Below are positions 1-64,000 of a DNA stretch of 64,000 nucleotides, one piece after another (the stretch's first letter is position 1; the number at the start of each line of letters is the position of its first letter). A program made the translations under genes and the position numbers. The notes under the pieces are model-generated. The model was given only the letters and a program-made list of their open reading frames with translations. It did no database searches and was not told the DNA's origin. Source of the stretch: Paradesertivirga mongoliensis (lineage in GTDB: Bacteria; Bacteroidota; Bacteroidia; Sphingobacteriales; Sphingobacteriaceae); assembly GCF_024436395.1 (NCBI RefSeq), contig NZ_JAFMZO010000002.1, forward strand, positions 868,001 to 932,000. The letters run 5' to 3'.

Positions 1-663
1 GGTGTTTTGCGGTTCAATTTTGAATTGATGCAGAATATTTAGGATGTAATAATTGAAATCATCTGCATTTTCAACATTGAAGAGGTTGTAAAAAACTAGT
101 TTATCATCGTTGCTTAAAGAAACTTCAACCGATTTTTCATTAAATTGAATAAATACTTTCTGGGCGTCGGTGTCATTGGCTTTCAAGCCGCCCTCAACAA
201 AAGGCTCAACCTGACTAAAAAAGCGGATTCCGGGAAAAAAATTTGTCAGCGCAGCTATTGTTTCAGAGGGAAGCGCAGAAACGCAGTTAATACCCTCCAA
301 GTTTATTGTCGAAATGAACGTTTTTGTCTCCTCGCTGGCCTGAATCAGATTTTCGTAATTCGGCAAATCATCCCGGGTATAATAGGATGTTGGTATCAGT
401 GTAAAGTTGAAAGTCTGTACAGAAGCTTTTACCGCCGCAAAGCTTGACCCGAGGTACTCGTTCTCTGAGAGTAAATTGCTTAGCATCCCGTTGAGACCAT
501 CGCTTAATGGCGAGTCGTAAAGAACCTGAAGACGACTTTCCTTTTCGTTAATGATAGCATAAGAAAATCGCCCCGGAGCTATTTTTATCAGAAGCTGCAT
601 ATCACGGGTTTGAGCCGGATTAAACTTCTCGTCTTTTATGTGCAGAATGCCGAATTCGTTCAT
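1..663 (-). CDS. DUF3822 family protein, 3' end outside window
   Basis: An uninterrupted minus-strand frame runs from an ATG at 663 to the window edge, giving the first 221 residues (MNEFGILHIKDEKFNP...). The sequence resembles the Bacteroidota DUF3822 family: an acidic, beta-rich N-terminal half followed by a segment reading VFIQFNEKSVEVSLSNDDK, as in the actin/ASKHA-like fold proposed for this group. No catalytic motif is visible and the function is unknown. The gene is divergent from the RecD-like helicase, with only 48 bp between the start codons. I recall this pairing from related genomes, where rsmD and coaD often follow. The family assignment is from memory of sequence character, not a search. 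Confidence 0.7.
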   Translation of the reverse strand, partial: MNEFGILHIKDEKFNPAQTRDMQLLIKIAPGRFSYAIINEKESRLQVLYDSPLSDGLNGMLSNLLSENEYLGSSFAAVKASVQTFNFTLIPTSYYTRDDLPNYENLIQASEETKTFISTINLEGINCVSALPSETIAALTNFFPGIRFFSQVEPFVEGGLKANDTDAQKVFIQFNEKSVEVSLSNDDKLVFYNLFNVENADDFNYYILNILHQFKIEPQNT

Positions 664-711
664 TACAACAAAACTAATTTTTTTGAATGGAATTGCGCAA
701 TTTTACCGCAG

Positions 712-2118
712 ATGATTCTTAGCAGTTTACTTCAGCAGCATTTTCCTGTAAATCCTACCCAGCAGCAGGAATATGCATTTCGCGAGCTGGATAAGTTTGT
801 TGAGAGTGAACAGGGAGACGAATGTTTTGTGTTGAAAGGCTATGCCGGTACTGGAAAAACAACGATTGTCGCCTCCCTGGTAAAAGTGTTGCCCCGTTTA
901 AATTTGAGAACTGTATTGCTTGCTCCTACCGGCAGGGCGGCAAAAGTGATAAGCAACTATTCTGGCAAGAAGGCATTTACTATCCATAAAAAGATCTATC
1001 GAAAGAAATCGGCGATGAGCCTTGATATGAGTTTTATCATCGGCGAAAACCTGGCAGAGAATACCATCTTTATTGTCGACGAAGCCTCAATGATATCGAA
1101 CGAATCTGCTGACTTTAACGGAAGGAGTTTGCTGCAAGATTTGCTGAGATATGTGGATGGTGGCAAGAACTGCAAGTTGATGCTGGTTGGCGACACCGCC
1201 CAGCTTCCCCCGGTTGGTTCGGACTATAGTCCTGCTTTAGACGCAAAGCTTCTTAGAGAAGCGTTCGCTAGAACCATTTATACATTCGAATTGACGGATG
1301 TGGTTCGGCAAGAAAAGCAGTCGGGTATTCTATTCAATGCTACCCACATCAGAGAGTTGATTCGCGTTGGGAGGCAGGAGTTCCCGCAATTAAAAGTAAA
1401 AGGCTTCAGCGACGTTTTTAATATGACGGGCGAAAGGCTTCCAGAGGGCTTAGAATACGCCTACAATAAATATGGCATAGAAAACACGCTGATCGTTTGC
1501 CGTTCTAACAAGAGCGCCAATAATTACAACTTGCAGATCAGAAACAGGATTTTGTATCGCGAAGAAGAATTAAGCGGCGGCGATTATCTAATGGTTGTCC
1601 GGAATAACTATTTCTGGCTCTCGGCCGATGAACAAAGCAATGCATTTATAGCCAACGGAGATATTGCAAAGATCAGAAAACTTAAAAATATTTCTGAGAT
1701 GTATGGGTTTCGATTTGCCGACGTAGTGCTCGAGTTTCTTGACTACCCGGACGACGAGCCTCTAAGCTGCAAAGTGATGCTGGAAACCCTTTATTGTGAA
1801 ACGCCAAGTCTGTCGGGCGCAGACAATAAACGTTTATTTGAAGCCGTAATGGAAGATTACCGGCATATTGCCAATAAAAGGATGCAGATGGAAGAGCTAA
1901 AAAAAAACCCTTACTACAATGCCCTGCAGATCAAATTTGCCTACGCTGTTACATGTCATAAAGCCCAGGGCGGCCAATGGGATGCGGTGTTTGTGGACCA
2001 GGGATATCTAACCGAAGAAATGTTAAATATTGATTTTTTGCGCTGGATGTATACTGCAGTAACCCGGTCGGTAAAAGAACTTTTTCTGGTAAACTTTAAC
2101 GCAAAGTTCTTTAGTTAA
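712..2118 (+). CDS. RecD-like / UvrD_C_2 superfamily 1 DNA helicase (AAA_30 ATPase)
   Basis: ATP-dependent DNA helicase of the RecD2/Dda type, 468 residues. Visible motifs, from the chosen start: Walker A GYAGTGKTT (about residue 43), Walker B IVDEAS (about 121), motif III LVGDTAQLPPVG (about 157), then the C-terminal half with VTCHKAQGGQW (about 413) and YTAVTRS (about 446), which are motifs V and VI of the UvrD_C_2 domain. The open frame continues upstream to 610. I chose ATG 712 (MILSSLLQQHFP...) because homologues begin just before the PTxQQ Q-motif and because the longer start would run into the divergent DUF3822 gene. The stop overlaps the convergent histidine kinase by 8 bp. Likely role: repair or replication fork maintenance. 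Confidence 0.88.
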   Translation: MILSSLLQQHFPVNPTQQQEYAFRELDKFVESEQGDECFVLKGYAGTGKTTIVASLVKVLPRLNLRTVLLAPTGRAAKVISNYSGKKAFTIHKKIYRKKSAMSLDMSFIIGENLAENTIFIVDEASMISNESADFNGRSLLQDLLRYVDGGKNCKLMLVGDTAQLPPVGSDYSPALDAKLLREAFARTIYTFELTDVVRQEKQSGILFNATHIRELIRVGRQEFPQLKVKGFSDVFNMTGERLPEGLEYAYNKYGIENTLIVCRSNKSANNYNLQIRNRILYREEELSGGDYLMVVRNNYFWLSADEQSNAFIANGDIAKIRKLKNISEMYGFRFADVVLEFLDYPDDEPLSCKVMLETLYCETPSLSGADNKRLFEAVMEDYRHIANKRMQMEELKKNPYYNALQIKFAYAVTCHKAQGGQWDAVFVDQGYLTEEMLNIDFLRWMYTAVTRSVKELFLVNFNAKFFS

Positions 2119-3493
2119 AACACACGGTAAAGGTGCTGCCCTTATTGGGCTGGCTTTCTACGTCAATAGTACCCCCCATCGCTATAATTTGCGCTTTTGT
2201 AATATAGAGTCCTACGCCTTTACTGTCTTTAATATCGTGAAAGGTTTTATAGATACCAAAAAGATTTTTTCCATGTTGTTTTAGATCGATACCCCGGCCA
2301 TTGTCCCGCACCTCGAGAAAAGTCTTCTGGTTTTTTTCAAAGGTCCGGATAAAAATTTCTGGCTGCCTTTCTGGATGACGGTACTTAATTGCATTCGAAA
2401 GAAGATTCTGCATAATGCTCTCCAGGTAACTCTTGGGATAATGGATAACCGGCACTTCTGAAAAGTCGAACTGAATTTTCGCTTTAGTTCTTTTAATGTC
2501 GGCAGTCAAATTCTTTTCAACCGTAGTGAATACCTGCATGAAACTTAATTTCTCGTGTATGGCAAAAGATTCATGTTTATTCCTCAGCAGATCTATCAGG
2601 TCGTCGAGCTTAACAATAAGATTGTCGGCAACCTCTTTAATAATTTTTATCAGGCTCTCTTTTTCGTTTACATCCTCCGCATCATCGTACAACTGAAGCA
2701 ACGCAATCAAGTTAACACCGGGCGAACGTAAATCATGGGACGCAACATAGGCAAATCGCTCCAATTCGGTATTTTGCTTGATAAGGTCCTGACTCAGGGT
2801 CTGCAGTTCTACCTTTTGTGCTTCAAGTTGTTTGTTTTTCTGCCCAACCTCTTTAAATAGCTTCTCTATTTTCTCGCGGCTCTGTATAATGTTGATCAGA
2901 GCAGATATCACAATAATCAATAATATCCAATTACTTATAACGGTAAATACCTGTATCCGCCGGGTCAGCTTCTCGATCACTACGTTACTTTTGTCGAGGT
3001 TTTTCTTTTCGGTATTGGTAATAGTGTTGATGAGGGTTCTGATTCTCAACTCTGTATTTTTCACCTGTTCAACCCCCGAATTTCGATATACAGCATCGGC
3101 CCCGGGTAATCTACTTTCAGACAATGTCCTTCTGATTTGCCTTCTCTTCAACTCCACCAACTCATTAAGCCGGTTTAAATTCCGCAGCTGTGAAGGGCTA
3201 TCATTAAGCAATGAATAGAGCTTGATATAATTTTCGTCTAATTGCTGTTCCGCCAGATTAAATGCAGGAATATAACTGGAGTCTTGCGAAAGCAAGTATG
3301 CTCTGTGCTGAGTTTCTGCATTTTCCAGATTATTCAGTAACTCTGTAGCAGTTTCGATGATCGCATAGGTCTTCATCGATTCAGCGTGGTTTTTCTCGTT
3401 TTTTGATGTCTGGAACAGAAAGAAGATTGTATTGATAACTATCAGGAGAATAGTGGTACCAATTAGGTAAAAGATGCTTTGAGCATTTCTCAT
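2111..3493 (-). CDS. CHASE3-domain membrane sensor histidine kinase
   Basis: Membrane-bound sensor kinase of 460 residues. There is a transmembrane helix at about 5-27, then an extracytoplasmic helical region to about 175 with the Leu/Gln/Arg-rich pattern of CHASE3 (TATELLNNLENAETQHRAYLL), and a second membrane helix at about 187-205. A coiled-coil linker leads to HisKA with the phospho-acceptor His in ASHDLRSP (about 252). The HATPase domain shows the N box NLLSNAIKY, DNGRGID and GVGLYI. No response regulator lies beside it, so it is an orphan kinase in this window. The gene converges with the helicase and the last codons overlap. The signal it senses cannot be told from sequence. Confidence 0.9.
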   Translation of the reverse strand: MRNAQSIFYLIGTTILLIVINTIFFLFQTSKNEKNHAESMKTYAIIETATELLNNLENAETQHRAYLLSQDSSYIPAFNLAEQQLDENYIKLYSLLNDSPSQLRNLNRLNELVELKRRQIRRTLSESRLPGADAVYRNSGVEQVKNTELRIRTLINTITNTEKKNLDKSNVVIEKLTRRIQVFTVISNWILLIIVISALINIIQSREKIEKLFKEVGQKNKQLEAQKVELQTLSQDLIKQNTELERFAYVASHDLRSPGVNLIALLQLYDDAEDVNEKESLIKIIKEVADNLIVKLDDLIDLLRNKHESFAIHEKLSFMQVFTTVEKNLTADIKRTKAKIQFDFSEVPVIHYPKSYLESIMQNLLSNAIKYRHPERQPEIFIRTFEKNQKTFLEVRDNGRGIDLKQHGKNLFGIYKTFHDIKDSKGVGLYITKAQIIAMGGTIDVESQPNKGSTFTVCFN

Positions 3494-3774
3494 AAATACG
3501 TTCCCCCGGTTAAGTACTAATCAAAAATACATAACCTTCTCCTTAAAAATAGATGTTGAACCATCTTTTTTTAAGGAAATCTCTCAAGTATGATGCTTTT
3601 CAGCAGGCATTTTGAGGAATTAGAAATCAGAGCTGATCATCAGCATTTTCGAATAGTTTTAGCTAGCTCGTGCTGATATCAGGCTGGTTCAGCAATTGGC
3701 GGCGTCTGAGCCTTGAAGCAAGATATTTCTGGAGGGTCAAGACTCTAACTTTTGCCACACTCGTATCCTGATGC

Positions 3775-6204
3775 CTAAAAACCGACAACTGCCTTATATT
3801 CAGACACAAATTTTACACTATTCAATTTTAGCAGAGATCGCCCGCTGCCAAAATCAGGCAGCCCGGTCTGATTCAGGTCGCGCAAGTACGTTGCATTTCT
3901 GTGCAGTGGCCTGATGTAGAAAACCATCTCCCGGCTAGTATGGGTATTTAGAAAATCTCTCAAACCAATATCCCAGGGTATACCTTTGTAAAACTCGTCG
4001 GCAACAAGGTTTCCATCTATAAAACCCATTGCCGTATCGCCTGTATAGTCGATCTCGAGGAAAATATTATTGAGCTGCGGCTTCAACTCAGGCAGCTTAA
4101 TTGAAAATTTCTTCTCGCCAAACTTTAGGGTCTGCACCGCAAAAGAGCTCTCCGGCAAAGAAATCGCATAAGCCGAGGCAGATTTACTTTTCGCAGCCTT
4201 CGAATCAATTTTGTAATTACCACTAAGAGCCGTTGATGATAATTTCGGATAAATCTCGAAAGTGGGCTTATTATTCCCTTTACTTAAAATGGTGAAGGAT
4301 TCGTCTGCAGGGATAAGCGTGTTCTCCGAAAAGACGAGTCGCTGCTTTCCTTCAATAGTTACCCGGTACGAATTCAGCGCCGTTTCTTTCGTTATCACTA
4401 GAAATTTAACACGTTTACTACCTGCCGTCAATTCAAACTCAGCTCTGTCGCCAAGTGCCGTAACAAGTGTATGCGCTTGGTTCCTTTTAATATTAGCCTG
4501 GTTTATTGCCTTCAGGGATATGTTTTCAGCGAATGAAAATTCGGGCCTGATGCCCGCCGGAGCGAAAAATACATACACAATATTTTCAGGATCATCCATC
4601 CTGGCCATTAATTGTGCAGTTGCATATCGCAGGTTAACCCCTTCAACATCGAGATTGAACGGTAGAAAAAGGTTTTCGTCGGGCTGAAGAGCAAAAGAAC
4701 CCGAGGCCGGTATATTCACAGTTCCTGCAGTTGTTTTGATCGAGAAACGAAGATCCTTTTTTGGGGTCATCGTAGTGTCGTCCTGGAAGTTATTTAAAAA
4801 CAGGAAGCCCGATGTCCCATTGCTTCGCACCGAATAACGCAGATCAGTTATGTTGTCGGACTTTAGTGACGATGCGTTTGCCGGCAAAACTGTTTGCATA
4901 GGAGCCAAACGATCTCCAAAATCATTGAGAAATGAGTGTAGCAACTTCAAGCGGTGATAACCTTCACGCACTTGCCCAAACTCTCCTATAGGAGCCTGAA
5001 AGTCGTAGGATATTTTGGGTAAGCCATATGCCTCGTCGCTAAAATAATAAGAATCCTGGTGGGGCGTAGAACCGCCATGATACATATAATAACCTACCCC
5101 ATTTGCGCCGCTACCCAGGCAGCGGTTTATCATAGCGTCAAAGCTCTTATGCTCCGCGATTGGTCGGCGCGAATAAATTGTCATTATCCCTGAACCAAGC
5201 TCGGCAGGGAATACGGGATAATCTTCAGGGTTGTAACGAACAGGTGCATAATCGGGCTTCCTACGCATATCTTTATACAGAAAGAAGGGCGAAATATCCT
5301 TCTTCGGAGTCCAGAATGGATAAGCATAGGCCGCCGTTACGGGGATACTTTCGTTTGGAACGATGGCTGCATTACCCCATCCTGTTGCTGTGTAGAGCGG
5401 GGTAACCATTCCGGCCTTCACCGCTAGTTCTTTGAGGATTTTCATATGGTCGTTACCCAGTTGCGCATACGGGTTTTCTGCCCGTGACACACCTACTCCT
5501 TCTTGTGTCAGCGCCAGATCCCTTTCCGCAGCGGTCATGTCGTTAGGCTGCCCGGGGTACGTTAATCCCCATGGAGCAGCTGAGTGCTGGTACTCGTTCT
5601 CTAACTGAATTCCCACCACGGGTCCACCATCGTTAAAATACGTCCCTCTGATCTGCTCCCCGATCTGATTGTAAAACTTTTCTACTGATGATAAATAAAC
5701 CGGATCATTGGAACGGATAGACAACGGCTTTCCAAGAAGCCAGTCAGGAAGACCGCCACTACGAATTTCACCATGTGCAAAGGGCCCAACACGCACAATT
5801 GCGTATAAACCATTTTTTTTACACAAGCTTATGAATTTTCTAAGATCCTTATTTCCCGACCAATCGAACTGCCCTTCTTTCCGCTCATGAATATTCCAAA
5901 AAACATATGTTGCTACAGTGTTTATCCCGCCGGCTTTCATTTTCTTAAGCGACTCATCCCAGTACTTCTCCGGGTAACGGCAATAATGGAACTCGCCGGT
6001 AATCGGAATCCAGGGTTTACCGTTTATAGTGATGTATTGATTATTTACTGAAATCGACTGCCCATCCTTTCCCTTACCGCCTAGCTTTAAGGTATTTCGG
6101 GGTGCTTCCGGAGTTGCACTTGCATCGATTGAATAGACGGTCTGGCTACTTGCCGCCAGATTCAGGAAGCAAAAGAATACCGTAAATAGTATATATCGTT
6201 TCAT
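3775..6204 (-). CDS. GH35 beta-galactosidase, secreted
   Basis: Exported glycoside hydrolase of 809 residues that should remove terminal beta-galactosyl residues. It has a signal peptide of about 20 residues ending LAASSQ. The GH35 TIM barrel begins with the family signature (ITGEFHYCRYPEKYW, then NTVATYVFWNIHE). The acid/base Glu lies in GIQLENEY (about residue 203) and the likely nucleophile in FPAELGSG (about 336). The long C-terminal part is beta-rich, as in larger Bacteroidota members. It is the last gene of the MFS-DUF5107-GH2-GH35 operon, 42 bp after the GH2 gene. Some GH35 enzymes are exo-beta-glucosaminidases, so galactose specificity is the usual case, not proven here. Confidence 0.88.
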   Translation of the reverse strand: MKRYILFTVFFCFLNLAASSQTVYSIDASATPEAPRNTLKLGGKGKDGQSISVNNQYITINGKPWIPITGEFHYCRYPEKYWDESLKKMKAGGINTVATYVFWNIHERKEGQFDWSGNKDLRKFISLCKKNGLYAIVRVGPFAHGEIRSGGLPDWLLGKPLSIRSNDPVYLSSVEKFYNQIGEQIRGTYFNDGGPVVGIQLENEYQHSAAPWGLTYPGQPNDMTAAERDLALTQEGVGVSRAENPYAQLGNDHMKILKELAVKAGMVTPLYTATGWGNAAIVPNESIPVTAAYAYPFWTPKKDISPFFLYKDMRRKPDYAPVRYNPEDYPVFPAELGSGIMTIYSRRPIAEHKSFDAMINRCLGSGANGVGYYMYHGGSTPHQDSYYFSDEAYGLPKISYDFQAPIGEFGQVREGYHRLKLLHSFLNDFGDRLAPMQTVLPANASSLKSDNITDLRYSVRSNGTSGFLFLNNFQDDTTMTPKKDLRFSIKTTAGTVNIPASGSFALQPDENLFLPFNLDVEGVNLRYATAQLMARMDDPENIVYVFFAPAGIRPEFSFAENISLKAINQANIKRNQAHTLVTALGDRAEFELTAGSKRVKFLVITKETALNSYRVTIEGKQRLVFSENTLIPADESFTILSKGNNKPTFEIYPKLSSTALSGNYKIDSKAAKSKSASAYAISLPESSFAVQTLKFGEKKFSIKLPELKPQLNNIFLEIDYTGDTAMGFIDGNLVADEFYKGIPWDIGLRDFLNTHTSREMVFYIRPLHRNATYLRDLNQTGLPDFGSGRSLLKLNSVKFVSEYKAVVGF

Positions 6205-6246
6205 AATGTTGCAACAGCAGATCCGCCTTCAACCAGGCAGGTCCGG

Positions 6247-9144
6247 CTATGGTTTAACTTTGTTCTGATTAGACCCCGGCTTCAATTCATCGGGACTATC
6301 TTTCGTGTAGGCCTTAAATTGCTCTTTTGAAGGATTAACAAATACATCTTTAATTACCTCAAAACTCAACTCCACGGCAGGATTAAATTTATCCGAGGCC
6401 ATGTAATTCTGCAAACTACTATACAATGCTTTTGAGGCAGGACGATCGATATCTTCTCGTAAATCTGCACTGCTCACTATTATTTTGCCCTTTCCTACTT
6501 TTGCCTCGTATACTAAACCAAGGCGACGGTTAAGGAACCAGGTATCAATAGGCTGAACCAAGGGTTTAAACCCAACCGGAAAATCTTCCAGGATCATTAC
6601 CTGTGAACGGTTAGCAATATCCCACCACTGTATGTCAGAATGATAAGCCGTAGGAAAATTAGCAAAAGCCGGACTCTTATCCTGAATCAGCAATCCGGTT
6701 ACATGTGGGGGCTTCATCTGAAACCAGGACGTATTCCAGAAAACAGGCAGAAAGTGCATTGCCACCTCCTTTCCTTTTACGACCTTTCCGGCAGCGTTCA
6801 GGAAGACTTTTCCTCCTCTGTTTAAAACAGCCTTTGCTTTTTCATCCAATATTGTAGTATAGTGAACGTCGGTTTTTACAAACTCCGGTTTTTCCGGATA
6901 GACCCAAAAGTCCCAGTCGTTAACAAATAACGTATTATCGACGCTTACTTCCAGATTTAAACGGGCAGGCCTTGTGATGGAAGCCAGAGGAAAGTTTATT
7001 TTTCCTACCGGGATGCCGTTGGCGTTTTCAATGGTCATCGCATCAAAGCGGCCACTGCTAAGTACCTTCCCTTCGCTATCTTTGATTAACCAGCTTACAA
7101 CCGCATCTTTTAAAGGCGATACCCCTGAATGGAACACATCAATCCCCGCTTCTAAAGTCTCGTTGTTATTAAAGACGAATTTTGGGAAACGCGCAAGCGG
7201 AACCGTACTGTTGCTAAATCGCCTGAATTCTTCGGGTGAAACGTAGCCCTTCCCTTCCCAAAACGCATCAATCATTCCAACGAGCGCCGTGCCCTGACCC
7301 GGAAAATCCTGCAAACCTAACATTTGATAACCTGCATATCCGGGCGTACGAAGCATCTTCTCTATCTCATGTTTGTAGCACAAAACCTGCAACCTTCCAG
7401 AGGCCATCAAAAAGTCGCGGGCCTGATCAGCCATGCCGCGATCCCGAAGATCTTGCCGGAACATCTCCATGTTTTTAGCACGGTAAACACCGGTATATTT
7501 CTTTATTTCTTCGAAATTTGGGAACACGCAATATTGTCCGATTTCATGGGCTACAAAAGGAACGGCGAACTTCGCTATAGCGGCACTAAAATCAGAAACT
7601 GTCTCCGGTCGCTTATCCCAGGCTAAGCCTCGAACGCCACCCCGGACCTGGAATTCGGCTTTAGGAATTACCGGCCAGCTGCCGCCTACCGACATACCGG
7701 TATAGACGCGGCGATCATCTTTACTTTTCCAGTATTCTACAAATTTATTCAGGTATTGTACCTGATTACCGGCAGGTTCGTTTCCGCCTGCAAGCATAAC
7801 AAAGGATGCGTAATTACCATAATTTTTTGCCATTCGGTTGGTCTCGTCGTATAAATACTGATCGATCGCTTGCCCGAGACCTATCTTAGGACCGTGATTG
7901 GGCCAACTTGGCCCTTCCGGCTGAAGATAAAGACCCACTTTGTCGGCTGCTATGAAGGCTGCTTCGGGAGGACACCAGGAGTGAAAGCGAATATGATTCA
8001 GTCCGTGGCTTTTCGCTACTTTAAAAATTCTCTCCCATTCATCTACCGAAGTAGCCGGATATCCAGTAAGCGGAAATTCACAATTGTGAAGAGTTCCACG
8101 CATAAAAACCGGTCTGCCGTTAACCAAAAACCGATTGCCATCGATCTTGATTTCCCGCATACCAAACTGCAGTTCCCGGGTGCTTTCGGCATGTTTTGTT
8201 TTCAGTGTTGCGGTCAGTTTATAGAGCGCAGGATTAAATTCATCCCAGGTTAACATGCCATCTCCAAAAGGCAGATCCAGCTCAAGTGAAGCACTGTCAG
8301 ACTTTGCAAGTGAAAAATCGGCTGAAATAGATTTCGTTTCGTCTGTAACAGTGGAATTAAAGCTTTTTGCCGAAAGCTTTATTTTTCCGGAAACCTTTTT
8401 TGAAGTTGTATTACGGATCAGGAGTTTAACTTTTGCCTTCCTGTTTTTAAGATCAGGGAACACCTGTATATCATCGAAGAATACAGGCGACCCTGCATTC
8501 AACGCGATTTTGCCTATGATACCATTCCAGTTTCCCTGTGTATGGTCGGTTATACTGTGCGAATCCGGGCCTACATTTATTTCTTTAACCCGGTTATCGA
8601 CACGAATAGTGATGCGGTGACTGCCGGGAGTTAAACTTTCCGTCAGGTCGTACTCATGAGCGGCTACAAGGCTGTTTTGCATACCAATTTCCTGATTGTT
8701 TACCCAAACACGGGTCTCGGTATGGACTCTCTCCAGGTGCAGTATTATGCGTTTACCTTTCCAGCTAGCCGGAATAATTACCTCTTTCTGATACCAGGCT
8801 GCGCCTACATAGTGCTTTGCGGGCGTTAACCAGAATGGGATGTGGATATTATCAGGCTCGCGGTATTTCGCAAGTCGGGGATTGAAGTAAAATGAGCTGT
8901 CGTAAATACTGCCCGTCCACTTTGTTTTTAACGTAATTTCGTCGCCTTTTAGATTTTCGGCCATTGAACCGGGCAGTTTAACTTTATCTTTAAACGAACC
9001 GGAAAACCATTTTCCGGTAATTCCCCTGTCCTCCGGATCTGCCTGAAATTTCCAATCACCGCTCAGAGAAATGGTTTCATCGGATTTAAAGGCTGTAAAG
9101 GCAATAAAAATGATCAGAAGAAAAGTCTTATTAAAATTTTTCAT
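6247..9144 (-). CDS. GH2-family glycoside hydrolase, secreted
   Basis: Exported GH2 enzyme of about 965 residues. An N-terminal signal peptide (FLLIIFIAFTAFKS) is followed by the sugar-binding jelly roll (AAWYQKEVIIPASWKGK, RVWVNNQEIG), the immunoglobulin-like domain, and the catalytic barrel with NHIRFHSWCPPEAAF. The acid/base Glu is in GGNEPAGN (about residue 453) and the nucleophile in VAHEIGQY (about 533). The C-terminal third is beta-rich. The frame has two Met codons, at 9150 and 9144. I took the inner one, which leaves a 14-bp overlap with the end of the DUF5107 gene and implies translational coupling. Substrate (beta-galactoside, glucuronide or mannoside) is not settled by sequence; operon context with GH35 favours galactosides. 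Confidence 0.85.
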   Translation of the reverse strand: MKNFNKTFLLIIFIAFTAFKSDETISLSGDWKFQADPEDRGITGKWFSGSFKDKVKLPGSMAENLKGDEITLKTKWTGSIYDSSFYFNPRLAKYREPDNIHIPFWLTPAKHYVGAAWYQKEVIIPASWKGKRIILHLERVHTETRVWVNNQEIGMQNSLVAAHEYDLTESLTPGSHRITIRVDNRVKEINVGPDSHSITDHTQGNWNGIIGKIALNAGSPVFFDDIQVFPDLKNRKAKVKLLIRNTTSKKVSGKIKLSAKSFNSTVTDETKSISADFSLAKSDSASLELDLPFGDGMLTWDEFNPALYKLTATLKTKHAESTRELQFGMREIKIDGNRFLVNGRPVFMRGTLHNCEFPLTGYPATSVDEWERIFKVAKSHGLNHIRFHSWCPPEAAFIAADKVGLYLQPEGPSWPNHGPKIGLGQAIDQYLYDETNRMAKNYGNYASFVMLAGGNEPAGNQVQYLNKFVEYWKSKDDRRVYTGMSVGGSWPVIPKAEFQVRGGVRGLAWDKRPETVSDFSAAIAKFAVPFVAHEIGQYCVFPNFEEIKKYTGVYRAKNMEMFRQDLRDRGMADQARDFLMASGRLQVLCYKHEIEKMLRTPGYAGYQMLGLQDFPGQGTALVGMIDAFWEGKGYVSPEEFRRFSNSTVPLARFPKFVFNNNETLEAGIDVFHSGVSPLKDAVVSWLIKDSEGKVLSSGRFDAMTIENANGIPVGKINFPLASITRPARLNLEVSVDNTLFVNDWDFWVYPEKPEFVKTDVHYTTILDEKAKAVLNRGGKVFLNAAGKVVKGKEVAMHFLPVFWNTSWFQMKPPHVTGLLIQDKSPAFANFPTAYHSDIQWWDIANRSQVMILEDFPVGFKPLVQPIDTWFLNRRLGLVYEAKVGKGKIIVSSADLREDIDRPASKALYSSLQNYMASDKFNPAVELSFEVIKDVFVNPSKEQFKAYTKDSPDELKPGSNQNKVKP

Positions 9145-12100
9145 GTGCATTGTATTTCCAATTTATACTCCCGTTCGAAATCAGAGCTAAATGAGCCTGA
9201 GCGCCAAAATGCATGGCATCGCGTTCCAAAATTCTGATTAAAGCTTTCTCCGAATCAGAAATTCTGCCTAATCCGGCCAATCCCAAAGCCGATACGTAAA
9301 GGCAGTGAATCTGGTGTCTGACCTGGAGATCATCTTCAAAAATCAGAAGGTTTGGGAGCGATACGGCAAAATAATCAATTTTTGCCTCCTCGTCCATGTG
9401 TGATGCTCCATAATTATACAGGCTCTGGAAAATCGCTTTTGCCTTATCCTCGTCGCCCAATTTTTCCCAGGCTAGTCCCTGATAAAAAATCTTGTCAGGC
9501 TGCTGGTCATTGTAAAACATTGCGGCACCTGGTTCAGACAAGCCGACTGTTGCTTTCTGCAAGAATGATGTAGCCTTAGTGTTTTGTCCCAGCGTTTCGT
9601 GGGCGATACCCAGCCAGAAGAAAATATCGTTCTCCTGCGCGCCATACAATTTACCTTCCCCTAAATTATGAGGATAGACCTGTGCTGCTTCCAACAAATC
9701 TATTGCCTCAAGACTTTTGCCATTCTGAATAGCCTGTTTGGCCAGCTCAACCAGCGCATAGATATACTGACCTGAAACCCGGCCTTCCCCTCCTTCCCAG
9801 GGATGAAATTTTCTGGCCATAATCAAAATATAGGCTCTCCGGTAATTGCCCAGAAAATTGTAAAGCGCAACCCGCTCCAGATAAAGATCATCACGTTGAA
9901 GAACAGTATCCAGATTATCTTCAAGCAGCTTCAAACGTTCTTGCGGAGCTTTATTGGTGCGTTTGTACAACTGATCAAGCTCCATTAACACGCGCGCATC
10001 ACTTTTGTCCAATTCAAATGCTTTTTCAAAGCTCGACACTGCTTTTTCAGCCAAATCCTGTTTGTTGAAATAAGCGATGGCAAGATTACGGTGTACGGCA
10101 GGAAATTCAGGGTTTCGCCGGACCGCCAATTCCCAGTTGCTAATCGCATCCGGATATTGGCGCTTATCGTACCATAAGTTGCCTAAATAATAAGGCGCTT
10201 TGGAATCTAAAGGATTTTGCTCAATCGCAAACTCAAGAACGAAAATATCTTCAACACGGTTAGGGAAACATAAATAAGAACTCGCTTCGGCCGCTTTTGT
10301 AAGATGAACTGCGCTTCGTAAATCATTTACCTGATGATAATAGAAGGCCAGATGGTAGTCCACAAGTGGGCTGCGATTATCGTCAGCCGTTAGCTGAAGT
10401 AATCCTATTGCTTCTCTATATAACCCTGCGGCGGCATAATCAACGGCGTATTCGGTTAGATTATGAGAGGTTTGCCTCGAAAGCACAAGAAGCTGTTCCA
10501 TTGCCTGCTCCGCTTCTTTTGCCAGGTTCAGGTGCTTCAGAGCTTCCGCTTTCTCATAAAGTGCACCAAGATTAAACAAGTCACGATCAAGCGCCAGATC
10601 ACATACTGCTAATGCTTCTTTATATTTCTGAAGATTCCTGAATATCGCTGCCTTTAATGCGTAAGCTTTTCCGTTATTGGCATTCCGGTCTATCGCCTTG
10701 TTGATATGATCCAACGCCAGATCGAACTCTCTTTTGATTACATCCAACTGAGCAACAGAGAAGTATCCCATATCCTGCCATGCACCGCTCCAGGTGGCCT
10801 TGTAGAAAGCGTCGTAGGCTTCTTTAAAATTTCCCAGATACTTTTGTACCAGACCAAGATTATAATATGGTTCGCCATCGTAGGGATTCGGGTTCCGGCT
10901 GGTAATGGTTTCTACTGCTTTTTCAAAGTAATCAACCGCAGCGCTGAACTTCCCTCTTCTGAGATACCATAAACCCAGGGCATTGTTGCAGCGAATATCT
11001 TTCGGATCGCGCTTCAGGGCCTCGTTGTAATAATCCAGCGGATTGTAGGTAGCGTGCCGGTACTGCTCCAGATGTTGCGCTGTAAGAAATAACTGCTCGT
11101 TGTTCTCTATTTCCTCTGGCTTTAAGGCAGTTTTAGCCGGCGCAGGCAAGGGGTTTTGTTTATTGGAGGCTGGATCGTATTTCAACAATTCATATCCTTC
11201 AGCACTTAGTACTTCTACTAAAAACCGACTTTCATCAACTGATTCAAGAAGCTCAATTTCTCTCTGCATCACTTTTCCAGGGCTGAGAGAAAACGTTTCT
11301 TCGTAAACAATTTTTCCAGCTACTGAAAAAGTAAGTTTTCTATCTGATTGGTTAGAGGTAGCATATAGTTTCAGCATCGCTCTATCACCGGCCTTTTCAA
11401 CGTTCAGTAACAAATCCTTCGTAGCATTCTTCACCAGGCCCAGCTCCTGATAGGGCAGAAAATATTGCGTGAATGTCTTTTCTTCATAAGGCATTAGCCA
11501 GCTGAAGTCGGGCTGATTATCGGTAAACATCCCTGTCATGAGTTCGATGTACGGTCCATCTTCGTCAGTTAAGTTCCTGTCCCATGCTTTACCGAAATCA
11601 CTGTACCCCCAAGTCCATTGCTTCTTTCCTGGCGATACGTGGTGATTTGCTACATGCAGAACGCCAGCACGGGAATCATGTTCATAACCTCCCATAAAAT
11701 CATACTCCGAATTGACAGCCATATAAGATGTCGGCACGGGAATATTTTTATACCTGGAGATATCTGTTCCGGGAGAATAATCTACTTTGTAGTAGGTGCC
11801 TGTAGCAATTGGAAAGGTGGATACATCTCTTTTTCCATGATCAAAAACCGCATTTACATCGGGCGGAAACACAGACTGATAGTGATCATTCACTTTTACC
11901 GCGGGATTTGCCCACCATAAAAATGTTTGTGGTAAATTAGTCCGATTATAGAGTTTAGCTTTGATTTCAAGATACGCCTTGTCTGGATAAAGGGTAAAAC
12001 CCGCCATCCCCTTGGTTCGGAACATCTTTTCAATCTCGTTTACCCAGACCGTTTTACTTCCGTCTTCATTTTCGGCAATGGTATAATCTATTGGTTCGAA

Positions 12101-12487
12101 GGTACTCGGACGGTGGTGTTGTGGCCAGTTAAATTCAATTCCTCCCGAGATCCAGGGACCTGTTAATCCAACCAGAGCCGGCTTAATTACCTGATTATAA
12201 TAGATAAAGTGCCGTTCTTTGATTTTATCATAAGCCATCTGGATGCGGCCTCCGAGCTCCGGAAGGATCATAACTTTGAGATACTCATTTTCGAGAAACA
12301 AGCCAGTATACTCTTTATCAACTTTCTGGTCGAAGATTTTTTCAATAACCGGGTTTGGATAAACTGTCCCGCTGCTCCCCTGGTAAACCCGTTTTTCAAA
12401 AAACATAGGATTTTTGTCGGGCTCGCCAATACCATAGGTAGGGATAGTTACTTTTTCTTCCCAAACTTTTACAGGACTATCGCTCAT
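9131..12487 (-). CDS. DUF5107 domain protein with TPR array
   Basis: Large protein of 1118 residues with no signal peptide, so probably cytoplasmic. Residues about 35-340 match the DUF5107 type: a galactose-mutarotase-like beta fold with LPELGGRIQMAYDK, ISGGIEFNWPQHHRP and FLWWANPAV. From about 450 to the end there are many tetratricopeptide repeats (for example GLWYLRRGKFSAAVDYFEKAVE and LGLVQKYLGNFKEAYDAFYKA). In Bacteroidota and Actinobacteria such proteins sit in sugar operons; their activity is not established to my knowledge. It lies 10 bp after the MFS porter gene and overlaps the GH2 gene, so it is firmly part of this catabolic operon. A role in handling a sugar or oligosaccharide (epimerase-like) is inference. 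Confidence 0.82.
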   Translation of the reverse strand: MSDSPVKVWEEKVTIPTYGIGEPDKNPMFFEKRVYQGSSGTVYPNPVIEKIFDQKVDKEYTGLFLENEYLKVMILPELGGRIQMAYDKIKERHFIYYNQVIKPALVGLTGPWISGGIEFNWPQHHRPSTFEPIDYTIAENEDGSKTVWVNEIEKMFRTKGMAGFTLYPDKAYLEIKAKLYNRTNLPQTFLWWANPAVKVNDHYQSVFPPDVNAVFDHGKRDVSTFPIATGTYYKVDYSPGTDISRYKNIPVPTSYMAVNSEYDFMGGYEHDSRAGVLHVANHHVSPGKKQWTWGYSDFGKAWDRNLTDEDGPYIELMTGMFTDNQPDFSWLMPYEEKTFTQYFLPYQELGLVKNATKDLLLNVEKAGDRAMLKLYATSNQSDRKLTFSVAGKIVYEETFSLSPGKVMQREIELLESVDESRFLVEVLSAEGYELLKYDPASNKQNPLPAPAKTALKPEEIENNEQLFLTAQHLEQYRHATYNPLDYYNEALKRDPKDIRCNNALGLWYLRRGKFSAAVDYFEKAVETITSRNPNPYDGEPYYNLGLVQKYLGNFKEAYDAFYKATWSGAWQDMGYFSVAQLDVIKREFDLALDHINKAIDRNANNGKAYALKAAIFRNLQKYKEALAVCDLALDRDLFNLGALYEKAEALKHLNLAKEAEQAMEQLLVLSRQTSHNLTEYAVDYAAAGLYREAIGLLQLTADDNRSPLVDYHLAFYYHQVNDLRSAVHLTKAAEASSYLCFPNRVEDIFVLEFAIEQNPLDSKAPYYLGNLWYDKRQYPDAISNWELAVRRNPEFPAVHRNLAIAYFNKQDLAEKAVSSFEKAFELDKSDARVLMELDQLYKRTNKAPQERLKLLEDNLDTVLQRDDLYLERVALYNFLGNYRRAYILIMARKFHPWEGGEGRVSGQYIYALVELAKQAIQNGKSLEAIDLLEAAQVYPHNLGEGKLYGAQENDIFFWLGIAHETLGQNTKATSFLQKATVGLSEPGAAMFYNDQQPDKIFYQGLAWEKLGDEDKAKAIFQSLYNYGASHMDEEAKIDYFAVSLPNLLIFEDDLQVRHQIHCLYVSALGLAGLGRISDSEKALIRILERDAMHFGAQAHLALISNGSINWKYNAHEKF

Positions 12488-12497
12488 ATAACTGGTA

Positions 12498-13844
12498 TCA
12501 ATGTCTTACAAAATTATCTTCGAGTTCTTCAAGAGTCTGTCCTTTTGTTTCTCTCACCTTCCTTAATACGAAAAGAAAACCTAGGAAACAGATGATAGCG
12601 TACAGGTAAAACGGACCGTAAGTCCCTAGTTTCTGGGCCAGAATCGGGAAGGTAAAAACGAGCAGAAAATAAGCTCCCCATAGCGATACGATCGCAACAG
12701 ATGATGCCATTCCGCGAATGCTATTGGGAAATATCTCTGATATTAACACCCAGGTAACCGGTGCGAGAGATGTAGCATACATGCCGATAGCCAGCAATAC
12801 AAAAATCGAGACAAATTCGGCAGAAGCCTGACTCTGTAACAGAAATGCCAACACGATGTATACCACCGACAAGCCCAAAGAGCCGATGAGCATGAGGGGG
12901 CGCCTCCCGAGTCTGTCGACCTGCCACATCGCCAGCAAGGTAAAAACCAGGTTCACGACTCCGATAGAAACCGTTTCGAAAAGCTGACGATCGAGGCTGG
13001 CACCAACAGACTCGAAAATGGTTGAAGTGTAGTTGAATACAACATTAATTCCACAGAGCTGCTGAAATACAGCGAGTGTAATCCCTACAACAACGGCAGG
13101 CCTCACACCTTTCTGGAAAACTGCCGAAAAGGACGGCCTGGTTCCTCCAATTAACGATTTTTCGATCTCTGCGGTTGTTTTCGCCACAAAATCGGCCGAA
13201 CCGATGCTATGCAAAACTGCTTTTCCCTGCTCTATTTTGCCCGCCTTTAAAAGCCAGCGAGGGCTTTCGGGTAACCACACCACTCCCAGTAAAAATAAGG
13301 CAGAAGGCACCGCACCTATTCCAAACATCCAGCGCCATGCTTCCGGTCCGTTATCGGCCAGTGTGTAGTTAATTAAATTGGTTATCAGAATCCCTATAAC
13401 TATTGTTAACTGATTGATTGCAACATTACGCCCTCTTACATGCGCCGGGGAAACTTCAGCTATGTACATGGGACTAAGAATGGATGCCATTCCAACTCCA
13501 ATACCGGCCGCAAAGCGCATAGAAACGAAAAAGGACAGTTCGTCTGAAAAAGCCATTCCGAAGGATGACAGTGCAAAAATCCCCGCGGCCAGCATCAGGC
13601 CAGGTCGCCGGCCATATTTATCGGCAAGCTTGCCGGCAATTAAGGTCCCGACGATACAGCCTAGTGCCAGGGATCCTGTGAGAAAACCTTCCCACCATGC
13701 GGTGAAGTGAAATTTTTCCCGTAAAAACGGAAGTGCACCTGAAATGACAGCAAAGTCAAATCCAAATAGATATCCTCCTAAAGCGGAGATAAAAGAAATA
13801 CCCAGGATATAACGGTGATTAAAAGTCGGGTTTGGTTTATCCAT
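12498..13844 (-). CDS. MFS sugar porter (sugar:H+ symporter family)
   Basis: Inner-membrane sugar transporter with 12 predicted helices. Sugar-porter signatures are present: GGYLFGFDFAVISGAL in helix 1, GKLADKYGRRPGLM between helices 2 and 3, WLPESPRWLLKAGK before the central loop, QQLCGINVVFNYTSTIF in helix 7 and VDRLGRRPLM between helices 8 and 9. It is closest in type to XylE/GalP-like symporters. The frame opens at 13898, but I took the ATG at 13844 (MDKPNPTFNHRYILG), which gives 448 residues and fits the family N-terminus. It is the first gene of the catabolic operon and divergent from the AraC-type regulator. It would import the monosaccharide released by the GH35 and GH2 enzymes. Confidence 0.9.
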   Translation of the reverse strand: MDKPNPTFNHRYILGISFISALGGYLFGFDFAVISGALPFLREKFHFTAWWEGFLTGSLALGCIVGTLIAGKLADKYGRRPGLMLAAGIFALSSFGMAFSDELSFFVSMRFAAGIGVGMASILSPMYIAEVSPAHVRGRNVAINQLTIVIGILITNLINYTLADNGPEAWRWMFGIGAVPSALFLLGVVWLPESPRWLLKAGKIEQGKAVLHSIGSADFVAKTTAEIEKSLIGGTRPSFSAVFQKGVRPAVVVGITLAVFQQLCGINVVFNYTSTIFESVGASLDRQLFETVSIGVVNLVFTLLAMWQVDRLGRRPLMLIGSLGLSVVYIVLAFLLQSQASAEFVSIFVLLAIGMYATSLAPVTWVLISEIFPNSIRGMASSVAIVSLWGAYFLLVFTFPILAQKLGTYGPFYLYAIICFLGFLFVLRKVRETKGQTLEELEDNFVRH

Positions 13845-13973
13845 TTTACTTCGGGTTTCAATTGGAATTGTAAAGTTAAGTGATAACTCAGCATTCAAAA
13901 TGGAGTAAGACTTTAAATAGATGGACTATCTTACGACAAAAATCCAAATCAAGGATTATCTTTGAAAAGGAAC

Positions 13974-14867
13974 ATGAGTAATATTACGGGCAATTTAAAG
14001 ACGATCCAGGAAGGATTTTTAGGACAGAGAATGACTGTATTCTCACCCGACCGGCTTGCACGAATCGAAGAAAACGTCTTTGCTAAAAGCCTCTACCCCA
14101 CAGCAATTGGCTACTATCCGAATGCTTCCTTCCACGAGCGGCACAGAAAAGGCGGCAGCGAGCAGTACATTCTGCTTTATTGCGTTGGTGGCAAGGGATG
14201 GATAAAACTCGATGGCGAAGAAGAATTTATTCTTACCCCGAATACATATTATATTCTTCCTAAAAATATTGCGCATAGTTATGGGAGTTCGCTGGATGAC
14301 CCATGGAGTATTTACTGGGTTCACTTCAGCGGCAGCGCTGCCGACCTGCTCTATGAGAGGTTTATATCCAAGCTGAATATTCTCCCTACAATTCCGTATG
14401 ACCCGGTTAACGTTTCAGCGTTCGATCAGCTATTTAATCTCTCAGAAAGCGATCTTGATGCCCAGGAAATTGAAATCCTGCATATCCGTTTACTGCAATT
14501 TATCAGTGCTTTTATCTATACCGGCAGCAGAACCAGCGATGAAAACGAGGACGACATACAAAGATCTCTACTCTTCATGAAGAGCAATCTCGACAAGAAT
14601 ATGCTGATCAAAGAACTTGCAAGCCGGGCTAACTATTCAGTATCGCGATACTCTGAACTGTTCAGGAAACGCACGGGCTATGCTCCGATCCAGTATTTCC
14701 TGCAGTTGAAGATCCAGAAATCCTGCCAATACCTCTACTTTACAAAAATGACCGTTAAAGAAATCTGTAAAGAGATTGGATTTGATGACCCGTATTATTT
14801 TTCGAGAATGTTTAAAAAACAAATGAATATCTCACCTACCCAATATCGAATACAGCACCAACGTTGA
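13974..14867 (+). CDS. AraC-family transcriptional regulator
   Basis: Sugar-responsive regulator of 297 residues. The N-terminal cupin-like AraC_binding domain (about 40-160) includes EQYILLYCVGGKGWIKLDG and YYILPKNIAHSYGSS, typical of effector-binding AraC proteins. Two helix-turn-helix units occupy the last 100 residues (LASRANYSVSRYSELFRKRTG and KEICKEIGFDDPYYFSRMFKK). The frame also opens at a TTG at 13962, but ATG 13974 is the better start. It is divergent from the porter operon with about 130 bp between start codons, which makes it the probable local activator. TATCTTTG at 13957-13964 fits the Bacteroidota -7 pattern TAnnTTTG, but if used the transcript would be nearly leaderless, so I do not call it. 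Confidence 0.88.
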   Translation: MSNITGNLKTIQEGFLGQRMTVFSPDRLARIEENVFAKSLYPTAIGYYPNASFHERHRKGGSEQYILLYCVGGKGWIKLDGEEEFILTPNTYYILPKNIAHSYGSSLDDPWSIYWVHFSGSAADLLYERFISKLNILPTIPYDPVNVSAFDQLFNLSESDLDAQEIEILHIRLLQFISAFIYTGSRTSDENEDDIQRSLLFMKSNLDKNMLIKELASRANYSVSRYSELFRKRTGYAPIQYFLQLKIQKSCQYLYFTKMTVKEICKEIGFDDPYYFSRMFKKQMNISPTQYRIQHQR

Positions 14868-14933
14868 TACTGATATTTGGAGTAGCAGCAGAATCCCGAC
14901 AACTACAAGACCGCCCCCTGCCGAATAGAGACG

Positions 14934-16136
14934 CTACATCTCCCTTAATAAGCCCAGGCACTGATTCGCTATCTCCAATTCTTCATTGGTCGGAATCACC
15001 AGGACCTTTGTACGCCCATTTGCTGTATTAATTTCTCTGATACCAGGCTCTCTCTTCTGATTCTTATCTTCATCTAGGCTAATACCGAAAAAGTCCATGT
15101 CCTGGCAAACAAGCTTGCGGGTCAGCGGATCGTTCTCTCCCACCCCGGCGGTAAACACAATAGCATCGAGCCCGCCGAGAGCTGCTGCATACGAACCGAT
15201 ATATTTTTTAATACGGTACGCGTATAGATCGTAGGCGAGCCTCGCATTCTTGTCGCCTTTATCCATAGATTTCCTGATATCGCGCATGTCGCTGTACCCG
15301 GTGAGACCTAACATGCCACTGCGTTTGTTTAAAAGGTTACTCACCTGTTCAACATCGTAACCCAGATGAGAAACAAGGTGAAACACGATTGATGCGTCGA
15401 TATTACCGCTTCGGGTTCCCATCACCAGGCCGTCTAAAGGGCCCATTCCCATACTGGTATCTACACACGTTCCTCCGTCTACTGCAGCCATACTGCAGCC
15501 GTTACCAAGATGAATGGTGATGATTTTGGCTGATGGTTTGGCCAGATATTCACTAGCCTGCTCTGCTACAAATTTATGACTGGTACCATGAAAGCCATAT
15601 ACCCGGATACCATAATCTGTATAATAGGAATTTGGGATAGCATAGCGAAAAGCTTTTTCCGGGAGGGTTTGATGAAAGGCTGTGTCAAAAACTGCGATCT
15701 GGGTGGCTTTTCTAAAGATCTTTTCCGCCACTTCTATTCCAAGATATCCACCTGGGTTATGCAAAGGAGCCAGTGGAAACAGCTTCTTGATCTCTTCTTT
15801 CACTTCAAGCGTAATCACGGTAGTTTTTGAAAAACTCTCGCCTCCGTGAACAACCCTATGACCAACCACTTCAATTTCATCGGGGTTCTGGATCACCCCG
15901 ATTTCGGGTTCTGTGAGTAATCTACCCACTTCCTGCATGCCGGCTTCGTGATCGGGAAGATCGAGTGTCCGGCTGATCACCTGCTCATGGCCACCGGTAT
16001 ACACTTTATGCGTTATGATAGAATCCTCCAGCCCGATGCGTTCAACTAAGCCACTGCATATTGGCTGCTCTGACGGCATTTTAAAAAACTGGTACTTTAT
16101 TGAGCTGCTGCCGGAATTAATTACAAATACGTTCAT
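14934..16136 (-). CDS. ackA: Acetate kinase
   Basis: Converts acetyl phosphate and ADP to acetate and ATP in the cytoplasm; 400 residues, the usual length. The signatures are present: VINSGSSSIKYQ at the N-terminus, GHRVVHGGE, VFDTAFHQTLP, GFHGTSHKFV (phosphate loop), IHLGNGCSMAAV, MGPLDGLVMGTRSGNIDAS, and the C-terminal FTAGVGEND. It follows pta on the same strand as expected for the Pta-Ack pathway, but the two genes are separated by a 65-bp tandem repeat array. The first repeat copy abuts the start codon, and the CAT (plus strand) of the start falls at the same position as a CAT found in the repeat units. Confidence 0.97.
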   Translation of the reverse strand: MNVFVINSGSSSIKYQFFKMPSEQPICSGLVERIGLEDSIITHKVYTGGHEQVISRTLDLPDHEAGMQEVGRLLTEPEIGVIQNPDEIEVVGHRVVHGGESFSKTTVITLEVKEEIKKLFPLAPLHNPGGYLGIEVAEKIFRKATQIAVFDTAFHQTLPEKAFRYAIPNSYYTDYGIRVYGFHGTSHKFVAEQASEYLAKPSAKIITIHLGNGCSMAAVDGGTCVDTSMGMGPLDGLVMGTRSGNIDASIVFHLVSHLGYDVEQVSNLLNKRSGMLGLTGYSDMRDIRKSMDKGDKNARLAYDLYAYRIKKYIGSYAAALGGLDAIVFTAGVGENDPLTRKLVCQDMDFFGISLDEDKNQKREPGIREINTANGRTKVLVIPTNEELEIANQCLGLLREM

Positions 16137-16694
16137 TAGAGAAAGTCAAAAATCAAAATTAAAAAGTCAAAAGGGCAAATTGCTTCATTTGAGAAAGTCA
16201 TTAGAGAAAGTCAAAAATCAAAATTAAAAAGTCAAAAGAGCAAATTGCTTCATTTGAGAAAGTCATTAGAGAAGTCAAAAATCAAAATTAAAAAGTCAAA
16301 AGAGCAAATTGCTTCATTTGAGAAAGTCATTAGAGAAAGTCGAAAATCAAAATTAAAAAGTCAAAAGAGCAAATTGCTTCATTTGAGAAAGTCATTAGAG
16401 AAAGTCAAAAATCAAAATTAAAAAGTCAAAAGAGCAAATTGCTTCATTTGAGAAAGTCATTAGAGAAGTCAAAAATCAAAATTTAAAAGTCAAAAGAGCA
16501 AATTGCTTCATTTGAGAAAGTCATTTGAGAAAGTCAAAAATCAAAATTAAAAAGTCAAAAGAGCAAATTGCTTCATTTGAGAAAGTCATTTGAGAAAGTC
16601 GAAAATCAAAATTTAAAAGTCAAAAGAGCAAATTGCTTCATTTGAGAAAGTCATTTGAGAAAGTCAAAAATCAAAATTAAAAAGTCAAAAGAGC
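16137..16694 (+). repeat. 65-bp tandem repeat array between pta and ackA
   Basis: Eight complete copies and one partial copy of a 65-bp A-rich unit (plus strand) fill nearly the whole pta-ackA gap. Each unit contains gagaaagtcaaaaatcaaaa, then ttaaaaagtcaaaagagc, then a short inverted repeat CAAAT-tgcttc-ATTTG. Copies differ by few bases: copies 3 and 6 lack one base (gagaag, 64 bp), copies 4 and 8 read gtcgaaaat, copies 6 and 8 read atttaaaag, and copies 1-6 begin ttagag while 7-9 begin tttgag. The period is not a multiple of three, so it is non-coding. There are no unique spacers. On the ackA strand most units contain TAATTTTG, a match to TAnnTTTG. The 71-codon frame at 16015-16227 only reads through ackA antisense and two copies. 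Confidence 0.97.
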
Positions 16695-16700
16695 CGGTTC

Positions 16701-18794
16701 TTAACCTTCCTGGCTTTGAATAGCTGTAATAATAACAGTGTTAAAAATATCGTCGACGGTGCATCCGCGACTTAAGTCGTTAACCGGCTTATTCAGCCCC
16801 TGCAACATTGGCCCTATGGCTAAAGCGCCGGTTTCCCGCTGAACGGCCTTATATGTATTATTTCCCGTGTTTAGATCCGGAAAAATCAACACGCTCGCCT
16901 GACCTGCCACAGCTGAGTTGGGCATTTTCTGTTTACCAACAACCGGATCTACTGCTGCGTCGTATTGGATCGGTCCTTCAACTTTTAAGTCCGGACGTTT
17001 TTCTTTCACAATTTCTGTAGCGCGCCGAACCTTCTCAACATCCTCGCCTGCTCCCGATGTTCCCGAAGAATATGAAAGCATCGCAATCCTCGGCTCAATA
17101 CCGAAACGCTGACTGGTTTCTGCTGAGGAAATAGCGATCTCGGCCAGCTGTTCTGCGGTTGGATTGGGATTTACCGCACAATCTCCAAATACAGATACAC
17201 GGTCTTCAAGGCACATAAAAAACACCGAAGACACCGTAGAAATTCCGGGTTTTGTTTTAACGAATTGCAAAGCTGGCCTGATAGTATGCTGGGTAGTATG
17301 AGTAGCTCCAGAAACCATTCCATCAGCATGTCCCTTATAAACCATCATGGTTCCGAAATAAGATACGTCGGTCATTAGATCGCGGGCCATTTCCAGGGTA
17401 ACATTTTTGTCCTTTCTCAATTCGTACAAAGTATTCACATAATCGTCATAATACTCCGAGTTTGCCGGATCGATGATATTTACCTTTGCAGGATCAAGAC
17501 TTAGCCCAAGACGTTTTATCGAAGCCCCTATATCAGCCTGATTACCCAAAATGGTTAATGTCACTATCTCTTGCGCAACCAGGCGTGCGGCGGCTTTTAA
17601 AACCCGGTCGTCATCGCCTTCAGGCAACACGATGTTTTTGATCGTTCTTTTTGCCCATTTGCCAAGCTGGTACTGAAACATATGGGGCGTCATTCCATCA
17701 GACTCATATGTAACGATCTTCTCATCCAATAACGCAATATCTACGTGCCGGTTAAATGTATCAATCGCAAGCTCAATTTTTTTTACATTATCCGGGGTGA
17801 TGCGCGCCTTAACTGCAGCGATCTCTGTAATTGTTTGAAAGGTGCCGGTTTGAACCGACATTATAGGAACAACGTTCTGCAAACCATTAATCAAACGAAC
17901 GATTGGCTCTTCAGGCTCTGAACCTGCGGTAAGCACAATTCCGGCAACTTTAGGATAACTCGAAGATAAATTTGCCTGAAGAGACCCGATGATAATATCT
18001 CCCCGGTCGCCGGGGGTTACAATCAGAACATTCTCTTTTATATGATTTAAAAAGTTGGGAACATGCATCGCTCCGGTTACGAAGTTATCAACCTGGTTAG
18101 AAAGGTACTCTTCCCCAAAAAGGAGTTTTCCGTCCAAACTTTCATAAATCTCTTTGATAGTTGGGCTTTGCAAACCTTTATCAGCAGGAATTACCGCCAA
18201 AATAGTATCAGTAGGTAATTGAGCATTTAACAATTGTCGCACATCGTCAACCTGACCGTCGTGTATTTTATTGGCAACAATTGCAAGGACCTGAATTTCG
18301 CGGGCTTCAAAGTTCCTCAATAAGTTCAGAACGTCATTAATTATCTGGGCGGTAGTTTTTCTCTCACCCGATACCACCAATATCGCCGGCGCATTCAAAT
18401 TCTTGGCAATACGTACGTTTGACTCAAACTCAAAAGCTGCACCCTCCCCATCATAATCACTTCCTTCTAAAATCGTAAAGTCATAGTTCTCTTCTAACTT
18501 TTTAAATTTGGTAATGATGGTATCTATCATCTCGCCCTGGCTCTCGCTCTCTAAATGGCGCATTGCTTCCTGGCGGGTGAATGCATATACGTCCTCAAAA
18601 TTAATAGGCAAATTAAAATGCTCTATTATGGTTTGTATGTGAACATCTTTCTTCTCGCGCGGATCATGGTTAATGATAGGCTTGAAATACCCTATCTTCT
18701 GAGCCTTACCCAGCAGCATATTCACAAGTCCGAAAGCAACAATTGATTTGCCACTATATGGCTCGGCAGACGCTATAAAAATCGTTTTCGTCAT
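16701..18794 (-). CDS. pta: Phosphate acetyltransferase, long form
   Basis: Interconverts acetyl-CoA and acetyl phosphate; 697 residues, matching the long three-domain form. The N-terminal P-loop domain resembles dethiobiotin synthetase (IASAEPYSGKSIVAFGL; EGSDYDGEG). A DRTGG-type regulatory domain lies at about 210-320 (VTPGDRGDIIIGS). The catalytic PTA/PTB domain starts near 375 with IVLPEGDDDRVLKAA, DGMVSGATHTT, YSSGTSGAGEDVEKVR and GPIQYDAAVDP. It is the first gene of the pta-ackA pair on the minus strand. The stop codon is only a few bases from the last, truncated repeat copy. Confidence 0.97.
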   Translation of the reverse strand: MTKTIFIASAEPYSGKSIVAFGLVNMLLGKAQKIGYFKPIINHDPREKKDVHIQTIIEHFNLPINFEDVYAFTRQEAMRHLESESQGEMIDTIITKFKKLEENYDFTILEGSDYDGEGAAFEFESNVRIAKNLNAPAILVVSGERKTTAQIINDVLNLLRNFEAREIQVLAIVANKIHDGQVDDVRQLLNAQLPTDTILAVIPADKGLQSPTIKEIYESLDGKLLFGEEYLSNQVDNFVTGAMHVPNFLNHIKENVLIVTPGDRGDIIIGSLQANLSSSYPKVAGIVLTAGSEPEEPIVRLINGLQNVVPIMSVQTGTFQTITEIAAVKARITPDNVKKIELAIDTFNRHVDIALLDEKIVTYESDGMTPHMFQYQLGKWAKRTIKNIVLPEGDDDRVLKAAARLVAQEIVTLTILGNQADIGASIKRLGLSLDPAKVNIIDPANSEYYDDYVNTLYELRKDKNVTLEMARDLMTDVSYFGTMMVYKGHADGMVSGATHTTQHTIRPALQFVKTKPGISTVSSVFFMCLEDRVSVFGDCAVNPNPTAEQLAEIAISSAETSQRFGIEPRIAMLSYSSGTSGAGEDVEKVRRATEIVKEKRPDLKVEGPIQYDAAVDPVVGKQKMPNSAVAGQASVLIFPDLNTGNNTYKAVQRETGALAIGPMLQGLNKPVNDLSRGCTVDDIFNTVIITAIQSQEG

Positions 18795-18972
18795 AACATT
18801 AAATTACGTTCAAAAGTACTTCATACTATTTTAAATAGTGTGGCACCCATCATCTTTCAGAATGATATTAAACTGAAATCAAACGGTTATCCATACAACG
18901 CGCAGACTGCCGAAATGTAATGAATATCCCGATCTTTTGACCGGACTCATTCTTAGCTGCACTCTCACCGAT

Positions 18973-19806
18973 TTATAATCGCCTTGCAAACAATCGAAAA
19001 AATAAAATCAATCCGCTCAAAACCAGCAGAACGAACGAAGCAGCAATACCAAACAGCCACCAGAATCGAAACTGCTGGCCCAGATCCGCTGTAAATCGGT
19101 ACATATGCAACTGATCGAACACCGGCTTGACCGTAGATTCTATGGCCGGATACACATCTGAAACGGCGTGCATCAACCCGGTTACGGCGAATAATATCAT
19201 AAATACTGATACACAAATCCCGATTCTGCGATGCCATAACTTTTCTTTCTGAGTTGGGTGTATCTGTTTCCTGGTTCTGAAGAAGGGTAATAGAAAATAC
19301 AGATAAACACCCAACCACCCCGCCAATAGTGTTATCAACGAAAAGAAAATAATGCCGGTAGCACGAATTGACGGCCAGGGCTTCAAGAAATCCCACTTAT
19401 GAAGATACCCGAACCATTTATGGATGCCGCGGCTGGTCTGGGTAGAACCACTAATGATCCTCTTTCCTCTGAGATCCACATATAATATGGTCTGATTGGC
19501 CGATGCCATGGTTGCCTGGAAAACTGGAAGCACCTTGTTCTTAGCGGAGTAGCCGAGGTTAAATGTCTCAATCTTTTGAATATTCTCCACCTTTGCATCT
19601 GATTGGTAACGCGCCTTAACGAGTATGGTTGTCTGCTCATAATCGCTTCCCGACAAACGCATTTCGTATGGAGCTTTCTCAAACGCGGGCTTGAACCATG
19701 CATTTGCCTGATGTAAAACTGCACTTCCGGCCCACATGGTAAAGGGTACGGTGGCAATGGCGCTGAGCAAACGGTGCCATTTATAAGCTTTCTTTCGTAA
19801 AAACAT
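18973..19806 (-). CDS. PepSY-domain inner-membrane protein
   Basis: Integral membrane protein of 277 residues with PepSY-associated transmembrane character. It begins KKAYKWHRLLSAIATVPFTMWAGSAVLHQ, has a central PepSY-like segment and the motif GIHKWFGYLHKWD, and further membrane helices at about 155-175, 205-225 and 250-270. In Bacteroidota such proteins commonly accompany TonB-dependent receptors for siderophores or metals and may be reductases. It starts 1 bp after the receptor gene's stop codon, so the two are co-transcribed. No cofactor motif beyond scattered His residues is clear. Confidence 0.8.
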   Translation of the reverse strand: MFLRKKAYKWHRLLSAIATVPFTMWAGSAVLHQANAWFKPAFEKAPYEMRLSGSDYEQTTILVKARYQSDAKVENIQKIETFNLGYSAKNKVLPVFQATMASANQTILYVDLRGKRIISGSTQTSRGIHKWFGYLHKWDFLKPWPSIRATGIIFFSLITLLAGWLGVYLYFLLPFFRTRKQIHPTQKEKLWHRRIGICVSVFMILFAVTGLMHAVSDVYPAIESTVKPVFDQLHMYRFTADLGQQFRFWWLFGIAASFVLLVLSGLILFFRLFARRL

Positions 19807-19807
19807 A

Positions 19808-22111
19808 TTATTTTTTACTTAGCTGATAAGAAATGCCTGTATTGAAAGTTCTTGGTTGTCCTAAGTTGTAACTATATCCAGAAGCTGATTTGCTGGCGGC
19901 CACCGAATAATAAGTATCGGCTGCATTTAAAATATTAAGCCATACTTCGAACTGCTTAAATTGGTACGCTCCCCTCACATTATAGACATTAAATCCACCA
20001 TACTTTTTTGAATTTATGTTATCGAGCCAATAACTGCTTTGATGCTGCCATTCTACACTTGTACGTAAATCTTTTAAAAACGCTGGTCTGTATGAGATTT
20101 CCCCGTTTGCCAAAAATCCGGGAGCGCCTGCCATCACGTTCCCATTGTAATTAAGTCCCTTTTCGACAAATTGAATGAAGGTATGTCGTGAATTTGCCGC
20201 GCTTAGACGCAGCTTCAATTCGGCGGATGGCCGATAATTTAACCCGTATTCAAAACCCAGATGGCTGGTTTTGCCTGCATTTTCGTTTTTTGAAGTACCA
20301 TCGTCGGCCAGAACCGAAATAATTTCGTCGGTGCCTTTCATGCTGTAGAGGCTCCAGTCGGCAAATATCTTACCTTTGTAAAGTTCCAGCCAGCCCCCTA
20401 ATTCATAATTATAGAATTTTTGGGGTGATAAATACGGCACTTTTACGCCCTGGTATAATTCGCTGATTTGCGGCGGAACAAAACCCTGACTGAAATTGGT
20501 ATAGAAGCCAACGTTCTGATAATTATACGTAAGTCCCAGTTTCGGGGTAAAGCTCTGGAAGTTATTTTTTGTATTGGGTGCACCCGAAAATGCCGTGCCT
20601 GAAAGTTTGTTTTGGTAGTTGTAATGATAATAATCATACCGTATGGCGGCTACCAGCTTTAAACCTCTCCAAATTTTCTGATTGTAACTCAGGTAGGATG
20701 CGAGGTTCGTAATCGCCGTAGAATAACTACTTAAGGCCGAATCACTTTTTGAATATCCGGTAAAATAACCCGCTTCATCTTTGTCGATACTGATATAATC
20801 TGCCTGATACTTTGAGGGACTAAAATCCAGATTCGCACCAGCAGATATTTTACTTCCGAGCTTCTCAAGCTTCTGATCATGCTGCAAAAAGAGAGCGAAC
20901 GTATTGAACTGGCTGGTACTAATTTCCCCATGCGCTTTAAACGGATTGCCCTGGTAAGTACCGGCAACCCTGCGATAATCATTTTTTATCTTGTAGGCAG
21001 GATTCTGATCAATGCGATTATCGCGGTAAACCAGCGATGCCTTGGTTTCAGCGAAGTCATTCCATCTATGATCAAGCTGCGATTTAATCCGCAAGGCTTT
21101 CACTTTACGGAATGTAAAATTGTTTAATGAAGAGAAATTTCTGCCAGCGTAGTGACTGCTGTCCAGCGCACCAAACATATCGCTATAATAGTTATTGTAG
21201 GATATGCCGTTGACCATTCGTGTGCCTGCGTTGAAGTTGTAATTGCTTTTTACACTAAGGGCGGCCTTGCTAAAATCGCTATGCTGAAGTCGTCCGCCGT
21301 TTTTGTCGGCGTAATAACCCGATACTAAAACTCCGGCTCTGCCGAAAGAGTCGCCATATTGAATATCGGTTCTTTTATAACCGTTGGTATTGGCCTGGAT
21401 ACTGATTTGCCCTGTGGCTTGGGCTGGCGCAGACAGGGTTATCACATTCACCGCCCCTCCTATTGCTTCCGCTCCATACATGGCCGATGCTGGCCCCCTT
21501 ATCACCTCGATCTGCTTCATGGCTGCCATGTTCATTTCGATTAAAGCATTGTGATTGTATAACCCCGTAGTACGAACCGGTATGCCATCTTCCAGATACA
21601 GAAACAGGCTTTTTGTCGTCATCGGCTGCCTGATACTCATCTGATGCTGCTCATTACCAAGATTTACCATAAACACTCCGCTGGCTTTATTCAGCACCTG
21701 GTCAATCGAATTGGCTTTGGCTTCTTTCAGTATGAGTGTACCAATGGTGCTAATTGCCACCGGCGACTCGCGTCTGCTTTCGGCAACACGGCCTGCTGTA
21801 ACAACTATTTCTTTAAGTGTTTGAATTTCCTGTTCAAGGGCAATCACATTGTCGTCAATATTCGGCTGATAACAGCAGGTTTGGAATCCGGCATAGCTAA
21901 CGTACAACGTATCGGTGCGTAAAACAGAGACTTTATAGCTACCCGAAGCATCCGACTTCCCGATGTTTAAATTATTGACCTTTATGGAAGCACCCGCTAT
22001 TGGCTCCATTGTCAATTTGTCTATCACTTTGCCCTGCAATTCTATAGTTTGGGCACGAGAATAACTTGTGAACGCACAAAGTATTCCCACGAAAAACGCT
22101 AGCGTTTTCAT
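19808..22111 (-). CDS. TonB-dependent outer-membrane receptor
   Basis: Outer-membrane active transporter of 767 residues. It has a signal peptide (MKTLAFFVGILCAFTSYSRAQ) and a carboxypeptidase-D-like regulatory domain (about 25-95; LQGKVIDKLTMEPIAGASI). The plug (about 105-230) carries VIRGPASAMYGAEAIGGAVNVIT, and a beta-barrel ends NTGISYQLSKK. It lacks the SusC-length barrel and has no SusD partner. The PepSY partner downstream and the small Cys-motif protein upstream suggest uptake of a metal chelate (iron siderophore or copper) and not a glycan. Substrate is inference from context. Confidence 0.88.
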   Translation of the reverse strand: MKTLAFFVGILCAFTSYSRAQTIELQGKVIDKLTMEPIAGASIKVNNLNIGKSDASGSYKVSVLRTDTLYVSYAGFQTCCYQPNIDDNVIALEQEIQTLKEIVVTAGRVAESRRESPVAISTIGTLILKEAKANSIDQVLNKASGVFMVNLGNEQHQMSIRQPMTTKSLFLYLEDGIPVRTTGLYNHNALIEMNMAAMKQIEVIRGPASAMYGAEAIGGAVNVITLSAPAQATGQISIQANTNGYKRTDIQYGDSFGRAGVLVSGYYADKNGGRLQHSDFSKAALSVKSNYNFNAGTRMVNGISYNNYYSDMFGALDSSHYAGRNFSSLNNFTFRKVKALRIKSQLDHRWNDFAETKASLVYRDNRIDQNPAYKIKNDYRRVAGTYQGNPFKAHGEISTSQFNTFALFLQHDQKLEKLGSKISAGANLDFSPSKYQADYISIDKDEAGYFTGYSKSDSALSSYSTAITNLASYLSYNQKIWRGLKLVAAIRYDYYHYNYQNKLSGTAFSGAPNTKNNFQSFTPKLGLTYNYQNVGFYTNFSQGFVPPQISELYQGVKVPYLSPQKFYNYELGGWLELYKGKIFADWSLYSMKGTDEIISVLADDGTSKNENAGKTSHLGFEYGLNYRPSAELKLRLSAANSRHTFIQFVEKGLNYNGNVMAGAPGFLANGEISYRPAFLKDLRTSVEWQHQSSYWLDNINSKKYGGFNVYNVRGAYQFKQFEVWLNILNAADTYYSVAASKSASGYSYNLGQPRTFNTGISYQLSKK

Positions 22112-22219
22112 TTCACTCTCCTTTTGGATGAAATCAATTCATCGCATAAACATTAAACTAATACGGGCTTAAATCCTGAAAAGGATCGCCGTCTGAGATT
22201 TTGAAACAATCTCAATAAA

Positions 22220-22591
22220 TCAGGAACGTATACCGGGAGGATGAAAAGGGCTTTCAGGCCAGCCTTTTTGCTTTTTATTATGATTTTGAAGAATGTAAAT
22301 TAGCTTGGCAGGGATAACACAAAACTCGTGCACCCGCTCCTGAGCCGAGGCCAGGTAATACACGTCTTTTAAAGTAGTGTCGTTTGCTTCTTTTTGCTGT
22401 TTAGCCTCTTTCTGCGACTTTTTCAAATAACATTTGCCTTTGCAATTAAGCTTTGGCTTCGTTCTGTTTACACAGATTTTCGCCACAATGTATTCCATGT
22501 TCATTTTAAAGCCAACAGTGGCCAATAGCCCCGCAAAGCTTAAGCCTTGCAGGCACACTATCAGAAATACTGCTAAAGCCTTTCTTAACAT
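22220..22591 (-). CDS. Small Cys-motif protein linked to TonB receptor
   Basis: Short protein of 123 residues with a hydrophobic N-terminus (MLRKALAVFLIVCLQGLSFAG) and the motif KICVNRTKPKLNCKGKCYLKK, followed by a Lys-rich stretch. Proteins of this pattern (I.K.LC.NR.KP.L.C.GKC.L.K) are familiar from Bacteroidota genomes just upstream of TonB receptors, but I know no assigned function. The open frame extends to 22690 with a basic, unlikely leader; ATG 22591 gives the expected start. It lies about 110 bp before the receptor gene on the same strand. The four Cys suggest a metal link or disulfides; that is inference. Confidence 0.65.
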   Translation of the reverse strand: MLRKALAVFLIVCLQGLSFAGLLATVGFKMNMEYIVAKICVNRTKPKLNCKGKCYLKKSQKEAKQQKEANDTTLKDVYYLASAQERVHEFCVIPAKLIYILQNHNKKQKGWPESPFHPPGIRS

Positions 22592-22859
22592 ATTGCAGAT
22601 TGTTTTTCTCAACACTCTTAAAGCGATGCGCAAAGGTAGTATTATCCTTATAATTTGCAGTACCACAAAGATTATTCGGTGGCGCGCCATGGGCAGATAT
22701 TAAAAAGCACATCCGCGAATAAGCCCTATTTATCTTTTTTTTTATCTATTTGATCAGATCTGATTAAAATTGCTCAATATTACAGAGCTGGGCTATTCGT
22801 GGGTAACTGCTATGCTCTTTTTTCCTTAAATTTAGGTCTAACCTTTTCCGCTTCTTTTG

Positions 22860-25800
22860 ATGAACTTCATTCCGTTCAGATCTTTTTGTATGATTTTCCT
22901 TTTGAAAATTGTCGTTCCGTTAACCGCCCTGGCTGATCAGCCGGAGTTAAAGCTTACAAACATATCGAGAGAGCATGGACTGTCAAACAGCACAGTATTT
23001 TGCATTTATCAGGATTCGTATGGCTTTATATGGTTTGGTACCGGAGACGGGCTTAACAGGTACGACGGAGCACAGATGCAGGTATACCGGAACGATGCGA
23101 AAATAAATCACACGATCAGTGATAATTATGTGAAGTACATCTATGAAGACAGCCAGAGAAATTTATGGGTGGGGACGACAAATGGCCTAAACTTATTCGA
23201 CAGGAAACTGGGCAGGTTCAAAAGATTTTTCTTCAACCCGGAAGGAAAATCAGGAAATGACATTAGCTGCGTCCTGGAAGACAGAAAAAAGAATTTATGG
23301 ATAGGAACACATGGCGCCGGACTAGCTATTCTCGATAAAAAAGTGGGTAAGCTTCGTTCGATTGCTCCAGAATATAAAAACAAGGCGCCACTCAGCCTTA
23401 ACCACATTAATCATCTGTTTGAAGACAGCAAACAAAATTTGTGGATCGCTACCAATCAGGGCATCGTTATATTGGACATTAAGCAGAAGCAGCTAAAAAA
23501 GCTTGATATTCAGGGAAAGTCAAGAATAGACGTGCGGACCATTTGCGAAGACAGTCAGGGAAAGAAATGGATTGCCACAGAGGGAAACGGAATTTTTGTT
23601 TATTCTCCGGGCACCGGTAAATTCCACAATTACAATCACCAGGAAAAGCAAAGTTCGAGCCTTGGGAGCAACCTGGTAAGAACCTTAATGATCGACAAGG
23701 ATGGTAAAGTATGGTCGGGATGTGTTACGGGAGGGCTTAATCTGCTTGACTCAAAAACAAATTCTTTCTATCGTTATATCCCGGACCGGACGGTTTCTGC
23801 ATTATTTGAAGATAATCAGGGAAATCTCTGGGCCGGAACGCACCGGGGCGGCGTTTACTTATACGCGCCAAATGCACAAAAATTCAATGTGGTGCAGATA
23901 CAAACTTCGCCCCATATACTCAGCAATAACGATGTAAGAGCATTTTTTGAAGACAAGAAGGGAAATATCTGGATTGGCACAGATGGCGGCGGCGTATCTA
24001 AATATAACCCGGAAACAAAAAAAGCAATAAAATTCAGACACCAAACTGCAAGTCCAAACTCATTGGGGAGCGATTTTATCCTGGATATCATTGGCGACAA
24101 TAATTCAAACGTCTGGATTTCTTCGTGGGGCGGCGGCATTAGTCTCTACAACGAAAAAAACAGCAAGTTTACCCGCTATCTTAACAGGCCGCAAGACAGC
24201 TCGTCTATTAGCTCAAATTATGTTCACAAAATGATCCCTGACGAAAAGGGGAATTTTTGGGTTGGCACTTACTTTGGCGGACTGAACTATTTGAACACAG
24301 TCTCGGGGAGATTCACGCGAATTCCGTCTACCCGGAATATCCCCAGAGCAATGTGGGGCAATAATGTAATTTCGATGTGTGAAGATGTAAAAAAGGGTAA
24401 TCTCTGGATAGGTACAGATGACGCCGGGTTGAACTATTTCGATAAAGCATCGCAAAGCTTTCAACATTATTTCGTAGACGGGGCGAGCCTGCAGGAGATA
24501 CGCATCATTTTCAAAGACCGAAAAAACAGGATTTGGGTTGGTGCGAAAGGAATATACTTATATAACAGGAAGAAAAACAGATTCGACCGCTACACCAAAG
24601 CACCTTCTTTAAATGCAGATTTTATTAAAGGCATTTTAGAGGACGACAAAGGGCATTTGTGGATCTCAACATTGAATGGACTTGTTAATTTAGATCCTGA
24701 AAAAGGCAGCACCAGGCGTTTTAACACTTCAGACGGGTTACAGAGTCTGGAGTTTGAAGCCAATGCAGTTTTAAAAACCCGCAACGGAGTGATGTATTTT
24801 GGTGGCATTAACGGGTACAATTACTTTCATCCCGAAAACATTCCAACCAACAACTTTATTCCGCCCGTTTATTTTACAGAGCTTTCTATCTTTAATAAAA
24901 GAGCCGTCCCTCTCGAAGAAGGTTCACCATTAAAGGAAGACCTTCCTTTTGTGCCCGTAATCAATCTCAATTATAAACAATCATCATTTTCGGTAAGTTA
25001 CGCAGCGTTAAATTATACTTCTCCGAATAACAACCAATATGCCTATAAGCTAGAAGGATTTGACAAGGAGTGGAACTACGTTGGCAACGCTACCAAAGCA
25101 TCTTATACAAACCTCGACCCAGGAGATTATATCCTGAAAGTTAAAGCGGCAAATAACGACGGTATTTGGAGCAATAGAATTGCAAATCTCGAAATCAGCA
25201 TAGCTCCGCCCTTCTGGCAACGGATTTGGTTCCAATTAATTACAGTGGCATTGATCATCAGCATTGTGTACTATGTCCTTTCGCTCAAAAGGAAACTGGA
25301 ACTCGAAAAGCTCGAAGAAAAAAAGAAAGACGAGATCCACCAGATGCAGCTGGAATTTTTCACCAATATATCTCATGAATTCAGAACGCCGCTTGCTTTA
25401 ATTATAGGCCGGCTCGACAGGTTGGTTAAGGAGAATAGTAACAAGGACCTGCTTCCGCATATACGTTCTTTGTTTAAAAACTCGGCTCACCTGCTAAACT
25501 TGCTGAATGAGTTAATGGACTTCAGAAAAGTAGAGTCGGGTGCGTTGCAACTCCACGTTTCGAAAGGTAATTTAAGCTCGTTTTTGGATGAGCTCGCGGA
25601 AGAATTCATTATTTTGGCACAAGAGAAAAACATACAACTTTCGATAGAAAAGCATGAAGAAATATCCGAAGCCTGGTTCGACCGTCAGGTTATGGAGAAA
25701 ATCATCACCAATTTGATTCACAATTCAATAAAATATACGCCGCCAGGAGGCCAGATATCTGTTGAAATTGTTAAAGAGTGGCCTGAACGCACATTTGAAA

Positions 25801-26966
25801 ACGAATTATCTATCAGAAGTGGGTATAACCCCGTCGAAGCGCTGGGGATCCGCGTGAAGGATTCAGGCATCGGGATAACCCGCGATTCTTTAAAACTTTT
25901 ATTCGAGCGATATTTCCGGATAACCGATGCCCATTTAGGATCGGGCGTGGGTTTGGCATTCGTAAAGAGCCTGGCAATGTTGCATAAAGGCGACATTTAC
26001 GTATCGAGCGAGAAGAACCAGGGTACAGAGATCGTCATTTCTATTCCATGTACCGAAAACGACTATTCGGCAACAGAAAAGAGAACTGAACACACCAAAA
26101 CTGGTCTCGATAACCTCGAAAGCATCCTAACTGAACCAGACATAGGCATTTTCGACCATACACCACTTGCAGAGTCAGACGAAGATATTTCTGCCGCCAA
26201 TAAAAGACGGATTCTTTTGGTTGAAGACAACGATGAGATGAGGAATATGCTAAAAGAATCCCTTTCTGCCTACTTCCATGTTTCCGAAGCATCTAACGGC
26301 GCCGAAGGATACCTAAAAGTAAAAGAAGAGTTTCCGGAACTCATTATTAGCGACGTAATGATGGGAGTAATGGGTGGCATAGAGTTTTGTAAAAGAGTCC
26401 GGGAAAACATTGAAACTTCACATATTCCGTTTATCATGCTAACCGCCAAAAGCTCTCTGGAAGCACAGATCAGCGGCATTGAAACGGGTGCAGACCTTTA
26501 TTTCCCAAAACCTGTCAGTGTACAGCTTCTTCTGTTAACTATCCAAAACATCTTCAATCAAAGGCGAAAGCTTAAGACTCATTCTGTAAAGGGGCACCAG
26601 GCTGAACTGAAAGAGCTCGTTCACTCTACAAAAGAGCGTGAATTCATAGTTAAGGTTCTTACAATAATTGAAAAATACATGGAAGACCCTAATTTCGATG
26701 CCGACCGCTTATGCCGTGAAATTGCAATGAGCAAAACTAATTTGTATCATAAACTTAAGAGCATAACAGGGCATTCGATTTCAGAATTTATCCGATCTGT
26801 AAGATTAAACAAAGCGAAGGAAATAATGGTGAATGAGGATGTATTGATAAATGAAGTGATGTTCAGGGTTGGGATTCAAACGCAGTCGTATTTCACAAGA
26901 GTGTTTAAGAGTGAATTTGGCACTACTCCCAGACAGTTTTTACAGGAGGTAAGGGCGAGGAACTAA
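22860..26966 (+). CDS. Hybrid two-component system regulator (HTCS)
   Basis: Single-polypeptide sensor and transcription factor of 1368 residues. After a signal/anchor segment there are about 14 two-component-propeller (Reg_prop) blades with the signature (N/K)xW(I/V)GT..G(L/V)xxY/F, such as NLWVGTTNGLNLFDR and NIWIGTDGGGVSKYN. A Y_Y_Y domain follows (YKLEGFDKEWNYVG), then a membrane helix at about 800-820. HisKA has the phospho-acceptor in NISHEFRTPL (about 838), then HATPase (NLIHNSIKYTPPGG, KDSGIGI, GSGVGLAFVK), a receiver with phospho-Asp in IISDVMM (about 1164), and an AraC-type DNA-binding domain from about 1265. Such proteins bind an oligosaccharide in the periplasm and activate polysaccharide loci. 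The frame opens at TTG 22857; ATG 22860 is the start. Confidence 0.95.
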   Translation: MNFIPFRSFCMIFLLKIVVPLTALADQPELKLTNISREHGLSNSTVFCIYQDSYGFIWFGTGDGLNRYDGAQMQVYRNDAKINHTISDNYVKYIYEDSQRNLWVGTTNGLNLFDRKLGRFKRFFFNPEGKSGNDISCVLEDRKKNLWIGTHGAGLAILDKKVGKLRSIAPEYKNKAPLSLNHINHLFEDSKQNLWIATNQGIVILDIKQKQLKKLDIQGKSRIDVRTICEDSQGKKWIATEGNGIFVYSPGTGKFHNYNHQEKQSSSLGSNLVRTLMIDKDGKVWSGCVTGGLNLLDSKTNSFYRYIPDRTVSALFEDNQGNLWAGTHRGGVYLYAPNAQKFNVVQIQTSPHILSNNDVRAFFEDKKGNIWIGTDGGGVSKYNPETKKAIKFRHQTASPNSLGSDFILDIIGDNNSNVWISSWGGGISLYNEKNSKFTRYLNRPQDSSSISSNYVHKMIPDEKGNFWVGTYFGGLNYLNTVSGRFTRIPSTRNIPRAMWGNNVISMCEDVKKGNLWIGTDDAGLNYFDKASQSFQHYFVDGASLQEIRIIFKDRKNRIWVGAKGIYLYNRKKNRFDRYTKAPSLNADFIKGILEDDKGHLWISTLNGLVNLDPEKGSTRRFNTSDGLQSLEFEANAVLKTRNGVMYFGGINGYNYFHPENIPTNNFIPPVYFTELSIFNKRAVPLEEGSPLKEDLPFVPVINLNYKQSSFSVSYAALNYTSPNNNQYAYKLEGFDKEWNYVGNATKASYTNLDPGDYILKVKAANNDGIWSNRIANLEISIAPPFWQRIWFQLITVALIISIVYYVLSLKRKLELEKLEEKKKDEIHQMQLEFFTNISHEFRTPLALIIGRLDRLVKENSNKDLLPHIRSLFKNSAHLLNLLNELMDFRKVESGALQLHVSKGNLSSFLDELAEEFIILAQEKNIQLSIEKHEEISEAWFDRQVMEKIITNLIHNSIKYTPPGGQISVEIVKEWPERTFENELSIRSGYNPVEALGIRVKDSGIGITRDSLKLLFERYFRITDAHLGSGVGLAFVKSLAMLHKGDIYVSSEKNQGTEIVISIPCTENDYSATEKRTEHTKTGLDNLESILTEPDIGIFDHTPLAESDEDISAANKRRILLVEDNDEMRNMLKESLSAYFHVSEASNGAEGYLKVKEEFPELIISDVMMGVMGGIEFCKRVRENIETSHIPFIMLTAKSSLEAQISGIETGADLYFPKPVSVQLLLLTIQNIFNQRRKLKTHSVKGHQAELKELVHSTKEREFIVKVLTIIEKYMEDPNFDADRLCREIAMSKTNLYHKLKSITGHSISEFIRSVRLNKAKEIMVNEDVLINEVMFRVGIQTQSYFTRVFKSEFGTTPRQFLQEVRARN

Positions 26967-26975
26967 GCTTAAAAT

Positions 26976-27010
26976 AAAAAGCTTCCCAGTGAAGGAGGAA
27001 GCTTTTTATT
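26976..27010 (+). terminator. Rho-independent terminator after HTCS gene
   Basis: The inverted repeat AAAAAGCTTCC / GGAAGCTTTTT, with a loop of about ten bases and a following T-rich run, lies 10 bp after the HTCS stop. Its A/T flanks make it usable on both strands. Confidence 0.85.
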
Positions 27011-27025
27011 TCGTTGCTACTATTG

Positions 27026-27230
27026 TTACTCTACCAGAAAAGCATCCATAGCTTTGCTGTACTAGCCGCCATCCCGCCAGACACTTAAAGGCATTCTGCT
27101 TCGCCCCTGGCGCCCTGCGGCTCCCAATAGATCACTCCCAGGCCTTTTTCGTCCGGAGCCATCCTATGTCAGCCCTTTCGGAAAAGCACGGGAACCAGTT
27201 TTACGCCTCTAATGGTACCACAGGATAAAA
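27026..27230 (-). pseudogene. Remnant of GH53 endo-beta-1,4-galactanase C-terminus
   Basis: On the minus strand the region decodes to pieces of the GH53 C-terminus: PDEKGLGVIYWEPQGARG in one frame, then, after a frame change, MPLSVWRDGG, an in-frame TAG, and YSKAMDAFLVE followed by a TAA at 27028-27026. In intact GH53 enzymes the corresponding pieces are a KGLG(V)xYWEP strand and a CxxxxGxPxxAxDAF end. Upstream, the frame is broken again by TGA. The N-terminal barrel is absent, so this is a 3' relic. An intact GH53 gene lies at 48227. Recognition is by eye, and similarity of the short pieces is the only evidence. Confidence 0.55.
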
Positions 27231-27298
27231 AAGTAAGCAGCAGACAAAAATGCTAAACTTCTTCTCAATTCTATTAATACTTACCACAATCCTTTCGC

Positions 27299-29716
27299 CT
27301 ATTTAGAGACTAGTTTAACTTCTCCTTCTTTCAAGCCCTTTCCTTCAACAGTAAGTTTAATATCGCCAGGCTTGGTATCTGCCTGGACCAAGACCACTAA
27401 CTTGCCACTAAAAAGCTTCATGGTTGGAAGATGAAACTGTTCCAGAGAAGTAGCATCGCCATTGCAGGCAGCCCTGAATTTACCGCTGCCGCTCACTTTG
27501 AAGCTCAATTGTTCATTTACAGTAGGACAAGGGTTTCCTTTTTCGTCAACCACCGAGACCGTTACAAACGATATGTCTTTACCATCTGCACTAATCTGTG
27601 TTCTATCGGGTTCAAGTACCAGGCGATGTGGTTTGCCAGGCGTTACAACACTCTGTTCTGCTGCAGCTTTTCCATTTTTGTCATAAGCTACAACTTTTAC
27701 AGTACCAGGTTCATACTTCACATCCATCCACATTAAACGATAGCGGCTTTGCGGAGAAGAATCATTCTTTTTCCGCACCCCCATGCTTTTACCATTAATA
27801 AATAACTCTGCGCTATCAAAATTTGTATAAACAAATACGGGAGTTGTCTGGCCTTCTCTTCCGGGCCAGTTCCAGTGAGGCAAGATATGCAGGGTATTAT
27901 CAGTAGTATTCCACCTGCTCCGATACAGATAGTAGCGGTCTTTGGGTATACCCGCGAGATCAACCATGCCAAAATAGGAACTCCGGGATGGCAACTTATT
28001 GTAAGGTGTTGGCTCCCCCAAATAATCGAATCCTGTCCATACAAATTCGCCAATTACCCATGGCTTTGTATCCTGAAGAATGAAATCATCTTCCGGAAGG
28101 TTTGACCAACTGCAGTATTCTAAATCGTATGAAGATGACTGTTGATCGGGATAGGTTTTATTGATACCTTTTACAACCGGAAATTTATAAACACCTCTCG
28201 AACTTACAGTTGAAGCTGTTTCTGAACCCAGAATAAAACCTTGGGGAAATTGTTTGTAGGCGTCTTCATACAAATGGGTACGGTAGTTCAATCCTGGCAC
28301 ATCAAGCACCGACCCAAAACCGGATGCCATGGTTGCCTTCACCTGATCCATACCCACAGTAACAGGTCGTGTTGGATCTTCGCGGTGAAAAATATCCTGA
28401 AGCCATTTTGCTCTTTTCGCCCCTTCAGAACCGTTTTGATCAGGAACCTCGTTGCCAGAGCTCCACATCACAATGCTGGGATGATTACGGGTAGCGTGCA
28501 CCAGATTTACCACATCTTTCTCTGCATCGGTATTAAAAAAGCGAGCATAGCCATTCTTAACTTTTGGTTTCGCCCATTCATCGAAAGTCTCTGCAAGAAA
28601 CATAAAGCCCATTTCATCGCAGAGTTCAAGTTGCTCTAAAGAAGGCATATTATGTGAGCTTCTAACGGCATCACATCCCATATCCTTCAAAATTTGCAAT
28701 TGACGTCTCAGGGCCGCAATGTTAACGGCTGCGCCTAAAGGTCCAAGGTCATGATGGAGGCACACCCCTTTAAACTTCCGTACTTTTCCATTCAGGCTGA
28801 AACCAGATTCTGGCTTGAAACTGATCTCCCGTATACCAAAGCGCGTGGTGGTTTCATCTTTTAGCTCACTACCCTGATATAAACGGGTAACAGCCTTATA
28901 AAGATATGGGCTTTCAGGGCTCCACAACTGAGGCCTGGGTACTGAGAGATTTTGATCAAACTCTTTCCCGAAGCGCGTTTGTGTGCGGTCGTGGGCCACT
29001 GTATCACCTGCTGCGTTAACGATGAAGGTTCGCAACTGAAGGTTAGCACCTGATACCCTGGTTTTGATACTCACTTTAGCGAAATCACTTGAAATATGAG
29101 GAGTAGTGATAAAAGTACCCCACTGGTCAATACTTTCCTGATTTTTTACAATAAGGCTTACTTTCCGGTAGAGCCCGGCCCCCGGGTACCATCTGGACGA
29201 CTGGCCGAGGTTGGTCAAGTTTACGGCAAGCACGTTTTTCCCGGCCTTGATATCATTTGTAATATCAAAGTAAAAGTAGTTGTAGCCATAGTTCCATTCT
29301 CCTACCTTCCTGCCATTTACATAAACTTTTGGCTCACTCATGGCTCCTTCAAAAAGGATCACCACCTTTTTTCCAGGCTTGAAATCTGACAGGTCAAAAG
29401 AATTCCTGTACCAGCCCTGCCCGATAAAGGGCAATGCGCCTGTACGACCGGTTTTCTCGGTAGCCTCTTGTTCGCCATTTTGAAGTATCGCCACTACCTG
29501 TTTGTCAGTATTTTTGTTGAAAGGGCCATAAATCGCCCAGTCGTGAGGCACCGATACCGTTTGCCAGTTTTTGTCGTTAAACTCAGTTTGATACGCCTGA
29601 TCATTTATTCCTTTTGCGAATTTCCAGCCTGTAGAAAGTTCCGTTACTGAACGAGGCTGAGCAAAGGTAATAGTGGTTATTAAAATTGAAATTGAGAGTA
29701 AAAATTGTCGTTTCAT
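27299..29716 (-). CDS. GH2 beta-galactosidase, secreted
   Basis: Exported GH2 enzyme of 805 residues. It has a signal peptide (FLLSISILITTITFAQ) and a sugar-binding domain (GQGWYRNSFDLSDF, SEPKVYVNGRKVGEW, NLGQSSRWYPGAGLYR). The barrel has KGVCLHHDLGPLGAAV and MGCDAVRSSHNMPS. The acid/base Glu is in SSGNEVPD (about residue 421) and the nucleophile in GEFVWTGFDYLGEPTPYN (about 556). A C-terminal DUF4982-like and bacterial Ig-like part follows (RTQISADGKDISFVTVSVVD, SFKVSGSGKFRAA). GEFVWTGFDY is typical of the Bacteroidota beta-galactosidase subgroup. It lies beside the GH53 relic and downstream of decayed SusD and GH2 pieces. It would trim galactose from galactan oligosaccharides. Confidence 0.9.
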   Translation of the reverse strand: MKRQFLLSISILITTITFAQPRSVTELSTGWKFAKGINDQAYQTEFNDKNWQTVSVPHDWAIYGPFNKNTDKQVVAILQNGEQEATEKTGRTGALPFIGQGWYRNSFDLSDFKPGKKVVILFEGAMSEPKVYVNGRKVGEWNYGYNYFYFDITNDIKAGKNVLAVNLTNLGQSSRWYPGAGLYRKVSLIVKNQESIDQWGTFITTPHISSDFAKVSIKTRVSGANLQLRTFIVNAAGDTVAHDRTQTRFGKEFDQNLSVPRPQLWSPESPYLYKAVTRLYQGSELKDETTTRFGIREISFKPESGFSLNGKVRKFKGVCLHHDLGPLGAAVNIAALRRQLQILKDMGCDAVRSSHNMPSLEQLELCDEMGFMFLAETFDEWAKPKVKNGYARFFNTDAEKDVVNLVHATRNHPSIVMWSSGNEVPDQNGSEGAKRAKWLQDIFHREDPTRPVTVGMDQVKATMASGFGSVLDVPGLNYRTHLYEDAYKQFPQGFILGSETASTVSSRGVYKFPVVKGINKTYPDQQSSSYDLEYCSWSNLPEDDFILQDTKPWVIGEFVWTGFDYLGEPTPYNKLPSRSSYFGMVDLAGIPKDRYYLYRSRWNTTDNTLHILPHWNWPGREGQTTPVFVYTNFDSAELFINGKSMGVRKKNDSSPQSRYRLMWMDVKYEPGTVKVVAYDKNGKAAAEQSVVTPGKPHRLVLEPDRTQISADGKDISFVTVSVVDEKGNPCPTVNEQLSFKVSGSGKFRAACNGDATSLEQFHLPTMKLFSGKLVVLVQADTKPGDIKLTVEGKGLKEGEVKLVSK

Positions 29717-29989
29717 TTGTTAGCTAAGTGCACGTTTATCGTAATTGAGTTTTTTTTAATATTATCTCTAAGTGCTTAGTTTCCGCTTCTGTCAACCGGA
29801 AGCCAACCAAACTGTAAATATATTAAATACAGTCCATTAAAAAGGATCTCGTGCTGTTTGAGAGACAACACGAGATAAATTAACCAATTATCCCCGAGGT
29901 TACGGGTTAATAATATTCACCAATGTATATATTAACATAGACGAATAGATTGATTAGGATTATGGAGCTGGCTCCATCCCCCTGTCAAG

Positions 29990-30350
29990 CATATATTTTG
30001 GCAGGATACAATCCCTTGGGTGGCACCAGAAGGCGTTCTTCCTGAGGCTGTAATTTTTTCTATAAATTTCCTTCATCCTTACCAAATCTACCTGCGCACG
30101 CCTTCGAAATATAACTCCCACCCTCTTTTACCCAAGATGGCCTGTTTGATATCCCGGGTGAAGCCAATCATCCCCTGTCCCCCCGTTACATCGGTAATAG
30201 CCGCTTGCTTTTTGGCGGTATTGTTAACCGAAAAGCCAATCAAGGCCTCTTCGTCGCCCCGGCCGTTACCGTACCAGATACAGTATCTATTAATCACCTG
30301 CATTAAACACTGTGAATACTGGCAGCCAAACAAGGACCCGACAGCGGAGG
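29990..30350 (-). pseudogene. Decayed SusD/RagB C-terminal fragment
   Basis: The minus strand contains an 81-codon stretch (30088-30333) ending DIKQAILGKRGWELYFEGVRR, which matches the conserved SusD motif (I..ER..EL.FEG.R..DL.R), preceded by VNNTAKKQAAITDVTGGQGM in the place of the usual xxxAINxVRxRAG helix. Immediately after the motif the frame meets TAG, and the remaining 3' part is split by several stops. No signal peptide, N-terminal TPR part or partner SusC is present. I read it as a remnant of a lost SusC/SusD unit. Boundaries are approximate. Confidence 0.6.
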
Positions 30351-30502
30351 TTTACGTAGTTCATTTGAAAATTGATTAGCTAATAAGGCGAACGGTCCGA
30401 TGGATTGAATAAAGTGTTCTCATTGAGTAAAATAAATTGTTAAATAATAAAGTTGTGGACAGCTCCTTTCCTATCTCAAAAGAACTCACAAATCGTTGCA
30501 GG

Positions 30503-30538
30503 GTATTTATCCTATTTATTATTTTTTTTATCCTATTG
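30503..30538 (+). promoter_or_regulatory. Candidate operator A: TTATCC direct repeat, 21-bp spacing
   Basis: TTATCC occurs at 30507-30512 and again at 30528-30533, each followed by TATT and separated by a T-rich stretch. The same arrangement is found at 47927-47953 and 53725-53751. Two helical turns between direct repeats fit an AraC-type DNA-binding dimer such as the HTCS. This copy is upstream of the decayed SusD fragment on the minus strand and about 790 bp upstream of the intact GH2 gene. Confidence 0.55.
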
Positions 30539-30584
30539 CACTTTTGTAACAAAATAGATATAAAATAAGAGATGGTCCAAACGA

Positions 30585-30664
30585 ACTCTCCGTAGATAAA
30601 AGGGTATTGTGGCTCAATAAAGTGACGTTGGTGATACTGGACTACCTCAAAAGCATTTGGATAC
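30585..30664 (-). pseudogene. Possible GH2 fragment around nucleophile motif
   Basis: Immediately after the GntR-like gene's stop, the minus strand reads YHQRHFIEPQYPFIYGEFVWT before dissolving into unrelated sequence. GEFVWT with the preceding P-(F/W)-(I/V)-x pattern is the GH2 nucleophile region; the intact enzyme at 27299 has PWVIGEFVWTGFDY. The match is short, so the call is tentative. A 100-codon open frame (30376-30678) covers it, but it overlaps the regulator gene and the rest has no family character. Confidence 0.35.
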
Positions 30665-31687
30665 CTACAGGGATCCACGTTGAATTAATCTGTATGCGTT
30701 ACTTATGGGCAAAACTTGATTCTGTAAAATAAGCTGGGCTGCTGTCTCTCCCAGTGCCTCAAAATTGCCGGTTACCACGGTAATGTCTAGCAACTCATTT
30801 AATACACTATCCTGTAACGAAATAAGGCCTATATCTTTTCCTCTCAGGTAAAGCGAGTTCCGAAGTTTTCTGGTAATATCTGCAAGGTGGGATTCGGTGT
30901 ACACAATATAAACTTCCCCTTTATTTAAACTAACACCCTCTAAGCAAGATTTAATCACTAAGCTTTTTGAATAGGTTACACAGAACTTTTTAAGGCCTTC
31001 GCATATATAACTGAGCTGATTCACAGTGTCAGGAACTATAAGTACTATACCTCGATACCTGTCAAATAGATCGCTATGTGAACTAAATGCCTCAAAAACA
31101 TCCTCGCTAAAATCCCGGACAATATTAATGCAATTAAGTGTGGTTGAAGATGATATTCCATCTAAAACAATAATCTTATTTACAGGAATCCCCCCTAATG
31201 CAGATTCAAACTCACCCTCCATAATAGTATCTGGAGGCGGAGGCACAATCACATAGAAATCATACTTCCCAAGACTGGACAACGCAACTTCGTTCAAAAG
31301 AACCGGATCATTGTAATGAATCTGGAGATCTACCTCAAGAATATTGCCCAACTTTCTCGAGAAAGCAGAATATATTTCTCTGTTATAAGAATCTAACTTA
31401 TCCACGACCATCAATATCCTCTTTGCAGATACAATAGCTTTTGAAACATAATTCCCCTTTCCAGAGACTGAAAAAATATAGCCCTGACGCTGCAGTTCCC
31501 GATAAGCCTTTTCCACAGTATCCTTTGATACTTTATGTTGCTTGCTGAATTCACTAATCGATAGTAGCCGCTGGTGACTTTTCAGGTTTTCAACCTCTAT
31601 GTCTCGCTTAATTTTTCGAACGATCTGGTCGATTTTCGTGACCGAACTATCAGAATCTATGGTTAATTCACGTGTAGGATGCATCAT
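30665..31687 (-). CDS. GntR-type regulator with LacI-like sensor domain
   Basis: Transcriptional regulator of 340 residues. The N-terminal winged helix (about 15-85) is GntR-like: IVRKIKRDIEVENLKSHQRL, LSISEFSKQHKVSKDTVEKAYRELQRQGYI, then SVSGKGNYVS in the wing. The rest (about 90-335) has the alternating beta/alpha pattern of a periplasmic-binding-protein-like sensor (RILMVVDKLDSYNREIYSAF; KDIGLISLQDSVLNELLDITVVTG), as in AraR-type Bacteroidota regulators. It ends normally (AYRLIQRGSL). The effector is probably a sugar. It stands alone between decayed sequence and a 630-bp gap, so its targets cannot be assigned from operon structure. Confidence 0.85.
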   Translation of the reverse strand: MMHPTRELTIDSDSSVTKIDQIVRKIKRDIEVENLKSHQRLLSISEFSKQHKVSKDTVEKAYRELQRQGYIFSVSGKGNYVSKAIVSAKRILMVVDKLDSYNREIYSAFSRKLGNILEVDLQIHYNDPVLLNEVALSSLGKYDFYVIVPPPPDTIMEGEFESALGGIPVNKIIVLDGISSSTTLNCINIVRDFSEDVFEAFSSHSDLFDRYRGIVLIVPDTVNQLSYICEGLKKFCVTYSKSLVIKSCLEGVSLNKGEVYIVYTESHLADITRKLRNSLYLRGKDIGLISLQDSVLNELLDITVVTGNFEALGETAAQLILQNQVLPISNAYRLIQRGSL

Positions 31688-32271
31688 TTGAAGGTATTCG
31701 GGTAGGTGAGCTTAATTATTACAATTTTTAAATTACTCTTAGTATACAGCAAGTCAAACTTCCCGGATCTGAAGTACCAGCGTTAATGAACAAAACACCA
31801 CTCATAATTTATATAGGGAGCCGACGCCGCATTGTACAAAAAACCACGCAGCCTGTTCAACATATCATTTTATTAAAAGTCTTCACTGGAAAAAGGCATT
31901 TGATTACTTTTCGGGCGGTACTCCTGGGGCGTTTAAATGGTTTATACAAGTTGCAAGTGAGTATTCTTTTCCTAAATACCTGGTAGTTAGATTTTGCAGA
32001 AGCAATATGTTATATACTCTCATGTGCATTACAAAGGAGAAAGAAAAATAACAGTCGTGTTTGCACAACTGGTCTGGATTTTTATCTTTTTGTTCCAATC
32101 ATATCAAATGGGTAAGAAGCAAATTTTTATTACTTTGATTGATTAAAATTGAGGAGATTACTTGAATGCATCTATCCGTTGGCTATTTACCAACTCCTTA
32201 GTACAGGAAGAACTACTTCCAAACTTTTAGGAAGGATATTTATTTGATTGCTATCGAGTATATAGATCAGA
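31688..32271. other. Gap without recognisable gene
   Basis: This stretch contains the leader of the GntR-like gene. The two short open frames (plus 31786-31986, minus 31904-32098) lack family features and overlap each other. I see no repeat or RNA gene in it. Confidence 0.6.
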
Positions 32272-32300
32272 AAAGCCGCCTAAATAAATCAGGCGGCTTT
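32272..32300 (-). terminator. Terminator of the SusC/SusD operon
   Basis: A perfect 10-bp stem AAAGCCGCCT / AGGCGGCTTT with a 9-base loop lies 16 bp past the SusD stop on the minus strand, followed there by TTTTC. Confidence 0.88.
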
Positions 32301-32315
32301 CAGGTACTAGGTCGA

Positions 32316-34208
32316 TTACTGAAATGTGAATGGCAAATACCAGTTTTTGGGGTCCATCAACTTCGATTCAACAGCGTTGGCAGTACCGATATCACCTGCT
32401 GCTCTAAATTTCTCCGCCACCCGCTTCGCCAAAACAGATGGGTTATTTTGCCTTCGTGCAATCCTTACCAGATCTTGCCAGCGATGACCTTCAAAAGCTA
32501 ATTCAAGCGCAGCTTCGTCTAATATCTTGTCTTCCATATCGCGCATAAGCCCTTCCGAATCAATAACAGGCCGCTCAACAATAGGCTTATCACTTGCAAC
32601 AAACCTGTCGCTTGCAGGACCGCTCATATCGAAAAACTTAGCTGAATCAACCCGTAATATAGGCAGCCCTACCCGCAAACGTATACCTCGGTGGTTAGCA
32701 AACTGATTTCTGAATTGTCCTGGAAAGTCTGCATCTACACCGTCATAGTCGAAAGGATAAGGATAAGGGGTACGCATTACCTGACGTACATCCCTCTTGG
32801 TACCTCTTTTGGGCCAGTCAGTAGTAAATGATCTGCCAGGATTATGCTCGCTATACAATATGGAACCTTGATACGGATCGAATATCTCACTTAAAGGATA
32901 AGAAAGAAAAGAATAGGCAAGTCTGTTCTTTCCGTCACGGTTGGCAGCCTCTGCAATTCTCATGTGCAGATCTGCTGCCCGGTTGATATACCATATTCCT
33001 GTTTTTTCAAACGGCTTTCTGGGGTCATAAACTCCAAGAAATTTTCTTACTACCGGCTGACCGCCCTGTATCACATAGGAAGCATCTAATCCTCTCAAAT
33101 CATAGGGAGAGCCGTCTTCCCTGGTAGCGTCCTCCCACTTCTTTATAATAAGCGTTGAAGGCTTTAACTGGTAAGATCCATTTGAATATGAAAACAAATC
33201 AATAAAAGGATTTTCAGGTTTGAAATCCTTATGAAAAGGGAGGGACCAAATCCATTCCTGGTTATACCCCGGTTTAGATTCACTTCCCGTATTATACGCA
33301 TCGGAAAACATATTTTTCCACCGCCCATAGCTGTAGTGGGTTTCGGCTGAACTTTCGCCGGCTGTTACGGTCCAATGCGTCCGATTTTGAGCTGCAGCAC
33401 CTGCCCCGGAAGTTACGTTATCACGCATGATCTCTCTAAATTCCGTTGCAGCCTCATCGTATCTATTTTGCCAAAGAAACAGTTCACCCAAAAACATCCG
33501 GCGATAAATAAACAACTTAGCCGCTTGATAACCGTCAATGCTCACAGGGTTGGTAGATGTGCCCGAAGGTACTGTAACTGTACTTATACCCGTCTGGTAT
33601 TGTTTTCGTAATGGCAGACTCCTTGCAAAATCACCTAATTGCTCAAGCAGTTGATCAAAAGTCAGGCGGGGAAACAAGGCAGTATTCGAAAGATCATCAA
33701 TCTTCTCTATCGGCTCGGTTACATAAGGAATAGTTCCGTAGTGTAAGCCTAACTGCAAGTAAATCCATGACCTTAAACACCCTATATCCGAATAGCGTTC
33801 CTCATAATCTACACGACTTATGATGCCTTCATCCCGTAATCGTTTAAGGTTCTTTAAAACGTCATTACAGCTTAAAATTACCTCATAAAAAGGTTTTGGA
33901 TTAATATAAGGGTTAGAAGGCGAAACATTATGCGTGCTAAGCTCCTTCAAATAACGGTCAGACTTAAAAGTTACATCCATTAAATCGGCCCGCAATTCGT
34001 TCAAAATAACATAGCGATCCGCTAATTTCAAGAACCTGCCGTACACAGCAAACACCGCTGCGTCTACATCGGAAACACTTCCATAGACCTGATCAGCCTC
34101 TAGTACTTCCTTCGGGGCAATATCGAAAGTATTCTTACATGATACCGAACTCATAGCCAAAGCGGCTGGCAGTATGAGTTTACATAGAACACGTGATTTA
34201 AATTTCAT
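32316..34208 (-). CDS. RagB/SusD-family lipoprotein, large
   Basis: Surface glycan-binding lipoprotein of 630 residues, partner of the SusC gene 13 bp upstream. The lipoprotein signal peptide ends AMSSVSC (lipobox Cys about residue 24). The SusD N-terminal helix pair is visible (IAPKEVLEADQVYGSVSDVDAAVFAVYGRFLKL), as is the C-terminal motif KILDEAALELAFEGHRWQDLVRIAR. It is longer than the usual 480-560 residues, with extra sequence in the middle (about 250-480). It is the last gene of the seven-gene operon; a strong terminator follows. Confidence 0.9.
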   Translation of the reverse strand: MKFKSRVLCKLILPAALAMSSVSCKNTFDIAPKEVLEADQVYGSVSDVDAAVFAVYGRFLKLADRYVILNELRADLMDVTFKSDRYLKELSTHNVSPSNPYINPKPFYEVILSCNDVLKNLKRLRDEGIISRVDYEERYSDIGCLRSWIYLQLGLHYGTIPYVTEPIEKIDDLSNTALFPRLTFDQLLEQLGDFARSLPLRKQYQTGISTVTVPSGTSTNPVSIDGYQAAKLFIYRRMFLGELFLWQNRYDEAATEFREIMRDNVTSGAGAAAQNRTHWTVTAGESSAETHYSYGRWKNMFSDAYNTGSESKPGYNQEWIWSLPFHKDFKPENPFIDLFSYSNGSYQLKPSTLIIKKWEDATREDGSPYDLRGLDASYVIQGGQPVVRKFLGVYDPRKPFEKTGIWYINRAADLHMRIAEAANRDGKNRLAYSFLSYPLSEIFDPYQGSILYSEHNPGRSFTTDWPKRGTKRDVRQVMRTPYPYPFDYDGVDADFPGQFRNQFANHRGIRLRVGLPILRVDSAKFFDMSGPASDRFVASDKPIVERPVIDSEGLMRDMEDKILDEAALELAFEGHRWQDLVRIARRQNNPSVLAKRVAEKFRAAGDIGTANAVESKLMDPKNWYLPFTFQ

Positions 34209-34221
34209 ATTTAATTTTATA

Positions 34222-37200
34222 TTATAATCCTACTTTAACACCAATTTGAATCGTTCTGAATTGTGGTTCCACTCCTACATCTATTCCCTGATGGAAAACA
34301 CTGGTGGTTGCACTAAATTCAGGATCGTACCCAAGGTACTTACTGAAAGTTACAAGGTTATCAGCACTACCATAAACCCTTAACGTTTTGAAGTACTCAG
34401 ACTTGATTCTGAAATTGTAAGCCAGAGCCAGGTTCCTCATTCTCAGGTAAGAACCATCTTCAATCCAGCGGTCAGAAAAACGTGAATTCATCGCAGGGTC
34501 GCCCAATGCTGCACGGGGTGTGTTTGTAACGTGTCCGTCTGCGCGCCATCTGTTTTCGGCACTTACCAATTGATTTTGATATCCTGACATTGATTCAAGG
34601 ATATTTCGTGTGCCATTATACACGTCATTTCCATAGCTGAAGGTGAACATGGCGTTTAATGACCAGTTTCTATAATTAAAACTGTTACCAAACATACCTG
34701 TAAAGTCAGGGTTAGGATTACCGATAACTACGCGGTCATCACTATCGATAATTGCGTCTCCGTTCATATTCACAAAACGAACGTCGCCTCCCTGAAGAGT
34801 CACAATCGACTCGTCTGGCAATCTGTTCGTTAAGCCGGAAGCATTGGCCTCAGCTGTAGACGAATAAACTCCATTGCTTTTATATCCGTAAAACAAGTTT
34901 ACAGGGCTCCCCACGCGGGTAAGGATTGTTGCCCCGCCGTAATTGGTTTCGAAACTGTTAGAGGCTAAACGAGTAACTTTATTTCTATAACTGCTTATAG
35001 TAATGGCCATATCCCATTTAAACTTCCTATCCAGTATTCTCGAATTAAGAGATAAGTCAACACCATTTGTTTCGATGCCGCCTGAATTGTTAACAGAAAA
35101 GTCAAAACCTGTAACCGGATTAACAGCATCATACATAAGCAGATTTTTTGCATTGTTACGATAAATATCCACAGACAGGTTTAAGCGCTCGTTAAACAAA
35201 GCCAAATCCAGTCCTCCATTTAACTTCTCAATGGTTTCCCATTGTAAGGCTGTGTTTCCAACATTTCCACGGGCATAGCCTTGAAGTCCAAAAAGATTTT
35301 GTGTAACATAATATGATCGGGCAGTGTAGTTTCCTATATCATCATTCCCGACAACCCCGTAACTCAATCTTAGTTTGAGCAGGTCAACCGCATTAACATT
35401 TGCCATAAAGTTCTCAGATGACACCAGCCATGCAGCACCCACAGCCGGCATTACAGCCAGTTTATTTCCATTAATTGTTAACGCATTTCGTACGTCTCTT
35501 CCAAACCGTGATGATCCGTCGACCGCCAGGTTTAAGGAAAGGAGATAACGGTTAAAAAGGGAGTAATCAACGTTAGCGTAGGTATTTAACCAACGCATGT
35601 CTCCGATACCACCATTGATCTCGCGCAAATTTGGCGAACCACTACTTAAACTTCTGTAATCGTCTGTAGACGAATTATATGTAACACCTAAGTCGGCTTC
35701 ATACTTATCCTGTTTAAGTCTGGCACCTATTGAGGCATCAACCTTGTGGATATTATTGAAGTTCTTTTGATAAGAAAAACGTGTATCGTTAAACAAAGCA
35801 AAAAGTCTGTTTGTATTTGACCCTATTGTGTTCAACAAAAGCCCCTTCTGTGTAGTATCTGCAGACACTCCCCTTTGAGGAATAAACAGTCGGTCGCGGA
35901 TTTTATCATAAGATACCCCGAACTGAGAGGATAGTGAAAGCCTTTCAGAAAAGTTATAGTTCATTTTAAGCGCAGCAATTACCCGATAATTGGTATTCAC
36001 GGCATCCATATCCTCTATCAAGGCGGCAGGATTGCTCACACCAAATATATCTGTATCGGCAAGGTTCGGAGACTGCTCTCCAAGTGATCCTATAACATTA
36101 GGATGTAGAAATGGGGCCTTTACCACGCCTAAATAAGTTGCAGATGTTTTAAAGGCCTGCCCCTGGTTAGCCAACTTGTGATTGCTACTTGAGAACGACA
36201 AATTAGTAGAGGCGCTAAATTTTCTGGATAAGTTAAAATCTGCGTTAAATCTGGTAAAATACCGGTCTAAACTAGTGCTTTTTATCGCTCCTGCATTATT
36301 TACGTAACCCAGCGAAAGGTTATACTTTGCAATATTATCACCGCCGCTCACATTCATGTGGTAATTCTGATTATATCCGGCATTAAAAACCTGGTTATGC
36401 CAGTCGGTATTCATGTGATACTTATAATATTCAAGATTACCGACCTGACTATCTCGCATATAAGGGGCGGAATAAATCTGAGCATTTGACTGACCCGAAG
36501 ATTGCATGACACCCGCGAGATAACTTCGATAAGAATACGCATCCATTACCGGTAAACGATCTATTGAAGAATTGAATCCGGCTGACGATGAGAAATCAAT
36601 CTTCGTATTTTCGGAATTAGGACGCCGTGTAGTAATAAATAGCACACCATTTCCGCCCTTTGTACCATACAAAGCAGCCCCGGCATCTTTAACTAAGGAT
36701 ACATCTTCAATATCCTTTATGTCAATGTTCTCAAGAGAGTTATTCGAAAATCCTGAAAAAAGCGACCCAACCTGATCGTTATTGTAGATCATACCATCTA
36801 CAACAATTAATGGTTGGTTGCTGGTATAAAACGAATTTACACCTCTTAGAAACATGTTTGCCCCAATAGAAGGTGTACCCGAACGGCGAACCACATTAAG
36901 TCCGCTTAGTTTTCCCTGAAGGTAAGTATCTGGCGTCTCTTTACCTCCCGCGCTTACCGGGTCATTAAACCTCACCGCAGATACGGCAAAAGGGGTAGTC
37001 GTTTTAGATATTGGTCCTGATGGAAGAGTTACATCTCCATAAACCGTATTGAAGCCATCTTCATGAAGCTTTACTATAAAATCCAACTTCCCCTTTAAAG
37101 CTATCTCCTTGTATTGAAAACCCTCGGCTGTAATCGAGATAACAGAAGACAGATTAGGAACAGAGACCATGGCTTTTCCCCTATCATCTGATATGGCAGC

Positions 37201-37428
37201 TGAATAACCCGCCACAGTAATCCTTGCCCCCGGCACGGCTGCGCCTGAACTGGCGTCCAAAATGGTAATGTTAGCCCGGGGACCGCTTGTTGCCCGTGTT
37301 ATCGAAGCAACAGAGTCTGTTTGACTTTGGGTTAAAGAGTCTGTTTGCTGTGCGAATACCGAATAAGATCCGGTCAAGAAGAATCCTGCTAGCAACACCG
37401 TATTAACCGACTTTTTAAAAATTTGCAT
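34222..37428 (-). CDS. SusC/RagA-family TonB-linked outer-membrane protein
   Basis: TonB-dependent glycan importer of 1068 residues. A signal peptide (to about 27, VFAQ) and a low-complexity Ser/Thr/Gln-rich linker precede a carboxypeptidase-regulatory-like domain that is less standard than usual (ITILDASSGAAVPGARITVAGY). The plug has QGKLSGLNVVRRSG and the SusC signature PLIVVDGMIYNNDQ with KDAGAALYGTKGGNGVLFITT. A barrel with WSLNAMFTFSYGNDVYNGT and a C-terminal IGVKVGL follows. The SusD partner lies 13 bp downstream and a FAS1 lipoprotein 24 bp upstream. Confidence 0.93.
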   Translation of the reverse strand: MQIFKKSVNTVLLAGFFLTGSYSVFAQQTDSLTQSQTDSVASITRATSGPRANITILDASSGAAVPGARITVAGYSAAISDDRGKAMVSVPNLSSVISITAEGFQYKEIALKGKLDFIVKLHEDGFNTVYGDVTLPSGPISKTTTPFAVSAVRFNDPVSAGGKETPDTYLQGKLSGLNVVRRSGTPSIGANMFLRGVNSFYTSNQPLIVVDGMIYNNDQVGSLFSGFSNNSLENIDIKDIEDVSLVKDAGAALYGTKGGNGVLFITTRRPNSENTKIDFSSSAGFNSSIDRLPVMDAYSYRSYLAGVMQSSGQSNAQIYSAPYMRDSQVGNLEYYKYHMNTDWHNQVFNAGYNQNYHMNVSGGDNIAKYNLSLGYVNNAGAIKSTSLDRYFTRFNADFNLSRKFSASTNLSFSSSNHKLANQGQAFKTSATYLGVVKAPFLHPNVIGSLGEQSPNLADTDIFGVSNPAALIEDMDAVNTNYRVIAALKMNYNFSERLSLSSQFGVSYDKIRDRLFIPQRGVSADTTQKGLLLNTIGSNTNRLFALFNDTRFSYQKNFNNIHKVDASIGARLKQDKYEADLGVTYNSSTDDYRSLSSGSPNLREINGGIGDMRWLNTYANVDYSLFNRYLLSLNLAVDGSSRFGRDVRNALTINGNKLAVMPAVGAAWLVSSENFMANVNAVDLLKLRLSYGVVGNDDIGNYTARSYYVTQNLFGLQGYARGNVGNTALQWETIEKLNGGLDLALFNERLNLSVDIYRNNAKNLLMYDAVNPVTGFDFSVNNSGGIETNGVDLSLNSRILDRKFKWDMAITISSYRNKVTRLASNSFETNYGGATILTRVGSPVNLFYGYKSNGVYSSTAEANASGLTNRLPDESIVTLQGGDVRFVNMNGDAIIDSDDRVVIGNPNPDFTGMFGNSFNYRNWSLNAMFTFSYGNDVYNGTRNILESMSGYQNQLVSAENRWRADGHVTNTPRAALGDPAMNSRFSDRWIEDGSYLRMRNLALAYNFRIKSEYFKTLRVYGSADNLVTFSKYLGYDPEFSATTSVFHQGIDVGVEPQFRTIQIGVKVGL

Positions 37429-37452
37429 ATATATAAGTCTATTATTGGATAA

Positions 37453-38955
37453 TTAATTTACGACAGGAACCAGTTTGATATAATCAAATACAATGGAATT
37501 TAAGCCAGTAGTACTAGCGTCATTACTGACCATGAATACAAATTCATTGCGAAAATTGGAAAATGTATATTCTCCAAGATAAACATCATCATAAACCGGC
37601 TCAAACACCCGCGGATTTGATGGGGGATTAGTGACAATTTCCCTGGTTTCAACAAACTTATAAGGCAAGGCATCTGTCGCGTTGAATCTCTTAAAGGCCA
37701 CCCTTTGACGGAAATGTACAGGGGCAACCGCAGGGGGTATTGGCACCAAATCAAAATCTCTTACCGCCCTCCAATAAACCTTATACTTCACACTATTCAC
37801 ACGTCTCTCATATCTGAACCAGGCTAGCGCGGCGGCGAAATTGTCACCTCTAACCTGAGTGAATATAGAAACTCCATCAGGGTTCCTTCTTGAAGTAGTA
37901 AAGTTGAATCTGCCTGCATCATTTGTCACTTTAACCACCCTCTCGGATTCACCCTCAATTACAATGGTTTTCAGTTTGTTAGGAATTTTGTAATCAATGC
38001 GATTCATCACATGCACAATCCCGTTGCTTACGCGATGGCTTGATACAACTGCAGATTTATCAAGATGGAACTTAACTCCGTTAGTTGATGTAAGCGAGTC
38101 AGGTAAACTTTCTTTCGTATATATTCCCCTGAAAACCAAATCGCTAATAATAGCGCGGCGAGTCTCCCGTGTGGTTGAATCTGTTGTGCTTGTGCTATAA
38201 TACGGCTTCAACTTCACTTCTTCGGCTAAAAACGCTTCATTAGTTAATATCACATAAGTGCTCAAACTATCTTCGCGATCAATCCCTGTAAAATTGAGAT
38301 ATGAGTTAACAATAACGCTATCAGTCCCTTCCTTGTAGATAGGTTTACCTGATGGTTCATAACCTAGCAAAACGGCCGTTGCAGGATTAAACTGTTTTTC
38401 ATTCAACGACTCCACAAAATCTTTCTGCACGGTCGCGGTATTGTGATCTTTTAGAAATTCATAAATATTAGGCTTCCGTTCCATTCTCCCCGAGATAATA
38501 TGAAGAACTCCGTTAGCCACGTATTGATTAGGTTTCGTAATTGTTATTTCATCTATAGTATTAGCTGTAAAAATGAGGTTCTTTCCATTCAATGCGGTGA
38601 GGGTCAAAATGGGGTTTGGCGCATTGGTCAAATGAGAACTATTAGCAATGTGGTTGCCAATAAAAACGTCCAGCCTGGCTGAATCTGCAACGATCGCAGG
38701 ATCCAATGAAGCTAAGGCATCATTGGAAGGGGCCCAAACGGTAAAGTTAAGCGACGATGACAAAATCTGACCATAGCGCGACTTTGCGAGCAAATCGCTG
38801 AATACACTAAGCTCGGGCTCAGCAGCAATCTTTTGGGTCAAGGTTGTTTTTAATAAAGGATTAACTTCATTAACATCCTCCCATTTGTCCTTGCAACCGG
38901 TAATAATCAGGAAAAGAAAACAATATATAAAAATATATCCTTTGAGTTGGTTCAT
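37453..38955 (-). CDS. Fasciclin (FAS1) domain lipoprotein
   Basis: Probable outer-membrane lipoprotein of 500 residues with a lipobox at FLIITGC (Cys about 21). One clear FAS1 domain is at about 40-160 (LSVFSDLLAKSRYGQILSS, FTVWAPSNDALASL, NGVLHIISG) and a second, diverged one at about 160-330 (NGIVHVMNRI). The C-terminal third is beta-rich and carries a jelly-roll-like pattern ending FDYIKLVPV, suggestive of a carbohydrate-binding or DUF5108-like module. It lies between another FAS1 gene and a SusC gene in the operon. A surface glycan-binding role, like SusE/F in position, is inference. Confidence 0.8.
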   Translation of the reverse strand: MNQLKGYIFIYCFLFLIITGCKDKWEDVNEVNPLLKTTLTQKIAAEPELSVFSDLLAKSRYGQILSSSLNFTVWAPSNDALASLDPAIVADSARLDVFIGNHIANSSHLTNAPNPILTLTALNGKNLIFTANTIDEITITKPNQYVANGVLHIISGRMERKPNIYEFLKDHNTATVQKDFVESLNEKQFNPATAVLLGYEPSGKPIYKEGTDSVIVNSYLNFTGIDREDSLSTYVILTNEAFLAEEVKLKPYYSTSTTDSTTRETRRAIISDLVFRGIYTKESLPDSLTSTNGVKFHLDKSAVVSSHRVSNGIVHVMNRIDYKIPNKLKTIVIEGESERVVKVTNDAGRFNFTTSRRNPDGVSIFTQVRGDNFAAALAWFRYERRVNSVKYKVYWRAVRDFDLVPIPPAVAPVHFRQRVAFKRFNATDALPYKFVETREIVTNPPSNPRVFEPVYDDVYLGEYTFSNFRNEFVFMVSNDASTTGLNSIVFDYIKLVPVVN

Positions 38956-39019
38956 GTGTTCTGTATTAAAAAAAATCTGAAATTAGATCCGAAGTTACCT
39001 CCGGATCTAATTATATTAA

Positions 39020-40732
39020 TTAGTCGGGCTCGCCCTTTTGTTGAATACGTCCGTTTGCCCAGAAGCGAGGCCAAATTTGCTCTTGTCTTTCAGGAATAAA
39101 ATGAATCATATCCATGTAATAATTGTTATGATATGAGAAACCGCCAAGTTCCTGTCTTAGTATCTGCGTACCGCCTTCAGTTACTTCCACAACTCCTAAA
39201 AGGCGTCCCATTCCATCATTCATAGGGGTAGTAACCGGGCCCATGTAACGTTTCCAGCCGTTCTGTTCCCGCTGCTCATCGGTCCAGTCGTCTGTTTTAC
39301 TCTCGTCCCTCATATTCACCCCCCGGTTCAGCCTTACGCCGTTAAAATAGAACGTCATGGCGCCGTTCGATCCGGCTCTTAAATAGCACACCCACAATTT
39401 ATATCTTCCTGGAGCGAGATACGGCGTGTGATACTCTATATAATTTGCGCGGGCATTTCCGGTTCTAGGGTCGGCGAGTTGCGTACGCAATACATCACCC
39501 CTGAAACCTTTACTGCCCATCCAGTCGTACACCATGGCATAATCGTTCCACTTTAAATTAGCCATGGGTTTTGACTTTTTAAGATCCCAGGTTATATCGG
39601 CGCTTCCAAAGCCTGCCTGGGCTCTGAATTCAGGTTGGTCTGCAACATCCCAGTATAGGGCTTGCGCAGGGCGGAAAACAATTTTATAGTGTTGGTTCAC
39701 AGCATGAACAACCCCGTTTCTGGCCGACAGGTCACCTGTCTCACGAAGCACCGGAGCACCTGGATGTACCACACCATTTATGGTTACTTCATCGATAACT
39801 ATCTCTGTCTTACTTTTAGTTTTAGTATTTATACCTTTTACAGCAAGGGTAGGTAAGCGCACGGGATTTACAATATCCACAAAATAATGTGCCCCTTTTG
39901 TGATATGATAGGCAACATAAAGATTTAAGCTATCGGCGGGATCAAGAGGATTACCAGGTTTTGAAGGATCCTCAAACTTTGAATATCTTTGAACTAAATC
40001 GTCTAAATTATTAAAGCCAGCAGTCTTGAGCGCTTCATCCGTTTCAGCAAAAACTGTTAGATACTGCTCTGAAGCTTCGGGATTAGTTTTTGGATTTTTG
40101 TTTAACCTCTCAAAATAGCCTGTCAGTTTAAGTGCCGCAGTAAAGATGCTGTATTTAGGATCGGCCTCCAGAGTTTGTGCCACAGTAAGCGGCGCAGGCT
40201 TCATCACCTTGTCAATCACGTGAATAACACCGTTACCTACGCTAATATTCCCTGTAACCAGTTTTGCCTGTTTATCAATTTGGATACTCGATGCACCATT
40301 TACACTCACGGCCCCGGTAACCAGATATTGACCGTACATTGTGGCATTCCGAAGCTTACCATCAGTAAAATCCGGTGTTTTGATAGAATCAGGGACTACG
40401 TGAAATGTAACGATATCCAAAAGCTCTTCTTTGCTCATCTGCTCTACTGAAGATAAGCCCTTCTCGTTTAAAAATGCCTTAACAGCGTCGTTAGTAGGCA
40501 AAAACAAGGTATAAGCGCCATAAGCCTGGAGAAAGCTGCTGGTTTCGGAGAGCTCTAAAACCTTTCTGAACTCCGAAAACTGGTCCGGATACTTATCCAG
40601 ATAGCCGGTGATATTAACATCATTTGAAGTGAGGTCTACTATAGAGGCCTTCTTACAACCGACTGCGATCATCATCATTATCCCTAATAAAAGGGCGATG
40701 AAGGGGTTTGAAATTAGTTTTTGGGTTTTCAT
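39020..40732 (-). CDS. Fasciclin (FAS1) domain lipoprotein
   Basis: Lipoprotein of 570 residues with signal peptide and lipobox MMIAVGC (Cys about 26). Two FAS1 domains: about 35-170 (FSEFRKVLELSETSSFLQAYGAYTLFLPTNDAV, NGVIHVIDKV) and about 175-350 (YSIFTAALKLTGYFERL, NGVVHAVNQHY). The C-terminal part (about 370-560) is a beta-sandwich-like module (APGRYKLWVCYLRAGSNGAMTFYFNG; HNNYYMDMIHFIPE) of the carbohydrate-binding type. It lies 10 bp after a SusD gene and 64 bp before the next FAS1 gene. It resembles the 37453 protein in architecture, so the pair may have arisen by duplication. Confidence 0.82.
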   Translation of the reverse strand: MKTQKLISNPFIALLLGIMMMIAVGCKKASIVDLTSNDVNITGYLDKYPDQFSEFRKVLELSETSSFLQAYGAYTLFLPTNDAVKAFLNEKGLSSVEQMSKEELLDIVTFHVVPDSIKTPDFTDGKLRNATMYGQYLVTGAVSVNGASSIQIDKQAKLVTGNISVGNGVIHVIDKVMKPAPLTVAQTLEADPKYSIFTAALKLTGYFERLNKNPKTNPEASEQYLTVFAETDEALKTAGFNNLDDLVQRYSKFEDPSKPGNPLDPADSLNLYVAYHITKGAHYFVDIVNPVRLPTLAVKGINTKTKSKTEIVIDEVTINGVVHPGAPVLRETGDLSARNGVVHAVNQHYKIVFRPAQALYWDVADQPEFRAQAGFGSADITWDLKKSKPMANLKWNDYAMVYDWMGSKGFRGDVLRTQLADPRTGNARANYIEYHTPYLAPGRYKLWVCYLRAGSNGAMTFYFNGVRLNRGVNMRDESKTDDWTDEQREQNGWKRYMGPVTTPMNDGMGRLLGVVEVTEGGTQILRQELGGFSYHNNYYMDMIHFIPERQEQIWPRFWANGRIQQKGEPD

Positions 40733-40742
40733 ATCCTAAAAT

Positions 40743-42239
40743 TTATTTGTAAAACGGATTTTGAACTAAGTTTTTATTTGCCTGCATATCCCTGAAAGGA
40801 ACCGGGAGATAATGACTGTTGGTGTCACTGAGTTTTATAGCCACACTCTGGCTCAGATTACTTGGCACGTTTAAGGTAGCCCTGGCTATCAACAGATCGA
40901 GATTTTCGTAATCATTCCGTTTGGCAAACCTCAATAGGTCAAACCACCTCTTACCCTCAAAAGCAAATTCACGCCCTCTTTCATCAAATACGTATTGTGC
41001 AAGGCTTGATGAATTATTTAGATCAGGATCTTGCTTAGTTACGTCTAAAGCACGTGCCCGATCTCTCACCTGGTCGATTAAATCCATAACCGCCTGACCG
41101 TTACCAGGTATGTAAGCGAGAGCCTCGGCCTTCATCAACAGCACATCCGCATACCTGTAAATGTTATACTTCGCAATAGACTGGTTGGCCTCTCTCGGAT
41201 CTTTGTCGTTTTTACCGGTATACTTCCAGATAGACAGGTCTGTAGCATGAAAAGATACACCTTCTGCCCTGAGATCTTTCGCCTCCGGATCATTAATATC
41301 CTTTTTGAAAATCTCATCCAGAGCCGCTGTACTGGCAGTTAAGGGCTTTGCGGCAGCCTGAAACATACTATAGAATGGATTTGGCCTTTCAACAGTGTAT
41401 TGAAAGGCAAAAATGGTCTCGTCAGAATTACCTTCAAAGTATAAATCGTTGAAGAAAGTAGCGCCATCACCCGGAACTAACCTGAATCTTCCAGACTCAA
41501 TTACTTTGTTACATGCCTGCAGGGCTTCTTCATATCGATCAAGCCATAGATACACATCTGCCTGAATAGCGAAGACTGCAAATTTCGTTATCCGCCCCTT
41601 GTCAAATGAAGGATTTGCAACAAACGTTTCAACTGCGTGCTCTTCAGCAAACTTAAGATCCTCTAATATCTGGGCCGCAACCTCGTCAGGACCACTCTTT
41701 GGAAGACTCATTACCTGTGTATCTTCTGATACACCTTGCAACTGCAGGGGCACATCGCGGTACGATCTAAGCAGATAAAAATATAACAGCGCTCTTATTG
41801 CCTTAACTTCCGCCACCGATTCATTCACTTCCTTCATACTAACTGTCGGATCATTTTGAGACACACCAGCAGCGTTGTCAATCACCTGGTTACAGTTGTT
41901 AATCACCCGGTAAATACCAGACCAATCTGCAATTGAATTGGTGGGTAAAAGATTTCCGTTACCTAGTTGAATTTCATCATTACTTGGCTTACCTGGAACC
42001 TGAGCAACCATTACAAGGTCGGCCCTCAACTCACCCCAGCGAAACAACTGGCTCACAATATTATTGTCAACCAAAGAGATATAGGTGCCTGTCACTGCAC
42101 TTTGCAGTTGTTCTTTAGTCTTCCAGAATTCCTGCTTTATGAGCCCGTCCTGTGGCTTCACATCCAGCCACTTCTGACAGGATGCAGAGGATACCACTAT
42201 TAAAGCAAGTAATATTCTATATATGATATTTTTATACAT
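40743..42239 (-). CDS. RagB/SusD-family lipoprotein
   Basis: Surface glycan-binding lipoprotein of 498 residues, the usual SusD length. The lipobox is at VVSSASC (Cys about 21), followed directly by QKWLDVKPQDGLIKQEFWKTKEQLQSAVTGTY, the classic SusD start. The central YNIYRYADVLLMKAEALAYIPG and C-terminal FDERGREFAFEGKRWFDLLRFAKR are textbook, and it ends NKNLVQNPFYK. It pairs with the SusC gene 16 bp upstream. Confidence 0.95.
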   Translation of the reverse strand: MYKNIIYRILLALIVVSSASCQKWLDVKPQDGLIKQEFWKTKEQLQSAVTGTYISLVDNNIVSQLFRWGELRADLVMVAQVPGKPSNDEIQLGNGNLLPTNSIADWSGIYRVINNCNQVIDNAAGVSQNDPTVSMKEVNESVAEVKAIRALLYFYLLRSYRDVPLQLQGVSEDTQVMSLPKSGPDEVAAQILEDLKFAEEHAVETFVANPSFDKGRITKFAVFAIQADVYLWLDRYEEALQACNKVIESGRFRLVPGDGATFFNDLYFEGNSDETIFAFQYTVERPNPFYSMFQAAAKPLTASTAALDEIFKKDINDPEAKDLRAEGVSFHATDLSIWKYTGKNDKDPREANQSIAKYNIYRYADVLLMKAEALAYIPGNGQAVMDLIDQVRDRARALDVTKQDPDLNNSSSLAQYVFDERGREFAFEGKRWFDLLRFAKRNDYENLDLLIARATLNVPSNLSQSVAIKLSDTNSHYLPVPFRDMQANKNLVQNPFYK

Positions 42240-42255
42240 GGTTACTATTAATTAA

Positions 42256-45200
42256 TTAAAACCCTAAATTTAAGCCCAGAACAAAAGTTCTTGCTGGTGG
42301 AGTAACTGCATTATCTGTTGGGTAATCAAAAGGACCTGTAACAGGTCTTGAACCAACATCAGGATTTTGCCCTGTATACTTTGTCCATGTGTAAACGTTT
42401 TCTACAGTTGCGTAAGCACTTGCTCTTTTCAGACGTATCTTATCGACGATCTTTTGATTAAGAGTATAATTCAAAGTTACCTGACGCAAGCGAACAAAGC
42501 CCGCATCCTCAACGAAACGGTCAGAACCAAGCCAGTTAAAACCGGCATTCAGCAAAGAACGAGGCATATCTGTAACATCACCGGGATTTCTCCATCGGCG
42601 CAGAACAGCAGTACTTTGATTGGCATATGAATGCATATTGACAGTATTCATCTTAGCCTCATTAACCAACTGGAAACCTAAGCGGTAGGTAAAGAAAGTG
42701 GTCAGGGTCAATTTTCCTTTATACCCAATTCTTTGCCCAAAGCCTCCCGTTATCTTAGGAACTCCATTTCCCAGGTACACCTGATCCATATGGTTTATGT
42801 TTCCATCATTATTAACGTCCACATAAGCAACATCTCCGGGCTGAAATACATAATCTGTTGATGGATAGTTGAAGCGCATGTATATAGTCTCTCCGGCTGG
42901 TGACACAATCGGCTTACCATGCACATCTCTAGCAATGGTAGCATCAACATCTTTATAAACACCTCTGGTTTTAAACCCGTAAAACGAACCGTACGGATTG
43001 CCTAGTTGAAGGAAGGTTTTGTACTGTCCATTACCTTGAGACGATGCGTTACCGTTATCCCTGGGGTAAAACTCAGATATTTCGTTAATTACATTTTTGT
43101 TGCTGGCAAAGTTGAAATCGAAATTCACATTCCAGGTTCTTGATTTTATAGGATTTGTTTGCAACAACAACTCAAAGCCACTGTTCGTCATCTTGCCATT
43201 ATTGCCCGACACAGTGCTGAAGCCTGATGTACTTGGAATCGCTAGACCGTTAAGAAACATGTCATGGGTAATGTTATTGTACGCATCAGCAGCAACCTTA
43301 ATCCTGCTCTTGAATAACCACAAATCGAAGCCGACGTTCAGGCCGTTTGTGCGTTCAGGGCGTAGCGAGGTAATCTGAAGGTTAGAATTTAATACACCAG
43401 CTACCCCCATATATGCTCCGGCATAGTTCATGGTTGATGTCGGACGATAAATACTGAAAAAACTTCCGCTAGGCGGGTTTCCGGAAGAACCGTAACTTAC
43501 GCGGAAGCTGATGTCGTCAATCCAGTTATAATCAAGATTCTTGATGAACTTCTCATCCGAAACATGCCATTTAGCTGATAAAGAAGGATATGTTGTAAAC
43601 CGATGTTTCGGACTGATACGGGAATCACCGTCGGTTCTAAAACCCAGATTAAAATCATAGCGCTTCAATAGCGTATAAGCTGCGGAAAAATATGCTCCCA
43701 CATCCTTGGTTACGCCCATTGATCCCTGCAAGGAATTGTTCAGATTTGTGCGGCCTCCGTTCGTTGGGTCCTGAAATAGCAGAGACGCAGTATTTGATAC
43801 GGTCATCGAGCTGGAGATATTGTCATTTTTTCTGGCCTGAAGGGAGGAAAACAACGTCAACGCATGATTCTCGCTTTTAAATTTAGGTGAATAGGTAAGA
43901 TTGAACTGTCCGTAGGTATTAAATTGATCCCCGTCAGAATCGGAAGCCCGGTTAACAACGTCTTCGGTGAAAGGTCTTCCAGTGGCTATCTGGGGTAAAA
44001 AATTATTTGTTTTAGTGTTATTAATATCAAAACGAACCTGCATTGTTGCCAGCAAGGCAGGAGTTATATTATAATTAAGCCTAAATGACGGAACGAGACG
44101 CTCTCCAATAGATTTACTGCTGGCGGCTTCCGCCATGGCGAGTGGATTAAAAGTGTTTGGGTACTGCCCCTCGATATTCCTTTCCGGTGAAAAATACCTG
44201 GAAGTCAGGTTTCCGAATTCGTCATACAGATAAGGGCTCATGTTAGGCATCTTGGTATACGCTTCCCCTCGAGGATTTGTATAATTCATCAGGGTATTGG
44301 TATGGGAGTAAGAAAAATCAGAGCTGAAGCGAATTTTACTAGAAACATTATAATCCAGGTTCACCCGCGTTCTGATCAAATTGGCGCCGGTACCAATTGT
44401 GGTACCTTGCTGATCCGAATATCCTACAGAAACGCGGTATTGGGCTTTTTCCCCCCCACCGCTTAAACTAACATCGTGCTGGTGAGAATAAGCCACTTGG
44501 GTAATTGTCCCCAGCCAGTCTGTATTCCGGGAATAATTATAAAAATATGCCGGCTCGTAAGGATCATACGAAAACTCCTTGTTAGTTGTCAGATTCATCG
44601 GGATACCTGTTGCATTTCGAACCATCTCTGGTATGAGCACCGAATACTCGTCGCCTGTCAAAAGCGGAAAAGTAGGCGGCTGCTTCTGCATCGTTCCTCT
44701 GAAGGTATAACCAACCTGAGGTTTACTAAATGCTCCCCTCTTGGTTGTGATTACCAACACTCCGTTAGCCGCTCTTGAACCCCACATCGCTGTCGAAGCT
44801 GCGTCTCTCAACACAGTAATGGTGTTGATGTCCTGAGGCGATATACTCAGAAGTTGTGCAAACCCCTGCTCGTCAGCATTTCCGAAGTTAAAATCAGATG
44901 GGATAGTAGTTTCAAACGGCATACCATCTACTACGATTAAAGGATTGGTATTTCCGTTCAGGGTAGAAGTACCCCTGATCCGGATAGACATACCAGCACC
45001 GGGGTCTCCGGATAAAGTACCAATGTCAACACCCGGCATCCTTCCCTGAAGGGCCTGATCAATCGATTGAGCTGAAAGTTCTTCAAGATCCTTTGCGTTT
45101 ATGGTGGTCGTAGCCATCGTATTGTGTTTAGGATCAATGTTCAAAAGGCCGTTATTGAATGTCCGGGCACCTTGAATAACCACCTCAGTAAGTTGACGTG

Positions 45201-45510
45201 ACGATGGTTTCAACGATACATTAATCACAGTCCGGCTATTGATAGCTACGGTAAGAGGCTGATAGCCAAGACTCGAAAACTTTAACCGGTTTGAAGGCGA
45301 TATATTTTTTATTGCGAAATTCCCGTCAATATCTGTTACGAAGGAAGATACAGTCCGTCCGTCTTTATCAATCTCCACAACTGATGCACCTATCACAGAC
45401 TCCTTATCTTTTTCATCAATTACTTTCCCCCGAATGGTGGTCTGGGCCATAGCAATTGTGCTGCTCAGCACAAAGGCGAGGAAGAAAAACCAATTTCTAC
45501 AAATTTTCAT
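42256..45510 (-). CDS. SusC/RagA-family TonB-linked outer-membrane protein
   Basis: TonB-dependent importer of 1084 residues. It has a signal peptide (to about 22), a carboxypeptidase-D-like domain (TTIRGKVIDEKDKESVIGASV) and a linker. The plug carries QGRMPGVDI, RIRGTSTLNGNTNPLIVVDGMPFE and RDAASTAMWGSRAANGVLVITTKRG. A 22-strand-type barrel follows, ending RTFVLGLNLGF. It is the first SusC of the operon, 24 bp after the large FAS1 gene and 16 bp before its SusD. Confidence 0.95.
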   Translation of the reverse strand: MKICRNWFFFLAFVLSSTIAMAQTTIRGKVIDEKDKESVIGASVVEIDKDGRTVSSFVTDIDGNFAIKNISPSNRLKFSSLGYQPLTVAINSRTVINVSLKPSSRQLTEVVIQGARTFNNGLLNIDPKHNTMATTTINAKDLEELSAQSIDQALQGRMPGVDIGTLSGDPGAGMSIRIRGTSTLNGNTNPLIVVDGMPFETTIPSDFNFGNADEQGFAQLLSISPQDINTITVLRDAASTAMWGSRAANGVLVITTKRGAFSKPQVGYTFRGTMQKQPPTFPLLTGDEYSVLIPEMVRNATGIPMNLTTNKEFSYDPYEPAYFYNYSRNTDWLGTITQVAYSHQHDVSLSGGGEKAQYRVSVGYSDQQGTTIGTGANLIRTRVNLDYNVSSKIRFSSDFSYSHTNTLMNYTNPRGEAYTKMPNMSPYLYDEFGNLTSRYFSPERNIEGQYPNTFNPLAMAEAASSKSIGERLVPSFRLNYNITPALLATMQVRFDINNTKTNNFLPQIATGRPFTEDVVNRASDSDGDQFNTYGQFNLTYSPKFKSENHALTLFSSLQARKNDNISSSMTVSNTASLLFQDPTNGGRTNLNNSLQGSMGVTKDVGAYFSAAYTLLKRYDFNLGFRTDGDSRISPKHRFTTYPSLSAKWHVSDEKFIKNLDYNWIDDISFRVSYGSSGNPPSGSFFSIYRPTSTMNYAGAYMGVAGVLNSNLQITSLRPERTNGLNVGFDLWLFKSRIKVAADAYNNITHDMFLNGLAIPSTSGFSTVSGNNGKMTNSGFELLLQTNPIKSRTWNVNFDFNFASNKNVINEISEFYPRDNGNASSQGNGQYKTFLQLGNPYGSFYGFKTRGVYKDVDATIARDVHGKPIVSPAGETIYMRFNYPSTDYVFQPGDVAYVDVNNDGNINHMDQVYLGNGVPKITGGFGQRIGYKGKLTLTTFFTYRLGFQLVNEAKMNTVNMHSYANQSTAVLRRWRNPGDVTDMPRSLLNAGFNWLGSDRFVEDAGFVRLRQVTLNYTLNQKIVDKIRLKRASAYATVENVYTWTKYTGQNPDVGSRPVTGPFDYPTDNAVTPPARTFVLGLNLGF

Positions 45511-45534
45511 TTTTTATACGTTTACTTCGTTCGT

Positions 45535-47733
45535 TTAATTAGTATATAACAATATCCGGTCGATAGAATGTATCAGCGCTCTGTCTGCAAGGTTGTTGCT
45601 GCCCGACAAAACTAAACTGGCAGTATTTCCAAGATTATCAGTTACCACCATAGCATTGGGAGTAGTTTCAATTCTAATATAAGTATCCGGGCTTTCTGGA
45701 TTTGCCGGGTCATCATACACTGTTGACATCTGGCCCTGTTTAAATGGATCGCCATCGGGAGCAACTGTTTCCTTATCTACAAAATGATACAGTATAAAAC
45801 GATTGATTTCAGCCTGTTCAGCTAGATTGGCAGACCGGGTTGTAGTTGGAATCCCTGTAATTTTATTTCCGGGCAGTTCGCCACGCTTTACAGCTTCCAT
45901 GATTGCCTGGTTAGTTGGTATTAGCACCGTATATTTGACGCCCTGAGAAACACCTGCAATAGAACCATTGCTGTTCCACAGGGTGGATTTGCTTAAAAAA
46001 TCGAAAAAGTAGCCATATAAACTAGGTTTAGCTGCAGCAAGCTCCTGAATTCTAGTACCCAAACGCTTTGTTCCGTAGGCCAGCACTCCTGAAACCGTAA
46101 ACACGGGGCCATTCACGGTTTGCTCTGTCTTAGTAATAGTTAATGGTGTATTGGTTTCTATATTTCCTGACGCCCAAATCTTGTTATTATCATATATCAA
46201 GTATTCCTCCACTTCGCTTTCTCCCTTTGATCCCTTTAATACTCCCTTCCCGGATAAATCGGTAATGTTGGCGAAAGAATTGTCGATTACAGACATATGA
46301 ATAAGCCTCAAGAATTGGTTTCTGGCATTGTTATCTACGATTGTAGCACCAGTCGCAGGATTTCTCCAGCTGTAGTTATTAATCGCTTCGTTGAATGTGT
46401 AACCGGCCTCCAGTAACTGCTCATCAGACTGCATAATTAATCCGAACTTATCCAGCGGTTCAATTATCTTATTTCTAAGGTTTCTATCTAATCCCCTAAC
46501 CTGCAACAGATAATTCCGGTTTAGATATGGCTTAGAGTAAACCGTACGAAACACATTCGCTTCCTGTATCGCATCAATACCGTAAAAATTTCCATTACTT
46601 AGCATCTTCGTCTCAAGAACTTTGCTGGGATCAAAAGTGATCTCCTCTGCCTTTGCATTGGCGGTGGTTGTCAGCGCACTTGGCCAGAGCGCTCTGTTCC
46701 AAAGGTGTGAATCAATGAAATGCCTTCTCATGGCTGGCGAAAGCTCCGGTCCCCAATCTTTCAGAAGATACTCCTTGTATGCTATTACATGTTCGTTGGT
46801 CGGAATCATCGCACTCCAGAAATTCGCCTGAGCGTCGGAACTTCCGGTCGATAGAAAATTCTCATTGTTCGGAGAGAAAGACATATTTGCATACCGCTTA
46901 ACAAATACGGTATCGTCCGATCCCGAAATTGCCTTGTAACGAGTCTGCAATTTGTAATTAGTTGTCAATACGGCATCTTGCTCAAGTATTTTTTTAAATT
47001 CACTGTACTCGGGCTTGGATGACAAATACTCCATAATATTAACAGGAGGCAGTAGCACTTTATCAACCGCGTGTATCATACCATTCTGAGCTACTATATC
47101 GGATTGCGTGACACTTGCGTCCACTACATTAAAGCCGGAAAACGTTGCATTGGGGAAGAACGTCTTATAATCCTCCAAAGTAATATTGGTAGCAGCGAAA
47201 AGAGCGTCAGTAAAAAACGGCACATATTTATTATTGTTATCGGCCTCATTGTAGTTTCCATTCGAATTTGTTCCCAGATATTTTTTGCCGTCTTCCTCAT
47301 AAACGAAGTCATAATAGGTACTCTTCTTCCTGAATGACAGTCCCGGTTCCAGAATTTTTTCCGGACTTTCGAATGTGCTGATGTTATCTTTTCTGTATGA
47401 GTTATAGAGTGTATTATATCTAACAATAGTTTCAGCCGTCTTCTTGTCTATGTCATTAATACTAGACAGGCCCTTTAATTCCGCATAAGCCTGAAACGCT
47501 TCATTAGTAGGTGCAAATAGTGTCCAGTAGCCGGCCTTTCCTAAAATATCTTTATAGCCAGCCTTGTCGATCACTGCCAGCATACTGGTGTAACCGTTAG
47601 CCTGCAGCTGATCATAAATTGGAGGTGCAAGATTTGATGGTCTGCCATAAAACTCATCCAGCTCCTTCTTATTACAGCCGGCAAATAAAATGAGTAGCAA
47701 AAGGTACAATAAACCAGGTATTGATCTCTTCAT
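45535..47733 (-). CDS. Large multi-FAS1 lipoprotein, first gene of PUL operon
   Basis: Lipoprotein of 732 residues; signal peptide with lipobox LLILFAGC (Cys about 20). I count about four fasciclin-type segments: about 40-215 (GYTSMLAVIDKAGYKDILGKAGYWTLFAPTNEAF; NGMIHAVDKVL), about 220-400 (YSEFKKILEQDAVL; AMIPTNEHVIAY), a diverged one at about 400-560, and about 570-730 (YGYFFDFLSKSTLW; YTVLIPTNQAIMEAV; NRFILYHFV; ALIHSIDRIL). It leads the seven-gene operon that ends at 32316. FAS1 domains act in adhesion and glycan contact in other organisms; here their position around SusC/SusD suggests an accessory surface glycan-binding protein. Confidence 0.82.
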   Translation of the reverse strand: MKRSIPGLLYLLLLILFAGCNKKELDEFYGRPSNLAPPIYDQLQANGYTSMLAVIDKAGYKDILGKAGYWTLFAPTNEAFQAYAELKGLSSINDIDKKTAETIVRYNTLYNSYRKDNISTFESPEKILEPGLSFRKKSTYYDFVYEEDGKKYLGTNSNGNYNEADNNNKYVPFFTDALFAATNITLEDYKTFFPNATFSGFNVVDASVTQSDIVAQNGMIHAVDKVLLPPVNIMEYLSSKPEYSEFKKILEQDAVLTTNYKLQTRYKAISGSDDTVFVKRYANMSFSPNNENFLSTGSSDAQANFWSAMIPTNEHVIAYKEYLLKDWGPELSPAMRRHFIDSHLWNRALWPSALTTTANAKAEEITFDPSKVLETKMLSNGNFYGIDAIQEANVFRTVYSKPYLNRNYLLQVRGLDRNLRNKIIEPLDKFGLIMQSDEQLLEAGYTFNEAINNYSWRNPATGATIVDNNARNQFLRLIHMSVIDNSFANITDLSGKGVLKGSKGESEVEEYLIYDNNKIWASGNIETNTPLTITKTEQTVNGPVFTVSGVLAYGTKRLGTRIQELAAAKPSLYGYFFDFLSKSTLWNSNGSIAGVSQGVKYTVLIPTNQAIMEAVKRGELPGNKITGIPTTTRSANLAEQAEINRFILYHFVDKETVAPDGDPFKQGQMSTVYDDPANPESPDTYIRIETTPNAMVVTDNLGNTASLVLSGSNNLADRALIHSIDRILLYTN

Positions 47734-47855
47734 ATTGATTATGTATATATTATGTAATTACAGATTAAACAAGGACACCCGGATAAATGGTTCAGATTCC
47801 GGGTTCAATTGGTTCACTAGCTAAGAAAGTAAAGCTTTAATCATACATTATTATT

Positions 47856-47891
47856 ATTGGTTATTGGTTGTTTTAAAATTGGTTATTGGTT
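47856..47891 (+). repeat. ATTGGTTATTGGTT direct repeat, two copies 22 bp apart
   Basis: The 14-mer, itself two ATTGGTT heptamers, occurs at 47856-47869 and again at 47878-47891. Single heptamers occur at 47808 and 47934. The layout is that of an operator array in a promoter region. Confidence 0.8.
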
Positions 47892-47924
47892 CTTATTCAA
47901 AAGAACTGAGAATGAAGGATTTCT

Positions 47925-47958
47925 ACTTATCTAATTGGTTCTGTATTTTATCCTATTT
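47925..47958 (+). promoter_or_regulatory. Candidate operator B: TTATCT/TTATCC direct repeat, 21-bp spacing
   Basis: TTATCT at 47927-47932 and TTATCC at 47948-47953 are 21 bp apart, each followed by a short A/T-rich tail (AATTGG and TATTTG). The pair lies about 195 bp upstream of the SusC/SusD operon start codon and about 275 bp upstream of GH53. It shares spacing and core with the pairs at 30507 and 53725. Confidence 0.55.
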
Positions 47959-48226
47959 GTCACACCGGACGGCTCTGAATGCCATATTTGGAGGAATTTG
48001 CATCAAAAAAACAGCGTTTAAAGCCTCTATCGGCGTATTTTGAACCTGTTTTAATGTTCAAAAGAGAACAAACATGCGACTGGTAACAGATTGGTGACAG
48101 AATCCCAAAGTGCATGCCCTAAAGAAATTCATGCTTAAGTTTATTGCAGCAAATGTCACCGGCACAAAAATTCGAATACCCAAAACAAAAATTTTAGTAC
48201 CTGTCAACAATTAATAATAAAACTAT

Positions 48227-49612
48227 ATGATTTCTATGTCCAACTTTTTTAAACTTCTGGTAAGTACCACAACTGTGCTCACCTTTTACTCCCAAGACGT
48301 CAAGGCCCAGGTAGCCAAGCCCACGGAAATTCAAATAACTGCTTACAGAACTACCATTTTTGCCGATGGCAAAGACGAAGTTCTGATTGTTGCCAAATTA
48401 ATTGATAATAAAGGGAATGAAGTGAGCGGTGTTAGCAAGCCCGTTTCTTACAAAGTTTCTGGCGACGCTAAAATCATAAGCATCAACGGCGTGAATGCTG
48501 AGAGCATGCGTACTGATACCACCTGGAAAGCGAACCTGGCAGGAAAGGCTAACATCATATTAAAGGCTGGAAAATCGCGATCCATTATCAAATTTAAGGC
48601 TAATGGCGATAGCCTTAGGGAAGGAGCTACTGAAATCCATAGCATACAGCCAGGAAAACCTACTAAGGTTACAACGGCGAGCTATAAGCCCAAAACCATT
48701 TCAGATAAGATATTGGGCGCTGACATTTCTTTCTTGCCGCAAAACGAAGCAAGGGGCGCAAAATACAGTGACAATGGAGTTGAAAAGGATGCTCTGGTTA
48801 TTCTAAAAGATCACGGAATTAATTATATACGTATCCGCTTGTTCAATAACCCTTCTCAACCGAGAGGCTATTCCCCGAACCGCGGGTTTTGCGACCTTGA
48901 AAACACCAAGAAACTAGCTAAGCGAGTAAAAGCTGCAGGAATGAAATTTCTCCTTGATTTTCATTACAGCGATAACTGGGCCGATCCGCAGCAGCAAAGA
49001 AAGCCTCTGGCATGGGTAGGGAAGGATTTTGCAGCTATAAAAGATTCTGTTGAGGCATTCACTAAATATGCGATGCAGCAACTTAAAGACCAGGGAACTG
49101 AGCCTGATATGGTTCAGGTGGGTAACGAGGTTAACCACGGCATGATTTGGCCGGATGGACATATAAACAATCTGGATAGTCTTGCACAATTATTTTATGC
49201 GGGCTTTAAGGGTGTTAAGGCAGTTAGTCCTAATGCTACTATTATGCTACACGTAGCTCTTGGAGGACAAATAGAAGAATCGGAATTTTTCTATGATGCG
49301 ATGGCTAAACGCAATGTCCCTTACGATATTATCGGCTTATCTTACTACCCTAAATGGCATGGAACTCCGGAAGATCTAAAAAAGAATATGGCCGCCCTTT
49401 CCAAGAAGTACAACAGACAAATTATGGTTGCGGAATATAGCCAAATGAAGCCTCTCGTGAACGAAATAGCGTTCACAGTACCCGGAGGCAAGGGTATAGG
49501 CAGCTTTATTTGGGAGCCCCTAAGCTGGGGTGAAGCGGTATTCGACAGAACTGGTAAGTCAAATGAGTATCTGCACCAGTTTACTCCAATCTCAGAGAAA
49601 TATTTAAAATAA
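48227..49612 (+). CDS. GH53 endo-beta-1,4-galactanase with N-terminal Ig-like domain
   Basis: Exported arabinogalactan endo-beta-1,4-galactosidase of 461 residues. A signal peptide (ending VKAQ) and an Ig-like domain (about 30-135; TIFADGKDEVLIVAKLIDNKGNEV, VSYKVSGDAK) precede the GH53 barrel from about 160 (LGADISFLPQNEARGAKY, YIRIRLFNNPSQPRGYSPN, FLLDFHYSDNWADPQQQ). The acid/base Glu is in QVGNEVNHGMIWPDG (about residue 300) and the nucleophile in MVAEYSQMKP (about 402). It should cut the beta-1,4-galactan backbone or side chains of type I arabinogalactan and pectin. It is divergent from the SusC/SusD operon. The Ig-like domain resembles the C-terminal one of the GH2 enzyme at 27299. Confidence 0.93.
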   Translation: MISMSNFFKLLVSTTTVLTFYSQDVKAQVAKPTEIQITAYRTTIFADGKDEVLIVAKLIDNKGNEVSGVSKPVSYKVSGDAKIISINGVNAESMRTDTTWKANLAGKANIILKAGKSRSIIKFKANGDSLREGATEIHSIQPGKPTKVTTASYKPKTISDKILGADISFLPQNEARGAKYSDNGVEKDALVILKDHGINYIRIRLFNNPSQPRGYSPNRGFCDLENTKKLAKRVKAAGMKFLLDFHYSDNWADPQQQRKPLAWVGKDFAAIKDSVEAFTKYAMQQLKDQGTEPDMVQVGNEVNHGMIWPDGHINNLDSLAQLFYAGFKGVKAVSPNATIMLHVALGGQIEESEFFYDAMAKRNVPYDIIGLSYYPKWHGTPEDLKKNMAALSKKYNRQIMVAEYSQMKPLVNEIAFTVPGGKGIGSFIWEPLSWGEAVFDRTGKSNEYLHQFTPISEKYLK

Positions 49613-49622
49613 ACCCACGCCC

Positions 49623-49661
49623 AAAAAGCTAGGCCTTCAGAAATGAAGGCCTTAGCTTTTT
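49623..49661 (+). terminator. Rho-independent terminator after GH53 gene
   Basis: A long stem AAAAAGCTAGGCCTTCA / TGAAGGCCTTAGCTTTTT with a four-base loop begins 10 bp past the stop. It has symmetric A and T runs, so it can work on both strands. Confidence 0.9.
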
Positions 49662-49968
49662 AATCCGACACCACTTATCCTCGCCTTACATAAAAAACAT
49701 CCTTCAGACGGCTCACAAAATTTGCTCCCTCCGCATATGCGAGATCATGGAGCTTAGTCGAGAACTCTCTGAACAGGCCCGTGTACCGAATTTGCTGTGT
49801 ATTTAAACTATCACCGATTTTGCACCAAACAGCAAAACTTATCTGGATAATCTTCCTAAGAGAATATAAAACAATCTGACATTCAACCTTACGCCTCTCA
49901 AAGGCTTCCGAGACAAGTAAACTAGCCAGATGTTGCACCCAAGCATTGGCAAACACTTGCATCCAAAT
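49662..49968. other. Gap with one unrecognised minus-strand frame
   Basis: Between two terminators lies a 95-codon minus-strand frame (49675-49962, MQVFANAWVQHLASLL...). I recognise no family, it has no upstream promoter I can see, and it follows the GH43 terminator. It could be a small gene or a relic of a longer one. I see nothing else in the gap. Confidence 0.4.
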
Positions 49969-50000
49969 AAAAAAACCCTGCCAGATTCTAGTTAGCAGGG
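49969..50000 (-). terminator. Terminator of the hydrolase-GH43 operon
   Basis: On the minus strand the stem CCCTGC / GCAGGG with a 13-base loop is followed by a run of seven T. It starts about 23 bp after the GH43 stop. Confidence 0.8.
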
Positions 50001-50022
50001 CTCTACATTTAAATAATTTTTT

Positions 50023-51651
50023 TTATTTCGCTTTTATAAGGGAAATATCATCAACCTGGCAGGAAGCCAATGCTTTTCCCTTAGCAAGAAAACCGACCTC
50101 TACTTTTCCGTTTCTAACTTGCACACCCTTAAGCTCTACCATTCTAAATTGCTGGCTTCCACCCTTTACATTCGTAGCGTGCCTCTTGCCTCCGCTTTCT
50201 GCATACATCTCCAGCTTATCAAACCCCTCAGTGTTTTTGATTGAAGCTTTAAGATTATACACTCCATTAGGTAGCTTCACGTACGGAGATGAGCTGATAA
50301 CCTGCGAAACTTTCCGTTCGAAAGGTACTTTATCGCTAATGTTTAGGCCTCGTTCGCCTATCACCACCTTCCTTTCCTCCTCTGTATTGGCATAATTAAG
50401 CACAGGAGAGGTGGCGGTGTCGAGAGAAACCTTATTTCCTTTTAGCACCGCAGTTTCCCAACCTATCAAATAGGTTTGAACGGGTTTCACCGGGCTGGGC
50501 ATTTTTTTCCGGTCAGCTTCAAAGCTGCCATTTTTTACCCAATTATTATCAGCGGCAACTTCCCACTCACCTGTTTTGGCATCAAGGTTCCATGAGCCGA
50601 GAGAATTGAAATAAGGCTTCGCTCCGTTAAACGACAATGGCACCCACTGGTTGTACCCAAGGCCATTACCTGCGAAATCCGCCCATCTATCCCCGCAGTA
50701 AATAACCGTTTCCTGCTTGCTGCCACGAAGAGTAACAAAAAAGCCGGTTTGCGTAACATGGGCGTAATCTTCAGAGGCGCCGTCCATTACAAGCATGTTA
50801 TTGACTGGTTGATACGGCCCATAAATATTATCTGCCACCAGGTAATAGGCTAATGACGAGTCCCAGCCGTATAAATTAGAAGCAGCCATATAATATTTCC
50901 CCTTGTACTTAAACATACAGTTTCCTTCCCGACCAGAGCTGTGGTAAATCTGAACACTGTTCAGCAGATCTACTTTTCCGTTTTTTACACCTATTTCGGA
51001 AACATAAATTTTATTTCTCCCTTGCCCGTAAGAATACACGAGGTAAGATTTTCCGGTATCTTCATCCGTAAAAACCGTTTGGTCGCCTGTATTTGGTGTC
51101 CCTATAATCTCAAGCATACTTTTCTTCTGATGCCAGGTAAAAGGACCCGCAGGATGATCGGAAACCGAAATCAAAACCTGATTCCCTTGCCGGTTACCAT
51201 GCTGAATAAACATAGCATACTTATTAATCTCCTTAACATAAGCCACCCCGAGGCGCCCTACCCAGAATGCTCTTCCCTGCTCATTAACCACTTCTTTACT
51301 CATAGCATCTGATTCATGAGTCCAGTTAACCAGGTCTGTTGAAGTATAACAGGTTACCGCCTCGAAAGTCTGCCTGGGCAAAGTCTTGTTCGGGGAGTTT
51401 CTGTAAGTTTCCCCTTCCTTATAGTGAACACCATACCAGTAGTACTTTTCCTGTCCGGTTTTAGGGTCTTTAAAGGTAAATATCCCACCACCCTGACTGT
51501 AAATGGGCTTCCCGTCTTTGGTATCCCAGAACACATTGTTTTTTATATTGAGCTTTTGAGCCTTGCTTTCCCGGGCGAAAATTGTGATTAAAACTGCGAA
51601 AACAGATAATGTATACTTCCAGGAGAATTTGATGATGGAGTTTGAACGCAT
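50023..51651 (-). CDS. GH43-like glycoside hydrolase, secreted
   Basis: Exported protein of 542 residues; signal peptide to about 32 (ARESKAQ). The N-terminal 340 residues have the five-bladed propeller pattern of GH43 (GGIFTFKDPKTGQEKYYWYGVHY, YTSTDLVNWTHE, HPAGPFTWHQK, DQTVFTDEDTGKSYLVYSYG, GREGNCMFKYKGKYYMAAS, NIYGPYQPVNNML). GREGNCMFK and the overall layout recall subfamily 24 (exo-beta-1,3-galactanases), which would suit an arabinogalactan locus, but I cannot confirm the subfamily. The C-terminal 165 residues (NWVKNGSFEADRKKMP, GVYNLKASIKN) look like a CBM4/9-type sandwich. It is the last gene of a three-gene operon with two alpha/beta hydrolases. Confidence 0.82.
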   Translation of the reverse strand: MRSNSIIKFSWKYTLSVFAVLITIFARESKAQKLNIKNNVFWDTKDGKPIYSQGGGIFTFKDPKTGQEKYYWYGVHYKEGETYRNSPNKTLPRQTFEAVTCYTSTDLVNWTHESDAMSKEVVNEQGRAFWVGRLGVAYVKEINKYAMFIQHGNRQGNQVLISVSDHPAGPFTWHQKKSMLEIIGTPNTGDQTVFTDEDTGKSYLVYSYGQGRNKIYVSEIGVKNGKVDLLNSVQIYHSSGREGNCMFKYKGKYYMAASNLYGWDSSLAYYLVADNIYGPYQPVNNMLVMDGASEDYAHVTQTGFFVTLRGSKQETVIYCGDRWADFAGNGLGYNQWVPLSFNGAKPYFNSLGSWNLDAKTGEWEVAADNNWVKNGSFEADRKKMPSPVKPVQTYLIGWETAVLKGNKVSLDTATSPVLNYANTEEERKVVIGERGLNISDKVPFERKVSQVISSSPYVKLPNGVYNLKASIKNTEGFDKLEMYAESGGKRHATNVKGGSQQFRMVELKGVQVRNGKVEVGFLAKGKALASCQVDDISLIKAK

Positions 51652-51735
51652 ATGTATATAATTGAAATAGATATTATTAATAGGAAAACCTCGACTACAT
51701 AGTGCCGAGGTTCTGTAATAAAACGGTTGTATAAC

Positions 51736-52704
51736 TTACAATTTAGATAGAAACTCCCTCAGTACTTCAGTAGTACGTTCCAGTTTATCGTGATGCAGGT
51801 TATGTGCAGCCCCGTCGATATGCACCAACTTACCTTTTGGCATTACTGAGGCGGCATCTTCGTTGGCTTTACGCACATCAGCTGGAGCATCAGCTTTTAA
51901 TATGATTGCCGGCACCTGAATTTTTGACAACGCCCCCGCCGTATTCATTGTACCGCTCATCGCTTGCGAAGCTTCAGGTGTGTACGGCCCGTGATATTGT
52001 TTTTTGGAAAGAGCCCAGTACTCTATGTCCATCTTGTCCCACAGGGGATTCTGACGCCGGCCGGTGGCTATCAGATCCTCGAAGCTATAGTTGTTTTGAG
52101 CAACCAGGGTTTCGGCGCTGCCAAACATGCTTACAGATAAACGATTATTAGGGCTTCCGGCTAGAGCTGTTGGTTGCGGACTTTGTGGCTGAGGGCTACG
52201 ATTAGGAACCCCTCTCGCTGCATTTGCAGCCCCCCCGGAACGAGGCCTGAGGCCCGGATCAAGCATAACAATTGCCCGGCCAATTTCCGGATATTCAGCA
52301 CCAACACGCATCACAGTAGCAGCACCCATCGAATGCCCCATAAGAATGGGATTCTTGAATTTCATTATCTTCACAAACTCCACAACATCTTTTACTAACG
52401 TCTCACCATTATCACCTGTGGTAAATGGGTCGGTTAAGCCATGTCCGCGGGCATCAAGCATATAAACGTCGTACATATCCTGAAGCTTCAAAGCTAAAGT
52501 GGTCCAGCATAATCCGTTATCCGTAACCCCATGAACCATCACCATTACGGGTTTCTCTGGCTTGGGCGTTGCACGGTAGTAGTGAATTCGGATTCCGTTT
52601 GCATAAGCATAGCCATCCGACCATCCATCAGGAATTTTAACCTGCTGTGCAAATACAACAGTAGGGAGGAGCAACAGAAGCCCCCAATTTTTTTTTAGAT
52701 ACAT
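51736..52704 (-). CDS. Secreted alpha/beta hydrolase
   Basis: Alpha/beta-hydrolase-fold enzyme of 322 residues with a signal peptide (LLLLLPTVVFAQ). Motifs: the oxyanion HGVTDN, DARGHGLTDPF, the nucleophile elbow GHSMGAA, the acid region ILKADAP and the catalytic His in DGAAHNLHHD near the end. A variable lid at about 165-215 is rich in Pro, Gln and Asn (RSPQPQSPQPTALAG). The substrate is unknown; in this operon an ester-removing role on decorated glycan is possible, but generic lipase or esterase activity is equally consistent. Confidence 0.85.
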   Translation of the reverse strand: MYLKKNWGLLLLLPTVVFAQQVKIPDGWSDGYAYANGIRIHYYRATPKPEKPVMVMVHGVTDNGLCWTTLALKLQDMYDVYMLDARGHGLTDPFTTGDNGETLVKDVVEFVKIMKFKNPILMGHSMGAATVMRVGAEYPEIGRAIVMLDPGLRPRSGGAANAARGVPNRSPQPQSPQPTALAGSPNNRLSVSMFGSAETLVAQNNYSFEDLIATGRRQNPLWDKMDIEYWALSKKQYHGPYTPEASQAMSGTMNTAGALSKIQVPAIILKADAPADVRKANEDAASVMPKGKLVHIDGAAHNLHHDKLERTTEVLREFLSKL

Positions 52705-52752
52705 AAGAGTTTGTTGTTAGTTAATTAAGTGTGTTTAGCGTCTTAAATTTCA

Positions 52753-53655
52753 TTATGGCATATTCTTCTTCTCAACTGTCCAGTTCGAATTTTTCGAAAG
52801 ACCGGCGGGTGTACCTGAAAACATTTTACCAGCTTCTCTATCTCCCTTTAACTGCCACTTGTACCATGCAGTGGCAACTTTTGCAAATTCACCACCATGC
52901 GGCTGAGCGTAGGTTCCGCCATGACCAACATCCATGTTAGCCATAAATACCGGTACATGATTGATTTGCTGATAATCGTCCATGCCATTCGCATAAGCGA
53001 TATCTTTCTCTCCTCCAAGCATATACAATGTAGGCGAATGAATCTTTTTAAGATTTTCCTTAGTAAGGTTGGGCATATTACTTATGCCGTTTCCGGGAGT
53101 TTTAAAAATGCCGCTATTACAAACAACTACTGTGCTGACACGCGGATCCGAGGCGACTTCCAGCGTTTGCAGGCCACCGCAGGACATGCCGCTCACTGAT
53201 ATTTTTTTCACATCAATTTTATTGTAATAGGGACTTGTTTTGTCGGCATTTTGAGCAATTGCCCAATTAATTGCATCGACGAGCTGTGAGGAAGCGGATT
53301 TCCCGCGACCCTTTTCTCCTTCCTGAGGCACAGGACCGATAGCAACCACCAGAAAGCCGTAAGACGAAACCTCCGACAAAAAATTCACATGCTCCCAGGG
53401 AGAATTCGCACAAGCCCCGTTTCCCCAGGCGATTATTGGTAGTTTATTTCCATTGCCAAATACGCTCAGATCTTTTGGACGAAAGACTGTATGCGTTGGC
53501 AAGCTTGCTTCGCCGAGCATAACTGCGCTGTATGGACCAGTTCCACCATCTTCCACAACTCTTGAAGTAGTTCGAGGCGGGGTAGTTTGTTGCTGAGCAA
53601 TTAAAGCGCCTGCACAAAACAAGCAGAGAAAGATAAAAAGCGAGATTTTAACCAT
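52753..53655 (-). CDS. Secreted alpha/beta hydrolase, dienelactone-hydrolase/PETase-like
   Basis: Exported hydrolase of 300 residues; signal peptide (FIFLCLFCAGALIAQ). Family features: PIIAWGNGACANSPWEHVNFLSEVSSYGFLVVAIGP, the nucleophile elbow GMSCGGLQTL (Ser about 155), a strand STVVVCNSG, ILGG-like LYMLGGEKDIAYAN with the acid, and His in MDVGHGGTYAQPHGG. The Cys after Ser in the elbow is typical of this group. It is the first gene of the operon with another hydrolase (48 bp downstream) and the GH43-like gene. Operator C lies 70-96 bp upstream of its start. Confidence 0.82.
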   Translation of the reverse strand: MVKISLFIFLCLFCAGALIAQQQTTPPRTTSRVVEDGGTGPYSAVMLGEASLPTHTVFRPKDLSVFGNGNKLPIIAWGNGACANSPWEHVNFLSEVSSYGFLVVAIGPVPQEGEKGRGKSASSQLVDAINWAIAQNADKTSPYYNKIDVKKISVSGMSCGGLQTLEVASDPRVSTVVVCNSGIFKTPGNGISNMPNLTKENLKKIHSPTLYMLGGEKDIAYANGMDDYQQINHVPVFMANMDVGHGGTYAQPHGGEFAKVATAWYKWQLKGDREAGKMFSGTPAGLSKNSNWTVEKKNMP

Positions 53656-53720
53656 ATAGATTTAATTAGATATAAAACGATGTTACTTGTTCGAGTCAAA
53701 ATACAGCAAAAAACAGTATG

Positions 53721-53755
53721 ATATTTATCCCTATAATTATTTTTTTTATCCAATT
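53721..53755 (+). promoter_or_regulatory. Candidate operator C: TTATCC direct repeat, 21-bp spacing
   Basis: TTATCC at 53725-53730 and 53746-53751, 21 bp apart with a T-rich spacer, lies just upstream of the alpha/beta hydrolase-GH43 operon. Over about 35 bp it closely resembles the pair at 30507, including the run of seven to eight T before the second box. Confidence 0.6.
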
Positions 53756-53934
53756 GATACGAAGGTTAGGATGATTTAGCCAAATGACCTAAATCTGCTG
53801 ATTGATACCCGGGATGCCCTTTGAGGAGATCACACTTCAAAAAATTTCTCAGTGTTTATACCATTACAAGCATTAAGCCTTACACGTACCACAGATTGGG
53901 AAACTTTGGGAAAGATTGGAAGGCCGCAAACTAT

Positions 53935-53968
53935 AAACGCCTGTAAATCATATAATTTACAGGCGTTT
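53935..53968 (-). terminator. Terminator downstream of tRNA-Met
   Basis: A perfect 14-bp inverted repeat (AAACGCCTGTAAAT / ATTTACAGGCGTTT) with a 6-base loop lies 25 bp beyond the tRNA 3' end on the minus strand, followed there by T-rich sequence. Confidence 0.85.
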
Positions 53969-53992
53969 GACCTTCTTTGAGAAGGGCTTTCG

Positions 53993-54066
53993 TGCGCCCA
54001 CCTGGGCTCGAACCAGGGACCAAAAGATTATGAGTCTTCTACTCTAACCAACTGAGCTATGAGCGC
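53993..54066 (-). tRNA. tRNA-Met (anticodon CAU)
   Basis: On the minus strand the 74-nt sequence folds as a cloverleaf. The acceptor GCGCTCA pairs with TGGGCGC (one G-T), the D stem is GCTC/GAGT, the anticodon stem GAAGA/TCTTT encloses CTCATAA (anticodon CAT), and the T arm CCTGG-TTCGAGC-CCAGG is complete. The discriminator base is A. No CCA is encoded. The acceptor and T arm suit an elongator Met tRNA; a lysidine-modified Ile tRNA is an alternative I cannot exclude by eye. Confidence 0.92.
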
Positions 54067-54314
54067 TGCTAACCGTAGTTTGCGCTGCAAATTTAACTAT
54101 TTGACGCAATTATTAAAATATCTTATCACAAATATACCATCCAATACAGCACACTGGTAATCAGTCCATTGAAAGGCTTATACCTTCTTTTCTGCTAAAT
54201 CTTTTTTCAAATATTTCAATCTTTTACGCTTAGTTCTCCGTAGAAACACCAGGCAATAGAATTGGGGAATTCTCTAAGCCTCCATAAAATTATAAACCTT
54301 GAGAGAGATCCGTG

Positions 54315-55109
54315 ATGTTTCAAATTTCCTTTTTTAACAACCTCAGAGTAACATGTTATATCCTGCTCATTAGCATACTGCCAGGCAGCCTGTATAGCCA
54401 GACTTCTGCAGACAGCCTGATAAAAACTATTGAACATAGCAAAACCGTCAAAAAGAAGCCTTTGAAATTAGTTGCTCCGGCACTTATGATGGGCGTAGGT
54501 GCACTTGCGCTTGAAAGCCACCTGCTTCAGGACATCAACCGTACGGTCCGGTATCATGTACTTGCAACCAAGCCCAATGTGAATAATACCCTGGAAGATG
54601 GATTGCGACATATCCCGCTGGCGTCTGCCTTTGTTGTCCTGCCCTTACTTGGCGCTAAAAGTGAGAGCAAATTTATCGACAAGGTGATGGTATACGCCAT
54701 TGCTACAACCCTGGCAGATCAAACCGTTGCGCGATTAAAAACGGAAACTAAATCGCAGAGACCTGATGGTACTGATCGCCGTTCTTTTCCAAGTGGACAT
54801 ACCGCCACCGCCTTTATGTCAGCCGAATTTTTGCGTAAAGAATACGGCGAAACTATGCCATGGGCCGCATTAATTGGCTATACGGCCGCCACAGCTACCG
54901 GAGCATTACGAGTATACCATAACAAACATTGGCTTACCGATGTGGTCGCTGGCGCTGGTCTAGGAATTCTTTCTACGAATCTCGCTTATCTTATCCATTC
55001 TAAAACAACAAAACTTAGCCACAGAGTGATGTCGTCGAAAAAATTAACAATGCTTCCTGCTTATCAGCAAAAGACTATGAGTTTAAGTCTGGTTTACCGC
55101 CCGAATTAG
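54315..55109 (+). CDS. PAP2-family phosphatase
   Basis: Membrane-associated or periplasmic phosphatidic-acid-phosphatase-type protein of 264 residues. The N-terminal signal segment ends LPGSLYSQ. The tripartite PAP2 motif is complete: KSQRPDGTDRR (variant of KxxxxxxRP), PSGHTATAF and RVYHNKHWLTDVVAGAG (SRxxxxxHxxxD). The frame opens with GTG at 54312; ATG 54315 is the natural start. It could act on undecaprenyl pyrophosphate or lipid phosphates. It stands alone, with 175 bp to the next gene. Confidence 0.9.
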   Translation: MFQISFFNNLRVTCYILLISILPGSLYSQTSADSLIKTIEHSKTVKKKPLKLVAPALMMGVGALALESHLLQDINRTVRYHVLATKPNVNNTLEDGLRHIPLASAFVVLPLLGAKSESKFIDKVMVYAIATTLADQTVARLKTETKSQRPDGTDRRSFPSGHTATAFMSAEFLRKEYGETMPWAALIGYTAATATGALRVYHNKHWLTDVVAGAGLGILSTNLAYLIHSKTTKLSHRVMSSKKLTMLPAYQQKTMSLSLVYRPN

Positions 55110-55286
55110 GTGCTTAACCAATAGAAAAACACTTAGCGAGCCATCCAAAAACTTTATATCCAAGTTGTTACTATTCAAAAATACCATTTTACGAGCATTG
55201 GAAGGAGATCAGTATAAATGTAGGCTCAGCTAAAAACATATTCTGCATACCGAAGTAGTATATTTAGCTGGCTTCAGTTGACAACC

Positions 55287-56543
55287 ATGTTTAAAGGCTC
55301 CTTTCTGTTTTTGCTGATGGTGTTCAAGCTCAATTCATGGGCGAGTTCGATACTTATCCCTATGGACGCCGGTCAGAAAAATCACCTAAAAGCATATGGA
55401 CTAGCCTATTGGTCGCTACAAAACGGAATAGATACCGATTGGCTGTTAAATTACCGCAACGGAAGCTTTCTCCTGAAATACTCGCAGACAGCAGAAAAGG
55501 AATGTAAGATCCGGGGTATTTCCTACGAGGTGGTTACCGATGGAAAAGCTAACTTGATCATAGGAGAAATAGTGGATCCCAACGTAAATATGGAGTTGGT
55601 GAAATTAGAAAAGGCTCCAAAAATCGCTGTATACAGTCCAAAGAACAAGATACCGTCCAATACCGAAGACACTGATGCCGTTTTGTTAGTACTCGAGTAT
55701 GCCGAAATCCCATATGACATTATTTACGATGAAGAGGTGATGAAAGGCGACCTGAGCAAATACGACTGGCTGCACCTCCATCACGAAGATTTCACAGGTC
55801 AGTTTGGAAGAAGCCGGCGGCAGACAAATTTTCAGGAAGGGGTGCAAATTCAGCAGTCGTTAGCTCGAAAATACGGTTACCAAAAAGTGTCATTGTTAAA
55901 GCTGGCCGTTACAAAAGCTATACGTGATTTCTGCCTTGGCGGCGGATTCCTGTTCGCAATGTGCTCCGGAGCAGATACGTTTGACATTGCCCTCGCGGCA
56001 GAGGGTGTCGACATCTGCGACGATATTTACGATGGTGATGGCGTAGATCCGGATGCGCAGGAAAAACTGGATTTTTCAAGAACCTTCGCATTCAGAAATT
56101 TCATCCTTAATCTCAACCCTTACGGGGGATTTTCAAATATTGACGTATCAAGAACAAGAGACGTAGATTACACAAACGACTTCTTCACCTTGTTCGAATT
56201 CTCTGCAAAAAGTGATATTGTGCCTACAATGCTTACCCAAGATCACGAATTTGTGATTAAGGGATTTAATGGTCAGACAACAGCCTTTCGAAAAGACGTT
56301 CTGAAACCCAATGTATTGGTGATGGCTGAAACGAAAAGCGCCAACGAAGCCCGATACATTCACGGAGAATTTGGCAACGGCCAATGGACATTTTACGGTG
56401 GTCACGATCCGGAAAAGAGTCGCGGTGGTGGCAGAGGAAATATCCCTACCGATTTGAACTTACATCCTAATTCGCCTGGCTACAGGCTGATTTTAAACAA
56501 TGTGCTGTTTCCTGCTGCCCGGAAGAAAAAGCAGAAGACCTGA
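55287..56543 (+). CDS. Secreted protein of the Bacteroidota 'asparagine synthetase B'-like group
   Basis: Protein of 418 residues with a signal peptide (FLFLLMVFKLNSWAS). Related proteins in Bacteroidota are often labelled asparagine synthetase B, but I see neither the N-terminal Cys nucleophile nor the PP-loop of that enzyme. Instead there is a ThuA/class-I-amidotransferase-like core: a beta/alpha segment (IPYDIIYDEEVMKGDLSKYDWLHLHHED), then GGGFLFAMCSGADTFDIAL (about residue 215-235) with a Cys at the elbow, and a C-terminal GNGQWTFYGGHDPEKSRGG. Function unknown. A TTG at 55278 opens the frame; ATG 55287 is preferred. asnS follows on the same strand. Confidence 0.7.
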   Translation: MFKGSFLFLLMVFKLNSWASSILIPMDAGQKNHLKAYGLAYWSLQNGIDTDWLLNYRNGSFLLKYSQTAEKECKIRGISYEVVTDGKANLIIGEIVDPNVNMELVKLEKAPKIAVYSPKNKIPSNTEDTDAVLLVLEYAEIPYDIIYDEEVMKGDLSKYDWLHLHHEDFTGQFGRSRRQTNFQEGVQIQQSLARKYGYQKVSLLKLAVTKAIRDFCLGGGFLFAMCSGADTFDIALAAEGVDICDDIYDGDGVDPDAQEKLDFSRTFAFRNFILNLNPYGGFSNIDVSRTRDVDYTNDFFTLFEFSAKSDIVPTMLTQDHEFVIKGFNGQTTAFRKDVLKPNVLVMAETKSANEARYIHGEFGNGQWTFYGGHDPEKSRGGGRGNIPTDLNLHPNSPGYRLILNNVLFPAARKKKQKT

Positions 56544-56830
56544 TTGTCTTGTGCGACTCGAACTCTGCAAAGTTCAAAAATTCAACGCTTTCAGAACACG
56601 GTCTGCGTTTTTTAACGACACAGGGAACAACCAGCCCGATTGTATGAAAAGCCCGAAGTGTGTCGACTTAAAGCGTCAGGCGCACTTGTCCCCCAGGGAC
56701 TCCTTAGAGAAAGGAAAGCGCGGCTGCAGCATCTACAAAGCAGCAATTGACGTTTCTAAATCAGCATCTGCTTTTTCAGTTCCAATTGCCGCGCGGATTC
56801 GTATTTTTGCGCTTTCTAAACGAGTATATT

Positions 56831-58276
56831 ATGTCGAGAACTAAGATTAAAGATTTACTGAACGCAACCGACTTCGGGCAGCAGGTTATTGTTAAAGGAT
56901 GGGTTAGAACCTTCCGTAACAATCAGTTTATAGCCATTAATGACGGCTCGACATTAAATAATATTCAAGCTGTCGTTGATTTTGCTTCGACTGATGAAGC
57001 CCTGCTGAAACGTGTTACCACAGGAGCTGCCGTTTCTGTTACAGGCGAGCTGGTGGAGTCGTTAGGAAAAGGCCAGCGGGTAGAGATAAAGGTAACTGAG
57101 CTTGAAATCCTGGGCGACAGCGATGCCGAAAAGTATCCGCTTCAGCCGAAAAAACACAGTCTTGAATTTTTGCGTGAAATAGCCCACCTGCGTTTCCGTA
57201 CCAATACTTTTAATGCTGTTTTTAAGATCAGACATGCTCTTGCCTTCGCTGTGCATAAGTTTTTTAACGACAAGGGGTTTGTGTATATGCACACTCCTAT
57301 TATTACCGGTTCTGATGCTGAAGGTGCTGGAGAGATGTTTCGAGTTACCACGATAGACTTCGACAGTGTGCCGCGTAATGAGGATGGCACCGTAAATTAC
57401 AAAGAGGATTTCTTCGGAAAGTCGACCAATCTCACCGTATCCGGCCAGCTAGAGGGCGAGCTCGCTGCGATGGCTTTTGGAGAAGTTTATACCTTCGGCC
57501 CCACATTTAGGGCAGAAAATTCGAATACCACCCGCCACCTGGCCGAATTCTGGATGATCGAGCCAGAAATGGCTTTTTACGATATCCACGATAACATGGA
57601 TCTGGCGGAAGAGCTTTTGAAATATGTGATCAGATATGCTCTTGACAATTGTTCTGATGAGCTTGAGTTCTTAAAGAACCGTTTATTAGAAGAAGAAAAG
57701 CAAAAAGCACAGAACGAGCGCTCTGAACTTGATTTGATAGCCAAATTAAACTTCTGTCTGGAAAATAACTTTGAGCGTTTAACCTATACCGAGGCGATTA
57801 ACATCCTAAAGAGCTCGAAACCGAACCAGAAAAAGCAGTTTAAATACTTAATTGACGATTGGGGTGCCGATCTGCAATCGGAACACGAGCGTTACCTGGT
57901 TGAAAAGCACTTCAAAAAACCGGTGATCCTAACTGATTATCCTGCGGCCATCAAATCTTTCTATATGCGAAGAAATGACGGCGATGTTTCTGGTAAAGAA
58001 ACTGTGCGTGCAATGGATATTTTGTTTCCGGGAATCGGCGAGATTGTTGGCGGATCGCAGCGTGAAGAACGCTTAGACGTTTTACAAAAGCGTATGGAGG
58101 ATTTGCATATTCCGGTCGGGGAAATGGACTGGTACCTCGACACCAGACGTTTCGGTTCGGCGCCACACTCGGGATTCGGCTTAGGGTTTGAAAGGCTGGT
58201 ACTCTTTGTTACCGGAATGACAAATATCAGAGACGTAATTCCCTTCCCCAGAACACCTAAAAACGCAGAATTTTAG
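56831..58276 (+). CDS. asnS: Asparagine-tRNA ligase
   Basis: Class II synthetase of 481 residues that charges tRNA-Asn. It has the OB-fold anticodon-binding domain ([22 protein letters not shown]), class II motif 2 ([25 protein letters not shown]) and motif 3 ([12 protein letters not shown]). The C-terminal [11 protein letters not shown] is the AsnRS ending. The frame extends upstream to 56747, but homologues begin at [10 protein letters not shown], that is ATG 56831. A charged insertion at about 280-340 ([16 protein letters not shown]) is normal for Bacteroidota enzymes. Confidence 0.97.
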
Positions 58277-58313
58277 ACTTTCTGAAGGGAATAAAACCAA
58301 AAAAAATAAAATT

Positions 58314-58346
58314 AAACAAATAGCCCGCTTTTGGGCTTTTTGTTTG
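58314..58346 (+). terminator. Terminator after asnS
   Basis: Inverted repeat AAACAAATAGCCC / GGGCTTTTTGTTT around a GCTTTT loop, with a T run. It ends immediately before the KTSC gene's start codon, so that gene may be expressed only by read-through or from within the hairpin region. Confidence 0.8.
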
Positions 58347-58347
58347 A

Positions 58348-58593
58348 ATGAAAAGGCTGAATACAGAGAACAGGTTATATACTCCTAATTCGGGAACAAC
58401 TGTTTATATTGATTATATTCCCAAAGCCCAAGTTTTAGAAATTGAGTATAAAAATGGGAAGGTTTACCGGTATTACGATGTAGAACCGGATACCTGGGAG
58501 GAATACAGAGAAACGGTAACCTCTGGCGGTTCATCTGGCGTCTATGTAAACTTCAATATCAAACCCAATTACGAATACGAGGAATTGACCTAA
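58348..58593 (+). CDS. KTSC-domain protein
   Basis: Small cytoplasmic protein of 81 residues. The pattern of KTSC domains is present: [52 protein letters not shown]. The domain is common in phage and bacterial small proteins and its function is unknown. The first codons follow a strong terminator hairpin by 1-2 bp, and threonylcarbamoyl-AMP synthase follows 50 bp later. Confidence 0.78.
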
Positions 58594-58643
58594 ACCTTTT
58601 AATCGTTCAGGCTGCCTGCTCAATAAATTTTATATTTATAGCC

Positions 58644-59264
58644 ATGCTGTTAAAAATTTACAACAACAACCCAAACGAGCGGGCCATTCAGCAGGTAGTG
58701 GATGTACTAAAAAGGGGCGGTTTAATCATCTATCCCACTGATACTATCTATGGCTTGGGCTGCGACATCACTAATCAAAAGGCGATCGAAAAAATCTACA
58801 GTTTAAGGGGAATGAAGGCCGACAAAGCCAACCTTTCTTTTATTTGCTATGATTTGAGCCATATCTCAGACTACATAAAGCCCATCGACAACAGTACATT
58901 CAGACTCTTGAAGAAGGCCTTACCCGGAGCCTTTACCTTTATTTTTGAAGCTAACAATAATGTTCCAAAGCTCTTAAGCTCTAAAAAGAAAACAGTGGGA
59001 ATCAGGGTGCCCGACAATAACATAGCACGTGAAATTGTACGACAATTGGGTAACCCTATCGTTTCGGCCTCTATACATGATGAAGATGAAATTCTCGAAT
59101 ATTCTACCGACCCGGAACTTATCTATGAAAAATATAAAGACAAGGTAGATCTGGTGATTGATGGTGGCTATGGCGACAACCTCGCTTCCACTGTTGTGGA
59201 TTGCACCAGCGGCGACTTCGAAATTTTACGTCAGGGAAAAGGCAATTTCGAAGAACTGATATAA
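58644..59264 (+). CDS. L-threonylcarbamoyladenylate synthase (Sua5/YciO/YrdC)
   Basis: Makes threonylcarbamoyl-AMP from Thr, bicarbonate and ATP for the t6A37 tRNA modification. 206 residues, a YrdC domain without the C-terminal Sua5 domain. Motifs: [33 protein letters not shown] (a variant of the KxRxxxxPL region, with NL in place of PL), [16 protein letters not shown] and PIVSASIH. The altered PL position and length suggest the YciO-like branch is also possible. Confidence 0.88.
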
Positions 59265-59317
59265 GCTTTCTACCGAAAACTTCCCTCGTCTGATATTTAT
59301 TTTTTTACTTTCGCCCT

Positions 59318-60523
59318 ATGGCAGCACTCATAAATTTAAAGCCTTTTAAGGATTTTTTCCGCTCGGGACAAATTGGGGGAGTTTTGCTGATTGTCTCAGT
59401 TATCACTTCTCTTATTATTGCGAATATTGGTTTATACGACGAATTTCACGCATTACTCAACACCAGCTTCGGTTACCGGCCGCTTGATCTTTACTACAGC
59501 ACAGAAATTTGGATTAATGATGGTCTGATGGCTATATTTTTTCTGCTGGTAGGACTGGAAATAAAACGGGAAATACTTGAAGGCGAACTGTCTTCTGTGA
59601 GAAGAGCAATTCTTCCGATTTTTGCAGCCTTGGGCGGGATGGTTGTGCCTGCCGCAATTTTTTACGCTTTTAATGCTGGAACGCCGACCGCAAACGGCTG
59701 GGGAATTCCAATGGCGACCGACATCGCCTTTGCACTGGCAGTTATTTCCATGCTTGGCAAAAGAGTACCAACCTCTTTAAAGGTATTTCTGGCAGCCCTG
59801 GCTATTGTGGATGATCTGGGGGCAATTCTGGTTATAGCCATTTTTTATACCGAAGAGTTGCATTTAAACCAGTTATTATATGCCGGAGGTATTATTGGGT
59901 TGCTTACCCTGATGAATATTTTCGGGGTGAAAAAGCTGGTATTTTATATAGTTCCAGGTATCTTTTTATGGTACTTTGTTCACCATTCGGGCATCCATGC
60001 CACCATAGCCGGAGTTTTACTGGCTTTCACCATCCCTACCAATCCGGTAAAAGAAGAGTCGCCATTAGAACGCTTGGAGCATAAAATTATAGCGCCCGTC
60101 AACTACTTTATCATGCCTGTTTTTGCACTGGCAAACACGAATATTATGTTTCACCGCGAGATGGTTAATGGTTTGACCTCCCCCCTGGGCCTGGGGATCA
60201 TTTGCGGTTTATTATTTGGAAAAACGATCGGCGTAACTCTCTTCTCCTATATTTCTGTCAAGCTGGGACTCAGCAGTTTGCCTAGCCGCAGCACCTGGAA
60301 ACATATCATCGGTCTTGGGATGCTGGCAGGAATTGGTTTTACCATGTCGGTGTTTATCGCCTTGCTTTCGTTTGATTCGGTAGAATTTCATGACGAAGCA
60401 AAATTCAGTATCCTGGTAACATCATTATTAGCAGGACTATTGGGATACGGATATCTGAGCATGGTTTACAATAAACGGGTGAAGCGTGTACTAGATTCAA
60501 AGCCGATGTTGGCTAAGAAATAA
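59318..60523 (+). CDS. nhaA: Na+/H+ antiporter NhaA
   Basis: Inner-membrane sodium-proton antiporter of 401 residues with the expected 11-12 helices. The signatures are clear: WINDGLMAIFFLLVGLEIKREILEGELS, GWGIPMATDIAFALAVISMLGKRVP and ALAIVDDLGAILVIAIFYT, in which the adjacent Asp pair binds cation and proton, and GIGFTMSVFIALLSF near the C-terminus. It is the last of the plus-strand genes before the convergent calcium-loop protein. Confidence 0.96.
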   Translation: MAALINLKPFKDFFRSGQIGGVLLIVSVITSLIIANIGLYDEFHALLNTSFGYRPLDLYYSTEIWINDGLMAIFFLLVGLEIKREILEGELSSVRRAILPIFAALGGMVVPAAIFYAFNAGTPTANGWGIPMATDIAFALAVISMLGKRVPTSLKVFLAALAIVDDLGAILVIAIFYTEELHLNQLLYAGGIIGLLTLMNIFGVKKLVFYIVPGIFLWYFVHHSGIHATIAGVLLAFTIPTNPVKEESPLERLEHKIIAPVNYFIMPVFALANTNIMFHREMVNGLTSPLGLGIICGLLFGKTIGVTLFSYISVKLGLSSLPSRSTWKHIIGLGMLAGIGFTMSVFIALLSFDSVEFHDEAKFSILVTSLLAGLLGYGYLSMVYNKRVKRVLDSKPMLAKK

Positions 60524-60531
60524 TTACCCGC

Positions 60532-60563
60532 AAAAAAAATCCCGGCTGCTTTTGCAACCGGGA
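60532..60563 (-). terminator. Terminator of calcium-loop protein gene
   Basis: On the minus strand TCCCGG / CCGGGA with an inner TGC/GCA pairing is followed by eight T, about 23 bp past the stop. NhaA converges from the other side. Confidence 0.82.
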
Positions 60564-60585
60564 CATCATAAAACCCTACCCCAAT

Positions 60586-61158
60586 TTATTTATTCTTTGA
60601 TTTGCCTTTATTTCCAGGCTTAGATTTTTTGTTGTTCTTTCTCTCACGATCATCGTCGTCGTCGCCGTCCCTTTTGTAGCTGCGATCACGACTATCAATC
60701 ACGCCATCATTGTTTCGATCATAAACACGGTCGCGAGCATCAACCACGCCGTCGTTGTTTCTATCATAATTCCGATCCCGCTCGTCAATCACGCCGTCGT
60801 TGTTTCTATCGTATCTTCTGTCGCGATCATTATCACGGTTTCCTTGTTTTTTGCGTTGTCCGGGAGGCATACCATGCGGGTGCTTACCTTCCCAGCCTTT
60901 AGACCCCTCACCATATTGACCGTTCTGACGCTCATTATCATAAACCTTTACCTGCCGGGTTCTGGTCTCGTAATGCCCTGGTATAGTACGACCACCAACC
61001 CCGAAAATTCCACCCGTGCGCTGCTCGGGAATCCAAACCCGTTCTTCGCGCGTTTCGTAACGATAAGTACCCTGTTCGTCAGTTCCGGTTTGAGCGCTAG
61101 AATCGAATGCAAAGACACTAAGCCCTGCAATAAATGCGGTAATTATTATCTTTTTCAT
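60586..61158 (-). CDS. Secreted protein with repeated Asp-rich calcium-loop motifs
   Basis: Exported protein of 190 residues; signal peptide ending FAFDSSAQ. The middle has an Arg/Glu/Tyr-rich part (YETREERVWIPEQRTGG, YETRTRQVKVYDNE). The C-terminal half has three near-identical 15-residue units YDRNNDGVIDxRDRx, each an EF-hand/dockerin-like calcium loop (D-x-N-x-D-G-x-x-D), then a run of Asp and a Lys-rich tail. The units are also visible as 45-bp DNA repeats at about 60680-60830. A calcium-binding or structural envelope role is inference; I know no named family. Confidence 0.72.
   Translation of the reverse strand: MKKIIITAFIAGLSVFAFDSSAQTGTDEQGTYRYETREERVWIPEQRTGGIFGVGGRTIPGHYETRTRQVKVYDNERQNGQYGEGSKGWEGKHPHGMPPGQRKKQGNRDNDRDRRYDRNNDGVIDERDRNYDRNNDGVVDARDRVYDRNNDGVIDSRDRSYKRDGDDDDDRERKNNKKSKPGNKGKSKNK
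60685..60830 (-). repeat. 45-bp coding tandem repeat in calcium-loop gene
   Basis: Three copies of a 45-bp unit encoding a 15-residue calcium-loop motif lie in tandem, with the core cacgccgtcgttgtttcta seen in two copies and cacgccatcattgtttcga in the third. Unit number could vary by slippage without a frameshift. Confidence 0.85.
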
Positions 61159-61246
61159 AAAAAAGTATTTATGTGTGTGTGTGTTTAGGTAGGACTAGCC
61201 TAACACATGAAGGTTTAACGAAGTCTGAGATAAAATTGAGTCCAGG

Positions 61247-62068
61247 CTAAAAGATTAGCTGCTTTGAATTGAGCTCTCTGCCCAGAAACAAGGTTGCTTT
61301 TTTGTTGAAATCTGCACAACTTTCGGTAGTGTAAAACGTTTGCGAAACCCCTTTTGAGCATAATTCTTCAATTTCCTTATGTCTTTGAAGGTAATCGGCC
61401 AGAGATTTTGCTACCAGCTCTCCCTGAGAAATAACCTGCACATCCCCGCCTGCGAACCGGCGGATCTTATTAATCAATATGGGGTAATGAGTACAGGCAA
61501 GAACAAGCGTATCAATATCCCCGTTCCGGGCGAATAAAGCATCCAGATTCTTTTTCACAAAATAGTCAGCTGCCGGATTATCAATCTCATTATTTTCTAC
61601 CAGGGGCACCCACATTGGGCAGGCTTCCTGATAAACCCGAACAGATGGAAAAAACTTTTCTATTTCCATCACATACGATTGCGAAGCAACAGTCCCAGGC
61701 GTTGCCAGAATGCCCACATTTCCCGTTTTCGTATAGTTTCCCACCACTTCTGCAGTAGGCCGGATTACTCCTAAAACCTTTCGCAGCTCGTCCAGCTGCG
61801 GCAAATCATTTTGCTGAATACTGCGCAATGCCTTGGCCGAGGCAGTATTACAGGCCAAAATAACCATGTTGCAACCCAAATCAAATAATTGCTGCACGCA
61901 TTCCCAGGTATACCTATAAACCGTTTCAAATGAGCGGGTACCATAAGGAACTCTTGCATTATCGCCCAGATAAACATAATCGTATTCCGGCAGCTCCTTT
62001 ACAATCTCTTTAAAAACGGTTAACCCCCCGTAGCCAGAGTCGAAAACACCAATAGGTCCCTTGTTCAT
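61247..62068 (-). CDS. murI: Glutamate racemase
   Basis: Makes D-glutamate for peptidoglycan; 273 residues. Motifs: GVFDSGYGGLTVFKEI, YLGDNARVPYGTRS, the first catalytic Cys in VILACNTASAKALR and the second in TLVLACTHYPILINKI. It lies 82 bp after the Ppx gene on the same strand and may be transcribed with ppk1-ppx. Confidence 0.96.
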   Translation of the reverse strand: MNKGPIGVFDSGYGGLTVFKEIVKELPEYDYVYLGDNARVPYGTRSFETVYRYTWECVQQLFDLGCNMVILACNTASAKALRSIQQNDLPQLDELRKVLGVIRPTAEVVGNYTKTGNVGILATPGTVASQSYVMEIEKFFPSVRVYQEACPMWVPLVENNEIDNPAADYFVKKNLDALFARNGDIDTLVLACTHYPILINKIRRFAGGDVQVISQGELVAKSLADYLQRHKEIEELCSKGVSQTFYTTESCADFNKKATLFLGRELNSKQLIF

Positions 62069-62150
62069 TTGAATACGAATTTAGCTTTTGTTATTTTATT
62101 TCGAGCACCGGATTTCATCGAGGCGGGCAAAAATAACATTAGATATACTG

Positions 62151-63038
62151 TTAGCGGCTATGCGTCTTGTTTTTCTCGATCAGCAACTGTATAATGCCGT
62201 CGACCATTCCGACTCTTGGCACATGGATAAATTTAACGCCTGCCCATTTCATAACACTAAGATAAATCTCGCAAGCCGGAATGATAACATCTGCGCGGTC
62301 CTGATTCAAACCCAAAACAGTTATCCGTTCCTTTAAAGAAAAGGCATTTAAGTACTGATACATCTCCCGGAGCTTGGTTAAACTTAAAGGCATACCATCT
62401 TTTTCCTCCGACATTTTGAAAAGCTTATTGATATTGCCTCCGGTACCAATTCCGATCAAGTTTGGATATTGCTTACTGTTGACTTTTATCCATTCCTTTA
62501 TATCTTCCCAGGCCTCTTCAGTATCTGCATTGTCAAGCATCCGTACAGTACCTATCGGGAAGGATTTCGAACCTTTCACTTTCCCTTCTGAAAATATAGA
62601 AAGTTCTGTGCTACCGCCACCCACGTCAATGTACAAATAGTTTTTTTTCCGTTCGAGAGTCTGCTCTATATGACTGGAGTAGATGATGTTTGCTTCGCTC
62701 TGCCCCTCTACAATCTCAAGATTTATACCTGCTTTTTCTTGTATAAGTTTAACCAGTTCGGCGCCATTTTCTGCCTCGCGCATCGCCGAGGTCGCACATG
62801 CCCTGTAATCCTCTACCTTATATACATCAATAAGAAGCTTAAACGCGGTCATCGTTTTTAATAACTCCTCCGATTTTTTTTCCGAAATACGCTTATCAAG
62901 GAAAGCGTCATCACCAAGGCGAAGTGGAACGCGTATGAGCGTGTTTTTCTTAAAAGAAGTCTCCCGGCCGCTTTCTATTATGTCGGCAATTAAGAGTCGT
63001 ACGGCATTCGAGCCTATGTCTATAGCGGCGTATCTCAA
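62151..63038 (-). CDS. Ppx/GppA-family phosphatase
   Basis: Exopolyphosphatase or pppGpp phosphatase-like protein of 295 residues, ASKHA fold without the C-terminal HD-like domain. Motifs: YAAIDIGSNAVRLLIADI at the start, ATSAMREAENGAELV, and YIDVGGGSTELSIFSEGK with the phosphate loop, then IGTGGNINKLFKM. It lies 6 bp after ppk1, so the pair makes and degrades polyphosphate from one transcript. Confidence 0.92.
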   Translation of the reverse strand: MRYAAIDIGSNAVRLLIADIIESGRETSFKKNTLIRVPLRLGDDAFLDKRISEKKSEELLKTMTAFKLLIDVYKVEDYRACATSAMREAENGAELVKLIQEKAGINLEIVEGQSEANIIYSSHIEQTLERKKNYLYIDVGGGSTELSIFSEGKVKGSKSFPIGTVRMLDNADTEEAWEDIKEWIKVNSKQYPNLIGIGTGGNINKLFKMSEEKDGMPLSLTKLREMYQYLNAFSLKERITVLGLNQDRADVIIPACEIYLSVMKWAGVKFIHVPRVGMVDGIIQLLIEKNKTHSR

Positions 63039-63044
63039 GATGTG

Positions 63045-64000
63045 TTACTTTTTATATTTCAGGTATGTATATATGTCCGTTTGAGCCCTGTAGCTCACTT
63101 TTCCTTTTGGCTTATATCGATTGTTATTCAGACTATTGATCTCCCGGGCTTTGGTATTATCCTTTAATTGAATATTAATGATATCGCGTATTTCTTTACG
63201 GATATTGGGATCCAGAATCGGAAAACCAACTTCTACGCGGTGATCCAGGTTGCGGGTCATCAGATCGGCCGAAGCCAGAAAAATTTTCTCATCGCCTCCG
63301 TTTGCAAAGATCCAGACCCGGGCATGTTCAAGGTATCTGTCGATAATACTAATCACCTCGATATTTTCACTCAGTCCCTCTACCCCCGGCACCAGGGTAC
63401 ACATTCCCCGTATGATAAGCTGAATCTTTACTCCAGCCGCGCCCGCGTCGTATAGCTTCTGAACAATGTCTTCATCGGCCAGGCTGTTCATCTTCAGGAT
63501 CATGTAAGCCGGCTTTCCCTCGCGGGCATTTTTTATTTCAGCATCGATCAGAAGGCCAACCTTTTCACGTGTTTCCAGCGGCGATACGATGAGGCAATTG
63601 TATCCTTTGTAAAAAACCTTTTTATCCAGCCCCTTAAACAACCGCTTAAGCTCGGCTGTAATTTCGGGATGTGTGGTAAATAAACTATGATCGCAATATA
63701 TTCGGGCAGATTTTTCATTAAAATTACCAGTCGCCAAATTCGCGTAATAACTTACTTTGCCTTTTTCCTTCCGCGTTATTAAACAAATTTTTGAATGCAC
63801 TTTGTAATCTAGCAAACCGTAGTTTACCTGTACCCCTTCCTCTTCCAATCTCTTCGTCCAGTTAATATTATTTTGCTCATCAAACCGAGCTTTTAATTCA
63901 ACCAGGCAATTCACTCTTTTACCGTTTCTTGCTGCGTTAATAAGCGCATTAATCACACGTGAATTTTCGGCCAGCCGGTAAAGCGTGATATCTATCTCAA
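63045..64000 (-). CDS. ppk1: Polyphosphate kinase, C-terminal part
   Basis: The minus-strand frame continues past the window edge, so only the last 318 residues are seen; a GTG at 63956 is internal, not a start. Features of PPK1: ITLYRLAENSRVINALINAAR, VELKARFDEQNN, the first catalytic-site His in DYKVHSKICLI (the autophosphorylated His), and RYLEHARVW with the second conserved His. The C-terminus ends KPKGKVSYRAQTDIYTYLKYKK. Makes polyphosphate from ATP. The Ppx gene follows directly. Confidence 0.95.
   Translation of the reverse strand, partial: EIDITLYRLAENSRVINALINAARNGKRVNCLVELKARFDEQNNINWTKRLEEEGVQVNYGLLDYKVHSKICLITRKEKGKVSYYANLATGNFNEKSARIYCDHSLFTTHPEITAELKRLFKGLDKKVFYKGYNCLIVSPLETREKVGLLIDAEIKNAREGKPAYMILKMNSLADEDIVQKLYDAGAAGVKIQLIIRGMCTLVPGVEGLSENIEVISIIDRYLEHARVWIFANGGDEKIFLASADLMTRNLDHRVEVGFPILDPNIRKEIRDIINIQLKDNTKAREINSLNNNRYKPKGKVSYRAQTDIYTYLKYKK

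Follow-up and report, generated by a model that had tools for sequence, protein, structure and literature searches.

Comparison with described systems

PULs are usually variable in content, and their surface glycan-binding proteins (SGBPs), which share little sequence, are hard to recognise. The described system most like the operon analysed here is part of the B. thetaiotaomicron RG-I PUL (BT4145-BT4183), for which published annotation gives two SusCD pairs, BT4164/65 and BT4168/69, with two surface proteins between them: a DUF5108 protein, listed within BT4164-69, and the SGBP BT4167, reported as an RG-I binder. A second point of comparison is the B. thetaiotaomicron galactan PUL BT4667-BT4673, which includes a GH53 endo-galactanase, a GH2 enzyme, a single SusCD pair, a single SGBP (BT4669) and an HTCS, as described. 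In a Gramella paper, too, one figure of a PUL includes a FAS1 gene.

The window (the whole 64,000-nucleotide stretch of Paradesertivirga mongoliensis DNA that was analysed) carries on its minus strand, running from 47733 to 32316, the order FAS1a-SusC1-SusD1-FAS1b-FAS1c-SusC2-SusD2, with successive intergenic gaps of 24, 16, 10, 64, 24 and 13 bp. ORF coordinates and Pfam domains bear out the original prediction of a seven-gene order with gaps of 10-64 bp. The elements are:

FAS1a, 45535..47733, minus strand: 732-aa lipoprotein with FAS1 repeats, gene 1 of the operon (PF02469, 1.7e-23, three Pfam stretches)
SusC1, 42256..45510, minus strand: TonB-dependent transporter (Plug, 5e-20; CarbopepD_reg_2; PDB SusC homolog 8aa4, 1.5e-96)
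SusD1, 40743..42239, minus strand: surface lipoprotein lid (SusD_RagB, 1e-31)
FAS1b, 39020..40732, minus strand: 570-aa lipoprotein with two FAS1 domains (5.8e-30, two stretches) and a C-terminal CBM-like sandwich
Hairpin in the FAS1b-FAS1c gap, 38981..39012, minus strand: 14-bp stem followed by a T run
FAS1c, 37453..38955, minus strand: 500-aa lipoprotein with a FAS1 region (2.2e-12) and a C-terminal CBM-like sandwich
SusC2, 34222..37428, minus strand: second, more divergent SusC (Plug, 8e-13; PDB 8aa4, 2.7e-96)
SusD2, 32316..34208, minus strand: second, divergent SusD (SusD_RagB, 7.8e-9)

Tandem SusC/SusD genes, the mark of a Sus-like PUL, are thus present twice. The order SusC-SusD-DUF5108 protein-SGBP-SusC-SusD, as taken for B. 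thetaiotaomicron from published annotation, is matched position by position in the window and in Bacteroidaceae loci with DUF5108 proteins, where the set of seven is complete and identically ordered; FAS1c holds the gene position of BT4167. Going by that annotation and by the homologous Bacteroidaceae loci, the window module seems to be of the same type as the RG-I transporter block BT4163/4164-BT4169, and the operon to be a conserved form of a system type already known rather than a novel type. The original prediction had called FAS1 proteins in Sus-like systems little described; our literature search found no paper on a conserved FAS1/double-SusCD module, but the layout of the B. thetaiotaomicron RG-I locus, apparently the same, and the Gramella figure were already on record.

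We consider it probable (roughly 0.7) that the seven genes encode an outer-membrane module for capturing and importing pectin. Two different SusC/SusD pumps, SusC1D1 and SusC2D2, would import pectin pieces, while three surface FAS1 lipoproteins would serve as SGBPs and perhaps also as a scaffold joining both pumps, FAS1a as a string of FAS1 domains and FAS1b and FAS1c as FAS1 domains capped by a predicted CBM6/35-like sandwich. In most of its copies the module would act on the backbone of RG-I or homogalacturonan, and the one in the window, near its GH53 endo-galactanase and GH2 enzyme, would have been redeployed for pectic beta-1,4-galactan side chains.

Conservation of the module

In other genomes, every homologous locus that is not truncated (72 of 72) has the identical seven-gene order on one strand, with median gaps of 13-42 nt, and three further complete copies are present in the genome of the window. 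The order is kept in same-genus and same-family genomes as well as in divergent Bacteroidaceae loci, and the breadth of this retention argues against chance. The phylum-wide count of 8 in 395 genomes is a lower bound, as only three candidates were scored per genome. The operon that was originally pointed out is real, but it is a strictly conserved module of many genomes and not an isolated curiosity; in many Bacteroidota that eat plant material it most likely represents one surface pectin-capture machine.

The pairwise distances of the seven proteins are correlated at 0.91-0.97, so that all have diverged jointly. For PULs, which generally vary, it is unusual to keep one gene order when mean protein identity is about 39-58%. 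This suggests a fixed assembly and makes the question of the two SusCD pairs in some PULs directly testable, for instance on BT4163-BT4169 of B. thetaiotaomicron. A bolder version, which we regard as speculative, would join all seven proteins in a single obligate hetero-complex, a FAS1-bridged dual-transporter pectin machine found across Bacteroidota, in which a hairpin splitting the operon into four and three genes (see below) sets the subunit ratio and the paralogous copies are separate backbone and side-chain machines.

The copies within the genome differ in their placement in the tree. Two (L010 and L011) fall in the family clade, a third (L009) groups with relatives from Pontibacter/Rufibacter, and the copy in the window has a long branch to itself. 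Given these differing placements, the idea that all of them arose by recent duplication within this genome is not supported.

Neighbouring enzymes and likely cargo

Enzymes for pectin (RG-I/homogalacturonan) flank 56 of 76 FAS1 loci vs. 2 of 40 ordinary SusD loci in the same genomes (p = 3e-13), a comparison biased towards the FAS1 set in that the enzyme profiles applied to the SusD control derive from the flanks of the module itself. The clusters recurring in the flanks are GH106, PL11, CE12-type GDSL, GH28, GH88/105, PL1-like, PL22-like and PL9. Around the window copy the neighbours are of another sort:

GH53 endo-beta-1,4-galactanase, 48227..49612, plus strand: carries an Ig-like domain at its N-terminus; oriented divergently to FAS1a, with 493 bp between the two genes (PF07745, 6.9e-88)
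GntR-type regulator, 30665..31687, minus strand: downstream of SusD2
GH2 enzyme, probable beta-galactosidase, 27299..29716, minus strand

A GH35 gene is also near the operon, so that the adjacent carbohydrate-active enzymes expected of a Sus-like PUL are GH53, GH2 and GH35. In having these and the GntR-type regulator, and no RG-I lyases or other RG-I backbone enzymes beside it, the window copy differs from the B. thetaiotaomicron RG-I PUL. It shares GH53, GH2, SusCD genes and presumed surface glycan binding with the galactan PUL, but that PUL, as described, has a single SusCD pair and a single SGBP, against two pairs and three FAS1 proteins here. Six other homologous loci likewise have a GntR-type gene in their flanks.

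Since the GH53 galactanase and GH2 enzyme adjoin the window copy, pectic galactan is its likeliest cargo, an assignment drawn from this one locus. Pectic galactan fits the divergent GH53 gene and the nearby GH2 and GH35 genes of the window, galactan being the glycan named in the original checks, and the wider link to pectin is statistically strong, but most copies of the module go with the RG-I/homogalacturonan backbone instead. It is accordingly conceivable, though we think it clearly the less likely case, that the window copy too imports RG-I backbone or homogalacturonan oligosaccharides, with GH53 and GH2 merely trimming the side chains. Most homologous loci adjoin backbone enzymes, as this would require, and no GH53 gene was found within about 3 kb of any of the other 80 loci; on the other hand, the three other copies in this genome already occupy a pectin island (PL11, GH28, GH106, PL1-like, GH88/105 and a CE12-like esterase), while the window copy, on its long branch, has galactan enzymes in their place.

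The FAS1 proteins

Fasciclin (PF02469) scores are 83.6 bits for FAS1a, 104.5 for FAS1b and 47.7 for FAS1c, against a Pfam gathering cut-off of 22. In all three a Cys follows a hydrophobic stretch, as in a lipoprotein signal, and lipobox-like signals recur in their homologues (FAS1a, 67 of 74; FAS1b, 72 of 80; FAS1c, 78 of 79). At least two acidic residues come after the lipid Cys in 64 of 74 FAS1a and 74 of 79 FAS1c homologues but in only 23 of 80 for FAS1b. On our reading all three proteins would be exposed at the surface.

The original prediction also gave two FAS1 proteins a C-terminal carbohydrate-binding-like sandwich and proposed structure prediction as a check, and the AlphaFold2 models agree with it: FAS1b and FAS1c (mean pLDDT 89 and 91, respectively) have a beta-sandwich at about residues 355-547, the DUF5108 region in relatives of FAS1b, and about residues 331-498. 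In Foldseek searches these C-termini matched CBM6, CBM35, CBM36 and MiXBM structures (E of about 1e-4 to 1e-7 vs. CBM35/CBM6/MiXBM), including the CBM35 structure 2w47 with bound delta-4,5-anhydrogalacturonic acid. The likeness to CBM35 and CBM6 is one of predicted fold; membership of a Pfam CBM family was rejected, as no CBM match was found in 57 FAS1b or 57 FAS1c relatives. DUF5108 was matched in 32 of the 57 FAS1b relatives, the window FAS1b alone falling short of that model, and the window FAS1b family matches Bacteroidaceae FAS1b over its full length in profile-profile comparison (E = 7e-67). The C-terminal region of Bacteroidaceae FAS1c gave no alignment with the window FAS1c family.

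Like SusE and SusF, which are lipoproteins encoded directly after a SusCD pair, FAS1b follows SusD1, but the FAS1 plus CBM6/35-like architecture of FAS1b and FAS1c is different, and no SusE or SusF Pfam domain was detected in the operon proteins, where that search gave PF02469 and weak unrelated matches. The earlier suggestion that FAS1 lipoproteins occupy the usual position of SGBPs is supported, and we infer, on good grounds, that they are glycan-capture subunits. If they are indeed SGBP components, FAS1 genes inside PULs could be used as markers of pectin uptake and DUF5108 would gain a role.

That the FAS1 proteins are instead mainly structural, bridging the two unlike SusCD pairs with little ligand binding, would fit the strict gene set and order, the joint divergence and the repetition of FAS1 domains, as in rod-like human proteins; we think it unlikely, since two of the three have carbohydrate-binding-like domains. 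Least probable of all is that they are adhesins for plant material or other cells, co-expressed with glycan import but not part of it: FAS1 domains are adhesion modules elsewhere, periostin and TGFBIp are the closest solved structures to those of the window, and a highly transcribed Bacteroidota FAS1 gene has been read as adhesive (PMC10199937), but what is shared with the human proteins is the FAS1 fold. The FAS1 proteins of this transporter operon are bacterial lipoproteins, and all complete loci have three distinct genes for them, each at its set place relative to the two SusCD pairs. Two of the three have CBM-like sandwiches, and one matches in position a B. thetaiotaomicron protein described as an RG-I-binding SGBP.

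Hairpin and transcription

The single transcript of about 15 kb that was first proposed agrees with the short gaps on one strand, but a strong hairpin (z = -6.7 vs. dinucleotide shuffles) in the largest gap, of 64 bp, divides the operon into four and three genes. Scans for sigma-70 and Bacteroidetes-type promoters gave counts not above those of shuffles. The window hairpin may act as a partial terminator. Among the four own-genome copies only this one is followed by a T run, which rules out a plain terminator as the general explanation, and a conserved RNA motif is likewise ruled out, the four hairpins having no common sequence. Hairpins of unrelated sequence recur in the FAS1b-FAS1c gap in 25 of 83 loci, where 5.8 would be expected, suggesting a 4+3 expression boundary within the operon.

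A conserved seven-gene module

The window operon consists of seven ORFs with gaps of 24, 16, 10, 64, 24 and 13 bp, which Pfam identifies as three fasciclin proteins, two SusCs and two SusDs, bearing out the extent and the order FAS1-SusC-SusD-FAS1-FAS1-SusC-SusD of the original prediction. Lipoprotein-type signals are found at the N-termini of all three FAS1 proteins (FAS1a, FAS1b and FAS1c, encoded by genes 1, 4 and 5) and of both SusDs. The operon is a real feature, more strongly conserved than had been claimed; the seven-gene set is a module and no accident. Its complete copies in the host genome are:

Window 47733 to 32316, minus strand, the operon described here
C1:147-163 kb, complete own-genome copy on another host contig
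C1:184-199 kb, complete own-genome copy
C1:204-220 kb, complete own-genome copy

When GTDB genomes were queried using the FAS1b alignment, 80 loci were retrieved, in Pedobacter, Mucilaginibacter, Chitinophaga, Niastella, Pontibacter, Belliella, Echinicola, Flavobacterium, a Prolixibacteraceae MAG and others. The order FAS1a-SusC1-SusD1-FAS1b-FAS1c-SusC2-SusD2, on a single strand, is kept in 72 of the 72 loci having all seven genes, while the remaining 8 of the 80 end at contig edges, with the order intact up to there. At least 8 of 395 genomes sampled across the phylum carry the module. Mean pairwise identity across the module homologues is 39-58%, depending on the protein, and the distance matrices of the seven proteins correlate at 0.91-0.97, so that the seven genes have diverged together, with common organismal descent adding to the correlation.

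The identical order is seen in more divergent genomes, probably Bacteroidaceae to judge from their relatives and gene content, where gene 4 encodes FAS1 plus DUF5108. Profile comparison with the window family gives E = 7e-67 over nearly the full length of the gene 4 protein and E = 7e-30 over the FAS1 part of the gene 5 protein, which supports homology of the fourth proteins and of the FAS1 part of the fifth.

Several variants were also seen. A six-gene form lacking FAS1c, with two FAS1 proteins and two SusCD pairs, lies on a further host contig (L013:3770-16308; C3:395-408 kb), and the gene next to it on the upstream side matches MG2 and Plug. Two loci of [Flexibacter] sp. ATCC 35208 (L027 and L028, NZ_MTKN01000023.1) lie about 20 kb apart in opposite orientation with equal match scores, reflecting either a recent inverted duplication or an assembly effect. 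The Arachidicoccus ginsenosidivorans locus (L047) has three ORFs in place of one SusC2, and may be decaying or contain sequencing errors.

Structure of FAS1b and FAS1c

Two of the FAS1 proteins had been expected to end in a carbohydrate-binding-like sandwich, and for FAS1b and FAS1c AlphaFold2 and Foldseek agree. In both models (pLDDT 89 and 91, respectively) a beta-sandwich comes after the FAS1 domains; the FAS1 portion matches periostin/TGFBIp and the rest matches MiXBM, CBM6, CBM35 and CBM36, the CBM35 matches being 2w1w and 2w47 (with delta-4,5-anhydrogalacturonic acid). Since Foldseek reports no positions, it is the type of fold that suggests the CBM matches sit on the C-terminal sandwich. 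No Pfam CBM family matches any of 57 FAS1b and 57 FAS1c proteins. DUF5108, which matches 32 of 57 FAS1b relatives, spans residues 386-586 in a Bacteroidaceae relative and thus corresponds to the FAS1b C-terminal sandwich.

Association with pectin and galactan enzymes

When the flanking genes were clustered blind to function, the recurrent clusters included GH106 rhamnosidase, PL11 lyase of RG-I (a pectin backbone polymer), GH28, GH88/105, PL1-like, PL9, GH2, GH43 and GH51 families, a GDSL esterase with an extra N-terminal domain (of CE12 type by sequence features) and a PL22-like protein named by eye, along with HTCS and GntR regulators. With profiles built from the test flanks themselves, 56 of 76 module loci had one or more of eight pectin families nearby, vs. 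2 of 40 control loci (Fisher p = 3e-13); the controls were SusD loci of genomes from this set, drawn from the top-scoring SusD matches. The three other complete host copies fall within a pectin island of about 100 kb (C1:125-226 kb of host genome G000; L216, L009, L217, L010, L011 and L012) containing two PL11, several GH28, GH106, PL1-like, GH88/105 and CE12-like genes. A PL1-like secreted protein recurs beside the module, Bacteroidaceae included (e.g. L084:18244-19539, L009:1050-2303); it has no significant Pfam lyase match and probably represents a subfamily of pectate lyases not captured by Pfam.

The window copy is set apart from the others by the galactan enzymes in its flanks. A GH53 galactanase, found in the flanks of none of the other 80 loci, is divergent from the operon at 493 bp, with a GH2 and a GH35 farther off; an HTCS and a GntR regulator are also present. 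This gene setting supports the galactan target originally proposed for this copy, the basis being one locus.

The RG-I utilization locus of B. thetaiotaomicron (BT4145-BT4183) looks like the same architecture. It includes SusCD pairs BT4164/65 and BT4168/69 and the surface glycan-binding protein BT4167 (PMC8002723, a review). In a published transcriptome table (PMC10434189) the entries for BT4164-69 are SusC, a DUF5108 protein, hypotheticals and a TonB receptor. Matched by published annotation, not sequence, BT4164-69 fits SusC1-SusD1-FAS1b-FAS1c-SusC2-SusD2; BT4163 is the predicted FAS1a counterpart and, because of this fit, the protein in the FAS1c position would already have been reported, as BT4167, to bind RG-I. 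The claim that FAS1 proteins are little described in Sus-like systems therefore holds in part: the finding is less unprecedented than supposed, though a search of mostly open-access literature, which is no proof of novelty, found no paper describing the FAS1/double-SusCD module and met FAS1 in such a locus only once, as an abbreviation in a figure of a Gramella study (PMC4891872).

In the most probable mechanism, FAS1 lipoproteins, presumably displayed on the cell surface, would capture galactan or RG-I close to both SusCD pumps, GH53 would shorten the captured glycan, both pumps would import the oligosaccharides, and GH2, perhaps with GH35, would complete their breakdown in the periplasm.

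A hairpin between genes 4 and 5

The gap between genes 4 and 5 is the longest of the module (median 48 nt vs. 14-24). In the window its 64 bp contain a hairpin of 14 pairs (39012-38981, z = -6.7) with a T run behind it. Hairpins in this gap may plausibly cause the four proteins encoded before it to be made in different amounts from the three encoded after it. A hairpin folds at this position in all four host copies (the window copy, L009, L010 and L011), three strongly (z -6.7, -5.6 and -4.0) and the fourth at z -1.1; the position is conserved, the sequences are unrelated. Across 83 loci, many from related genera and so incompletely independent, the gap folds at -15 kcal/mol or below in 25, vs. 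5.8 expected from dinucleotide shuffles, and only here is the excess clear, the other module gaps showing little or none.
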